Of a stretch of 64,000 bases of DNA, positions 1 through 64,000 are shown piece by piece. The notes below the pieces were generated by a model. The model was given only the letters and a program-made list of their open reading frames with translations. It was not told the origin of the DNA and did not search any database. Each line of letters begins with the position of its first letter. Within the stretch, counting starts at the first letter, position 1. The position numbers and the translations under genes are program-made. Source of the DNA: Jaapia argillacea MUCL 33604 (lineage: Eukaryota; Basidiomycota; Agaricomycetes; Jaapiales; Jaapiaceae); assembly GCA_000697665.1 (NCBI GenBank), contig KL197720.1:62456-126455 (forward strand), written 5' to 3'.

Positions 1-1507
1 AGTCAAGTTGCCATTCTAAGACATCAGATACTTGTCCTACCCAATTTTGGAATGACTGATTACTGCTCTCAAGGAAGAACAAGACCAATTAATCCAGTTC
101 ACTTGAATACTGTCAGGACCATAGATCCTATTACACTGCATTATCCCAAGGTTCAACATATGATGGAACATTAATTGTTGATGATTTTGATGAGACAAAA
201 ATCACAGGTGGACTTTCAGGATATCTTAGACAAGAATTTAGAGAATTGGAGATACTTGATGACATCACAAAACATAGGTATTATAATCAATTGCCAGTTA
301 AAGTTTGTGGATCATTTAGATTTCCATTGCTTAAATCATTCCGGGATTGGAAAAAAAAGGCTGATGCCAATATATACAACCCTCCAAACATTCACAATGC
401 AATTGCCTGGATTAAGCAAGAAGACTTTCAATTGGATGAGGAAAACAATACTGCCTTGTGGAAGTATCTCAGTAAAAGTAAGCAAGATAAAAATACACTA
501 GAAGAAAATAACAAAAATAAAGTTCAGGACACTACCAATTCTACACCACCAAAGCAACACTCAAAAAACAAAAGAAAATTCGACGAAGATCCAAATACAA
601 AACAAAGAAAAAAACAGAAAATCAATCACAATCAGAATAATAAAAACAAAAATTGGATGTAGCAGATGATAATGATCATCTTGATAAAAGACCAAAGCTG
701 CATTTACAACCATCATCAGTATTATGGAACAACAATAGTTGTGCATTTGATGCTGCAATAGTCATACTATATGCGATATAGGATGATCACAAAGATGACT
801 GGATTGCCACACAAAATCTACCTAAAAATTCCACTATGAAGAGATTATTCCATGGTTTCCAGGAAATGGATGATGGAAAGAGTGAATTGGAAACTGTAAG
901 GAACACATTATGTGAACATACAGATGACACAGGCAATGGTTACAACTTTGTTAATGTATTGAAAGATATTCTCCACACAAAGAAATCTCTTGCACCAGTG
1001 GTATTCAAATGCAACACATGCAACCATAGTTGGATTGATGCTAATTACTCTGATGGAGTTGCCATTTGTAATCCTTTATTAAATAGTGCAAATAACATTA
1101 ATCCATCTACAACCTCATGGATACGAACTATATTTCATCAAGATACTACCCAGTGTATTAAAAGAAGATGCATAGGTAACACTGTGGTAAAAATAGACTA
1201 TGACAAAATTCCAGACATAATGGTCCTTGATTTAAATGATACTCATTGTAGTACCCTGATTGAGAAAGACATCAAGATAACAGCTGATGATGAAATGAGT
1301 CTTTGAGGTGTAATTTACTTTGGAGATTTTCACTACAATGCAAGAATTGTTCAGGCAAATGGAGATATATGGTTCAATGATGGTATTGTAACAGGCAAAA
1401 ACTCAATTTATGAAGGACATATACCCACATTTAACAGAAATGATTTAAATCAAAAGAATAGTAAATACACAACTGCTCTAATTTACACAAGATGGAAGGA
1501 GAACTAA
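1..1507 (+). pseudogene. C-terminal part of a Helitron helicase with a peptidase-like tail (broken)
   Basis: This is the end of a PIF1-type helicase from a rolling-circle (Helitron) DNA transposon; the front lies outside the window. Visible blocks are FGMTDYCSQGRTRP at about 52-93, a motif VI-like YYTALSQGST near 130-155, and a typical Helitron stretch KITGG..LRQEFRELEILDDIT at about 205-270. Next comes a Lys/Asn-rich linker, then a region resembling a ubiquitin-specific-peptidase fold: a Cys box (NNSCAFDA) near 735, a CNTCNHSW zinc-type motif near 1010, and a His box (GDFHYNARIV) near 1325. The reading frame changes near 120 and near 655, and stops interrupt it near 780 and 1305, so the copy is dead. 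Helicase identity is fairly sure from remembered agaricomycete Helitrons. The peptidase assignment rests on motif order only. No 3' hairpin terminus could be fixed. Confidence 0.7.
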
Positions 1508-1934
1508 ATTTGGGAATTGTACCTGCCACTTGTTGGCCCACTCCCTGACTAGTAGGAAGGTGAAGGGGAAGGGAAGATGGGTTATCCCCAAACACCGAAT
1601 TTCTTAGTACTTGCCCATTTCGTTCTTTCCCTCATCTCCGGTGTGGTGTGTCTTAATTGTCTCTCGCTGGTTCTCCCATTGGAACCTAATCCTGTCCCTA
1701 CTGACCTTCGATCTATACTTGCTACAATGATTGTCCTGTGAATATTCATGGTACTTACTGATGTGTTCATTGTTTGCTCCATTTGTTTTGAATGAGCCTG
1801 TTGCAGTTTATTGTGTGGATATGCCTGAATTTGGGCTGAGCCTTTCAGGGCCAAACTCCTCGGGGCCAGATCCTCATGGGGCTGGATGTTTCAGGGCCGA
1901 ATCAGACTTTTATCAGCACATAATGTAGCGTGGT
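1508..1934. other. Flank of the Helitron copy, no gene seen
   Basis: The stretch after the helicase stop may contain the 3' end of the element, but no clear hairpin plus CTRR terminus stands out. The open frames here are short and show no recognisable motif. Confidence 0.4.
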
Positions 1935-2690
1935 GGTTAAGATACTAATATCCTACCCTGGGCTTGATTTCCTTGACTGGTTGGCTGACGGGTTAATAAT
2001 GCTACCAGCTGGAGCGACCCAATCCTATTTGATACTTCTGACCATGCAGCTGTATAAAGGCCATCTACACTCGCTTTCTCAATGGATCATATTATATTTC
2101 TATGAGGGGGCCTCATTTTTTTGAGGGGTCAGCCGATGGGTTAACAAACCTAGCGGCCGACAGGTTAATAACCCGAGCAGTTGGAGTAACCCACTTGTAC
2201 CTGATAATTCTGACCAGGCAGCTGTGGTATCACTTTATATAGCCCCTGGCAATGGTTTTATTCAATCGATGATACTAAATTTCCACCCTGGACCTGATTT
2301 CTCTGACTGGTCGGCCGACAGGTTAACAAACAGAGCAGCCGACAGGTTAATAATGCCACCAGCCGGAGCGACCCAATCCTATTTGATACTTCTGACCATG
2401 CAGCTGTAGAAAGGCCATCTACACTCGCTTTCTCAATGGATCATATTACATTTCTACAAGGGGCCTCGTTTTCTTGAGGTGTCGGCTGACAGGTTTACAA
2501 ACCGAGCGGCTGATGGGTTAATAACCCGAGCAGTTGGAGTAACCCACTTGTACCTGATAATTCTGACCAGGCAGCTTTGGTATCACTTTATATAGCCCCT
2601 GGCAATGGTTTTATCCAATAGATGATACTAAATTTCCACCCTGGACCTGATTTGCTTGAACTGTCGGCCAACCAGTTGACAACTGACATT
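1935..2690. repeat. Degenerate tandem repeat, period about 355 bp
   Basis: Two long copies and the start of a third can be aligned by eye. The segment 'gagcgacccaatcctatttg' occurs near 2010 and again near 2367. The segment 'ggagtaacccacttgtacct' occurs near 2178 and 2533. The start word 'tttccaccctggacctgatt' occurs near 2280 and 2634. Copies also share internal 'gccgacaggttaataa' words, so a shorter repeat is nested inside the long one. Divergence between copies is moderate. No coding role is visible. Confidence 0.75.
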
Positions 2691-2819
2691 GGCCGATGGG
2701 TTATCAAACCGTGTTGGCCGATGTTGGTTGGCCCATTAATAATGGACTTTTGCACCATCGGTTGGTGGGTTAATAACCCAAAAAAAGGCTGATTCAAGGC
2801 TTGCAAGCACATTCCCATC
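2691..2819. repeat. Nested 'ggccgatgggttaataa' word cluster
   Basis: The short word 'ggccgatgggttatcaaacc' and relatives recur here, continuing the word seen in the 355-bp repeat. It forms the junction to the KDZ remnant that follows. Confidence 0.4.
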
Positions 2820-4295
2820 AGTGCCGTTGCATTCCAGGAAATTGACCAGATATCATCAGCTGCACAGAAAAAGAATTGGCTTGAAGCATATATTCAAGCT
2901 ATGGCCAATCGTCAGCACAATGTGGCGGCAATGGACATCTTTGCCCCCTTAATCAAGAAGGGTATGCCGCAGTCTTTTCAATGGTATTCTACTGACATAT
3001 CATATAGCCACCAGCAAGTCCGATCTTCAACATGACTTGGCTCACAAGGAAGGACCCTCTGGCATCATACAGGGTACATCAAGTTGGTTTTCCAATGGGA
3101 TTTCCATTTACGAAGCCCAGTGAGTATCACATATACATTGGATATGCCATCACCTAATCTCCCTATGGCAGAGTTGAGCTTGCTGCGGCAGTTCGTAAGA
3201 TGGGAAAGAAGGCTATGGCAGACCAAATGAATCAAATTGAAGATCAGCACTGAAAGCTAGATGTTCGAATCGACAACTTTCAATGTGCAGCAGATCATTT
3301 TTTAGTGCAGGATCTTCTCATCCCCGAGGCCACTGTGGATGAGCCAATGACTGTCACTGAGCAAGATGCTGTAATTGAGGAGGGGGAGGAGTATGACAAT
3401 GTCTTTGATCCTACCATCGATGGTCTTTGGGAGGATGACTATGACTACAAAGCCATTCAAGCCCAATCAGATTCTACTAACGGACCTGTTGATGCAGAGA
3501 AGTGTCTCCCATCCACTCTTGGAGCAGCACAGTGCCTACAGCATGGCCTGAAGAGAATACTGGAGCAAGAGATTGAGCTCCGACAGGGGCAGGCGAACGA
3601 TATTCTCAATCAGATTTGCATTTCCCTGGGGCACAAGCCTTTCCTCTACCAAACTGAAATTTGACATAACAAGTCCCAAAGTACAATGACCCAATCTTGG
3701 ACGCGTGTAGGCCAGGTGGAATCAACCATCCAGAAAAACTCCTGCCTCTATAAACAGTGCCACAAGGCATTGGTACACACCGCCGCCCCCACAAATATTT
3801 TGCAGTGTTACAAGGAACTTACTCAAGAAGATCTCAAGGTAAAGACTGGGGTGGTGGATGATCCATCCCAACACAGCACTCAGCAGAATACCCTTTTGTG
3901 GTTCTGGACCATGAATCTGGCACAGAATGCCAATGATCAAGAGATGAATGACTATTTGGATGATTGTAAGCTTGCCCTTTCTGGAAGCATAACCTGCTGA
4001 ATACAGTTCAGTTTATTGTGTTCACTGGCTCTGTGCCCAGGCAATGAGAACATGCTGGGCAGAAGAGGTTACAATCCTCCTTCATGAGATGGGCTGGGTT
4101 GTGGCATTTTTCAGGAAGCGCACACAGGACTGGGAGTCCCTTGCATCAGCTGTTGATATCTCTGCAAGGCCCGGTCACAGAGCATATGCCAAGTGGCAGG
4201 CGCAGATGTGGTCCATGTTTGCTGATAGGGCCGGGAGTCAGTTCAAGGACACGAAGGTCTCACATTCACCTCCATTGAACCTATCCTTTGATTAG
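2820..4295 (+). pseudogene. KDZ-family DNA transposase remnant, C-terminal part
   Basis: Open pieces on the plus strand match the remembered C-terminal half of Kyakuja-Dileera-Zisupton transposases of agaricomycetes. At 3305-3664 an acidic stretch leads into CLPSTLG and then EQEIELRQGQANDIL..ISLGHKPFL. At 3686-4000 come KSQ..TQSWTRV, YKQCHKAL, LKVKTGVV and NTLLWFW. At 4044-4295 come RTCWAEEV, EMGWVVAFF, GHRAYAKWQAQMW and MFADRAG. These occur in the family order but in three frames. There is a stop after residue 119 of the first piece and a frame change near 4000. The region from 2820 to 3300 reads only in fragments. The catalytic DDE part is not visible, so this is an old, non-autonomous remnant. 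Confidence 0.65.
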
Positions 4296-5108
4296 TTGCA
4301 TTATTCTTCATTATGTGTCCAGATCTTGTTTTGCTCATGCGTCTTTCACCCTTAGTCACATGAGTGAATGCAAAATAGCACCGCAATATTAATTGCCTGT
4401 GAGACATTGGCATTGTGGCAATTGATTTCACCTGAACCTTTGTGCAGCCGTATCCAATGCCATGGCGACAAATAGATATTGTCGATCACTGAATTTGCCA
4501 TGCAATTGGGGTTTGAAACCCACATTATTCCAGGAATCACTGCCACTTCTCCTCAAAGTCACCATGGCAGAGATTGGACCCTATAATGCCCCCAGGACTC
4601 CCTTTTTTCATTCCCATTACAATCTCAGGACCAGCCTTGAGCAGCTCCTTAACCACACCCCCCGCACAAACATTTCCCCTCACCTTCTGGGCAAATATGT
4701 TGAATACTTCCAACTTGCCATCTACTCGCAAGTCAATCTCGCAATTGCCACTGTGGGGAACCCATTCCGCCTACACATGGAATTGCACCGTTTTACTATT
4801 TCGACCATACCTCCATTGAATCAAGTGTACAGCATCCCCTCACCTCACATCCATTTGAACCCACTAGTTTCATACGATTTCAGACTCGACATCCCATTCC
4901 CTCACTCCTGACAACCACACGACACTCAGTTCCATCTCAAACAAAACTCAACATTCAGTAATTCGCTTCCTCGTCATTCCCAACTCGGAAATATCCAAAC
5001 GTCCGAAGGCACGCCCAATCCTCCTAACGAATCAATCGTATTCCGGGCGATGTCGGAATTTCCTATCCGCTCCAACTCCGAGATTCCTCCCAAAACCAGA
5101 TGTCCACT
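4296..5108. other. No recognised gene; one 149-codon open frame
   Basis: A plus-strand open frame at 4462-4911 is the longest object. Its Pro/His-rich product shows no motif I recognise and may be chance. The stretch could be the downstream flank of the KDZ element. Confidence 0.3.
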
Positions 5109-5391
5109 GTTTCACCTCCACATCAATCAGTATCGGGAATTCCGATGTTGTCAAGTTAGGACCATATTAGACCCGATGATACAATTCCGATGCACCCGAT
5201 GTCCGCATTTCTAGGAGTCCGAAATATCGAGGTTCAACTGAAGACTAGTTATTCACCATCTCACCTCCACATCGCTCAGTACCTGGAATTCCAATGTTAT
5301 CTAGTTAGGAACGTATTTGACCCGACGATACGACTCCGATACATCCGATGCAAACATTCCTAGGAGTCCGAAACATCGGAATACGACTCAA
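5109..5391. repeat. Two-copy direct repeat, period about 148 bp
   Basis: The block starting 'tcacctccacatc' near 5112 recurs near 5260 and stays alignable to 'taggagtccgaaa', found near 5213 and 5361. The copies differ at many positions, so the duplication is old. Both are rich in 'ccgat' words that continue further downstream. Confidence 0.6.
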
Positions 5392-8300
5392 AGCTCCCTC
5401 TTCACCATTCCGGACTTACGACCTTGCATGCCTCTGGGACCTCAACAATCTTATCAGGAAGCTCTTTATCTCGATGTTCCGAGTCCCGATACACTGCCAC
5501 AACACGTTCCAATGGTCCGATACTCTGGGATTTACGAAACACTTACCTCACCTTCCTCCTCCTTCACTTCTCGACTTCTCAACCTCATGTCTGTGCTCTG
5601 GGACTGAGTCCTCGATCAGGAAGATACTCACTTTAGGTTTCCGAGATTGACTACTATAGATCCTGCTCCTCCCGAGGCTTCTGTGCACTTCCCCTTTTGG
5701 TCTGATACACCTCCGCTAGGACTTCACTTGCTTCCAAGGATACTCAGTATGTTTTACCTCAGTTACTTGACTTCCGACTTGTCCCCCTCTTTCGTTGTGC
5801 ACTCCTTCACTTGATTCACCCTCATGATGTACCAAATTCACCCTATCCTTTGTCCTTTCCTATTCTGTAGCTACCTCATGTACTTAGGTATAAAAACCTG
5901 TCTGTAGCTACTTTCCCAATAACAACCTTTTATGATCTCCCTTGTCTTGAGTTGCTCTCGGATGTTGCTCACCTTCGCACTCTCAATCTAAGCTTGTCCT
6001 TGTGTCGCTCTCTAGTGTCCCCTTGGAATCTGACTGTCCCAGAACTGACTTCCCTTGTTTTCGTGAATTCCGACTTTTCTTTCTTTCAACTTGTGTTGAT
6101 GTTTTCTGACTTTCACATTCTATTCTGATGCTTCCTTTCGATCCGATCCGATCTGATTCTATTTCGTTCCGATTTGTGTTTCCCTTTTGTTTCTATTCCA
6201 ACATCTTAGCTTTAGTTCGTTTTGATTCAGATCTCTTCGCTTTCTTTTGTTTTCATTAGTTTCCATCACACGTCTTACAGTTAGTTTCGTCGTATCGTGT
6301 CCTTAGATTTCTGAATAGTCCGATCCGATTCCCGACGTTTCGGATGCTCGCACAAGTACTCGCCATAGCACATCCTCCCCTTGGGACTACTCCTCCACTA
6401 TTGCTGTGTTGAGTTGAGTTTCCCTTGCATTCCATTTACTGGACGCATTCCTTTCGGACCCTACCTAGTCTGTCCCACACATTCCCACATCCCGAAACAC
6501 TGATCCCTCCTGTTCTTCGATTTCCATTAAAGACCAACCACCTATCTCTCTCAGACCTTATGCACCCTGAGTACCCCACACCGTGTATGTGGACACCTGT
6601 GACCGTGGCACTCAGATTTCCGACGAGGACTTTGAATTCTGGTGTCTAGGGATGTTTGCTGAATTGGTATGTTGCTCATTACTTCAATCAGTTTTGTGCT
6701 CATCCATCCTTTTCAGTTCCTCTTTCGCAGTGCCTACTACAATGCAATTACCACTGGGGCGCAGTATTACCAACCTGCACCATGTATGGCCATATTGCAT
6801 CGATTCTTTTGTCAGGAGCAGCCGCCGGCTCATGATTGGTCTCAGATGCTTGGGCAATTTAGAGAGGCTTGCAGCCCTTCTTCTCCATACTGCTGGCCTC
6901 CCTGGAGTGCCTTGAGGTTGTGGTGGGAGTCATCTGATGTTTGTGCTGGTGTGAGAGCACTTTTGGAGGCTACTTCCCTCGAGGTTTGGCATCCTCTTTT
7001 GTCCTGAGCAGCTCCTGACCTTTCTTTGATGCAGGAAGTCGATCTAATCGATTCCATGAGAGAGATGGAAGAGAGATACCTTGCCTTCAAGGCGCTTCCT
7101 AGCCTTGAGATATTCCCCATCGATCTACCACCTGTGGGACTCTTTCGCAACCCATCTGATGAACTCCAGGTATGATAAACTGCCCTGAATCACATCATCC
7201 CCAGGCATAAAACCCTTCCTTAGAATGACCCTTATCATGAGCTTGATCACCTTGTTCTGGCTGTCTGCAACCTACTCATGGATGGTGGAAGTCTGACCCT
7301 ATTGCCTGGCCTCCCTTCAGAACTTATGAGCCAGCTCAGCAAGTATACACCCAATCCTGCAGAGCCACACTTTGCTGATGGTCCCATCATTCGTGAATTG
7401 AAGGTACTGTATACACTGAAGTATCAGAATCTGGTGAACTGGTGCAGTTGCTATTTGGAGAAGTTGGCCTCTGTCTCTATTGCTCAGGAGGGGTATCTGA
7501 CTGTCCCTCCACATCTTGAAAGGTTTCCTTGTGGGTGAGCTGGGGGATGTAGTGTAGCTACTACCCTTGAATTCTTGTACAATTTCAATGATGCTGTGTC
7601 ATGTTTCATCTCAAATCTGATCAATGTGAACTGCAATGGTACTGCCTGTAATACTGGAAATCAAGGCAACAGAGTATATTCACTGATGGCTGCTGACTCC
7701 ACATGACTGACCACTGGTTTCATAATCATTTGTGATTGTGCAACCATACAGACAAATCATACTGTTGTCTTGGGGCAGGGTGAGGGCATGGATGCCTTGT
7801 CCAAAATAGCTTCTACCTTCAGACCAATCACCCCAGCGAAAACAGATGTTGGATATAGTATTGCCCATCACTGGTTGCCCCACTTCAATGAAATGAGAAG
7901 CTTGTGAGGCAATGGTCAACTGGATGGCCAATGAGGGTCATCTACTGTGCAAAATATTCAATGCTGCAATGGCAAAATGGCCCTGATATATGCCACAACA
8001 ATATCGGGCATCATTCTAGGACAATAGGGGATGAATGCTGCAGGGTTGGCCATATGGATACCATCTCATCAATCAGCTGCCATTCTACTATTGTACACCC
8101 TACAACAGATGGCCGAGGTTGGCTGACATGTTAGATATACTACAACTTGTAATGTCGGCTGATCGTTAATAACAATTCTAATTAGCTGAGCAATGTGGAT
8201 CTCTTATGCCGAAAATGGTGTTCTACTCTGATCCCAATGTCTTCTCCAGACACAATAATTTATGCCGACCTTGTCTGGTGCGACAAAACCAATTCCATGC

Positions 8301-9189
8301 TGTTCCCACCTCTCCGGTTCTGTGTCCATTGAATTTGAGTGATTGTGCCTCCACTATAATGGTATCCTTATTTTGTAGTCGCCATTGCCCCAGTAAGGTA
8401 TGTCACCCTCACTTTGCTTAGATCCATAACGTTGTATCTTTATCCCTCCAAACTTTTCTCTGATCATCAAAATGATGCCGATCTCAACCCCGATACCTAA
8501 TTCTGGCACTCTTCAAGTTGAACCCATAATGTGTGATTGGTTTGATTCATCAGATTCATTTCATGCCAATGATGTGATTGTCATCAGGATGAGAGGGGTG
8601 CCTGAGCAAATGCCGATCCTGATCCTGATCCTGATCCCATGTGTGCAAAACTTACCAAGCTGCCCTGGCAGGTACTCTTTTTGCACTGGAGCTATCAGGT
8701 TTTCTTGGTCATGACGTCTGGCTGCATACCAAAGAAATGTCGGCCAATCTGTTGTTTATTGGATGTGGGGTAATTGTTGTGTTGTGTAAACACACAGGGT
8801 TCTATGGAAAAGTCATCGTAGACCATTATTGTAGATATTCCTTTCCTGTGTTTGATGTTGGTCGGCTCATTCGATGCTACTGCAACATTGGCCATGTCGT
8901 CATAACCACTGATTTGGTTTTACCCTTGGGTTCCCCCAATGCCTAATGAATACATCTCTAGCAATACATGAGATCGCCTGGATTGGCATGTATGATCGTC
9001 TGGTGGGATGTGTAGAATCGCCGGCCGCCTGTCTATGGATGGCTTTCTTCATTCGTCGGTCGGCAGGATGGTAACTCACATCAGCTGGTGGGATGGTAAC
9101 ACACATCGGCCAACGGGATGATACACCCGGTTGGCCAATGTCAGGTGACTCGTTACTGTAAGTGCTTTGTCCCTTTGGCTGGTGCGATA
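5392..9189. other. Repeat-derived region without an assignable gene
   Basis: The stretch is T/C-rich on the plus strand, with 'ccgat' and 'ttccgac' words to about 6350. Plus-strand open frames at 6669-7007 and 7278-7538 look weakly protein-like (for example LVLAVCNLLMDGG around 7255-7285), but they are interrupted and match no family I can name. A TATA-like 'ggtataaaaacctgtctgta' lies near 5887. The part from 8110 to 9190 repeats 'ggctga' and 'ggccgat' words seen also at 2000-2800. Most likely decayed mobile-element sequence. Confidence 0.35.
8615..8638. repeat. Short hexanucleotide repeat (gatcct)
   Basis: Three exact gatcct units are followed by gatccc. It is a short microsatellite inside unassigned sequence. 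Confidence 0.8.
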
Positions 9190-10350
9190 CCAAAGGTGAA
9201 AATGGCTGAATGGGCTGCAAGCATTTCCAGCACTGGTCTAGCATTTTCTGAAATATGTCGAACTAGTGCTGGAAATGCCTTACTGATATTCTTAGGCAAG
9301 TCGGGCATTTTTAGATATGTGTCTGACATTTCTGGCAAGTGTTTGGCATCTTTAAGCACTGTACTCAGGCATTTCCGGCATTGGTCTAGCATTCTCAGGC
9401 AAGTTTGGCATCTTCTGGCACCATGCTCAGGCATTTCTGGCACTATTCTAATATCTTTCCAGAACTTGTTTGGCATCTTCAAGTGCTCTACTCAGGCATT
9501 TCCGGCACAATTCTAATGTCCTCAGGCAAGTCCGGCATCTTTCACCACCATAATCAAGCATTTCCAGCATCAGCCTAGTATTCTCAGGCAAGTCAGGCAT
9601 TTTTAGGTATGTGTCAGATGTGTAAGTCTGGCATCTTCTGGCACCTTACTCAGGCATTTCTGACACCAGTCTAGTATTCTCAGATAAGTCCTTTCTGGCA
9701 CTTGTCTGGCATCTTCAAGCACAATACATGGGCAAGTCAGGCATCTTGACGTACAGTCCGGCATCAGGCCACAGTCCGGCATCAGGCCACAGTCCGGCAT
9801 CAGGCCACAGTCCGGCATCAGGCCACAGTCCGGCATCAGGCCACAGTCCGGCATCAGGGCACAGTCTGGCATCCTGGCACAGTCTGGCATCCTGACACAG
9901 TCTGGCATCTGGACTCAGGGCATAGTCTGGCATTCAGGCACAGTCCAGCATCCAGGCACAGTCTGTCATTGGGGCACAGTCCGGCATCCAGGCACAGTCT
10001 GGTATCCAGGCACAGTCTGGCATCTGGACTTAGTCTGGCATTCAGGCACAGTCTGGCATCAGGGCACAGTCCAGCATCAGGGCATAGTCCGGCATCCAGG
10101 CACAGTCTGGCATCCGGGCACAGTCCAGCATTGGGGAACAGTCCAGCATTTGGGCACAGTCTGGCATTCAGGTAGAGTCTGGTGCCAGATTGTGTACAGA
10201 TGCCTGACTGCACATGGATCCCTAACCAGGCCTAGATGTCTGACTGGACCTAGATGCCTGACAGGCAATACACAGTTACAGTCTGGCATCCAGGCACAGT
10301 CTGGCATCCAGGTATAGTTAGGCATCTAGGCAGTCATACATAGTCCGGCA
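9190..10350. repeat. Composite minisatellite built on a 'ggcat' word
   Basis: From 9190 to about 9730 a longer unit of roughly 50-60 bp alternates words such as 'caggcatttccggcac', 'tctagcattctcaggcaag' and 'tggcatcttc'. From about 9730 to 10,350 it changes to an 18-bp unit of the form 'cagtcyggcatcnnggcr'. Between 9754 and 9861 six units follow in perfect 18-bp register, five of them identical, while flanking units vary. Because 18 is a multiple of three, several frames stay open on both strands (MPDC.. on minus, ASGHSP on plus). These open frames are products of the repeat and are not called as genes. Confidence 0.85.
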
Positions 10351-10539
10351 TCTGGGCATGGATACCTGACTGGGCCCAGATGCCTGACAGGCAACTTCTT
10401 CCCAGTTAGGCAGCTTCTAGCATAGTCTGAGCACAGTCAGGCATATTCTGGGAAGTCACTGAGCACAGTCAGGCAACTTACAACCCATTTGCCATGTTTC
10501 CCAGGCATCCACTGCTGGTAAGGGATTTGGCAGGTCTAA

Positions 10540-10810
10540 TGGGAGAGTCAGCTGGCCCGTTACTATTGAGCATCTGCTGGCCCGTTATCATCGAGTGTCG
10601 GCTCACTCATTACTATCGGATGTCTGCTAACTTGTTACTAGCAAGTAGGCAGGTCCGCTAGGATATCTAGCCCATGTCAGCTGAGCTGTTACTAACAGGA
10701 CATCTGCTACACCATTAACAATGCCCAGCGGACAGTGGTCGGCCAAGTCCGCTGGCACGTTACTAACAGACAATATGTGATGTTGGCTACCTGTTACTAA
10801 CGGGTAGAGA
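10540..10810. repeat. Degenerate repeat with 'ctggcccgttacta' word
   Basis: Words such as 'gctggcccgttactattgag', 'gctggcccgttatcatcgag' and 'gctgagctgttactaacagg' recur about every 30-50 bp. Units are strongly diverged. Confidence 0.5.
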
Positions 10811-13281
10811 TGGCTGAACAGTGTGCTAGTAGAACCATTACCTGTCTTATAGAGATAGGCAGTGACTAGCAGACTGAGACAAGAGTACAAGACAAGAGTG
10901 AGTGAGACAATAGAGTGAGCAGAGCATCAGTATAATCTGAGGGAAAGCAAGTCGCGCCAGCAATGAACAAGTATCAACAGCCACAACAAATAACAACAAC
11001 AACAGCCACAAATCCCACAACCATCCATGAAGGACCCAAGTCCTTACAACTGTGTTGTGTTCGGTACTCCAGACAAGTAATTTCCCATCTGGGGCGTAGA
11101 GAAGTCTGGTTCTCGGGTCATACTGTGCTTGAGAAAAATATTCTTGGGTAGCCGCCTTTACTTCGTCAACTATTGCCGCTCAGAGATTACTTTGAATCTA
11201 GGTGAGATTACTTGACTTGATTCTGTAATGGCGACTAATCAGGAGTATTCGTGAAGGATTGTGAGGAGATTGCGGAGTCAGAAGTTTAATGATTATATCA
11301 AGAATCTCTGATAGGACCATGTAGATAAGGGAGTACAGAATGATTAGGGTTTTGGGGGTAGTAATCATCACTGGGTAGTCGGTAATGGTTCAATGTAAAT
11401 TTGATTGCCGTAACAATGATGTGGTGGAATTCTACAAAGAATTCAACAAAACTCAGAGGGTCTGATCAGGATACAGGTATGTTTCTGATGAGTTCTGGTT
11501 CAGGGTTTCTGTTGTTTATGACAGGTCTAAGTTGAAAGACACATGGAGGTTTGTGGACTGGGGGTTCGTGATGAGGGTTGTGTGGGCAACTGGGATGGTA
11601 TCCTCCAGTTTCTGAACAGAGTGGTCATGCACAGGTTTGGTGTCAGTTACGGTAGTGTGGGTCATGTCCAATTCTGCTACACAAATGATTAGTGCAAGTT
11701 GGGTGTGGCCTTTCGGATTCTGGTGGGTTGATGTTGTTTAATATGTTATGTGGATGGCTTGAGCAATGGGGATGGTGACTGGTGTAGTTACAACAGGGGT
11801 TTTAGCAGGTTGGATGCTGTCAACATCCAGGACTTCTGTTGTTTCATGGAGACATTGTGGCAGACGATCAGGATTTAATCAATCTGTGACAGGGAATCTT
11901 GTAACCAATACGTATTGGGGTAAGGTCAGCTTGGGTAAACCATATGTGGTCAAGGTTGTAACTTCTTGGCGAGTCAGTAGAGTTGTTCCACTAGGTAGAT
12001 GAGTGTTGCGGCGAGTGTGGCTTTGATTGAAGCCAGTTTAATTGGTTTGGTGTTCGTCATACTTCCGTTGGATCTCTCGTATGTATTGATCAAGTCACAA
12101 TGCAAGATCAATGAATATGTCACTGAGGAATTGTCAGAAGAGAATGACGAACTGGGGCGTGTGGGTGGTATGATCACGGATCCTGACAGTGTTGGTATCG
12201 TAGAGTGAGTAGGGTTGGTAAGAGCTTGTCCAAGTGTTAGGAGTGCCTTAGCAACTAGTACTCAGGCTACAATCTTGAAGCTGTAGAGGATGACAAATGA
12301 GAGTGAACTGGTTGAAGGATACAACTAAAGTGCTGTATTGTTCAAGTGGACAAGCTACTGAATACAGAGTAGCTAGATGTCCTTATATACTACAGAGACA
12401 ATGGAAAGTTGAACAATGTACCAAGGACAATAATGAATGAGACAATGTACTTAGACAATGGCAAATGAGTTAAGGTTCATAGACAATGACGAAGGATAAT
12501 AGATATGGACAATAGAAAGAGAACAAAGAAATGGAGAACAATGACAAGGCTGTGACGGGGCTGTGCAGTCCAAGTCATTGTGTGCTAAAAATAGTACAAA
12601 GTCCAAAACCAGAAACAAATCATGTTAAGTATCATAGACAAGGGAAATGATATGAAAACGAATGAAGTCTGATAAATGAGAATGAAATACATACAATACA
12701 AATGAAAATGTACAAGTCCGAATGTGTTCACAATATAATATGACATACGGGTCTCACTATTTATACTTGTTTCACATTTATCATTGCTGCTCCCTCCATT
12801 TCATTGTTTCTTACTAAGCATCCAGTCTCTCCATAGGCTTCCTATGCTCTCTCTTAGTTCTACTCCTATACTTTGGACATTCTTCAACTCAGATCCTAGG
12901 GATTTTATTTCATTCTATCTCTCCTCTCTCCATGCATAACCTAGCTGTAGCAGAATAGATTCTTGTATACTGTGAATCCTATGGAGTCAAGGCCTGTCAC
13001 TGTGTAGATGTATTTAGAGAAATAGGGCAAACAAATATGAAGAACAGGAAACTGGAAACCAAGTAGTACAACAACTATAGAAAGAAAGTTGGATTGATAT
13101 GGGAAGAGTAGACTGGTGGAGAGAATCAAAACAACTACAATTATCAGACATATTCATGAGACATATTGAGAAATGAAATACAATGACAGAAGTTCTAAGG
13201 ACAGAATGTTCACAGTGAGGAGGGACATTCAAAAATTGTAGAAGTGGAATGGAGAGCCTTGAGGAGGCTGTTTTAGTGAGG
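10811..13281. other. AT-rich stretch, no gene recognised
   Basis: Open frames are short. The longest are 60-80 codons on either strand without recognisable motifs. A CAA/ACA-rich low-complexity patch lies near 10,970-11,010 and a run of 'gacaatg' words near 12,400-12,530. Some mobile-element decay product is likely. Confidence 0.35.
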
Positions 13282-13640
13282 CTAATAATGATTAAAACAA
13301 ATGTTAGTGAGTTTTACTTGCAAATAGAAGAATTGTACCATCAAATTATCCACAATGAGTAGATAGAGCCAATTTTCCTTGTCCTCCTTATCCATTTGAA
13401 AAACATCAACTTCAGTATAACTGTTCTCCACCAACTGCCTGGCATGAGAGACATAGCCAGATGAATTGTACTTCTTCACAGCTTTAGCAAATTTGTCAAT
13501 AAATCTCTCGCCAGAATACCAGAATGAATGCTCTGTAATGAGCAGAATGGCTAAAATAAATGTTAATAGAGTGAGAATGCCAAAGAAAATTTGAATTACC
13601 TGCAACACATTGTAAATAGAAAAGATTCTAAGAATCAAAG
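13282..13640 (-). other. Possible orphan exons resembling the tail of GTPase-family proteins
   Basis: On the minus strand a short exon-like piece (NLFYLQCV, near 13,612-13,638) is followed by a plausible 50-nt intron (GTAATT..TTTTAG). A longer open piece begins AILLITEHSFWYSGERF and ends near 13,285. The pattern of a hydrophobic stretch, EHSFW, a charged helix and a C-terminal acidic helix resembles the tail of some agaricomycete G-domain proteins. The GTPase gene at 15,504-16,786 lies on the same strand upstream, with the 78-bp array in between. These pieces could be its displaced C-terminal exons or a remnant of another paralog. The link is inference. Confidence 0.3.
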
Positions 13641-13844
13641 AAGTTCAAATGGTTAGCAACCAGATTATACTCAGAGTATAGTGTGGGTCTTACAGAAGAA
13701 ACACTGCCAAGCAGCCTAAATGTGGGCTGCAATATTGCAAGGGACTTGATCTAGAATATATTGTACCAGACCATTGGATAGTAGAAAATAATGTAAATGA
13801 GATGAAAAGTCTCATTCAAATTAACTGGGGTGAATACATACAGT

Positions 13845-15477
13845 CTAGATGAGAAAATAACAAGAAAAGAAGATCAGTTAATAATAAAACAGAAGTCATT
13901 GGCAACTTATGACTCACATGCTGAGGAAAGACAGAAGCAAGCAGACTCCAGTCAGCTGGCTATGAAACAGAAGTCATTGGCAACTTATGACTTGCCTCCT
14001 GATGAAAGACAGAAGCAAGAAGACTCCAGTCAGCTGGCTATGAAACAGAAGTCATTGGCAACTTATGACTCACCTTCTGATGAAAGACAGAAGCAAGCAG
14101 ACTTCAGTCAGCTGGCTATGAAACAGAAGTCATTGGCAACTTATGACTCACCTCCTGATGAAAGACAGAAGCAAGCAGACTCCAGTCAGCTGGNNNNNNN
14201 NNNNNNNNNNNNNNNNNNNNNNNNNNNNNNNNNNNNNNNNNNNNNNNNNNNNNNNNNNNNNNNNNNNNNNNNNNNNNNNNNNNNNNNNNNNNNNNNNNNN
14301 NNNNNNNNNNNNNNNNNNNNNNNNNNNNNNNNNNNNNNNNNNNNNNNNNNNNNNNNNNNNNNNNNNNNNNNNNNNNNNNNNNNNNNNNNNNNNNNNNNNN
14401 NNNNNNNNNNNNNNNNNNNNNNNNNNNNNNNNNNNNNNNNNNNNNNNNNNNNNNNNNNNNNNNNNNNNNNNNNNNNNNNNNNNNNNNNNNNNNNNNNNNN
14501 NNNNNNNNNNNNNNNNNNNNNNNNNNNNNNNNNNNNNNNNNNNNNNNNNNNNNNNNNNNNNNNNNNNNNNNNNNNNNNNNNNNNNNNNNNNNNNNNNNNN
14601 NNNNNNNNNNNNNNNNNNNNNNNNNNNNNNNNNNNNNNNNNNNNNNNNNNNNNNNNNNNNNNNNNNNNNNNNNNNNNNNNNNNNNNNNNNNNNNNNNNNN
14701 NNNNNNNNNNNNNNNNNNNNNNNNNNNNNNNNNNNNNNNNNNNNNNNNNNNNNNNNNNNNNNNNNNNNNNNNNNNNNNNNNNNNNNNNNNNNNNNNNNNN
14801 NNNNNNNNNNNNNNNNNNNNNNNNNNNNNNNNNNNNNNNNNNNNNNNNNNNNNNNNNNNNNNNNNNNNNNNNNNNNNNNNNNNNNNNNNNNNNNNNNNNN
14901 NNNNNNNNNNNNNNNNNNNNNNNNNNNNNNNNNNNNNNNNNNNNNNNNNNNNNNNNNNNNNNNNNNNNNNNNNNNNNNNNNNNNNNNNNNNNNNNNNNNN
15001 NNNNNNNNNNNNNNNNNNNNNNNNNNNNNNNNNNNNNNNNNNNNNNNNNNNNNNNNNNNNNNNNNNNNNNNNNNNNNNNNNNNNNNNNNNNNNNNNNNNN
15101 NNNNAAGCAAGCAGACTCCAGTCAGCTGGCTATGAAACAGAAGTCATTGGCAACTTATGACTCACCGGCTGATAGAAGAAAGAAGCAAGCAGACTCCAGT
15201 CAGCTAGCTATGAAACAGAAGTCATTGGCAACTTATGACTCACCCGCTGATGAAAGACAGAAGCAAGAAGACTCCAGTCAGCTGGATATGAAACAGAATT
15301 CATTGGCAACTTATGACTCACCAACTGATGAAAGATAGAAGCAAGCAGACTTCAGTCAGCTGGCTATAAAACAGAAGCCATCAGCAACTTATGACTCACC
15401 CACTAATGAAAGATAGAAGCAAGCAGACTCCAGTCAGCTGGCTATGAAACAGAAGTCATTGAAAACTTATGACTCAC
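13845..15477 (-). repeat. Tandem array of intron-like 78-bp units
   Basis: The unit is exactly 78 bp. Donor-like sites on the minus strand sit at 15,477, 15,399, 15,321, 15,243 and 15,165, then (after the gap) 14,151, 14,073, 13,995 and 13,917. All are in one register, 21 positions in total. Each unit reads GTGAGT..CTGAC..pyrimidine tract..CAG in 75 nt, with the branch-like A about 31 nt from the 3' end, then three nucleotides before the next GTGAGT. The spacers read, in minus order, TGG, TTG, CGG, CCG, (gap), GAG, AAG, GAG, CAT; other positions are nearly constant. One donor is GCAAGT, a tolerated variant, and one acceptor is TAG. The last unit ends in a different 73-nt intron-like sequence (13,845-13,917). 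On the plus strand the units read as a 26-residue repeat (KQKSLATYDS..), but two units there carry stops while splice-like signals persist. Confidence 0.85.
14194..15104. other. Assembly gap (911 N) inside the array
   Basis: A run of N interrupts the 78-bp array. The flanking units stay in register across it (17 periods between the donors at 15,477 and 14,151), so the gap would hold about 11.7 units if its size is right. Confidence 0.98.
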
Positions 15478-15503
15478 CTTGTGATCAATGAGGGAAGTGA
15501 ATA

Positions 15504-16786
15504 TCAGTATATCATTTCATCTTCATGGTCACCTACCCAATAGTGGGTATACATCATCAACATGTCATCCAATATCTTCTTATCCATATTCCCTTCACTC
15601 CCCACTCTTGATCGTCTACACATTCAATATGTCATCTCTGACATGAAGTATCATATTCTATGACTTGCTTACTGAATTGCTCTCTTGGTGCATAGCTTCA
15701 GATTGTTTGCCTCAGTTGTGATAAAGATTAGTTGTAAAGTGGTGTCATCAATAGCTGTCACTGTCTTGTCTGTAAGTTCTGGACACTGATTTAAGGGCTT
15801 ATTCATATCTACACAAATTCAACTTAATAACTTGCACAATATTGACTAATACACACACCTTGAAGGCAAACCCATTCTTTGGGAGGGTACTTTGCCTTCT
15901 TAAGTTGATTGAGATACTGCTGCTGAAATTTTTCAAGTGCAAATTGAGGTGCTTCTTTCCAAGCACTCTCAAGGTCTTGACCCTGTGATTTTAGCTCGTC
16001 CACAGCCTTTACTATTTGAGCATCAAATTTGGTGAAGATGGCAACCACAGGTACTACAATTCAACATTTTCTAAGCCATCAAATTGCTATCAACATTTTG
16101 CTCACTTACCATCTCCAGTTCCAATATCAAAGAATGACATCTCTGCAGCAGAAACTGGTCGATCCCCATCCAAGGGAATGCAATACCTATGGCCCAGATG
16201 CTCAATAACAAATAAAGCAAAATTTGGACAGAACAGAAGATTGAATACTAACCAAATGACATGCAGTCTATCCCTCAGTCTTCCGTAGGTAGCATACACA
16301 TCAATGAATTCCTTCACTGTTTGCAACTCATTCTCCGATCCTGCTTCAAAGCCTCGAGAGTCATGAAACACAAAATTACTACCAGGATAAGTAATTTGGT
16401 GCTGGATATCATGCTCTCCTCGCTATTAAGAAAAGTGGAAAACTTCATATGATATCACCAGAGTAATCTCCTTGCCTACCATGGTTGTTGGCTTTTTAAA
16501 CCAAGATGATCTCAACTGATCTCTGTCAGCAACCAAACGAAGACAAAGTACACTTAGCACATACCTTGTTCCCGTCGTGATCGTAAATGATGGGCTTGGT
16601 TCCAGGTTTTGCATTGCAAACCTTCTGAAGAATGGTTGTTTTACCGGCGTTGGCTCTCCCGATGATGAGGATCCGAAACTGGGGGCAATCCCTTTTGGCC
16701 TCGATGAAGTCAGAGTATGATGGGGTGGTTTCATCGAGGGGATCTGGATTGACGTTTGGGGCGGAATGGTCAGCGATATCAGCCAT
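15504..16786 (-). CDS. P-loop GTPase (AIG1/Era-like G-domain protein), 7 exons
   Basis: This is a GTP-binding protein of the G-domain family greatly expanded in agaricomycetes; its biological role is unknown. Exons: 16,786-16,565; 16,515-16,480; 16,422-16,253; 16,186-16,110; 16,053-15,859; 15,808-15,673; 15,615-15,504. The sum is 948 nt, in frame, giving 315 residues. The Walker A motif GRANAGKTT lies at about residues 43-51, HDSRGFEAGS is the switch/G3 segment (near 110), FTKFD is the G4-like motif, and DMNKP plus LQLIFITTEANN match the family's later part. The start is the first Met before FRILIIGR. It ends 27 nt upstream of the tandem intron-like array. An alternative is that exon 7 ends at 15,537 (GTAGGT) and splicing continues into the array. 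The first exon has normal gene composition while the rest is AT-rich like the repeat zone. Confidence 0.8.
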
Positions 16787-18423
16787 GGTCGACAGTAGAT
16801 GGCTCCGATGGAGTAGCGATCGAGGTGGATGGAGCTGGGAGGGTTGTGAGAGACGCGGCCAGGACCTCTGATCAGACGATTGGGGCTTCGTTTACCCACG
16901 TTCTTCCCCTCCCGTTGCCGACTTACAACCTGACGGGGACTAGCAAGAGGAGTTCGCTATGCAGGTGCGCATTAACACTCTCCTCGACTAATCATTACAT
17001 TTCCCATTCATGGATCATCGCTCCTAAACGGCTGAACGGCCAATGACCAACTTCCCTCCTCTCCAACTTCGAGGGACTCACACCCTCTGCATACCTTTCT
17101 TCAGTGGTACTCGATCTAATTTCAGTTCACCCCACCAGCCACATTTCACTGAACAGTTCCCACTTCGGTTCGGTCACCACCCTCGATGGAGTTGAAGTGC
17201 CAAGTATCTCGATATATCCCGACCGGTTTCGATCTTGCCACGCATTTACACACCCCTCTATCCTTATCGTTTCTCATGTTGCAGGCCCTTCACTTTACTT
17301 TTCAATCTCCAAACTCGACACCATCCTGACCGGCGTCCTCTTATCCTTTCAGACGCGACTATGATCCATCCGTGATGAGGCTCGGGACCTCATCGAAGAG
17401 ACTAGGGGATATCAAGTGCAACCTGATAGCAAGATTCCTGTCTCACTTTCGTTTTCATCCTCCCATCTCATTTAATATCTAATATGTCTGACTTCTTGCT
17501 TCAACAAGAGTCAAATCTGCAACTACAGTCTTCCCACCGCCTTCATCGTCACCTTGACACGATCATCGTCTCTGAGTTTCAAGTGGGTGGTTTTCTTATC
17601 AATATTTCGGGTGCCTTCGATTGTCTGATCCCTCCTAGAGACCTTGCTTCACGCGCTCTGGATGGGTGAATGGCGAGGGTTCATGAGTTGCGCATCGCAG
17701 GAAGCATTCAGCAGTGTTGCAAGTGTGTATTTGTGCGCACCCTCTTGCTTGAAGCCCCTCTCCCATCACATTAATTTCTTCCTCTCCCACCTTCCTTCTG
17801 CCCATTTCCCCTCTATCGCCTGCCTCGCTTCCTGGTCTTGCTCGAACGACACTGCTTTCCGAAGAACCTACATTCGTCGTTCGACCGCAACGTCAAGAAT
17901 TCAAGGAGAGATTGGAATTTGGACGAGTCCGTCTCCTTCATACAATTTTTTTGCCCTGTTGTCTCCATCCTGTGCTATCTTGTTTCATCGTTGGAATCGC
18001 GCGCTGGTGCACCCGTTCGATTACACGTTCGATGATATTCACTTGTGTTGTATGTTGGACATTCGCGATCCAATCCTTACCGTCCGAGTGCTATGTGTCG
18101 TATGTGAACGTGTCGCTTTCGGGTGGGGAAGTAATCATTTCTGCTCAGGATCCAAAGTACGGGTCAACAACACTACTGTCATTTCCCTACTTGTGCAATA
18201 CTTTCCATCAAATGTGTAACATTCAATCGGATGAAATGTGTCGTTACGCAAACCACCAAGTCAAAAACAACAGTTTGAGATCCAAAAGTTGGCCAATTCA
18301 TTGTCCTTTGCAGATGCCGGACGTCTCTAGAGGCGGAGGGCAAGAATTCGTAGGATACACAAGCCAAATGCGGATAACAAGGAATATTCACCCTTACTCC
18401 GGTGCCTTCCATCTCGCTTCAAG
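16787..18423. other. 1.6 kb without a supported gene
   Basis: This is the upstream region of the GTPase gene on the minus strand. Plus-strand open frames of 191 and 202 codons (17,644-18,219 and 17,912-18,520) overlap each other, have Ser/Cys/His-rich products and show no family motif or consistent splice pattern. The stretch is pyrimidine-rich, as promoter and 5' UTR regions in these fungi often are. Confidence 0.4.
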
Positions 18424-20956
18424 TCATGCCACGTGTTGCATCCCGCCCATATTCATTTTGCTCGTCGTCATCCCGGCTCGCAAGAGATTCGCACCCTCCG
18501 CCCCAGTAGAGGTGGCATGACGACCCCCATGTCCATCAACCCAATACGAGCGTGCTCCCGGTCCCTGAGCAGCAGCCACGATGTTATCCATACCGGTCAT
18601 CATCAACCCAGCCATCATATTCGTCATATTCGTTCGAGCGCGTATTCGCATCATCCCAATCTCGAATATGCACGCCTCGGTAAAATCTTTGTACGTTTGA
18701 GCTCGTTGTTGAGAGGCTGTGACGAAATACGATAAATCGTTCATGGCACAGGCTTCGGCCCATATCTTGCGCATACGCAGGGAGTAGAGTTCGCAAAGGG
18801 GCTGCGTTGGTGGCTTGTACTCCATGATAGGTCAAGGAAGATTCGAGGGATGAGGAAGCGATCACGTCGTGGTTGCATTCTTCACAAGCCAAAAAGCCCC
18901 TCTCGACACCCCACCATCTCCGACTGTTAACTTCGTTGCTGTTGGGACAGAGTGGTGTGTCGGCGTAGGTCCTGATATACCAAGACAGAACGATGAACTG
19001 GTCGAGATCGGCGGCAGCGCCAAGCTTGGCGATGTATGTAACGAAACGCCTAGAAGTTCGCTCAAAGGAACAAGCGCGAGTCGTGCCGGGTGGGTCGTGA
19101 TGGGGTACAGAATGTTCGCCAAACCGGTTGGCTCGGAGGAGACAATGACAACAAGCTGGACAGACGAAGCATCGCAGCCCGGGAGGACATACCACGCCCT
19201 GTGAACCAAACCACTCGCTGTGCACCGCGGGGAGGTGAGTACAACCGTAGCAGCTTCTCGCCACTGCCCGAAAGGTGCCTTGTTATCGATCATGAGGATC
19301 TATGCGAGTTTGATCTTCCAATCTGCTAGGTCACAGCTCCACGAGTTACCGGTACCATCTTGTCGCGTGACGACGCGCTGCACGAACTCGTTCGGATGAA
19401 GACTGAAGGCGATGTGTTCGTGATGGCAAGCGTCGCAGATGACCATTCCAGTAATTTGCTCTCGAGGAGTCCACCGTCTTCTCGACTGGGGCTGAACGGC
19501 ATTGGTGCCAGGACACGGCCATATGCCCGCATATTTGAAAGCGATGGCTTGGTAGAGCTGGTTCCACTGATCGTCGTTCGAATCCGCCGTCAAACCTCTC
19601 TGGATGGAGAGACACAATGGCCTCCAAACCCACTTCTCGCCGGCAGCAGGTTGCAACGGGCGAGCTCGGAACCGAGCTGAAATCTGCGCAGCGAGGATCT
19701 GATCCTCGGAACACGCTCCGCAGACCTGAAACTCCTTCATAGGTGTCACGGTGGTGAATTACCTAATAGTAATACCGCGACCTCCCTCCCTACCGCCTTC
19801 TCCACTACAATCGGGGATCTCAGGACAGGGCCCAGACACCCGGCCTCGGATGGATGTCGCCATAAACTGAGGATACGAGGAGTGTTAAAGTCGTGGGGTG
19901 TCCCAACAGGATCACGATCCTCCTTGAGGATCCGAACTGGATCTCGAAGCGACGACGGATGGATGTGCTCCATGTAGCAATCTGCGCAGATTTCGAAATC
20001 TGGAACGGATGGTATCACGAAACGAGCGCCCTATGTTCTTTTGACTCTTTTGAGGCAAATCATTAGCGCTCCTTCGAAGTATATGTCTTCTGACGGTGTG
20101 AGATCCTCGAATCGTGGCGGAAGTGAGAGATTTGCATGGGGTTCTCCGTTTGCAGAGGTCTCCCAACCTTCGCCGGGTTCGCCTGTATCGTTCTGGGAGA
20201 CTGGCGGAAGGTCTTGCTCTGAAGTGACTGGTGGAGGATGATTCGGAGGTGGATTTGGAGGAGGGGAGGGAAATTGTGTTGCGGGAGAATATGCCGCAGG
20301 ATGGGTAGCTCCATTGTCTCCGAATTGCGTCGGGTCTGAAGGTGGTAGATCTTGATACTCCTGTCAGGATCCTTGCTGAGGAATCGGAACGGGAGGTGGA
20401 CCATGATAATATTGCTCCGGAGATGCTGGTGGAGGTCGTTGGGATTGTTCCTGTGGTGGTGGAGGGGGGGAGGAGAGAACTGCGGGGGAATATACCGGAG
20501 GATGAGCAGGAAAATCAGGTGGTGGTGGTGGTGCAACACCTCTCGGAGGCGGAGAGTCCGTATGAGGATAGGCTGAGGGTAATCCGGATACCCAGGTTGA
20601 GGTTGTTCAACCTCTCCGCGCGGAGGAGGAGAAAGGCTAGGTGAAGAAGCGCCTTGCGGTGGACGGGGTGGAAGAGGAGGTCGTTGATGACTACGTGGAT
20701 GGTCGCATGGGATATCGATGTGGCGGTCTCGGTGAAGGTGAGCCATGTACGGGTGGCCAAGGTAGCAATGACAGGGAGGGGACTGGTGACCAGGTAATGT
20801 TACTACAGACGGCATCGGCATCGGAGACGATGGACATAGGGACGGGGACGCATTCTGAGCTAGGTGTGGGTTCCTCTTTGGCGGACGCTGTGGTCCTAGA
20901 GGATGGAGGGGCGGTGAAGGAACAGTCGAATGATAGTCAAACGGGTAACTGTTCAA
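18424..20956 (-). pseudogene. Cys-rich modular fungal protein of unknown function, decayed
   Basis: The product belongs to a fungal family built of repeated modules that pair a C-x2-C-[YH] motif (FEICADCYMEHI, VCPACCHCLL, VICDACHHEHI, LACEECNHDVI) with a W-C-DLA or CxF helix. Some members are labelled 'integral membrane protein' in fungal genomes. The order here is a Pro-rich N-terminus (start near 20,956), four or five modules, and the family's C-terminal helix CELYSLRMRKIWAEAC with a Met-rich, Gly-rich tail ending near 18,424. The frame is not continuous. There are frame changes near 20,570, 19,870, 19,200 and 18,840, and in-frame stops at 20,364-20,366 (TGA), 20,031-20,033 (TAG) and 19,300-19,302 (TAG). 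No introns that remove them could be found. Several nearby genes read cleanly, so true decay is more likely than sequencing error. Confidence 0.65.
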
Positions 20957-21652
20957 GTTGAATCCGCTCAGTGTCCGGGCGTTCCTCCTCCGAATATCTG
21001 TGGATATGCAGGGGTTAACGTTTTAGTACTCCAGATATATTTTGTCCTGGCACTCTTTCATCGCTCTGAAAAACTGCAAGAACTCACGAGAGACTATTTC
21101 TCCTCGACGCCCCACCTCGCCAACACTGCAACCTTGCTCCAGGGTGATTAATGCGACGTGCCTGGCCGACGGCCGAACGCTGAGCCCAGGTGGACTTTAG
21201 AGAACATGATGGAAGATGGTGGAATCAATATTCTCAGAGTCTAACATCTCAAGCCCTTTGTCATCAAATTCATCTTTCCCTCTTGTTGCCTTTGGTCTTC
21301 CTCGACCACATACTGAGTCTCTTTTGCGCCAATTTTAGACCGATATTGCTGTTCACTCGCATCCATATTCCACGCTCTTGTAAGTATCTTCGACGTTCGC
21401 AGTATACTATTCTCTAGTGTCGTTCCTCATGTGGTTTGAGGTTTGATCTATATATCCACTGGAAGCCAGCCATCCGAACTAATCTCAATCGGACCCGCTA
21501 TCAACAGTCAGGCTCTAATCCCGACCAGCCACGAGTTCTTGCTCGGCGATGGACGATAGGCGCTGCGCGATGATACTACTGATTGGCGCCCAGGAACCTG
21601 GGCAATGCGTGGGTTTACCACGACTTTCCTCCTCTTGCCTTCCACCATCAAC
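20957..21652. other. Divergent intergenic region
   Basis: Lies between the minus-strand pseudogene and the plus-strand GTPase gene. No open frame with recognisable content. A CT-rich tract precedes the GTPase start. Confidence 0.4.
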
Positions 21653-23804
21653 ATGTCGACGACGGTCGCCGCTGAGCAACCCCAGGGAGAGTCGTCTGTC
21701 ACGTCGGATGCTCCACTCGAGCCAACAATGAATGCCATCACGGACACCTGTTCCAGGTACGTATGAGCCTGATTATGAGTGTAATATGGTGTTAATCGAT
21801 ACCAGGTTTCGTGTCCTGATCGTTGGACGAGTAAGTTCCCCGCCTTACATTCTGGCAATGTGACATATCTCTCGGATATACAGTCTGGGGTTGGCAAATC
21901 AAGTCTGATCAACTTCGCCTTTGGGACCAAGCAGGCGGTGAGTCTTCGTTCAATATTGTTGTACTTTCTTCGTCATTTGATTTGTAATACTCAACCTACC
22001 ATGCTTCAGGGAGTTTCAGATTTTCATCGAGGGGTCGCGTCGATCGACGAGGAAATCATCTCCCCTGGGAACGACCGTTTCGTGCTGCATGACTCCGAGG
22101 GCTATGAGCCAGGAGAGGCCGAAAACTTCAATAAACTCAAGAATTTTATCGAGAAACGAACGATTGAAACAGATGTGGGGAAACGACTGCATGCAATTTG
22201 GTGGGCGGAATCCGCATTGGCGCCTGAATCGAGTTGATGTACTAATGCTGAAGGTCAGGCTATGCACCCCAACACCCTACGCCGGAGGTCGTGTGTTCGA
22301 GGCGGGAGATGATAAGATATTTGATCTCGATCTGCATTCAGGTGAGCGATTTGGCAGGCCATTCACCGACAATCCAGTCACCTCATCTTGTTGTAGTTCC
22401 TGTGGTCATCGTCTTCACCAAATACGATCGACTTATTACATCGGAGGAAGGGGAGATGATGAGGGGGAACGTGGCGTTGGATGGTGCTACCATCGTCAAG
22501 AAGGCTAAAGAACGAGCGTCGAAGACTTATAAAACTGTGTGTGTGCAACAGCTCAAGGCGACCTTCAAAGGGAAAGGGATTCCCCCATACATTTGTGTTT
22601 CAGGTGAGCTTATTTGCTTCGAGTCGATTCCCTGGTCTAATGGTAGCTGGTTGGTAGTGAAGGACGGCTACGAGTCGACTCTGCAGTCACTCATCAAACT
22701 CACGTTGAAGTCAATGCAATTTGGCGACTCTTCTCCGGCACCAAGCCGTTTCAATGTCCGTGACCTGTTTCAACGTCGACCGACCCCGGAGCAAGGACCC
22801 AGTTCAGACGATTCCATCTCGTTAATTCCAGCTGTGATAGTCGGGGCTGCTGCACAGAGGGTGGACATGCCGTCGAAGATCACAGCCTCAATTGAGTATG
22901 TGACTTGGTCGAAGTCAAGTTTCGAAGCTGACACATTATCGCAGCGTTGGACGGAAAAGTTCGGCTCTCCTCTCTTGAATCACAGTTTCGCTGATCCCAT
23001 CCACTAGAATATTGGAGGGGCTTGGCTTCTGGCGCGCAATTTCTCGGAAAGACGTTGGAGCCGTGTCTCCAGGCACTCCATAGCGATATTGTGGCGGTCT
23101 GGAACTTTTCCGACGTCGGACCTGTGAGCAGCCGTGACGTTGTGCCATGTCAATTTGATTCGGTCTGATGTTTTGTTCTCTAGTACCTTGAAACCATGGC
23201 GTTCAAGGCCAACGTCTCCAAAGTCGTGCAAGACCTTGCTGATCCGGAAATACCCAACCCCAATGATGCACTGTAAGTCGACCAGTCTGCTGCAGACCTT
23301 AGCCATTTAACTCATCAACGTCAGGATGGATGTTACTTCGAAGGTCGCCTCCGTCATGGGCGCGGTGACAACGTTTGCGCACCCAGGTGCGGTGGTTGTT
23401 GCTCCCGTCGTAGTCGGCGTTCTTTTTGCAAAATGGGTTTATGGTGTCTACAAAGTAACGTGCGTCCTAGCCTCTGCATGCCACTCAGCAAAGATGATGA
23501 CACGAGATGCAGGCCTAGCATCGTTCGCTGCCTAATGGGCTATATCGTCGATCTCACTATCGTGATGCAGCGATTGTTTTTGTTGATCAACCCGGCCGAC
23601 AGCGCGCCACTCACACAGGTGATAGTTGATAGCACTTTGGAAGGGTACGATAAGTCACGGGAGAAAATGGAAGTTCACAACCAGATTAGAGAGTTCGTTC
23701 GTGATGCTAGTATCTTTCGCGGAATGGGGAAGGATCGTGTCTTTGAACAGGTCGTGACCTTGATCAATAAGCATAGCCCCCGTCCGCAGGTTTCCTCCTC
23801 GTAG
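21653..23804 (+). CDS. P-loop GTPase (G-domain protein), second lineage
   Basis: A second, distinct GTPase of the expanded agaricomycete G-domain family. The start is the Met at 21,653 before a Ser/Glu-rich lead. Short introns (GTACGT..CAG, GTAAGT..CAG, GTGAGT..CAG) join FRVLIVGR, SGVGKSSLINFAFG (Walker A), GVSDFHRGVASIDEEI, FVLHDSEGYEPGE (G3) and VFTKYD (G4-like). The C-terminal half has GAAAQRVDMPSKI, VGRK, QALHSDIVAVWNF, a membrane-like VVVAPVVVGVLFAKWVY, and RCLMGYIVDLTIVM, ending in a helix at 23,804. These match a family pattern in which a hydrophobic segment follows the GTPase domain. Between about 22,950 and 23,060 the frame could not be carried through with standard introns: it passes VGRK, meets a stop, and resumes in another frame at KTLEPCLQ. 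This may be a missed intron or a lesion. Confidence 0.7.
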
Positions 23805-23924
23805 GAGGCAGCACTTTGTACTGAGTGAATGGACCGCGTCGTCATGTTCTTCACCCGATCTCATAGTGTCTTATACTGTAACGTTACGTCTCTTCACTGG
23901 TCGGCTAGTGTACTCTATTTACTG

Positions 23925-24010
23925 CACAGAGAGCCTCAACGTCGTACAGGATGACGTTTCTTCGTAGCGGCCAGCGGGATGACGGGGGGGATCAAACAAT
24001 AAAAAGCTAG
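23925..24010 (-). pseudogene. 5' stub of a sixth F-box-like gene copy
   Basis: The piece 'gagagcctcaacgtcgtaca' and following bases match the first codons of the F-box-like genes downstream (compare 25,560-25,600 and 29,215-29,265). They run into the shared upstream sequence (agcggccagcggg.., then caaacaataaaaagctagagttagct). The start codon region is deleted or altered, and nothing of the rest of the gene is present. It marks the left edge of the duplicated block. Confidence 0.6.
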
Positions 24011-24377
24011 AGTTAGCTGGGCGAGCAACAGCATTCCGGCAACCGCAGTCTACATAGTTGTAGTACAGAATGTGAAGGGCCCTCGTTCCGGTTTCTGCGC
24101 ATGCAGCCGATAATCGCGAACAGTCTTCAAGATTGTCTCATCTATGTTACTGTCAGGAGTTATCATGAGTTCCGGGAGGGTCATTCGGTCGGTTTACCGC
24201 CTTGATGATACGCAAGGAATCGACAAGGCGGCAGGCGACAAGATTACCTGGAGGTATGGATACATCTACAATTTCAGTCACAACAAAAACCAGTGAGTAA
24301 TACACATGCAAGAGAGCAAATACAACGGAAGCTAATGTCTACATACAAAGGAAATTCAAGTCAGCGTCACGGTAATA

Positions 24378-25598
24378 TCAGTCCTTCTCTAGGTTGGAGC
24401 AAACCATGACTCCTTTCCCATCGCGCTTGAAGCAAATGACTCCGATCCATAACTCACTGACACCCGGACAAACCGCCTGCACACCTCTGGCGACCCGTTC
24501 AGCAGCCTCCTGACCTTCCCTCTTTACCCGTTTAAGCAAACTAGGGGTGTGTGGCATGCACCATGGAGGGTTGAAACCGATGCCGAGAGTGGAGGAGTTG
24601 GGAAGGATTAGTCTGTGGAGATGAGCAAAATGAGCAAATTCTGGTAAAAATTTCTGATGGGGTTGGGGGTTAGTCTTTTGGATGAAGAGATGATAAGATA
24701 TGGGAGGAGGATCTCACCATGATGCCTTGCTGATTTGATTGATCTTCCGATAGATCACCGCTGAACTTTAGTTCCTTGAGCAGGGGGAGAGACTTCAAGA
24801 TATCTGCGAACGATTGCGGAGATTAGACTCTGTGGGACTATGGATACATTGGCTTACCTTGAAGTGTGTTCGAGCTGATCGCCTCTGCTGTGCTGAGAGT
24901 TCGAAGTCGCCGACGAGATGTACCGAGCGGCTCGGTTATTGCGACGAATTTGACGACTTTGTCTTTATATAATGAAGTCTCCTCTAATTCGAGGATGTTA
25001 GGACAGTGGTTGATGAGGAAGGCACAGTTGCGTGATATGGCGAGGTTTTCGATTGTAAGCCAGGGTCCGCAGGTTCTGAGGAGATGGGCGAATGCAGAAC
25101 GAAACTTGGGAACGAAGGGATCTTGAATTAGGAATGTGAGGGTATGTAGTTGAGGGAGAGAGGCGAGGAATGTTGGGAGGAGCTTGTATGTCGTTGGAGA
25201 GGGACAGTTTTTTTTCACGTCTAAAACGTAACCATACAGCTGGAAGGTTCTGGATCGGAAGGAAGATTGTGTGAGGGGTGGGATCCTTTCGAGTTGGGAG
25301 AACAACTGTTAACGTACTTGATGGCACGACATAAAGGAGGATTCTTGACCATAAGTTTCATCCCTTCGTCAAAGGCCTTCCAAGACGGACTGTTTGGCCG
25401 CGTGTTGTTGAAAGTCACCTTTTTGAAGAGCCATGGATAGCATGCCTCTCTCGTTCGGGAGTCAACCAAGGAGAGGGCTAACAAGGACTTTCGAGCTTCG
25501 TTGGGAGCTCGACTTGACGCAGAGTTGTTTGGGAGGGTGGCTGTCTCTTGACAAAAAGCCTCAAGGACATCGTACGGGATGTCGTTCCATCGGTTCAT
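24378..25598 (-). CDS. F-box-like/LRR-type protein, copy A
   Basis: Likely a substrate-receptor type protein with a degenerate F-box and a leucine-rich helical tail; the target is unknown. Exon 1 starts MNRWNDIPYDVLEAFC and contains ALSLVDSRTREACYPWLFKKVTF, the F-box-like helix set of basidiomycetes, up to PLCRAIK. A short intron follows (GTACGT..ATCCAG). Exon 2 has LLPTFLASLPQLHTLTF, CAFLINHCPNILELEE and RRRLRTLST. Exon 3 has LPLLKELKFSGDL. Exon 4 has ILPNSSTLGIGFNPPWC, VARGVQAVCPGVSELWIG and ends VMVCSNLEKD. All exons are open and joined by plausible GT..AG introns. The start is the Met conserved in all copies. It is the leftmost full copy and differs most in exon 2. Confidence 0.75.
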
Positions 25599-26033
25599 TT
25601 CGTTACTTCGTAGCGACAGCGGGAAGATGAGGGTGACCAGACAATCAAAAGCTATAGTTAGCTAGGTGAGTTACAGCATTCCGGCAACCGCGGTACTACT
25701 CGTAGTAGCACAGAAAGCGAGAGCCGCCTTCGCCGTTGCTCGTTTATCCGTTTCTGCACATGCAGCCAACAATCGTGAACAATCTTCAGGATTGTCTCAC
25801 ATATTGTCAGGAACTATCACGAGTGGGAGGGTTATTCAGTCACTTTGGTGATGCGCAACGAAATGACAAGACGGCAGGCGACGGCTCGAGAATCACATGA
25901 AAGTGTGGATGCGCATGATTTCAGTCAACGACAACATCAGCAGTGAGCAATATGCACATGCATGCGAGAGAACAATACAACAGCGGCCGAGGATCCAACG
26001 CATACAAAAGCAATTCAAGTCACAATCACCGTA

Positions 26034-27289
26034 TTATCGATCCCTCTCTTGGTTAGAGCAAACCATGACTCCCTTCTCATCACGCTTGAAGCAAATATTT
26101 CCGACCCATAGCTCACTGACGCCCGGACAAACCTCCTGCACACCTCTACCAACCCGTTCAGCAGCCTCCCGACCTTCCCTCTTTACCTGGTTGACCAAAT
26201 CAGGGTTGTTCAAGTATGTATTACCGCACCATGGAGGGATGAACCCAATACCGAGAGATGAGGCTTTGGGAAGTACCAGCTTGTTGAGGTGAGGGAAACG
26301 TGCAAACGCTGGCAATAGTTCCTAAGGTGTTGTATTGGTTGATTTGATGAGCGGATAAGGACGGGAGGAGTGTCCCACCATGATGCCTTGCCCAGGTGTT
26401 TGACCTTCGGATTGGCCGCGCCGCCCACGCGATATAGGTCTGCTCAACCTCAATTCCTCGAGCAGAGGGACGGACGTCAATATATCTGTGCCCAACAACG
26501 GAGGTTACACCCTGTGGGGATATGGCCACATCGGGTACTTACCTTGTAGCATGTCTGAACTAATCAACTCCGGAGTACTGAAAGTTCGAAGTCGCTGGCA
26601 AGATGTACCGATCGGCTTGGTCAGGGTGATAAATTTGACCTCTTCATCTCGAGATAAGGGTCTATCCTCGAATTCAAGGAGATTGGGACAGTGGTTGATA
26701 AGGAAGGCACAGCGGCGTGAGATGGTGAGTTTCTCGATGGTGAGTAAGGGTCCGTGAATGTTGACGACGTCGTCAAATGCGGAGCGGAAGCCGGGGACGA
26801 AGGGGCCTTGGATGCGGAACGTAAGGGTCCGTAGTTGAGGGAAAAAGACGAGAAATATTGGGAGGAGTACATATGTCGTTGCAGAAGGGCGATCGTTTTT
26901 AATATCGCTGACCCAAGCGTCAAGCTCGAACACTCTGAATCAGATGGAAGAATGGGTATGGGGTGGGATACCTTCGAGATGGGGAGAACGGCGCACCTGA
27001 CTGCGCGACACAAAGCAGGGTTCTTGACCATATGTTTCATCCGTTCGTCAAACGCCTCCCAAGGTGGGCTGTTCGACCCCGAGGTCTTATCGAAAGTCAC
27101 TTTGTGAAAGAGCCATGGATAGCAGGCCTCCCTAGTTCGGGAGTCAACCAAGGAGAGGGCAAGCAAGGACTTTCGAGAGTCATTGGTAGATGGACTCGAC
27201 CTATCATTGAAACCCGAGCTCGTGAGGGTGGCTGTCTCTTTACAGAGGGCCTCAAGAACATCGTATGGAAGGTCGTTCCATCGGTTCAT
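26034..27289 (-). CDS. F-box-like/LRR-type protein, copy B
   Basis: Same architecture as its neighbours. Exon 1 (from the Met at 27,289) holds MNRWNDLPYDVLEALC, a longer Ser/Asn-rich loop (GFNDRSSPSTNDS) and ACYPWLFHKVTF up to LCRAVR. Exon 2 holds FELDAWVSDI, CAFLINHCPNLLEFED and TFSTPELISSDML. Exon 3 holds LPLLEELRLSRPIS. Exon 4 holds MPAFARFPHLNKLVLP, VARGVQ-type helix GVQEVCPGVSELWVG, and an altered end SNQERDR. An upstream in-frame Met exists (27,391), but conservation among copies favours 27,289. A GC-rich loop (RPIRRSNTW) in exon 3 is shared with copy E, so B and E are closest there. Confidence 0.75.
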
Positions 27290-27993
27290 TCCGGAGTTGC
27301 TGAGATGATCTAGGGGGTCAATCAGTGAATCTTCAAGTCCTATGGTGGCCGTCAGGATTGAAACCAACTCTGACGAGGTCAGGTACGGCATTAGGGCAGT
27401 ACAGTTCTAAAAACGAACGGCGCCTTCGCCGTTTCTCGTTCTGTTTCTGCACATGTTGAACACTGGAAGACCTGGGAAACCAGCAGATGCAACGCCACTC
27501 AGTAACAATGGGAAGTCGAGCCTAGTCATTGTCCGTCCACGGCGCACACGATGTGGAGAAGCCAAGCAGGTCAAACTTGGAAAGAAATAGGACGTGACCG
27601 GCGTGAATGGAATTATGATATCACTGAGTATTTGTGTCGGGGAAATCCAAATTGCCCTTATAAGGCCAGACATGGACATAACGAGGCCTCATCAGTCCAT
27701 CAGGATTTCGGATGGCTGGTCAGGTTCAAAACTAACCTAAAGGCAAGCTGTGATAAAAGAAAAAGACACTTCCATCTCACTTACCCATTACTTATCATCT
27801 GCACTGAACGCTCGACAATACAATCTTGACTAGGCGGCAGGCGAAGGCGAAGGGATTATATGAAAATATGGCTAAATCCTTAATTTCAGCCAATAACACT
27901 GAAACGCAAGCAAGTGGTACACATGTGAGGGACCCGATACAACAGAAGCTGAAGAACGCATACAAAGCAAATCAGGTCACGACCACCATACTA

Positions 27994-29261
27994 TCAGTCC
28001 TTCTCGAGGTTGGAGCAAACCATGACTCCTTTCTCATCACGCTTGAAGCAAACCTGTCCGACCCATAACTCAGTGACACCCGGACAAACCTCCTGCACAC
28101 CTCTACCAACCCGTTCAGCAGCCGCCCGAGCTTCCCTCTTTATATGGTTGACCAAAGCAGGGCTATTCGAGAATGCAGTAGCGAACAATGGAGGGTTGAA
28201 ACCGACGCCGAGAGAGGAGCTGTGGGGAAGTACCAGCTTGTGGAGATGAGCGAAATGAGCGAATTCTGGTAAGAATTCCTGAGGGGGGTTGGGGGGTTAG
28301 TCTTTTGGATGAAGGGATAATAAATTATGAAGGAGGGTCTCACCAGGATGCCTTGCCGATTTGATTGATCTTCGGGGTCGGCTCTCGGTACGCGCCTCGT
28401 GCGAGACAATAGAGACAATAGATTCCCGCTCAGCTTTAATTCCTCGAGCAGAGGGAGGGACTTGAAGATATCTGTGACCAATCGCGGAGATTAGACTCTG
28501 TGGGACTATGGATACGTTGGCTTGCCTTGAAGTGTCTTCGAGCTGAACGCCTCTGCTGTGCTGAGAGTTCGAAGTCGTTGACAAGATGTACCCAGCGCCT
28601 CGGTCAGTGTAACCAGTTCGACGGCTTCGTCTCCGTGTAATGAACTCTCTTCGAATTCGAGGATGTTAGGACAGTGGTTGATGAGGAAGGCACAGCTGCG
28701 TGAGATGGTGAGGCGCTCGATTGTGAGCAAGAGTCCGTGGGTTTTGACAAGATCGGCGAATGCGGAACGAAACTTGGGAACCAAGGGATCTTGGATTCGG
28801 AATGTGAGGGTATGTAGTTGGGGGAGAGAGGCGAGGAATGCTGGGAGGAGTGTGCATGTCGTAGGAGAAGGACAATTGTTTTTCACGTCTTTAACCCAAA
28901 CATCCAGCTCGAAGGTTCTGAATCAAAAGGAATGAGGGCGGGATCACTTTCGAGATTGGAGAACAACATACTTGACTGCACGACATAGAGTAGGGTTCTT
29001 GATTATATATTTCATCCTTTCTTCAAACGCCTCCCAAGATGGACTGCCAGTGTTCGGCAACTTCTTGTTGAAAGTCACCTTTTTGAAGAGCCATGGATAG
29101 CATGCCTCCCTCGTCCGGGAGTCAACCAGAGAGAGGGCAAACAAGGACTTTCGAGCGTCGTCGGGAGCTGGACTTGATGCATCGGAACATGAGCTCGGGA
29201 GGGCTGTCGCTTTACAGAGAGCCTCAAGAACATCGTACGGGATGTCGTTCCATCGGTTCAT
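27994..29261 (-). CDS. F-box-like/LRR-type protein, copy C
   Basis: Exon 1 begins at the conserved Met (29,261) with MNRWNDIPYDVLEALC and continues to TLCRAVK. Exon 2 has FELDVWVKDVKNNCPS, LASLPQLHTLTFRIQDP, CAFLINHCPNILEFEE and ALGTSCQRLRTLSTAEAF. Exon 3 has LPLLEELKLSGN with a longer insert (LLSLSRTRRVPRADPE in one reading). Exon 4 has the GVQEVCPGVTELWVG helix and ends SNLEKD at 27,994. The Pro-Trp motif GFNPPW of other copies is changed here (LKPPLFATAFS region), so the loop before the last helices has diverged. All exons are open. Function is inferred only from the F-box-like N-terminus. Confidence 0.72.
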
Positions 29262-29674
29262 TTCGTAGCTGCCAGCGAGACGATGGGGGTGATCAAACAA
29301 TCAAAATCTATAGCTAGCGAGCTAGGTGAGGTGTAGCGTTATAATTAGGGCAGCCGCTGCATGTACAGTCCCAAAAGCGAAAGGCTCCTTCGCCGTTCCT
29401 CGTTTCCGTTTCCAGTGCACATACGACCCACAATCGTGAATAGTGTTCAAGATTGTCTCACCTACGTTACTGGCAGGAATTGTCATGAGTTCCGCGAGGG
29501 TTATTGGTGGTTCGCAAGGAATCGACAAGGCGGTAGGACGGGATCATCCGCAAGTCCAGTATGGACCATTTCAGTCAACAATATAAACAGTGGGTACTTA
29601 ATACACATGCGAGGGAGCAAAGCAACAGAAGCTGGAGTTCGCATACAAAGCAATTCAAGTCACAATCACCGTAC

Positions 29675-30520
29675 TCAGTCCCTCTCTAGGTTGGAGCAAA
29701 CCATAAGGCCTTTCTCATCGCGCTTGAAGCAAACGTATCCGACCCATAACTCACTGACACCCCGACAAACCTCCTGCACACCTCTAGCAACCCGTTCAGC
29801 AGCCTCCCGACCTTCCCTTTTCACCTGCTCAACCAAACCAGCGTTGTTCATGTATGCATTACCACACCGCGGAGGGTTGAAACCGATTCCAAGAGAAGAT
29901 GAATCGGGAAGCACTAGCTTGCGGAGGTTAGGAAAACGGGCGAAGGCAGGAAGGAACTTCTGAGGGGTTGGGTTAATCTCCCAGTTGAATTGATAAAGGG
30001 GGAGGAAAGGTCACCATGATGCCTAGCCCATTTTCTTGATCTTCGGGGTTGCGGCGCGGCCCACGAAACTGAGACGATAGACGGCCGCTCAACTTTAATT
30101 CCTCAAGCAAGGGGACGGACTTCAAGATATCTGTGACCAACGACGGAGATTAAGCTGTGTGACTATGCACACATCGGTAGGCACTGACCTTGAAGCGTGT
30201 TTGAACTAATCGCCTCCGCCGTGATGAGAGTTCGAAGTCGTGGACAAGATGCACTGAGGGGCTCGGTCAGGGCAGCGAATTTGACGGGTTCGTCTTGATA
30301 TAACGAAGTCTCTTTGAATTCGAGGATATTAGGACAGTGATTGATGAGGAATGCACAACTGCGTGAGATGGAGAGTTTCTCGATTGTGAGCAAGGGTCCA
30401 CGACTCTTGACGATATCGTCGAATGCGGAGCGGAATCCGGGAACGTAAGGGTCTTGGATTTTGAAGGTGAGAGTACGGAGTTGAGGGAGAGATGCGAGAA
30501 ATGTTGGGAGGAGTGAGGTA
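29675..30520 (-). pseudogene. F-box-like gene, half copy D lacking its 5' part
   Basis: Only the second half is present. Exon 2 starts inside LPTFLASLPQLRTL near 30,515, then come CAFLINHCPNILEFKE, PRLRTLITAEAISSNTL, exon 3 VPLLEELKLSG, and exon 4 with GIGFNPPRCGNAYMNN ending SNLERD at 29,675. At about 30,515-30,540 the coding similarity stops abruptly and spacer sequence typical of the cluster takes over (gtacagctctaaaaacgaaa). Exon 1 with the F-box-like part is therefore missing. The remaining exons have not yet accumulated stops, suggesting the truncation is recent. Confidence 0.75.
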
Positions 30521-30903
30521 GGTACAGCAGTGGCATTACGACAGCCTGGGTACAGCTCTAAAAACGAAAGACTTCGCCGTTCTTCGTTTCCGTTTCTTCA
30601 CATGCAGCCAATCGCAACAATTGTGAACATTACTGCTGCGCTCGCAACTGTCTCATCTATGTCACTCTTGTGCTCTCAGGGATTTTATCACGACGGTTAT
30701 TCGGTCGGCCCGGGTTTACCACCAAGTAGGTGATTCGCAAGGAATCGACAAAGCCGCAGGCGATGGATCATCTGAAAGTATGGATACATAAGTGATTTCA
30801 GTCAACAACGAAAAGCAGTGAGTAGTATGTACATGCGAGGGAACAAATACAGTACCGGCCGACGAACACACACAAAGCAATCCAAGTAACAATCACCATA
30901 TTT

Positions 30904-32167
30904 TCAGTCCTTCTCCAGGTTGGAGCAAACCATAACTCCCTTCTCATCACGCACAAAGCAGATATGTCCGACCCATAACTCACAGACACCCGGACAAACC
31001 TCCTGCACACCTCTAGCAACCCGTTCAGCAGCCTCCCGACCTTCCCTCTTTACCTGTTCGACCAAACCAGGGTTGTTCATATATGCATTACCGCACCATG
31101 GAGGGTTGAAACCGATGCCAAGAGATGAGGCTTTGGGAAGTACTAGTTTGTGGAGGTGAGGGAAACGGGCGAAGGCTGGCAAGAATTCCTAAGGGGTTAG
31201 GTGTGAATCGTTGTAATGAAGGGATAAGGTAAGGGAGGAGTGTTTTACCATGATGCCTTGCCCAACTGGTTGACCTACGGATTGGCCGCGCCGCCTACGC
31301 CACCAAGACGATATATGGCTGCTCAACCTCAATTCCTCGAGCAGAGGGACGGACGTCAGGATATCTGTGACCAACAACGGGGATTAGACCCCATGGGACT
31401 ATGGATATGTTGGTAGGTACCAACCTTCCAGCATGTTTGAACTAATCACCTCTGCTGTGCTGAGAGTTCGAAGTCGCTGGCAAGATGTACCGAGCGCCTC
31501 GGTCAGTGTAACCAGTTCGACGGCTTCGTCTCCGTGTAATGAACTCTCCTCGAATTCGAGGGTGTTAGGACAGTGGTTGATGAGGAAGGCACAGCCGCGT
31601 GAGATGGTGAGTTTCTCGACTGTGACCAAGGGTCCGTGAGTTTTGACGAGATCGGCGAATGTGGAGCGGAAGTTGGGAACGAAGGGATCTTGGATTCGGA
31701 ATGTGAGGGTGTGTAGTTGAGGGAGAGAGGCGAGGAACGTTGGGAGGAGTGTGTATGTCGTTGGAGAAGGGCGATCGTTTGCCTGGTCGTTGACCCAAGC
31801 GTCAAGCTCGAAGGTTCTGAATCACGTGGAAGATTGGGTAAGGGGTGGGATGCTTTCGAGGTGGGACAACAACTTACTTGACTACACGACATAAAGAAGG
31901 GTTCTTGATCATCTCTTTCATCTTTTCGTCAAACGCTCTCCAAGATGGACTGTTCGACCACGTCTTGTTAAAAGTCACCTTTTTGAAGAGCCATGGATAG
32001 CAAGCCTCCCTCGTTCTGGAGTCAACCATGGAGAGGGAAAACAAAGATTTTCGAGCGTCATTGGGAGCTGGACTCGGCACATCATTGGAACATGAGCTGG
32101 GGAGGGTGGCTGTCTCTTTACAGAGAGCCTCGAGAACATCGTACGGGATGTCGTTCCACCGATTCAT
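30904..32167 (-). CDS. F-box-like/LRR-type protein, copy E
   Basis: The rightmost full copy. The Met at 32,167 opens MNRWNDIPYDVLEALC, followed by SLVDSRTREACYPWLF-type helix (here SLSMVDSRTREACYPWLF) and SLCRVVK. Exon 2 has FELDAWVNDQANDRPS, CAFLINHCPNTLEFEE and the same SCQRLRTLSTAE block as copy C. Exon 3 has VPLLEELRLSS. Exon 4 has MPAFARFPHLHKLVLP, GIGFNPPWCGNAYMNN, GVQEVCPGVCELWVG and ends SNLEKD at 30,904. Exon 2 is nearly identical to copy C while exon 4 is closest to copies B and D, a mosaic pattern that fits gene conversion between copies. Confidence 0.75.
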
Positions 32168-32637
32168 TTTGTAGCACTCGGCTGAGATGAAGTGGGTGAT
32201 CAAACACCGGGATTAGAACAGACGGTGGTCTTGAGGTGGGGATTCGGTGGGAAGACCACTGTTTGAGTTTCGCTTTCCAGTGGCCAGGCCGTCCGCGACT
32301 ATAGTAGGTCACCGATGCCAGCCATCATATGCATACAATCGCCGCCTTGATGCATCGTGGGTGGACAATGGAACAGATCTCCAGGACACTAGATTCCTAG
32401 AGTAAGGATAGGACTACTTTCAAGTTCGAGTTGCTGTTGTAAGTTGAGGATTGAGGAGAGGAAGATCGCGGTTTGAATGACGTCAACGATGATGCGATCT
32501 CATTTCAACTCGAAGTCCCTTACATACCGCTCATTACCGTCGCCCAGACGTGAATGCGCTTGTCGTCTACACTTCGAACAGTCTGCGCTGTATTCCGCTA
32601 CCCCCCGACTAAGCGATTGAACTATTGGACGAGAAAA
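32168..32637. other. Divergent promoter region
   Basis: Separates copy E (minus) from the AIF-type gene (plus). Only short open frames. It lacks the spacer words of the F-box cluster, so the duplicated block ends here. Confidence 0.45.
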
Positions 32638-35603
32638 ATGTCGTTGAAAACAATCGCTGTTCTTGATGAAGCAGAGTTGCAGGATGGCCAGATGTACGGC
32701 ATCCATCCTGATCAACTTGCATAGCTCGCTCAATAACCACCAACATGCAGGAAGGAAGTTCCGTTTTCCGATGGCAAGGTCCTGCTGTCGCGCCTGGGGG
32801 ACAAGGTCCACGCCACGTCTGCCTTCTGTACTCACTACGGAGCGCCTCTTGCAAAGGGTGTGTTGACTGCCGACGGGAGGGTCGTTTGGTACGCCTGATC
32901 ATCGCAATCATAAGTGCAGGAGGTTTATTGATTGGGTGGTGCTGTACGCAGTCCGTGGCATGGAGGTGAGTTCCATTCGCGAGGTTGTTTGAAGTGAGAC
33001 GGGAGCTGATCTGAAATCGGGTATGAAGCTTGTTTCAACGTGTGTACTGGGGACATCGGTGCGCTCGGCTCTTTTCTTCGGGTCCTCTGCTCAGTTGTTC
33101 ACCACTTGTGACACACAGAGGACGCACCAGCACCCTCCGCCCTCCACTCTTTCAACACCCACATCACCTCGGGCAAGATCTACGTAACAGCTGATCCTTC
33201 AAAGACAAAATCCGATAATAAATCCAGGGCACCCAAACTCTTGGCCGAGGGGTTCGAAGGTACTCCTCCCTACCTTCATCGTCCGGTTCAAGTTGTTGAT
33301 TGCCATCCGTTTACCGTTTCGATAGGCAGTGTCGGAGGGACTGGAAAACATGGCGTCGTCGTTGTCGGAGGAGGCAGTGGCGCATTCCAGTTGGTTGAGA
33401 GTTTGAGGGAGGTACGTTGGAAATTCCGTTCTATTTCCCGACCTTATGTTTACTCGTGGCCATCGGCGCTCTCGCATAGCATGGATTCAAAGGGCCCATC
33501 ACGGTCTTGTCCAAGGAGACTCACGCGCCTATCGACAGGTACGGGTGCCTCCTTTCGTTCACCACACTCCAAAACCTACCCGCTCCTCCCGATGTCCTTG
33601 ATCATATCTCCCTTCCATCCACCTTCCTTTCGAATCGATGCTAACCCCACTTGTGGGAGTGTAGGACGAAACTTAGTAAATCGCTCCTATCAGATATTTC
33701 GAAGCTAGAATGGAGGACTGCGGCCGATTTGAAGATCAAGTATGGAGCTGGGTTGAGGACTGGTGTCGTATGTCTTCTTTCCTCATCGTGGACTCATCGA
33801 TCTTGTTCGTCGTGGACCCGGTGGTCAATTCTTTCCTCTCCGTTAGCCGTCAGCGATGTATGCTGCGCTTCTGCTTTCGTTGGGTTGCATGTATGCGCGA
33901 GTTTTCAACCCACAACTGACTATATGCGCCCATGTCGATGCCTTTTTCTGATCGTGCTCCCTTTCACTTCTCCTTTCCCGGTTCACTCACTTTACCCCAA
34001 CAGGAAGTGACGTCGATTTCCACCACAGCCAAAACGGTGACATTTTCATCCGCATCTTCACCTTCTAAAGAGACTATCGAGTATGACAACCTCGTTTTGG
34101 CGACTGGCGGTACCCCACGCCGTTTACCGGTCGAAGGCAACGACTTGAAGGGAGTGTTTACGTTGAGAGGTGTTGGGGACGCCAAGGCTATCGACGATGG
34201 TATGCTTCGGGTTTCGTCACATCGGGTTATTCCAATTAACACCACTCTTTGTAGCCATATCCAAGGAGTCTGATAAAACGACGAGGCTGGTGGTGATTGG
34301 ATCCTCGTTTATTAGTATGGAGTTGGTTGCGACGGTTGTGAAGAGGGTCAAGAGTGTGGATGTTATTGGGATGGAGAGTGTACCGTTTGAGACTGTGCTG
34401 GGTAAGGAAGTTGGGGGTGGGATTATGAAGGCGGGTGATCTTTTTTCTTTGGTTAAGGGGTGGATTTTAACGTGGCATGTTTTGTAGTTCCATGAGGGTA
34501 AAGGCGTCAAGTTCCATATGAAGGCGAAAGTTGGAAAGATTGTGTCCTCTGGTGAGACGGAAGGAAGCGTTGGGGGTGTTATCGTTGAGAGTGAGGGCCA
34601 AGGTGGGTTCGGTTTCTATTCTCTTGCTTTATGATTTTGATGCAAATCCTTCTGCTGCGTCCTCGGTTTGCCGAGTAGAACCGCAAACAATCGCCGCAGA
34701 CGTCGTGATCATGGGCGTAGGCGTCGCACCCGCCACCTCCTATCTCCTACCCGAGAATTCCAAGGGATTCGAAGGAGTGTTAGAGAAGGATGGCGGAGTG
34801 AAGGTTGATGAGTATTTGAGGGTGAAAGGTGTTGATGGGGTATATGCTATTGGTGATATTGCTGTTTACCCTCAACATGGGACGGGCGAGAGTAGGAGGA
34901 TTGAACATTGGAATGTAAGTTGTGTGTCGTCGAGAGTTTTGGAAGGGATGCGTTGTGCTGATGATGGGGATTTTGGATGTAGGTTGCGGGTAATCATGGG
35001 CGAGCGGTTGGGAAGACTATTGCTGGAGAGCCGCAGCCTTTTGTTAAGATACCTGTGTTCTGGAGTGCTCGTAAGTTTTCGTTGCCTTGATATCTTCGTT
35101 TCTCTGTCTGACTGGCCGTTTTTGTGGATTTGCAGAAGGCCAGCAGTTGAGGTATTGTGGTGTAGGCGCTGGGTTTGATGATGTTATCATCAAGGGTGAT
35201 CCTGGGGAGATGAAGGTCAGTACTTCTCGTTCCCTGGCGCTTCAAGTGGACTGTGTTGCTGATATGACACGGGATCGAAAGTTTATTGCATATTATGTAA
35301 AGAACAACAAAGTCGTCGCAGTTGCCAGGTCAGTCTACCCATGCGTTTCATTTGAATTTTGACGAACGGTTTTGTTGTTGGGGATTAGCATGCAGAACGA
35401 CCCTGTGGTGAGCAAAGCTTCGGAGTTATTGAGGTTGGGGTTGATGCCTAGCCCGGAGGAATTGAGGAGTGGTGCGGTACGTCCTATCCAAACGACTTTT
35501 TCTTAGAGTTTTTGGGACTGATTGAGTTGGTTTGTTTGGGGTGTAGGATTTGTTGGCGGTTGATATCGCGAGTGTGAGTGCAAGGGCGAGAGTGGGTGTT
35601 TGA
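32638..35603 (+). CDS. Rieske + FAD/NAD(P)H oxidoreductase, AIF (AIFM3) type
   Basis: A flavoprotein that passes electrons between NAD(P)H, FAD and a Rieske 2Fe-2S cluster; relatives are tied to mitochondrial redox and cell-death signalling. About a dozen exons joined by short GT..AG introns. After MSLKTIAVLDEAELQDGQ comes the Rieske domain with cluster ligands CTHYGAPL and CPWHG, then CFNVCTGDIEDAPAPSALHSF. Next are the FAD-binding VVVVGGGSGA, the family motif YDNLVLATGGTPRRLP, the NAD-binding VVIGSSFISMEL (a Ser stands where a third Gly is common), YAIGDIA with RRIEHWN, and the C-terminal domain WSA..GQQLRYCGVG and FIAYYVKNNKVVAVA. It ends ARARVGV at 35,603. Near 34,430 the exon junction before FHEGKGVKF does not fit a canonical GT donor; this may be a rare GC donor or a one-base change. 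Confidence 0.85.
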
Positions 35604-36339
35604 GGGTGTCCTGCTACTGTTAGGTAGTGGTTTCGAAGGTAGAAAGATAGGCGATGGACCTTGTTCTTGTATGAAGTGAATCCAATGTATCCCAAGTGTA
35701 TTTCGTGTTCGATGTGTTTGTGGGTTGGACTGGTTCAGCGATTAGGTCCCCGGCTACAAGCGGTGGGATTAGCCAATCGGAGATGTGATGAGTTCAACCT
35801 TGACGCCCAACTTTTCGCATTCTTACTGCCAAGGTTGCACCCTCGGCGCAATATAAGGATGGTCTACCTTGAATGACCGCTGGTTACCTTGCAAGTCGAC
35901 GCTCGTTGTGATGCTTATCCTGACTCGGACCCGCTCAGGCTCCCCCAATGTTGATCGCTATTCTGGAGCTTCTGGAAACGACTCGGATGCATCTGCACGG
36001 CACTGGCGCAATCCGAGTGCCTGGATTTACTTACTAGGGCAAGGACGGTCCTTCGGTGAATCTACAGTAACGCTCTTGCGAAAGGCACCCAACAGATAAG
36101 CACGTCACTTTCCAGGCATGTGCCCCACTGTAACGGGGACGAACTCTTTCCTTGTATACCTCGGTCAATGCGAAGCTCCGTCTTTGATTCTTCTGGATTG
36201 CCCCACTTCTCACGGGGGCGCTCATAGAGTGATTGTGCCTATGATCTGACCCTGTTAAGACGAGTAATCAAGTTCTGGCGCCTCCCCTCCTCTGGGATCG
36301 CTGAGCTGGAGGCTTCCAAGTTACATTGATCTAATTCTC
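35604..36339. other. Intergenic, no gene seen
   Basis: Contains the AIF-type gene's 3' flank and the promoter of the first WD40 gene. Open frames are below 80 codons and without motifs. Confidence 0.4.
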
Positions 36340-39300
36340 ATGGCCACTCCTCCTGGCTCTCCGCCTGCGTCCCGGACCCCAACCTTGGCTGGGGTGCAGA
36401 CGGGATCTTCGAGGAAGAGTGGATTCTCTATACGGGTCGACCCTCCGCCGACATCCTCCAGTGAGTTTTGTGCTATCGATGCAGGAACTGCACGAATTTG
36501 ACTATACGAACCATAGGTATCTTCAGGGACGAAAAGGAGGTGGGGAAGGAAGCGTTCGAAACTTTTTCTGCGTACGCTGCCTCTCGATGTAATCATAGCC
36601 CCGCTCACTTATCCTCTGATTAGTAAATTCAATTCATTGGACGAAGAAGTACGTTCGCTGTCAAGGTTTTATTGTTCTTTCAACTCACTGATCGTTCCAG
36701 TTGGCCAAATTGGCGAATCATGCCCTCAGTATGGGAAGTGGTGCACGGATGTACACCTACTCGTGCCGTCTTCGTACTAGGTTGAAGCACGTAGTTTCTT
36801 CTTTCCACCAAAATGCCGTTGAGATCTTCGAGTTTACAAAATCTCCCTCTCCTGCCCATCTCTCGCATTTCTTGACCCAAAAAACACAAGAAAAACCCTT
36901 GGTTCTGGGACCTCCAGCTATCGTTTCTGCCCACAGTACGAAGGATGACTCTATATCTGGATTGTTGAACGGGCTTTCGGAGGACCTTCACGCCTTTCTC
37001 GTTTGCCTGGATGAGTTCCAGACGTACCATGATGACCAAGGAGTCACCAACACACTTCGATGTTTTGCGAAGGACCTGAAGGTAGATTTGCTGGGACCAT
37101 CGCTTTCTACGTTACTGACTATATCACTAGTACATGGCGTCCTTACTTCGCCAATATGAAGGTGAGTATCGAACAAGTTTTCCAGGAGCGGAATCATAAC
37201 TCTTGCTTGTAGCATCTGGCGATGATGCCTTCCGGCGCCTTTTGCACGATTTGAGCGCCGATATTGGTGATCACGCCCACAATCTCACGAATAGCTTGAT
37301 ATTTTCATGGGTTCGGGTATGTAGTGAATTACTTTGACGTCTCGTAGATCCCTGATAGCCATTCGATGTACAGGGGTTCCAACCATCCAGTCGGCGCAAA
37401 GTCATGCTGCTCAAAACATGTCGACCATCTCGACCATTGGTAAATTATTCCTCAGTCGCTAATTCTCAATTCACTGACTTGTGTCGCTTCAGCGACATTC
37501 TTATCAGCAGTGACGGCGACCGGTCTTCAGCTCTCCTACACTTCGAACGAAACTGTTTTGGAAAACATCGTCAGCGGATGTTGGTTTACTTCCCTGGTGT
37601 TCAGTATCGGTGCTGCCATCAACGGAGTATTGGCCATGACGTGGAGACAAGCCATCTAGTGAACATGAAACCCTCTCGTACCCTTAAAGTCTTATCTAAT
37701 ACCGAGATCCACTGCAGCTGCTCTCCCGGCGCCGTCCCTCTGTGGTTTTTAGTCTGGGTTCGACACTCTCCGTTGATCTTTCTGATGATTGCTGTCGGCT
37801 GCTTTTGCTGTGGAGTCGTTGTCTTCGCATGGTCATCTGGCCAGGTAAGCTAAATTACTGTCTAAATTAATGTTTTCACTGATTCTCGCAGAACATTGCT
37901 GTTCGTATCATCACAGCTTCCACGACCATCTTCACTTGCGTCGGTTTGTTGATGGCCTCGACTTGGTTTCTCCTCGAACAACTCGTGTACAAACGTTACA
38001 AGGGTCAGAAGGTCATGCTGGAGGTCCTCACCGATTTCTGGCGTGATCTGATCAACCACACTGGCATCGGTCGAGCCTCGGACGTTCTTGTACAGCAATC
38101 AGAGGCAACGACTTACCCAATATTCTATCTCTACTGGGTGTCCCTAGCGGCTGTCTCTCGCTTTCCGCTGCTCATGATGGAGAAGTGGAGGAATTGGAGA
38201 AAGTCAGAAAGTTGTAATATCCCTTACTGTCTCTTGGAATCTGGCGCTGAATACATGTACGCTAGCTCTTCCTGTCGCCACGCCATCCCGGGAAGAGTCT
38301 TCAAGCGAGACTCTGAAGTCACCTCCTCCAAGGCGCCGGCTGCGAGCTGTCGCATGGGCTGTAGCATCATTTGTGAAAACTGGGAATGACAGCGAGACTC
38401 TGAAGCCGCCTCCTCCAAGGCGCCGTCTGCAAGCTGTCGTATGGGCTGTAGCATCATTTGTGAAAATTGGGAATGACGAAGAATCGGCCCACGTCGAAAC
38501 ACACAAGTCGAATCGGGCCGTATCTCTTCACGAACATGCGAAATGGTCTGTTAATACAGGGAGTGCTGGGATCTTGACGGGCCTGGAGAGCATATTGGTC
38601 TCTGACAGCGTAATACGAGACCTTCAGTTCTCGCCTTCCGAGCGGACATCAACCAGGGCTAGCTTTCTTGGCGGTTTATTCAACCTTGGACCCAAGTTCT
38701 CTCTGATTGCCTCTAGGTACGACCCAACCTTCCTTCATTACGTCCAAAGCAACTACTCACGATCTGATAGTGCAGATAAAATTGTGGTCCTTCAACCAGG
38801 CAACGTATGTGATTGCTATTCTACTGGACAGCACTCAATTGACGTGCTCAGGGTACCAATGTATCTGAGGAAATCTCACACTCCGAGGGAGTCGATACTC
38901 AAGTCATATGGTAAGTATGTGGATGTTCAACTCTCACATTCTCATATTTCCCAGGTCGCCCACTGGGTGTGAGGTATTCACGAGGGGGAAGCGCTCGGTT
39001 AGAATCTGGAGTCAGGTGCCTTCATTTCACCACTTGTGAAATCAATGGCCCGAGATTTAATCATATATACAACCAGTTGGAAAGTGGCAGATGGAAGGCT
39101 CGGAAGATTGACCGGCTACGAGGGTTGGAATCTATTGCGCCTTTACCCAACGGAAAGGGTGAGTGATACTCTTACCTGGTTCGAATATACAAAGGAAGAA
39201 AGTGATGTCACGTACAGATTTCCTACCCGTCGAGAGCGGTGATGTGACAAGAATTGTACGTATCTTTATCTTGCGGCACCGTTAACTTATGTACCAGCGA

Positions 39301-40214
39301 CTTTCAGGACTCCAACGGCCTGGTAGGTGGATTCCATAGATACAACCAGACTTGCTGATAACCCTATCCAAGGTCAAAAAAATCTTTCGCATCAGTGGCT
39401 TGACGATGCAACGGGTCGTAGCGGTTAACGATGACCGTTACTTCGTCGGTGTTGGGCGCCTTGCTTCCACTAGTGACAACCTGCAACCAGCCATTTGCAA
39501 GACAACACATGAACTAATTGGTATGTTTGAGCCTCCTCTTCCGCTTCGGTTTCGCCTGAATTTTCGGTGTACAACATGTATACGGGGAAAATCGAATGGT
39601 AAGCTCCACCATAATCCCACTAGATGCTTTTTTCGCTCGCTCTCTCGCTCCCAGCGAGAAGCCCGTGCGGTTTGACGTTCTCAACCTCAAAATATCTTGT
39701 GACGGTCAACGTATCATAGTGGATTGTGGTGCCAGTTCGGTATGGGCACGATGATATTTCGTCAAGGTTTTCTAATATGTTTTTTCAGTTCGTAACGCAA
39801 GTCTGGAAGTTGACGCCCTTCCCAGTTAAGCTTGAGTTTCAATACGCCTGTGTGCCGAAGGAGCCCAACAACCTAGTTGGATTCAGTTCTTTCGCCGGAC
39901 AGCGCGACCAATGGATAGTCCGTGCCACAAAAGGTATGGAGTATCTTTCTTCGTTCTTTCTCACAACACCAATGAAATGGCATCTAGATGGCAACCTCGC
40001 TCTCTGGGACATTGCTAGCCGTCGCTTTGTCCGGCATGCTGTCCTGCCAGAGATCACTAGCCTAGTAGCTTGCCTTGCTTGGAATCCTAGCTCGGATTCC
40101 ATGTTTGCCGCAGGTATGGAGGATGGGCAGGTCACTCTGTGGCAGTGGGCGGAGCCGACACGCCAGTCACAGAAGGGAGCCTCGACGTTCACTTCCGCCG
40201 ATGCCGCGGGATAG
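36340..40214 (+). CDS. Membrane-anchored WD40 protein, copy 1
   Basis: A large multi-exon protein of an agaricomycete family with an N-terminal helical part, several membrane helices and a C-terminal WD40 propeller; its function is unknown. Start MATPPGSPPASRTP (36,340), then FRDEKEVGKEAFETF, GARMYTYSCRLRTRL and VCLDEFQTYHDD. Membrane-like segments follow: FLSAVTATGLQLSY, CWFTSLVFSIGAAINGVL, PLWFLVWVRHSPLIFLMIAV and TIFTCVGLLMASTWFLL. A basic linker carries an 87-bp in-frame duplication. The WD40 part shows VIRDLQFSPSER, RSVRIWS, ESGDVTRI, SSFAGQRDQWIVRA, GNLALWDIASRRFVRH and MEDGQVTLWQW, ending at 40,214. Exons are joined by many 50-60 nt introns. The WD40 middle part (39,000-39,700) needs careful splicing and may hold a lesion. 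Confidence 0.72.
38305..38478 (+). repeat. 87-bp in-frame tandem duplication in WD40 copy 1
   Basis: Two copies start at 38,305 and 38,392. Each encodes 29 residues beginning SETLK and containing PPPRRRLRAV / PPPRRRLQAV and SFVK..GND. They differ at about eight positions. The paralog at 40,967-44,862 has no such duplication. Confidence 0.9.
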
Positions 40215-40966
40215 GGAACCGTACTACTATTGGATCATCCTATCGTCTCATTCATTCGGACGCAGTTTGTAGTGTGCGTAATTATTTCAGAGCACCAACC
40301 CCGGCGTGGAGTGAGTTGGAATAGTGTTGGAATGCGGAAAGTTAATTTGGCAGGTTCGGGAAGCTCCGCCTTTCCAATGCTCGGCGAGATAATGCTCCCC
40401 AAACCCGGCAGCTAGTGCACCGCCGATCAGGCTCTCCGATCAGTTGGAGAAGACATACTTGTACCAGTTAGGCCGGTGCTGTTCCCTTTCCCAACACATA
40501 CTTATCAATCATAGCAATTGGAGCGCTTGCGGTGATTGTCGGTGCTGATCAGGGTGCATGATACCAACAATACTTTGATCAGCTCTGGCTTGAGGCGCGT
40601 TCTCTTGTGGTTCTTGTCCCAAGGTTGGCATAGACGCGAAGATGATCGCCAGCTTCAGATTTGAGGTAGGGTTCAGCTTTCTACTCTCCTCAAGTACATG
40701 ACGGTCTGACAATCATTTGAGGATTGTTCACCAGGTCACCTGCTCCAAAGATGAGCGCCGAGGGGATTAATAACGGGGAAAAGGGAACCCATATGTTATA
40801 CCCTTCCGCATTGTTGCCCAGCGGAAGCAGAACCCAAAAAGGTGGACCGAAGCGCTCAAGAGCCAAAATTTTGACATGCTCTGACTTTGGTTCTACCTCT
40901 TCGCAGCACAGCTTGAGCAATTTATCTTATAAGAAAGTGTCACAGCCAGACTAGGCCTTCTCAACT
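40215..40966. other. Spacer between the two WD40 genes
   Basis: About 750 bp with no coding motif. It presumably holds the 3' end of copy 1 and the promoter of copy 2. Confidence 0.4.
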
Positions 40967-43900
40967 ATGCATCCTTCACGCCCATCCCCAACATCCACCT
41001 CGAAATTCTCGCTCGCCGCTCAGGCTGGGAGATCTCCATCACGTAAATCTGGTCGCAGACATACTGTTCATGATGCTCTAGTGCAAGGTTTGTTTCTCCT
41101 CCGATCGCATTTGCTTCAACACATGACTTCAAAATCCCCAGTTTCCCATGAACGTTCCATCACGGAGGAACCTTCACCTAACGAAACTTGTTGAGTCCTC
41201 CTCCTTCCAAGCTCTCAATTTATTGAAGCTTCCCTCAGGCATTACGAACAACGAGAAGCCTGCGGGTACACAGGAGTTCCAGAATTTCGCCAAGTATGTC
41301 GCCGTCTCGAGTATTCGTCCCCTTTCAGACTGAGGTCTTAGCCCATTGTAGGAGCCTCGAAGCCCTTGACAAAGAGGTACGTTACAATCATTATACTCGA
41401 GATTTTGGCCAATTATTGGTAGCTTGCCACACTCGCCAACGATGCTCTCAGGATGGGGAGCGGGGCCCAGATATATCGTTATTCACGTCGTCTTCGAAGG
41501 GCTCTCGATCAGGTCATGTTCTTTTTTCACTTGAACGCCGCGGAGCTGTTCCATTTCAGTCAAAGTGCGCGGCCAGATCCTGCGGATCGACCGCAGTTTC
41601 TAACGGCGAACAGCCAAGAAGCTGTCTGGGAGAAGCTAAAGGATCCCTGCCCATCTCCGTTATCGACATACGTTGACGGGGAGTCTGCTAGCCGCATACT
41701 CAGTGGCTTTGCAGATGACTTGTATGCGTTTTTTGTCTGCCTCGACGAGTTTCAGGCATACCATGACGACGAAGAAGTCAACTATGCCTTGCGATGCTAT
41801 GAGAAAGACCTAAAGGTATAGTCTAAGCTAACTACAGCTATGATCAGTTGTTGACAGAGCTATAGTATTGGGCATCCTTCCTGCAGTACAATGAAGGTGA
41901 GTTCATACCTTGTGGTTTCACGCAACCAAGCCTTGGTTGATTTGTCTCCCATCCAGACCCCGATGACTCGGACCCCGCCGTCAGAAGACTTCTACATGAT
42001 CTCACCGCTGACCTTGGAGACCATGCTCAGAGCCTAGCTGCCTGTTTGCAGTTTTTCATCACCTCTGGTGGGTATTTCTATGTCCCTTCCAATCTGTGGC
42101 ATTATTCACACCTTGCAGGAGTGCCAGCCATCCGCTTCGCGCAAACACATGCTGCCCAGAACATGCTCAGCATCTCTACCATCGGTCAGTGAACTACAAT
42201 TGCTAGGGCTTTCATTGCACCAACTTTCTATCAGCTACCTTTCTGTCTGCCGTGACAGCGACCACCCTCCAATTCTCATACCCGTCGACCAAAACGATCT
42301 CCAACAACGTTGTCAATGGATGCTGGTTTACTTCCCTGGTTTTTAGTATCGGAGCTGCCATTAACGGAGTGCTAGGCATGACATGGAGACAGGCAATATA
42401 GTAACTTTACCGTCTATTCACGCTTTCCATTTCTCCAAAGCTAATTCTTCTGCAGCTGTTCTCCAGGTTCAGTTCCCCTGTGGTTTCTAATCTGGATCAG
42501 ACACTCACCGTTGATATTTCTGATGATCTCCGTTGCTTGCTTTTCAACTGGACTTGTATTTTTCACCTACTCATCTTCTCAGGTAGGGCCTACCACTGTG
42601 GCATCTGTGTCCTCCATTAAACTTGAAGTCACCATAGCATATTGCTGTCCGCATCGTCACGACGACTACGACGGGATTCGCGGGAGTTGGTCTTGTCATG
42701 GTTGCGAGTTGGTTCGTGTTAGAACGCTGGATGTTCAAACGCCACAAAGGCCACAAATTACTCCTTGAAGAACTAAATGATATGTGGAGGAAATTCACTC
42801 GTTTAATCGGTTTGCGCTGGACCTCTCGATTCCTCCTGTCACGCTTGGAGGCGTTTGGTCTCGTAGCTTCCGACCGATTTTGGATCATCATGGCAGATAT
42901 GTCCCGATTGTTAAGTCTCCGGCGCAATGATGGTATGTCCTTCTTGTCCCTCGCATCCTTATTGAACTGCTGGGCTCATGCCTCACAGGTATTCTTCCTG
43001 CCATAAGTCAGCCTCAGTCGACTCCCGGAAGACAGTCAAACTTCGGTTTTGCGGCGGCCTTGAGGGGAACCGTCCGCCTTGCCTCAGCTTTCCTAAATCC
43101 CAGTAACCACCCACACCAGACGCCTTCTCGCCAAAGGTCGACTGATTCCGCGGATACTGCAATAATCCGACCGGGTCAACAATGGATACAATCCAGCACA
43201 GAGAGTCCAAGTGGACCGATGTGTTTGCGAAGAATATCTCCGTTCGATGGCATGATACGAGAACTCAAATTCTCTCACAATGGAAAGTTGCTCACCGTGT
43301 CCAGGTAAGTACGTCGCCACTCGACTCGCAGCTCCTTCCATCTCAAGGCCTCAGTAGTCGACGCAAAGCGGTTGTTCTTCAGGCAGGAGAACTGAATGTG
43401 AGGTCCTCCCTCTGAATGTCGATCATAGGTACTGATTTCTCACTGTTTCGTAGCGCCGGACGCCTTATCAAGAGCTTCCAAGTTCTGAAAGCATCCGACA
43501 AGCTGATTGGTACGTATGCGGTGCAAACTCTACCTCGTGCTCTACCTACACTGATATCCCCAGGTCCGGAGATTTAGTCCTGACGAGGGGAAAACGCTCT
43601 GTTCGGATTTGGAGCGCAGGGGTACTCCCAGCCAGTTATATCTAGGACCATCCCTGGCTGATCTCCTTTCTCCGGGCGCTTCCAGGACGGACAGTGGAGT
43701 TCTCGCAAGTTTGAACGCTTTCGTCAAGTGGAATTCGTCACTCCATTCCCCGAAGGATACGGTATGCTGTCGCTCTAAATAAGCGACCATGAATTAACTG
43801 TCCCCCTCTCAGCATTTCTCTCCGTCGAAGGCGGAGATGTGACGAGGCTTGTGAGTTCCTCTCTTTTAAGCTAAAATCTTAAGCTTGAACAGACGGATTC

Positions 43901-44862
43901 GCTAGGATATAAACGGATCGGTGCGCTGATGATATGAACTTGTCGCAGTCACCATCTCAAATGCTTTCAATAGGTTCAAGCAATTTATCACATCGACGGG
44001 ATACAGATGCAGCGAGTTGTGGTTGTCGGAGATCGTCCCCTCTTCATTGGCATCGGAGAGCTTGGCGAGACTCGGGACGGTCGACAACCGATGAAGTGCA
44101 AGCCCGGTAGTGAAATAATCGGTGTGTTTTCTCCGACACCTTCTTTCTATTACGCTAACGAGCACAGTTTATGATATGGAGAAAGGGAGGATTGAAACGC
44201 AAGTTCTTGTAGACAATGTCCTGCGCAATCCTTGTGTTTTCTCACGCCGATATTCTGCTTTAGGAGGAAGCCCATACGCCTTCCGGTACGAAGTATGAAA
44301 CTCTGCCGCCACGCGAAACATATACTTGTGGACTGTGGGTTGAATACATTGGTGTGGAGTCCAATCCTGCCAATAACTAAGAACATGCTGATGGTCCCGT
44401 TTGTGTAGTCGTTGTCGCAGGTTTGGGAACTTACAACGGATCACAAGGGAGATCCTCAACTGGAGCTGAAAAGCACTTACGTGCCAAAGACCCCAGTCGA
44501 TTTTTTCGGCGTGAGCTCGTTTGCTGGACAGAACGATCAATGGATACTCCGCGCCGGAAGAGGTGCTTGCCCTATCTACAGTCTCATTGCCAGAACTCAT
44601 TAGGCCCTTTCTAGGCGGATGTCTTCACCTATGGAATATCGAAGGGCGTCCGGTCCAGCACGCTGTGGCAAGTGGCTTGTCGGGACACGTCACATGTGTC
44701 GATTGGAGCCCAATTTCCGACTCCATGTTTGCGACTGCCACAAACGATGGAAACGTCACAATTTGGGACTGGTCCATCGTAGCAGAAGAACCGGCTGGTT
44801 TCAGTCCAGAGGAGATGGAGAACAGTCCATATATCCTTGCGGAAGAGTCAGAGTCGAAGTGA
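40967..44862 (+). CDS. Membrane-anchored WD40 protein, copy 2
   Basis: Tandem paralog of the preceding gene in the same orientation. Start MHPSRPSPTSTSKFSLA (40,967). The N-terminal domain has GTQEFQNFAKY, GAQIYRYSRRLRRAL, VCLDEFQAYHDDEE and HAQSLAACLQFF. Membrane segments are FLSAVTATTLQFSY, CWFTSLVFSIGAAINGVLGM, PLWFLIWIRHSPLIFLMISV and GFAGVGLVMVASWFVL. The WD40 part has MIRELKFSHNGKLL, LVLTRGKRSVRIWSAG, VEGGDVTRL, IQMQRVVVVG, SSFAGQNDQWILRA, GCLHLWNIEGRPVQHAV, GHVTCVDWSPISDSMFATATNDGNVTIWDW (given here in overlapping parts: GHVTCVDWSP, SDSMFATA, GNVTIWDW). It ends acidic at 44,862. The conserved membrane block is the best-matched part between the paralogs, while N-terminal Ser/Pro segments and the linker differ. 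Confidence 0.72.
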
Positions 44863-47155
44863 GAATATTTTTGGATGCCAGGGCGTTCACGATTGGCCAG
44901 GACTGTGGCATTTATTATGATAAGTTATATAGCTATCAAGTCAGAGTAATCGAAATTCGAAAAGGGCTACAGTGACTGCACTTTGCGGAAAAGAAAAGTT
45001 ATCTGAAGGAGCTATGCGAACACTTCTTCAGAGATCGAGCGTTGTGCCCATCCTAGGACCCAGGCGAAGGTGTGCTGTAGACAACCTGGTTCGAGGAGTT
45101 GCGTATGGATATGCAGGCTTGAGTGTCATAGATACCCTCCAGGATATTCTTGAATGATTGGTGAAGCAAATGGGGGGATATGACTCGATCAATCGAGGTT
45201 GGGCTCCAGCGACACCGCGAGGAAATGGGCCTCGTCAACATTCGCCACTGGCGTCAACGAACAGTAGTTGGCAGACAATTCACAAAAGATACAATCATCG
45301 ATTTTTGTTCGAAGTTATCGAATACACATTGGAAAAAAGCGTCGAAAATACTGAGAAGGAACAATATCGATTCTCGAGGTTTGGATGGCAGTTGGGGTCC
45401 TATGCTAAGCACAACAGATGCAGGGGATGGCGAGAGTAAGCGTGACCCGCGTTTGAAATCCCCAAACAAAGAGGGTGCCTGAGCCCTACAGAACGGCCTT
45501 TTATGGCCCCTAATGGTCGGAGTCCGAGGTGGCCATGTGTGATCTTGCTTACTTGCAAAAGTCACGACGGGGATGGGTTGTGGGCTAAGGCGCCATGGAC
45601 ACCCGAGGACTGTCCAAGCGGAATGAAATGTAGCCTCATGGAGGAGTAGAGCACCGAAATCGCATAGCCCAAAGAGGAGACCTAGGGGATATCCGACGAT
45701 TACGAGGGCAGGGCTGCTGGCTCGGGCTCGGGGATGACCAAGGCTACGGTGAGGCCTCGATGGCCGCAATAAATACGAAGGCGAGCAATCCGCTGCGTCA
45801 GAATCCTCGGCAAAAGGAGTGATAATACGGGACATGGAAGGGCCGCACATCGCCGGTGAGACAAAGCGTAGCAAGATAGCGGGGAAGCGGTGTGATGGAA
45901 CGGAGGAGGGTTCAGGAACGGTCGTTTGGAATATTGGTGCCTCGCAGTTATTCTGCAGCATTTCGCTGATGTTCATGTCAGTAGTAACGTTGGGCAGAAG
46001 TTGGGTCAGGCACGAATTGGACATGGATATTAGCTTTAAGGCCGGAGTTGAAGGCTATCGAGTGTACAAGACCGCCAAGCGATGGCTGACAACGTAAAAC
46101 GAATCGGCTTATTGATGACCGGGAATGATCGATGTAAAGAACACCGAAGCCTCGCAGATTTATTCGTGGTCCGTGTGGTCTCGCTGTGGGCAAAACGGGC
46201 CTTCCACATTTTCAACAGTGAGACGGTGATCCCTGCCATCCAATGAGAGCAGCCCAGCGAAGATACCGCGTCGAGGTCGCTGAGTATTACGCCGACGGGT
46301 CGATGAAGGAAGGAACACCTGAATCTAGTGAGAAGAATGGATCTCTGCCTTTAAAATTCAAAGTAAATTCGTTCTCCCACACTGACCTCGTTGTGTGTCT
46401 TACGAGAGCAAATTCTCATCGTACGTGAGAGATCCTGGTGACCAAGCTGAGGAACAGCATGACGCGATATGGAGGCTTTCTCGGAGCGCGTCTTCAGTGA
46501 GAGCCATAGCCAGCAAGTTGAATTGGCTCGTGAGCATCTCGTGGTACCTAGTACCCCAAACTTGCAGGTCCTGAAGCAGCCGATGACGCGATTTGCCACC
46601 TGTCCGAAACAAGCCTATCAGTCAGCCCGCGCCACCCTCGGGGTATAATGTATGGCCGAGCGTCGACAAGCAGGCTACAGGGAACCTCCAAGCCGCCTAG
46701 TCTTTGGCAGAAATGATCATGAAGCAACGGCAGTTACAGAGAACAAGAAAGGTGCAGCGGGGCTGAGCGGGACTGGCGACGAGACGGCCCCAGCCTCCGG
46801 TACAGGAGCCGAGTTTCACACGCTACCGTAATTGGGAACCTGTAATTGAGCAAAGCTTGTCAGCAAAGTCTAAGCAGCACAAGAGTCTGTCAGCTTCACC
46901 CCTTCATCAACCTGGCCGACCCCACCCTCCAAATCTTCCCGCCATTTATTCTCATTCGTTCTCTCGCGAACGATTTCTCCCCTCCTGCGTCTTGACATTC
47001 TTGTCGGCACTCATCTAACAACCTACTCTCGCCTGTTTGCGCTCCGGGCTCTCTCGTCCTACTTCGGGACTCACTATCAGATTGCGGAGAAGGCATTTGG
47101 CTCGAAAGACACTTACATTTACGGCATATCATCATTCTCTGAGTCGGTGGATATC
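44863..47155. other. 2.3 kb without a confident gene
   Basis: The longest open frame is 256 codons on the minus strand (45,254-46,024). It is rich in Ser/Pro/Leu, shows no known motif and overlaps open frames in the other direction, so I do not call it. A minus-strand piece at 46,400-46,612 (LQVWGTRYHEML.. NLLAMALTEDAL) looks protein-like, but no flanking exons could be tied to it. The promoter of the DsbA-type gene lies at the right end. Confidence 0.35.
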
Positions 47156-48239
47156 ATGGGCGTAAAGGTTGTCAAGTTGACAGTCATTTCGGACATCGTA
47201 CGCTGTCCCTCCGCTTCTCCGCTTAATTGGTCTGCTGACACCTTTATTCCTCTTGAATGACCCTCTATGTGGACATAGATCTGTCCGTGGTGCTATATTG
47301 GTCAACGGGAGCTTGAGAACGCCATTGAGCAGCTCTCCTCCGACCCGATCCACCCCATCAAGTTTGAAGTTGAATTCCGACCGTTCCGTCTCTTGACATC
47401 CCTAGGAGAAAACGACAGCTTCGATAAGGAGCAATTCTACACCAACAAATTTGGGCCCGAAAAGTTTGAAAACATCTGCAAGATTATTCGAGCGAGGGGA
47501 AAGCAGCTTGGCCTCAACTTGTGAGTTTGACTTCCTTGCCAACGGTTTTTCTTCCGCTTGGGTCCTGCGAGCAGAGGCGGCGTGATTCGGCTGTGGTCGT
47601 GCTTTGGCCGCCGGCCGAACCGTGGTCCGATGGTCGTCGCCTTCTCACTGAAATCCAAGCAATTAAATTTTTAATTCACGGCACTAAAACCAATTTCTCC
47701 GACACTAGGTCATGGAAAGGAAAGCTATCACAGTCGACGCGGGCACACCGCTTACTTCTCAAGGCGTACACTATTGGCGGGCAGCGCTTGCAGCTGCCTC
47801 TCCTCAGGTTGATTTTCAAGGCATTTTTAGAGGAAGGGAAGGATATTGGTGATGATGAGGTTCTCGCGGAACTAGCAGACAGTGCCGGTCTAATGGGAAA
47901 AGCCATGGTATGTGATCACCGTACACTCCGATGTCATCGACGATCCTAACACATAAGTTGCAGGCCCTGAAATTCCTTAAATCAGAAGAATGCCTCGCGG
48001 AAGTGAACGCCATGATTGCTGATGCACGGGCAAAAGGAATCACCGGTGTACCATTCACCGTCATTGACGGCAAGTGGGCCGTCAGTGGAGGACAGAGTGC
48101 AGAAGTATACGTGCAGGTGAGAACCTCCATATCATATTTATTTGTTCGGCAGGCTAATTTCTTCATTCAGATATTCACCAAGTTGGCCACGACCGAACCC
48201 CTGACACCAGCCCCTATGCCAGTCGCAGCTAGTGCATAA
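47156..48239 (+). CDS. DsbA/FrnE-type thioredoxin-fold oxidoreductase
   Basis: A predicted dithiol-disulfide isomerase of the FrnE/DsbA branch. Exon 1 gives MGVKVVKLTVISDI (47,156). A GTACGC..ATAG intron leads to the active-site motif ICPWCYIG. Then come FEVEFRPFRL, EQFYTNKFG, LNF, the helical insert LLKAYTIGGQ, FLEEGKDIGDDEVL and AGLMGKAM, and the cis-Pro strand GVPFTVIDGKWAVSGGQSAEVY. The end is Pro/Ala-rich at 48,239. About four introns are visible. No signal peptide is seen, so a cytosolic site is likely. The CPWC motif, VPF cis-Pro loop and SGGQ motif are all present, as in complete family members. Confidence 0.85.
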
Positions 48240-49310
48240 CGGACGTCCCGTATGACTCCTTCCGTTTCTCGCTCCTGCATCAATTTTCACTATATCCCGT
48301 TGCATGCACACCCCCACACGTTTCCTATGGTAATTAGCATTGCTTTGGACCCCAAGCACGTCGTCCCTGCCCTTTTGACTGTATTTTGCGTCCAATCTCG
48401 TCCCCGTCCACTCCGCCGGCTACGGATATCATCGCTGTTGTATATATGGGTGGTTGAGTGGTGTTCGATTAGTCTATTTCATTTGTGCTCTCGATTAGCT
48501 ACATTTGTCTATGTACCAGTCCCGTCATATACTCTCTTACCTCTCGGTTTATTGTCATGTTTTTGGTACTGGAAAGTCAGCGTGACCCATTGTTGCCTTA
48601 ATTTTCGAGTATCCATAATCTTAGGGTGCACAGGAGGATGGGACAAAATAACAAGCCTCTCTTTTTCCTTCCGCCTCGTTATTCTGCAGCATCAGACCGA
48701 AAAACTGATCCATAGTGCCAGTCTCAGAGCAGCGTCCCAGCGCTCTTGACAACTTTTATCGTATCTCCCTTGTTTTGTGTGTCGCTGAAGCGATTTCTAT
48801 CACATCACGATCAGATTGCCTGCGCCCCCCTTCATACCTTGGGACCTAATTGGCTGGTAGGCAAACGAGTTCACCGGCTGTGTCGCTGCAGTGCCCTTGT
48901 TATCGCCGTCGCCATTCACTCAAGTGCCAAGTGTGCTGCAAAAGGAATGGTGCAAACACTGATTGGCTACAACCATCGACGATGATTGGCTGTCGGACCT
49001 CGTGTCCTGCCTTTCTATCAAACCTTTATGCTGATTTAGGGATCGTCTGGGTCGGCAGGCTGTGTCTCGTGGCTTATGCGCGCTCATTTATTATGCTATA
49101 AGGCGAAGGTGCTCGGCCCATTGTTGCAGGGCTCTCCATGGCGCAACCACTAGGCCGCGAAGCAAATGCTGCGGTAGCGCCCAGTTCTGTACCCTGGTGT
49201 AAGTGGTGAGGATCCCTGGCTTGTTTCCTGAACTTATGCGATCCACAGCTTCGTCCGGGGAGTCCCAGCACAATCGATCGTATTGGAAGTCCTGCCCTCC
49301 AACCTCTGTC
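48240..49310. other. Intergenic, about 1.1 kb
   Basis: T-rich 3' flank of the DsbA-type gene followed by the promoter region of the zinc-cluster gene. A 165-codon plus-strand open frame (48,252-48,749) is Cys/Ser/Leu-rich without motif and looks like chance. Nothing else supported. Confidence 0.4.
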
Positions 49311-50566
49311 ATGATCGAGAGCGAACGTATGTCTCTTCGGATCCCCGTTGTCGTTTTATTCTGAAGTTTCTCTGTCCCTCCCATAGAGGCACCAGGAGTC
49401 CATCCTTTCGAAAACTCCATACGAGGAAGTAGCCTGCCAACGACGACGGCACCGGAAATTGGAGAGTTTGGAAGGAAGAGCAGTCGTGAGCTTCTGAAGA
49501 GGAATCAATCCTGTCAGATTTGTCACGAAGTTCAGCAACCTGTAAGTGGACATGGCGGTCGCTCCCTTTATCATTCAACGATCTTCCGAATAGTGCGATG
49601 GGAAACATCCTTGCTTGAGGTGCACCGCACTTGGGGTGGTATGTCGATCTCGATTCCGACCGTCGTATCCTCTCATTCCCTTCCTCCCAGGCCGGCATCT
49701 GCCAGTATGGATACGATGCATCTTCAGCGGAAGAGGCGACAGATGCAAGTACCCATCCAAAGTCGACTCATCTTGGGAAGTCGGACGTCCTAACGGGTAG
49801 CCTCACAAAGTTACTGAGTTCCTCCGCCTCATCGAGTCGGGAGTCCTCTGAGGCTTCTTCGAGTGACCTTGACTCCAAGACGCTTCCCCTCCCCCCTGAC
49901 ATTGACATCGTACCCCGAGTCAATCCTTTAGCCCTCGATATGGATATCACAAGTGCTCGCCCTCGACCCCGATCCGCGCCTGGCTTCGTTTCATCACCGC
50001 TCAACCCGGAGAAACGGACACCACCGTCCGCTTATGGCCGTGCCCGACAATCCCAAACCACCAGTTTGCGATTCAGTCGCATAGCCTCTGAAGACTCACA
50101 AGTTTTCGGAGCAGGGTTTCACCCCAGCAATATGCTCTTTTACCACTTCCCCACGGACGACCAGGGCCAGCTCACCCCTCCAAAATTCCCAAGACAGAAC
50201 TGCGACTCGTTCATCTCCACATCAGATGATTCCACTTTCTCCCTCTCCTCCGACTCCAAATATCCATCCATCACGCTCAATTACCCTCAGGGCTTTGTCC
50301 CTTACGTCTACGACCCAGCAAAGGATGGTGGAGATGGTCCTGAACCTGACGATTACCTCCATGAACGAGATGTGGAGATACAGAATGAGAAGATGGGATT
50401 AGTTTGTTGGAGCTGGAGAGGTTCAGTGAATGTCGGTGCGCTCATCCTACTGGTAGCTGGTTTGCTGTCGCTCTTCTTGTTTTACCCTGTTCTGGAGTAC
50501 GGGAGACACATGCGGGACTGGTCGGGAAGTGGGACTGCTGTTGTGAACGATGGAGCACCTAGCTAG
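49311..50566 (+). CDS. Zn2Cys6-type zinc-cluster protein with a C-terminal membrane anchor
   Basis: Four exons (49,311-49,326; 49,387-49,541; 49,594-49,638; 49,691-50,566) join in frame to 363 residues. Residues 48-76 form CX2CX6CX5CX2CX8C, the spacing of fungal binuclear zinc clusters; it is preceded by LLKRNQS and contains CDGKHPC. The usual basic residues between the second and third Cys are replaced (HEVQQP). A Ser-rich then Pro-rich linker of about 200 residues follows. Near residue 295 the segment DDYLH and WSWRGSVNVGALILL.. begins a single hydrophobic helix of about 22 residues, with a 25-residue tail. This end resembles the juxtamembrane part of Kre6/Skn1 beta-glucan synthesis proteins, but no GH16 domain follows. 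The protein may be a membrane-held regulator; that is inference. The exon phases fit exactly, which supports the model. Confidence 0.7.
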
Positions 50567-51568
50567 GATGGCAGTGATACGGACTCTCAGCGCTTTGGAT
50601 ACTGGAACTTAGTGTCATTTCGGACTCACGTGTTAGAGGATACTCAGGTTATTTATCCAGCTGGACGATGTCAGACTTTCCAGTAGTCTTGGTTGTTGTA
50701 TGCGTAGGCCTCGTGGTACTTGTACTGACTTCCCTTACAACGCCCCCTTCACACAGACGGTCTGCCCCTGATAGCACAATCCTGAAATAATAATGTAGCA
50801 ACTTTAGACATGGGAGGTCTGGCATACTTGTTTCGGAATGTACATCTCATTTCCAATTCCGATACTTGAATCACTCTCCTCACCCGCTCGAATATCTACT
50901 GCATCACTCCCAATTACTGTGCCTCTCATGATCAGCTGCCGGTTAGTCGCGATAACTTGGAATTTCGTTTCCCTTCGTCTCTCATGGATCGGCGGGGTGT
51001 TCCTTAGCCTTACCGCATGGTGTCTACCCACAGTGGCCAACCATGGAAACACGCTTCTACCTTTCAATGCGGGGCCCGTCGGACAGAGGGATATCAACTA
51101 TATCCTAATTCTGCCAGTCCTCTTCCAGGCTGTTTGTTTGGATCACAACTGTGCAGAAGTTGAGATCTGAGCTCTATTGACGTCAAGTTGCATGGACCTT
51201 TCCCATTGACAGTCACTAATGGCGAATCTCACTGTGACCATGGCCACTTCTGGATCATAGACGCATGTACTCCCGCTCCTTACCCCCTTGGAAAACATAC
51301 CCTGGCCTGATCTCGATTGAGATTGGTATTCGTCAAACCCTCGTACTGGTCATCTCAACGACTGGGGATCTTCGTCTTCTGACTTTGTTCCATTCGCCTC
51401 GAGGTGCTCTGGGCTTTCGACTTTCATACGGTAGAATGTATATGCGAAGATATACTGTTGCAGTGCAACATGTGCAACCCCCGAGGAGGCCAAGAACGAT
51501 GATAGTGGTACATGAAGATCAACTTCTAAACGAGCTCTTGTCCAAACATCTCAACTTCACGCCTCGGC
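50567..51568. other. Convergent intergenic region
   Basis: Searched by eye for a GH16 catalytic domain that would complete a Kre6-like gene; none seen. Open frames of 97-190 codons lack motifs. The space holds the 3' ends of two converging genes. Confidence 0.45.
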
Positions 51569-52201
51569 TCATCTCCTGGTTTTCCAAGCTCCCTCGAGAC
51601 CTCGCTTTGAGAACTTTTCGGCCACTTCTTGAAGTGGGGGAGGGTTCCGTTCCGCCAACTTATTCTCTCCCTTCGTGCTTGCATTATCCATCAACCCAAG
51701 GCCGCCATCACTTCCACCTCTGTTCCCAAGCTCACCAGGTGCCTCGGCGTTTCGTACAGCAGCGCTCTCACCCACCCCACTATCATTTCGGGGTACCATA
51801 CGCGACAATGTCGGATGCGCGGGGTTCGGGCTCGTAGAGCTATGGGGCAAGTCCATGACTTCGGGTCGTTCTGTGGCGACGAAGTTTTCGTATGGCGCTG
51901 ATGTGGGGTATGCGCCGGATGGTACTTCGTATGGTGTATCTGCAGGGTCTGGCTGAGAGACAACGTATGTCTGGGTGCCATTATGCGACGTTTGCGGCTC
52001 GGCTGTGTGGTGGTGTGCGTCCTTCTCGTATATTGATGATACGGTGGATGTCGGGGATGGGGGGAGGGTCAAGGGGGATGTATCGGAGAGTGTGATGAAT
52101 GGCGAGTGGAACGACCGGGCTGCGGTGACTGCAGCGGGGCCTGGAAGACGCGCCCTGGAAAGCGAGCGGGCGTGGTGGGTGAATGCACGGATGGCCGACA
52201 T
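51569..52201 (-). CDS. Conserved predicted mitochondrial protein, function unknown
   Basis: A single-exon gene of 210 residues. The N-terminus MSAIRAFTHHARSLSRARL.. RSFHSPF is rich in Arg, Ser and Ala without acids, a typical mitochondrial presequence. Downstream blocks TYVVSQPDP, YEVPSGAYPTSAPY, HSSTSPNPAHP, SGVGESAAVRNAEAPGE and RGGSDGGLGLMD recall a family conserved in agaricomycetes. The end EVAEKFSKRGLEGAWK is amphipathic. I know no biochemical function for it. The continuous frame and recognised blocks make it a real gene. It converges with the zinc-cluster gene. Confidence 0.78.
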   Translation of the reverse strand: MSAIRAFTHHARSLSRARLPGPAAVTAARSFHSPFITLSDTSPLTLPPSPTSTVSSIYEKDAHHHTAEPQTSHNGTQTYVVSQPDPADTPYEVPSGAYPTSAPYENFVATERPEVMDLPHSSTSPNPAHPTLSRMVPRNDSGVGESAAVRNAEAPGELGNRGGSDGGLGLMDNASTKGENKLAERNPPPLQEVAEKFSKRGLEGAWKTRR

Positions 52202-53449
52202 GGTGGTGGATGAAAAAGAGAGCTGTCTAGACGATGTTGAGAATAGAAGTGGTACTTATACCTTTGATGCTGCCCCCCAAAACACCGTGACGCGGTCATG
52301 GGGTTTGGAGTTGTCGTATTTGGATCTGCGTCATCAGTGCGACCAATTTAACCTTTCGATTACCCCTTTTAGATCTCCAATCTTATCTCCTCGTTGTCTG
52401 TTGCTTCTCTGCCTGATTGAATCAACAGGCCTGCCGTTTCCGTCCTTTCCACGAACTTGTTTGTTGGCGGAGATCATTTTGCTGCGTATCCTTGCTGCCT
52501 ATTGCCTTCACGTACAGAGATCCCCCAAGTACCAGTTGTCACGACTGTTCAGGGTCATGCAAACCCCAAAGATATCAATGGCAATCTTGATTCGTTCGTT
52601 GTTGGGATCGTTCGTCTTCGGAGTTCGCACGAAATGGGTCGCCCCCACTTTCAGTCTTGAAGGAAACTTATAAATTCAGTCAAACAGGAAAATCGCTACG
52701 GAGTAGATCCTGGACACGGGAAGATGAGTGTATTGTACGAGGTGGACAGGAAACACCGCTCGCACAACATCCCACTAAATGCAGCAACTGAAATGATGGA
52801 ATCCGTTAGAAAGAGCGCCAAAGTCAAATCAATTCCAGCTGGTTGCATATCAATAGTCGAAGTGACGCCGTTTCCGCTCAGGGATCTTTATACGAGCACA
52901 GCATACCAAACAGTAATCAGCCCACATTTGTGAGGGACACCGTGGCAACACCAGTTTGTTGCGAGATTTTTGTTCATGTTGGGGCGAGCTCCTGATGGCC
53001 CACTGAGTTTCTACCATCTTAGGAAAGCTTTCTCAGCAGTGTCCCTGAGCGCAACGGGGGGACTTTGGACCATTGATATGCAACTAGCTGTCAACGCGAA
53101 GTTATGCTCCAAAACCTACGCATCCCGGTACGGTAGGCGGGATGGCCGAGGTTCAAATTCGTTTCAGGTCGAGCATTCCGCGTTCGACCCCGGCTGGGAA
53201 CCTAACCTGGATGAATATTTATTTCTCCTGCTGGCATACGACGAGTCAACCAGGGGCTGGGGGCTTAGCTTTCAACTTCGAGAGGTTGGTTGTATTGTAG
53301 CCAGTTGATGGATCATAAAATATCACAAAATTCACAAAAAAAGGATTTTTATCATGTCATTCATCAAGCAGGGATGGGATGGAGCCATTTATTGAGACTC
53401 TGGCTACAGTACAGTTGCTAGTAGTAATTGAGAAAGAGAAGCGGAGAGA
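52202..53449. other. Intergenic, no gene supported
   Basis: Open frames up to 112 codons (52,970-53,308) and a plus-strand frame of 232 codons partly antisense to the mitochondrial gene; none has motifs. The first 200 bp are probably the promoter of the minus-strand gene. Confidence 0.4.
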
Positions 53450-53585
53450 TAGGGCCGGGAAGGAGTGGATATGGAGGTTGGGAAGGGGAGGAGGTGGAAA
53501 GAGGAGGAGGAATGGGAAGAGAATAAGAGGAGGAGAATGAGGGGAGTGGAGAGGGGGAGGAGGAGAGGGAAGAGGGTAGGGGCAA
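53450..53585. repeat. Purine-rich (GGA/GAG) low-complexity tract
   Basis: About 130 bases of nearly pure A/G on the plus strand, just downstream of the tRNA gene. It makes a spurious Glu/Arg-rich open frame. Confidence 0.85.
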
Positions 53586-53615
53586 ATAGGAAATCAATTA
53601 GCAATAAAAGGAACT

Positions 53616-53706
53616 CGTCACCAACAGGATTTGAACCTGTGCCCTCAAAGAGGAACAGATAAGTTTTCATTCGAATCTGTCGCCTTAACCACTCGGCCAT
53701 AGTGAC
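53616..53706 (-). tRNA. tRNA-Ser (anticodon CGA) with a short intron
   Basis: The minus strand begins GTCACTATGGCCGAGTGG. The D-arm GCCGAGTGGTTAAGGC matches class II tRNAs. The anticodon stem ACAGA/TCTGT encloses TTCGAA plus about 9 extra bases after position 37, the usual intron site. A long variable arm (TCCTCTTTGAGG) and the T-arm ACAGGTTCAAATCCTGT follow. The 3' acceptor strand TGGTGAC pairs with GTCACTA, and the discriminator is G. The serine identity comes from the class II form and the CGA triplet. CCA is not encoded, as expected in eukaryotes. Confidence 0.9.
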
Positions 53707-53970
53707 GTTAAAAGCCTTGCACCATCGAGGAGATATCATATTCGGCGCGTCTCCCAAATCAAGGTAGGGGACATTGTTCGCTCACTATCCCAACACTATC
53801 CCCTTCATTCATCGAAACACGAATGATTGTCTCAAAGGCGATGCATTGGACTCTCAGGGGGTCACATACTGGCCAGTCTCTGGGTGTAATTCCATGTTCG
53901 AAAATTCCCAAACATCAGGCTCATGAATTCTCTTCCAAGGTATACGTCATGATATTCAGATAGTCGACAG
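53707..53970. other. Short spacer between tRNA and the helical-repeat gene
   Basis: About 260 bp holding the tRNA upstream flank and the 3' flank of the minus-strand gene. No feature seen. Confidence 0.4.
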
Positions 53971-56900
53971 CTAAGATTGCCTCGGAGGAACATCCATCTC
54001 TTCAACAGAGGTATGGTACTTTCCAATCACTCGCCTTCGACCCCTCTGTCGCGCTCTTTCTCGTATCTCCATCTCCCCCATTTTCTGCCTCTTCACATCC
54101 CGCAATATCCCAATCACAACCTTGGCCCCGTGAAAATCTCCGCGTAGATGGAAAGCCTTGATAAACATCCGATACAAGGGCCTAACATGCCTCTTGAAAG
54201 ATAATTGTTGGTCTATGGTCGGTAGGCGAAACTTGTGAGGAAAGGCAGAGGGCGCCGTGCCAAAGGGAGCCTTGCCACCGCGCGATCCTGCCGGATAGCC
54301 ATTCCGTATCAGGTGATCGAATAAACCTCGAACGAGGTCAGCATCAACCGCGGTGTCCCACCGTAGAATCGCCTTCACGACGATGTTGGCTGTGACGCGG
54401 TCAGGAATAAACCCGTGTTCCTTGATCAAGGAATCCAGCGACGACAAGATCTTTCGCACTTGTCTGGCATTGCGAACAGACCGACGGAGGAGATGGGTGT
54501 GTAATATCATATTCCCCAGGACAGTGCGTAACGGAGGATCTATTTCCGAGCGAACACGGTCGAATAACTTCAGTGCTGCTCGGATCCGTCCAGCTTGAAG
54601 CGTCATATGGAGGGCGTAGCGAATGAACGTCGGATTGCTGTCGGTGCCTAGGCGCCTTAACAACCAGAGGGAGGCGACCATGTTGGGCTTCGACCTCTCA
54701 TACAAAAGCCTGGTTGGCGACACGTAAGGAAATCGGGTTGGTGCTACCTGTCTCAGTATTGTCGCCGTTCGAGAGGCCATCCGGCTAGCTCGTCCCCAAA
54801 ACAATGCATAAAGCAGCCTTGAGTGCCAGAGTGGAGCTTCGTATGGCCTGGACTTGATAACAGAGGCGACAAAACGAGCAGCTAATCGGTATTGTCGATG
54901 GGTGAGGAGGACCTTCAAGTATCGAAAGTAGAAGCCCTTCGAGGGATGGGTCGGTGAAGCTTGATGAATGGCTTGTACAGTCGAAAAGACGGGCTTGACG
55001 AAGCCACACCGCGACAAGACGATGCAAATATATTCCACTCCTCCGCGAAATTCCTGAAAGAGCGAGGCGACGGATATCTTGCCCAACACGTCAACGAGAG
55101 CGGCACTGATTTGTGGATGGAGGTAAACTGATCGACGCTGAGCCAGCGCAAGGCATATGTGACCGAACAATTTGGAGATTTGTGCATCCGATAGCCGGTT
55201 GTCCGTCAAAATATGGATCGCAGGATCGAGATGACCTAGCGAAAGGAACTGTCTCCCTCGTGCAAACATCACTTCCCCAGACAAGGTAATCCCGGATCTA
55301 CTCGCTAAAAGAAAGAGCGCTTCCGAGGAATCCGAGCGTCTACGCATCAGCCGACACAGGACCATGCAACCGATTGTCGATCGCCATGATGCGTCGCCCT
55401 CCATAATATCCCCAAATGGTGAGAAGAGCGAATCCCATTCACGCGTCCCGCATCCAACGGACGCAACCATGTGTTCGATGATCACAGACTCCACGACTCG
55501 TCGACGTCCCAAGTCGACGGGACATAATGACGAGGATAAGAAGTAGTTATGGCAGGTATTCTTCAAGTGAGGGTCACCGATGATGCCAGAAAGTCGGAGG
55601 AATATGGAGAGGACTGAGGCGACGACGAAGGGGGGCCTGCAATCATCATCAACCGACACCCAAGTCTGCCAGACGGTGGAGAGAAGTTGCCGAATCCCTC
55701 CCTTGGTATCATCGGAGATTGGTAGATTGCCCCCAAAGGACTTGTCCAAAAGACCCAAGACCAACACAACTTGCCAATCCACTTCGACGCGCGTCACATT
55801 TGGATGACTACATGACCACATCGCTCCGTCCAATGGAGGATGTGCGTCAGGATCCGTATGCAGCATACCTAACAGGAGAAGATTGTTCCACTGAAGCGTG
55901 AACCCTTCATCGGCCGGATCCAACGAGAAAATGCGGGACCCTGTACTGATCAACCAATCCTTGGCTTGAGCATGGAGAGATACAGCCAGACATTCTGGCG
56001 ACGAAAAGATTGCGTCGCTGAGACATCGAACCAAGCTCCTGCAGGTCAAGGGAACATGGCGTTCCGTGCCCTTCTCCTTCTCTTCCACGATCACTGGATG
56101 GGTGTCTTCAAAGCCCTGGAGATTCTTCGCAAGACGTCCTGACAGGGTGCTGAGCAACAAGCTCTTCAACGGTTTCGGTAGGGTGTTCCCGTATCGGAGG
56201 GCGATGTGGAAGAAAAACTCGACATATAGCGGATGGCACCATTCTAGGCGAGACATTAGAGCGCATATATGCTCCGTTGTCTCGTGGAGACATGTTGAGC
56301 CATGAGATACCAGGGCCTCCAGATACGGTAAGTGAACCTCCGGGTCGCAGATGAAGGGGAAGAGGCGAGAGTAGTGAACTCGGGCAGCCGAAGGGATATC
56401 GGCGGATATGGCTTTAAGAAACGGTGTTAATGGATATTACAGTCAGAGACGTCATGACACGTACGGTGGGAAGGTGAACGACAGTCAGCCTGGCGCCGTG
56501 CAGTCTCGATGTGAGCTCGCATGGCCCAGTACCGATCTGAGTGACTAAGATCCGATCCCGATCCCTCCTTATCACCCACAAGTTCGAGGATGACCGACCA
56601 ATGAGGACGAAACGAATGTTTGTCCATCTGGGATGCGAAGGGCTGGATATAGACACAGTCGGGGAGGGGTTGGCCCGGAGACGAGATTGACAAAGATCCA
56701 AGGAGGGAGATTAGGATGGTCTTATTGCTAGAAGTGAGACAGTGGAGCTCGGAGCGAGACTTTACGTGGAGGTATAATGATATCAGGGTATCAGCAGTGT
56801 ATTTCGTGGGCGTAGGAGAGGCAAGATTGCGCCAATACAAGAATGTGTGGAGTAAATCGCTGGGTAGGGGCGCGGTAGGTCGTACATTATGAACACGAAG

Positions 56901-57191
56901 GGGAACCGTTGGCGTGTGGTTCCGGTTCTCCTTCAGGCGTGATGCTGGCGAGACGGGAGGAATAAGAGGTGAAGCGACGTGATCCGGTGCTTCATGACCT
57001 CCTCCAGGCGGGCCAGCGACGTGGGTCGGGGGACGAGATGTCGTCTTGGAAGTGGCATGCGTACGAGCTCTCTCCACGCCCGACAAACAGACGGGAGAGC
57101 TTGACGGCCCGACAAAGGCCGAAGGGGTCACCACACAACGAACATCAGCAAGGTCTAGCTCATGCGAGGGTGATGCACTTTTGGAGTCCAC
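53971..57191 (-). CDS. Large helical-repeat (PPR/TPR-like) protein, 1,055 residues
   Basis: Two exons, 57,191-56,465 and 56,411-53,971, joined by a 53-nt intron (GTACGT..AAAG), give 3,168 nt in frame. The N-terminal 200 residues are Ser/Pro/Thr-rich, and the rest is all-helical in appearance. Pairs such as FIRYALHMTLQAGRIRAALKLF, TANIVVKAILRW and FIKAFHLRGDFHGAKVV have the A/B helix rhythm of pentatricopeptide or TPR repeats, so an RNA- or protein-binding role in an organelle is possible. The C-terminus is very basic (RERARQRGRRRV). No classic presequence is evident at this Met, and the true start might lie elsewhere. The long uninterrupted second exon makes the gene certain; its function is not. 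Confidence 0.8.
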
Positions 57192-57897
57192 TGCCAGCGT
57201 GAGTGGACCGATATGAGCTGCATGGGCAATACGTCGAGGGTGTCTTAACGGTGCGACGGATGCATAAAATCTACAGATATATCAGTACAAGACAATCTCG
57301 AAACGAAGAGATAGCTCACCGAATGGGCAAGGGGGGTGTGCCGCGTCCTCCGACAGTTCGGAGGGTCGACAGGCCCCATCGCAACATTCCATTGCATGAG
57401 GTTTGCAGGTTTCGAGGACGCGACTGAATGCGATGTTGACCAGTACAGCGACCAAATCAGAACATAGGACAGGTCTATGCAACCGTGACCGTGTGAGCAG
57501 CTGAAATCAACAGACTTTACGAGTCCGGCCGATGCTGGTCTGTGCGCTGGCGTCCTCGCTGTGGCGGACAACGAGGACCGGTTTGCTCCTGCTTGGTCTA
57601 TCACGTGGCAGCCTTGAACCTTAAATCGCTAACTGCACAACACAACAAATCTGGAAATTCAGCGTTCCTCCTCCACCGTCATATCCTCAGACCAGTCGCC
57701 TTGAAAAATCCGTTGACACGCCTGGTATGTTATTCTCGCAGCGCACGGACACTTATGCTGACAAGCGGCAAGGCGTAGAGGTCAATCGGGAGGCACTAGT
57801 TACACACCAACTCACCCATACATCCAACGTGAGTACGAATGCGAGGGAGGAAATATTCGCAACAGCTGAATCCCACGACAGCTAACTAGAATCTACA
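57192..57897. promoter_or_regulatory. Divergent promoter region, helical-repeat gene and P0 gene
   Basis: About 700 bp between two divergent starts. The part near 57,640-57,840 precedes a highly expressed ribosomal protein gene, yet no TATA element is obvious. Short open frames only. Confidence 0.45.
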
Positions 57898-59137
57898 ATG
57901 GGTGCCACTCGCGCGCAGAAGGAAGTGTACTTCGTTAAGTTGAAGGAGCTTATCATCAAGTACCGTGAGTGTGGAGGTTTCCTTGACAAGATCACATCCT
58001 GACCTCTGTTTTTAGCCTCCATCTTCCTCGTCAACGTCGACAATGTCGGTTCCAACCAGATGCATCAGATCCGTGTCGCCCTCCGTGGCAAGGGTGTCGT
58101 GCTCATGGGCAAGAATACCATGGTTCGCCGAGCCATCCGTACCATCATCGCCGAGTTCCCCCACCTCGAGCGTCTCCTCCCTCACGTCAAAGGCAACATC
58201 GGCTTCGTCTTCACCAGTGACGACTTGAAAGACATCCGTGGTATCATCACCGCCAACAAAGTCGCCGCCCCCGCTCGTGCTGGTGCCCTCGCTCCCAAGG
58301 ATGTTTTCGTCGCCGCCGGCAACACCGGTATGGAGCCCGGAAAGACCTCTTTCTTCCAGGCCCTCGGTATTCCCACCAAGATCGCTCGTGGTACCATCGA
58401 AATCGTTTCCGACATCAAGGTCGTCACCGCCGGTACCCGTGTCGGTCCCTCCGAGGCCGCCTTGTTGAACATGTTGGGCATCTCTCCGTTCACCTACGGA
58501 ATGTCAGTTGTCCAGATTTTCGACTCTGGAAACGTGTTCGCCCCCGAAGTCCTGGATATCGGTGACGATGAGATTTTGGGTCGCTTCACCACTGGTATCA
58601 AGACCCTCGCTGCCTTGTCCTTGGCCCTCCACTACCCCACCCTTGTCTCCGTTGCCCACTCCCTCGTCAACTCTTACAAGAACCTCATTGCGATTGCTCT
58701 CGCCACTGAGTTCACCTTCGAAGGCGCCGAAAAGGTGTGTTTTCATCGTTGATATTGTTTTCTTCCTTTGCACGACGGTCCAAGTGATTACTTTCACACA
58801 CTGAAAAATCTGAGTGTCCCACGGACACATGCTGCGAAAAAACAAACTCGAGATTTCTGGCTGATGGACCTTTCCTTGATCCTCCCTCTGTTTGATGCCT
58901 TTCTAACCCTTTTTCTCTCCTCAGGCAAAGGAGTACTTGGCCAACCCTGAGGCATTTGCCGTCGCCGCTGCTCCTGCTGCTGAGTCTGGCCCCGCCACCA
59001 CCGAGGCTCCCAAGGAAGAGGAGAAGGAGGAAGAGAAGGAGGATGAGTCTGACGACGACATGGTACGTACCTCACTTCACTAATGAGATAATTCACACGT
59101 GTTGACTCTCTTCAAGGGCTTCGGTCTCTTCGACTAG
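57898..59137 (+). CDS. RPP0: 60S acidic ribosomal protein P0
   Basis: The stalk-base protein of the large ribosomal subunit; it binds 28S rRNA and anchors the P1/P2 dimers that recruit elongation factors. Exons 57,898-57,964, 58,016-58,734, 58,925-59,062 and 59,117-59,137 give 314 residues, the usual length. The start is [18 protein letters not shown]. Family blocks include [65 protein letters not shown] and YGMSV. The tail has an Ala-rich hinge, an acidic run and the stalk signature ESDDDMGFGLFD, with the last intron placed just before GFGLFD. Codon use is strongly C-ending, as expected for high expression. No lesions are seen. Confidence 0.97.
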
Positions 59138-59329
59138 GTGTTTCCGTCGACCGTCGGGTTATCCATTTTCGTTTTTTCACGACTAAAATCTACGACATCT
59201 GGCTTCCTTTGTATCGCTAGTGTTTGTGATTCTTTTCTGCTGCTTCTCTACCACGGAGTCCCCGCGACACGCCTTCCACAACACAGACCTCGCAAACTTG
59301 CCCCCAAGGATAAATGTTTTCAACCCACT

Positions 59330-60227
59330 TCAGATGATATTGCAACCCCATTTCTCCAACTCGCCCAGTACATCATTCTCCTTGTCACTATCAACTGCTC
59401 TGACCCCCGCTCGAACGACATCCACTTCAAAGTTGAACTTACGCGCATCGATCGCCTGCATGCCAATCAGCCTGAGAGGTAACCTCTAGGCAATCTGACT
59501 TACTGTCGCCCTCACGCAATAATCAGTGGCCAAGCCCACAACTGTGAGTTTTCGGATGTCTCGCGAGAACAGAATCTTTGGGAGTTCCGTGAAACGAACA
59601 TAGTGGTTTGAGGCGAAGGCAGAGTAGCTATCAACGATGGGATCACAACCCTGAGATTGGGCATCAGAGTCCAACCATTTGTGATCTCTAGGACAATACA
59701 GACCTTCTGCACGATGTGCACCTTGCTTCCCAACTTATCGAGTCGACTACGCACACCTTCCTCGATCTCACATCCCTTCAACCGGGGATCATCAAGGACG
59801 TTCTCCTTGCCACAAAATCTGCGAACTTACTTTACTTCCCTGGACACAATGATCAGGCCATAGCATCTGTGCGATGGTGTCTTCGGCTCCCCCAGAAGTG
59901 ATCAATCTCTGGCCTTCCTCGATGCTACCTGGGTGGTCCCCGAGGATAGGATGGGGTAGGCGTACACGTTGAAATGGAGTTGCATTATGGGTTGAGGCGA
60001 ACGAGACGTGTCCGGCGGGATGATAGTCCTGTGACATACCGATTCACCGTCAGTGGCAGACACTTGGTGGTGAGTGATCCGCTGACCTGACTAGCCACGA
60101 CGAGATCCCAACGGTTCTGTTGGTCTAGCAAGTCGTATACTACAGGTAGAATAGCTTCTGCTTGTTTGACGGCCAACGATCCACTGATGAAATCGTACTG
60201 CACGTCGACGATAAGGAGAGCTGACAT
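59330..60227 (-). CDS. PNC1: Nicotinamidase (isochorismatase family)
   Basis: Hydrolyses nicotinamide to nicotinate in the NAD+ salvage pathway, lowering an inhibitor of sirtuins. The start MSALLIVDVQYDFISGSLAV (60,227) carries the catalytic Asp. After an intron, DYHPAGHVSFASTH gives metal-binding residues. Then come QMLWPDHCVQGS, KLGSKVHIVQKG, DSYSAFASN and FSRDIRKLTVVGLATDYCV with the catalytic Cys. After a further intron the C-terminal strand-helix IDARKFNFEVDVV..AGVRAVD ends KWGCNII at 59,330. All active-site elements are present in order. It converges with the P0 gene, leaving under 200 bp between them. The symbol follows the yeast ortholog. Confidence 0.88.
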
Positions 60228-60619
60228 GACCGATGACCTATGACAAGAATGGTTTGACGTTGACGTTGACGTAGACCGGATGCTGGTATACTTTGGGTAC
60301 ACTGACCTGGTGATTTGAGGGGAGGAAACCAAACCTGTCGACCAACGCAGGCACAAAACTATAAGCAGGAGCTGCCATCTGTCCGACTCGGCAACTCAAC
60401 GCGTCCCTAAACTGTGGCAACTGACACACCAATCCACAGTACATGTACCATCCAAAAGCTCAATAGTATATCACAAAGCAGAGCGACGCACTATCTTCCA
60501 CATGTTTTGTACAAAACGAAGGGGACTCGAGAGCACGGAAAACAAGTGGATATGCAGAAGGGTATCAATGAATCGCATACGCAGGAATGTCTGAGGGCAG
60601 TTGCGGGAGACATACATGC

Positions 60620-60640
60620 AGAACAGAACAGAACAGAACA
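60620..60640. repeat. Short (agaac)n microsatellite
   Basis: Four agaac units between the nicotinamidase and MYND genes. Confidence 0.8.
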
Positions 60641-60664
60641 TAAGGAACATACACGATAGTGCCA

Positions 60665-61584
60665 TTATAAGAGAACCGATGCGGGTAGACCAAGAGCGAC
60701 GGCTTCGGTCTCAGCAAGCTGTTTCCATTGCCACTTCGACCCGACTTTGGATAAGCGCCCAAGTTTATAGAAGTCCGTGCGCTTGTCCACCCGCCTGTAC
60801 ACACCGCCCGCACTGACAACTTTCTTCAGGTCCTTCAACCATGTCTCGCGTGCCATCCAGAGAGCAATGTGGAATGGAGCTGCCAGTTGTCGAATGCCAA
60901 CTGTCGTCCACAACACAAGTCTTCCATCTGATATAAAATGAGAAGCAACCCAATGAAAGTGCGATCCGTCTGCTTGAATCTGGCTATATCCGCCTCTCGT
61001 CGAGTTCTCTCCGCTTCAAAGGCGTCCCTCATCCTTTGCCGTCGCTCCATATCCGAGAACACTGGTCGAATACTAGCATCCACGATGTCGAACGCGATGC
61101 TTGGATTGCCACCGCAATCATGGCGGTAACGTAGGTTGATTCTGAGGTATTTGTTTTGATAATCAAAACTCTGCTCTCCGCCATCGAGTTTGAGAGCGGC
61201 ATAGGCGGATTTTTGGATGTACCACCCATGCATCTGGTCGAAGTCGGTGAGAAGGTTCTTGCGCTCCTTCAGAGGAGGCAATCCTCTCGAAAGAGAGACA
61301 CCAAGAGCGTCCTCAACATCCGTCGTCATCAAATTCTTCTTTGTGAGCAAACACAATGGCCTGTCGGCGAATCGCTTGAACACCTCAAACATATGTAGCA
61401 ATGATGCGACGTACTTGTGAAGCTTCCATGCTTCCTTCTGACATTTAGCACTACAGTACGCCGTGTCCTTGCAGCCAGAACACACAGAGAAGCGTTTGCC
61501 AGTTGGCTTCGCGCCGCAATAGCCACAAGGCTGTTTAGAGCTGATTCGAACGTCGACGTGAGCCGCTTTGAAGGTTGTCTGCAT
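60665..61584 (-). CDS. MYND zinc-finger protein
   Basis: The start MQTTFKAAHVDVRI is followed by a MYND-type finger at residues 20-55: CGYCGAKPTGKRF, CSGCKDTAYCSAKCQ and WKLHK. The family's last Cys after HK is not in the usual place. The middle part (KERKNLLTDFDQMHGWYIQKSAY, RQRMRDAFEAERTRREADIARF) is helical. The C-terminal block WLKDLKKVVSAGGVYRRVD and KWQWKQLAETEAVALGLPA resembles the tail of basidiomycete MYND proteins. It lies in a different frame, and the switch near 60,900 has no intron with fitting phase that I can see, so the gene may be frameshifted or use an unusual intron. Its role is unknown; MYND fingers bind Pro-rich partners. It is transcribed divergently from the arsenic gene. 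Confidence 0.7.
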
Positions 61585-61960
61585 ACTGGTCCCGTAATCT
61601 GAAAATCAGCTGGATACTTCAAATGAGCAACACAAGAGACACTTACTCTATGTACTGCTTATTGAGGAATCCGTCCTAATATCGAATGAACGCTAGTTGA
61701 GTCCGAACTGTTACTGTACTACTACATAGCGCTAGTACTGTTAGTCGTTATGGCAGCGTCACGGCACGTGTAGGTGTGACGCGACATACTGTACTCAAAA
61801 TCAAACTCAAATTGACGAAATGGCTGGGTCATATCGATGTCAAGTTCTTGGTCATCCTCATCCAAGGATGCCTGCCCGCGGGCGCTATATAAGAAGTCGC
61901 CAAATGCTTGATATCTTTCCCCTTCTTGTCTCCCATCCACATTCAAACACCTAATACTTC
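61585..61960. promoter_or_regulatory. Divergent promoter, MYND gene and arsenic gene
   Basis: 376 bp between two divergent starts. It is the only candidate for joint control of the two genes. A 74-codon minus-strand frame inside is regarded as chance. Confidence 0.5.
61886..61892 (+). promoter_or_regulatory. TATA box-like element of the arsenite methyltransferase gene
   Basis: 'tatataa' lies about 70 bp upstream of the start codon at 61,961, a normal distance for an inducible fungal promoter. Confidence 0.5.
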
Positions 61961-63700
61961 ATGTGTGACTCTGACGCAAACTTGGTCGAAGCTGTTCGCG
62001 ATGCGTACAGTGCTAAGGCGAGGACAACCGTAGATTCTTCATGTCGGTTCTTTCTTGTACTATCGATGTCACTCATCCCGGAACTGAGCTAATATATTTA
62101 TATTTAGATGCTCAAAATGTGGCTTCAGCCTTTGGCTACAGCGTAGAAGAGCTTCAGGCTATCCCTGCTGAAGCTAACCTAGGCTTGAGTTGCGGCAATC
62201 CAGTAGGCGCTGCGTCCATTAAGGAGGTAAGCATAACAGCTGGTCCACCCCTTCCGACAGCTAAATTAATATTCTTGATCACAGGGAGAAAAGGTGCTCG
62301 ACCTTGGGTCTGGTGGAGGAATCGATATTTTCCTCGCCGCCTCCAAAGTGGGCCCAACTGGGCAAGCCATAGGTTTAGATATGTCTGAGGTATGGTTTGC
62401 TTCAAAATATATATTTGAGTACCCTGAAATTTCCTCCTTTCCACCAGGATATGATTACCCTTGCTCGTAAAAACGCAGCTAAAAAGGGCCTTAAACCTCC
62501 CCATGTCGCCTTTGTTCAGGCAGCCCTTACTGAAACATTCCCAATTGCCTCCGATTCTATTGACTGCATTCTGTCCAATTGCGTTCTCAACCTCGTGCCC
62601 GGGATTGGGAAAGCCAAGGTGATGAAGGAGGTATTCAGAGTCTTGAAACCTGGCGGTCGTATTGTTCTCGATGACGTCCGTAACCCAGTTTGCCATCTTG
62701 ATTTCATTGGTTGAATCTTCGTATTTACGACTAGATTATCGCCAAAAAGCCTCTTCCAGCTTGCATTCGCAACGATCTCGTCGCCTACGTCGGTTGTATT
62801 TCGGGAGCCGTTACTCTCGATGATTACAAGGTTCTCCTTTCAGACGCAGGGTTCAAAGGTAAACAAAATCCATTCCTTATGAGATTCTCCTCGACTAAAT
62901 ATTTGTGCCAGATCCCCTGTTCGTAGATACCAAGGTCGACCTAAACGTGTACTTCCAACCCGAGAGCGGGTGTGGGATAAGTTGTTGTGCAGCTCCGCCA
63001 ACGGGTGTCCTGCAAAGACCAGCAATGCCCAACTTCGATGCCAACGAATGGGTTGGTAAGTGTTGACCCTTCGCTCTCTTTCGATCCACCTGACTGTTTC
63101 GAATAGGTTCATATCAGATATATGCGGTGAAGGCTTCCGCAGAGCAAACCGCAGATGTCCAGTCCGTTAACCCCCTGAATAACTGGTGGGATGCCTATCC
63201 GCGACCCAAATCTGACGCCCCTTTGGTGACTGCCGAAGAAGTGGTAGAAATGATGAAAGATCCAGTGCAAAAGGATTTCGCAGTGATCGACGTCAGGCGC
63301 AACGACCACGGTGTATGGCCCTTCCGACCTGATATTGTTCTTCAACTTAATCCATTTTCACAGGGAGGACACGTCCGTGGCAGTACGCAGTGTCCGGCGC
63401 AAACATTCTACGATGACCTACCGACTTTCGTCGAGAAGTTCGGTAATACGAAGAAGGTCATCTTCTATTGCGGTAGCTCCAACGGAAGAGGCCCTCGGTG
63501 TGCCCGATGGTGTGTCCATACTGCTAGTTGATCCACATTTCATATTTTGGTTGACCTTGTGGTGTGCATTGCGTATTAGGTATCAAGATCGACTGAATGA
63601 ACTCGGGAATTCGGCATCGGCAGCGTATGTGTTGAAGGATGGCATCAGAGGATGGTTGGCAAAGTATGGTGATGCCACGGATCTTGTGGACAGGGATTAG
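61961..63700 (+). CDS. Arsenite methyltransferase fused to a Cdc25/rhodanese-like domain
   Basis: A predicted SAM-dependent As(III) methyltransferase. Start [16 protein letters not shown] (61,961); short introns join about nine exons to roughly 420 residues. Methyltransferase part: [21 protein letters not shown] (first arsenic-binding Cys), [16 protein letters not shown] (SAM motif I), [29 protein letters not shown] (second Cys) and the [13 protein letters not shown] metal-binding end. From about residue 310, [33 protein letters not shown] and [15 protein letters not shown] form a Cdc25/rhodanese domain with a complete CX5R loop, as in Acr2-type arsenate reductases. One protein may thus reduce arsenate or handle thiols and then methylate arsenite; the reductase activity is inference. 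The common HC is YC here. All motifs are intact. Confidence 0.85.
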
Positions 63701-64000
63701 GAGGGCAATGAACGAGCTGGTGTTCTCGAAGTCAAATATTGGTGGTGTACAGCAATTCCCTTGAATTCAATGATACATTTACGATCGAAAGGAGATAGCA
63801 CATGACCACGACGCGTGCTGGTGACGTCTGTAGGACGGGACATCACTGACGCGCTGCAACGTTACTCCACGGTTCCTCCACCGCGCAGTCCGTCCATTGA
63901 CAGTTCTCATATAAATGAAGTCGTCGCATCGCACCTCGAAACAACAGTGTTCTTCTTTCCCCGAACTAGCTTACTAACACATAACCGCGACCATCGAACG
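63701..64000 (+). promoter_or_regulatory. 3' flank of the arsenic gene and start of the next promoter
   Basis: A TATA-like 'catataaatg' at 63,909-63,918, followed by a CT/AC-rich stretch without a start codon in good context, suggests the 5' UTR of a plus-strand gene beyond the window edge. Confidence 0.4.

Follow-up and report, generated by a model that had tools for sequence, protein, structure and literature searches.

What is the intron-like sequence that recurs head to tail on the minus strand of one contig of Jaapia argillacea MUCL 33604, and is it removed by splicing? The window analysed here is a stretch of 64,000 nucleotides (assembly GCA_000697665.1, contig KL197720.1, positions 62,456 to 126,455 of the forward strand), and coordinates below are positions within it. 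Direct reading of the minus strand from 13845 to 15477 reveals the repeat at an exact 78-nt step, with nine donors visible. The array is a real and unusual structure. The explanation that we favour, and to which we give about an even chance, is that a spliceosomal intron of the U2 type, 75 nt long, was amplified in tandem along with a one-codon exon to ~20 copies inside a GTPase-like gene and would be spliced unit by unit.

Layout of the array

The visible donors, by which the units are named here, lie at 15477, 15399, 15321, 15243 and 15165 on one side of an assembly gap and at 14151, 14073, 13995 and 13917 on the other. The parts of the array, with the evidence for each, are the following; micro-exons are putative.

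15403–15477, minus: array intron, then micro-exon TGG 15400–15402 (direct reading, splice score)
15325–15399, minus: array intron, then micro-exon TTG 15322–15324 (direct reading, splice score)
15247–15321, minus: array intron, stop-free in phase 0, then micro-exon CGG 15244–15246 (direct reading, splice score)
15169–15243, minus: array intron, then micro-exon CCG 15166–15168 (direct reading, splice score)
15105–15165, minus: array intron, of which 61 nt precede the gap (unit alignment)
14194–15104: run of 911 N, an assembly gap that keeps the phase of the 78-nt repeat (direct reading)
14155–14193, minus: 3' part of an array intron leaving the gap, then micro-exon GAG 14152–14154 (direct reading)
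14077–14151, minus: array intron, then micro-exon AAG 14074–14076 (direct reading, splice score)
13999–14073, minus: array intron, then micro-exon GAG 13996–13998 (direct reading, splice score)
13921–13995, minus: array intron with GC donor (GAG/GCAAGT), then micro-exon CAT 13918–13920 (direct reading, splice score)
13845–13917, minus: last intron, 73 nt, with a unit-like 5' 31 nt and a 3' half ending CATCTAG (splice score at the 95th percentile)

Each of the seven complete units consists of a 75-nt intron plus 3 nt. The donor motif is GTGAGT at eight of the nine visible donors and GCAAGT at 13995. This lone departure involves two simultaneous changes (13990–13998) and reads GAG/GCAAGT, which is the usual form of functional GC donors. 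In all nine units in which columns 41–45 can be read, these columns spell CTGAC, with 0 differences in 180 comparisons; the A of this motif sits 31 nt before the 3' end of the intron, and each complete unit contains a pyrimidine-rich stretch. All nine visible 3' ends are AG, with CAG in seven and TAG in unit 15477 and the last intron. The last intron matches the unit over its first 31 nt; its 3' half is different, and ACTGAT stands in place of CTGAC. The eight visible spacers are TGG, TTG, CGG, CCG, GAG, AAG, GAG and CAT.

The middle of the array is hidden by the run of N, which has room for 12 more donors. The gap interrupts the intron of unit 15165, and one further unit is known by its 3' part alone, with a donor that would fall at 14229, inside the gap. 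The 78-nt register holds from one side to the other (15165 − 14151 = 13 × 78), an agreement expected by luck in about 1 of 78 cases if the length of the gap were arbitrary. Together, the nine donors seen and the 12 that fit in the gap would give ~21 introns. At its borders the array shows a weak similarity to the unit (7/1000 and 17/1000 shuffles) that is confounded by pyrimidine content, a hint that the borders may be decayed units.

A first-pass annotation of this DNA had described a 75-nt stretch running from GTGAGT through CTGAC to CAG, followed by 3 nt and repeated. Direct reading of the visible units bears out this description and the annotation's claim that GCAAGT, at donor 13995, is the sole donor change, and its list of spacers agrees exactly with the one given above. 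The single TAG acceptor that it reported is present in unit 15477, and the last intron has to be added to it. Its estimate of about 21 introns holds for nine visible donors, and the remaining 12 are deduced from the length of the gap.

Splice signals and the probable host gene

Splice-signal tables were derived from the 64-kb window itself, using a simple gene finder with weights set by hand. The first-pass seeds were partly entered by hand and partly taken from the array gene, and included strings equal to the array donor and branch site. When the gene finder was trained on its own output it diverged, predicting as many as 541 introns, and the first-pass introns were used instead. This set contained 86 introns in 15 gene models, from which the 11 of the array gene and nine beside exons shorter than 20 nt were removed to leave 66 reference introns. 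These predicted introns have a median length of 56 nt and a 5–95% range of 47–78 nt, with prediction limited to 140 nt. Pfam domains are matched across introns by two gene models, which provided checks on the intron set: an isochorismatase-family gene at 59330–60451 on the minus strand (Isochorismatase, one junction in the best stretch) and a methyltransferase–rhodanese fusion at 61961–63700 on the plus strand (methyltransferase and rhodanese, four junctions). The remaining gene models and ORFs have partial or no Pfam matches, and their introns are predicted only.

The window also holds four neighbouring paralogous models on the minus strand (24153–25598, 26034–27391, 27994–29261 and 30904–32167). 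All have the motif MNRWNDxPYDVLEA close to the start, preceded in the second model by 34 residues, and the position of the first predicted intron is common to three of the four; two stretches of this cluster tested against Pfam gave no match. Two related models on the plus strand (36340–38389 and 41148–43842) share motifs such as LAxLAxxALxMGSGA and YHDDxxV.

The seven complete units and the last intron were scored, and the two partial units were left out. Scoring was repeated with tables from other genes because the first-pass seeds overlapped the array gene, and the picture was unchanged. The stricter of these tables were trained on 14 introns from the two Pfam-matching genes, none of which has a GTGAGT donor, and another set was trained on 26 introns; in both, branch sites were still chosen with the first-pass branch table. 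Each line below gives the donor, the score in bits, the percentile among the 66 predicted introns (leave-one-out), the percentile among 52 untrained predicted introns with the 14-intron tables, and the percentile among 40 with the 26-intron tables.

15477: 16.2 bits; 98; 90; 85
15399: 13.0 bits; 67; 73; 62
15321: 14.0 bits; 79; 67; 80
15243: 14.9 bits; 92; 92; 85
14151: 15.4 bits; 95; 90; 92
14073: 16.3 bits; 98; 96; 98
13995 (GC donor): 10.2 bits; 23; 38; 52
13917 (last intron): 15.5 bits; 95; 90; 88

The signals of a U2-type intron (GT or GC donor, branch site, pyrimidine tract and AG, at the usual spacing) are present. All eight scored introns lie within the window's predicted range, and seven of them in its upper half. 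Outside the array, 18,902 GT..AG pairs of 50–90 nt include 41 that reach 14 bits and 11 that reach 15, real introns among them. When the unit with spacer GAG was shuffled with its dinucleotides preserved, the observed best intron score was equalled on either strand in 24 of 3000 trials, and tandem arrays built from random 78-mers of the window equalled that score in 17 of 2915 (~0.6%). The highest-scoring intron that can be placed in the 78-nt unit is 75 nt long, leaving exactly 3 nt. It is unlikely, though not impossible, that the units fit the splice signals by chance.

Searches with the unit sequence returned little else. In the 64-kb window no second place resembling the unit scored above shuffled queries, and an exact 26-nt pattern of the unit had 0 matches in viral contigs. 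No snoRNA was detected in the array introns by an Rfam match at gathering score; below threshold there were a CD-box match at the array entry (21.6 bits versus 55) and two lncRNA matches over the array (18.9 and 18.3 bits versus 60). The predicted RNA fold of the array intron is no better than that of shuffles (z −0.07 and −0.77).

Upstream of the array, on the same strand, we identified a GTPase-like gene whose open frame reaches 15537, one predicted intron before the first array donor, and beyond the array an open frame with a transmembrane stretch.

16565–16786, minus: exon 1, GTPase-like gene, MADIADHS..., P-loop GRANAGKT (open frame; Pfam MMR_HSR1 below cut-off)
16480–16515, minus: exon 2 (hand gene model, in frame)
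16253–16422, minus: exon 3, RGEHDI...FHDSRGFE...HVI (hand gene model, in frame)
16110–16186, minus: exon 4 (hand gene model, in frame)
15859–16053, minus: exon 5, VPVVAIFTKFD... (hand gene model, in frame)
15673–15808, minus: exon 6 (hand gene model, in frame)
15537–15615, minus: exon 7, ending in phase 0 before GTAGGT (hand gene model, in frame)
15478–15536, minus: entry intron, 59 nt, ...CACAAG (39th percentile)
13842–13844, minus: candidate further 3-nt exon ACT before GTATGT (direct reading)
13751–13841, minus: candidate exit intron, 91 nt (weak, 12th percentile; alternatives exist)
~13285–13599, minus: candidate C-terminal exon with a transmembrane stretch (VIQIFFGILTLLTFILAILLITEHSFW...) (open frame)

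In the hand-built model the gene starts at 16786, and its seven exons total 915 nt, are free of stops and arrive in phase 0 at 15537; the intron preceding exon 7 scores low (8th percentile). The P-loop region reaches 20.5 bits against Pfam MMR_HSR1, just under the cut-off of 21.9, and the best PDB match is EngA (E 0.014). A bacterial locus among the genome contigs searched has 35% identity over residues 14–75 of the 192-residue GTPase query, and was taken as a general GTPase match. Neither the GTPase-like nor the C-terminal query yielded a confirmed homologue in viral contigs, and the candidate C-terminal exon has no Pfam family match above cut-off. Basidiomycete GTPases of this kind often end in a transmembrane segment.

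The entry acceptor at 15478 (AAG) abuts the donor at 15477, producing a zero-nt exon. It is the sole acceptor–donor contact of the array, so that a ratchet-type arrangement, in which an acceptor is followed directly by a donor, occurs only at 15478/15477 and elsewhere 3 nt intervene. Because the frame arrives in phase 0 and the entry intron ends at the first GTGAGT, each spacer corresponds to one whole codon. Read through in phase 0, six of the seven complete array introns contain a stop, the exception being unit 15321. From 13844 to the transmembrane exon there are 11, 6 and 13 open chains in phases 0, 1 and 2, with best scores of 3.47, 5.27 and 3.76, respectively; phase 0 is not preferred downstream, since phases 1 and 2 also link, and with higher best scores.

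The gene finder was also asked how it parses this region. With the first-pass tables, two of the three intron costs gave an entry parsed into exons of 79, 0, 3, 3, 3 and 39 nt; at the strictest cost the array gene was not called. With the tables from other genes, a model reached the array in three of ten settings, using exons of 0, 3, 3 and 3 nt in two and of 0, 3 and 81 nt in one; the other seven gave no model in the examined range. This use of 0- and 3-nt exons lends mild support to splicing unit by unit.

The first-pass annotation had placed the array after a same-strand GTPase gene. It is probably inside the gene instead, for the open frame enters at 15537 and the same-strand transmembrane exon lies beyond; a location within the GTPase-like gene is likely from the predicted exons, but not proved. 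The 2-kb bin that contains the 3' part of the array gene (12001–14000) is low in G+C at 0.376, as is the bin at 1–2000 (0.367); other gap-free bins range from 0.46 to 0.53. A second GTPase-like gene model, at 21605–23804 on the plus strand, has a GVGKSS P-loop and an LHDSEGYE region, and its predicted C-terminus is unlike that of the array gene.

Variation among units and competing explanations

Differences among units are concentrated in the spacers. At spacer positions 1 and 2, 44 of 56 pairwise comparisons differ (0.786), against 159 of 2548 (0.062) in the 75-nt intron part. When the 32 non-consensus changes were redistributed at random, no pair of adjacent columns matched the observed variability in 3000 trials. 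Saturation at two sites demands a far higher rate of change than the array introns display. The first-pass annotation had regarded all three spacer nucleotides as variable, which is correct for the first two; the third is G in seven of the eight visible spacers. Donor and acceptor positions differ at rates of 0.074 and 0.083, compared with 0.062 over the whole intron, and because these rates are close to that of the intron, they give no sign of purifying selection on the splice signals, CTGAC perhaps excepted. This point and the saturation of the two spacer sites speak against the favoured explanation.

Hot column pairs are found elsewhere in the window. An 18-bp repeat at 9750–10180 (22 units) also has two adjacent hot columns, with a rate of 0.621 versus 0.143 in the rest, so that such clustering is not unique to the array and can arise otherwise. 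The 18-bp repeat is present at 10278–10332 as well, and a 62-bp repeat lies just before it (9341–9600).

The distant units 15399 and 14151, and likewise 15321 and 14073, each share a private intron variant and differ at both free spacer positions; a private intron variant is also shared by the adjacent units 15477 and 15399. These patterns would fit the duplication of blocks of units and then fast change in the spacers, or variants that recurred by chance. The variation at NN, with G kept by the donor consensus, is best read as possible selection on, or toleration of, residue changes. The introns may be kept alike by exchange between repeats while the NN of the spacer varies.

A possible though less favoured explanation is that the array is carried by one long or recursively spliced intron, such that exon 7 joins an exon beyond 13845 and the spacers are mostly lost. 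The units would then act as ratchet points or decoys that help to remove a long intron in a short-intron genome. The entry is after all a zero-nt exon with acceptor abutting donor, any array donor can pair with any later acceptor, the spacers need not code, and introns of Cryptococcus reach 2,124 nt in the available part of one report (PMC3990503). However, the span of more than 1.6 kb is far above the 47–78 nt (5–95%) of the 66 introns predicted with a 140-nt limit, and this explanation accounts neither for the variation at the two free spacer positions nor for eight spacers of 3 nt with G last in seven. We consider it unlikely, in turn, that the array is an inert 78-bp minisatellite in which the splice-like motifs of a founding unit, whether a real intron or a chance resemblance, were copied without splicing of the units; the array gene may then be a decaying copy. 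The ~0.6% of random tandem 78-mers (17/2915) that reach the intron score speak for it, as do splice positions about as variable as the rest of the unit, the variable column pair of the window's 18-bp repeat, and a downstream gene part that is not firmly connected. Yet the upstream gene is open through seven exons and ends in phase 0 at the array, and the two variable columns fall on the very exon that the splice signals predict.

The plus strand offers another candidate, a gene encoding a 26-residue repeat (KQKSLATYDSPPDERQKQADSSQLAM), for which one frame is open from 13806 to 15338 if the run of N is counted as open. Such a gene is very improbable: TAG interrupts two of the seven complete units, codon positions 1, 2 and 3 differ at 0.058, 0.088 and 0.056 with the hot columns excluded and thus without a third-position excess, a silent proline site is hypervariable (21/28) compared with other fourfold sites (15/276), and no Pfam family matches above cut-off. 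There is similarly very little reason to regard the array as mis-assembled, or its copy number or order near the gap as wrong. While 911 N do lie within it and the hidden part is unreadable, private variants differ between the units on the two sides of the gap, the 78-nt register is unbroken by it, and clustered spacer variation is not expected from such an artefact. We also considered that the variable spacers might derive from reverse-transcribed intron concatemers with untemplated junctions; the constant spacer length and the G in seven of eight argue against this. Taken singly, splicing unit by unit explains the data best, with about an even chance of being right; its main rivals are the long or recursively spliced intron and the inert minisatellite. 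The splicing proposed in the first-pass annotation is supported in its fit to splice signals, its 3-nt remainder and the variation of the first two spacer positions; what changes is the variable part of the spacer, now two nucleotides, and probably the position of the array, inside the gene and not after it.

Proposed splicing and comparison with known systems

If the units are spliced one by one, intron definition, pairing the nearest donor with the nearest acceptor, would remove each array intron from 5' to 3'. Nearest-pair splicing is the simplest scheme because introns in the window are short. Every step would leave one codon (NNG) and put the next donor at the end of the new exon, like a ratchet in recursive splicing, with a codon added at each turn. 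The resulting protein would have a variable linker of ~20 residues between the GTPase part and the transmembrane segment, in which the visible micro-exon codons would read W L R P ... E K E H. Since the unit is 78 nt and the spacer is one codon in phase, skipping of any number of units stays in frame, and retention of an array intron would usually bring in a stop (six of seven complete units). More tentatively, and we hold this to be rather doubtful, the locus may be a codon-depositing array, a linker written one residue per splicing event in which the codon diversifies and the introns are homogenised, and which would serve as a region of recognition or signalling specificity.

Introns are reported by Zhuo et al. 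2007 to have arisen from tandem duplication, and complex introns known as stwintrons exist. The comparisons that follow draw on the available portions of the sources cited. Like the array, intron-forming tandem repeats in human genes supply splice sites, and repeat sequence becomes intron (PMC2812944). However, in those portions the introns that arise by tandem duplication are single or few per gene, whereas the array has ~20 consecutive near-identical introns with an exon of constant, one-codon length in which variation is concentrated. Dozens of tandem introns in a single transcript are found in SNHG14, with 29 for SNORD115 and 48 for SNORD116 (PMC11608373). SNHG14 is a snoRNA host gene, in contrast to the array, which has no Rfam family at cut-off and would have 3-nt exons in a putative coding gene. 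Introner-like elements are, as here, near-identical spliceosomal introns in fungi; they are dispersed in unrelated genes, whereas the array copies are confined to one place in the 64-kb window (PMC4457414).

Very short exons have precedents. Schistosome micro-exon genes contain strings of short symmetric exons, as the array would, and have been proposed to vary their proteins by alternative splicing; their exons are 6 to 36 bp, compared with the putative 3 nt here, and tandem copies of a single intron are a feature of the array (PMC5825161). The homothorax gene has an exon of 3 bp (PMC7392893), and CYP621A of Fusarium one of 1 nt (PMC12940212). In Cryptococcus, whose introns have a median length of 56 nt, exons can be as short as 1 bp (PMC3990503), and P450 genes of Phanerochaete contain exons of 6 bp (PMC1184071). 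Exons of 1–6 nt therefore exist, in fungi included, and it is the tandem array of one intron that sets this locus apart from the examples in these excerpts. In the fungal HNWD repeats, concerted evolution homogenises the units and a few codons are under positive diversifying selection (PMC2873952). Those are coding WD40 repeats, whereas in the array it would be the introns that are homogenised, and each varying codon would make up a whole exon. The within-array pattern of hypervariable NN and homogenised introns resembles HNWD as a likeness of pattern, not of descent. Among the matches listed from the open-licence literature, none describes identical introns that follow one another in tandem with single codons as their exons.

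If spliced as it looks, the locus would be, to our knowledge, the densest run of introns with the smallest exons in one gene. It would be a natural test of the minimum distance between two introns, and a case of intron gain by tandem duplication caught early. The near-identical units are a ready-made assay for nearest-neighbour intron definition versus skipping. Splicing as it looks would also be a new route to diversity in proteins, by way of exons one codon long, and, should the codon-depositing array be true and the hidden units be like the visible ones, up to ~2^20 linkers could be made from one gene.
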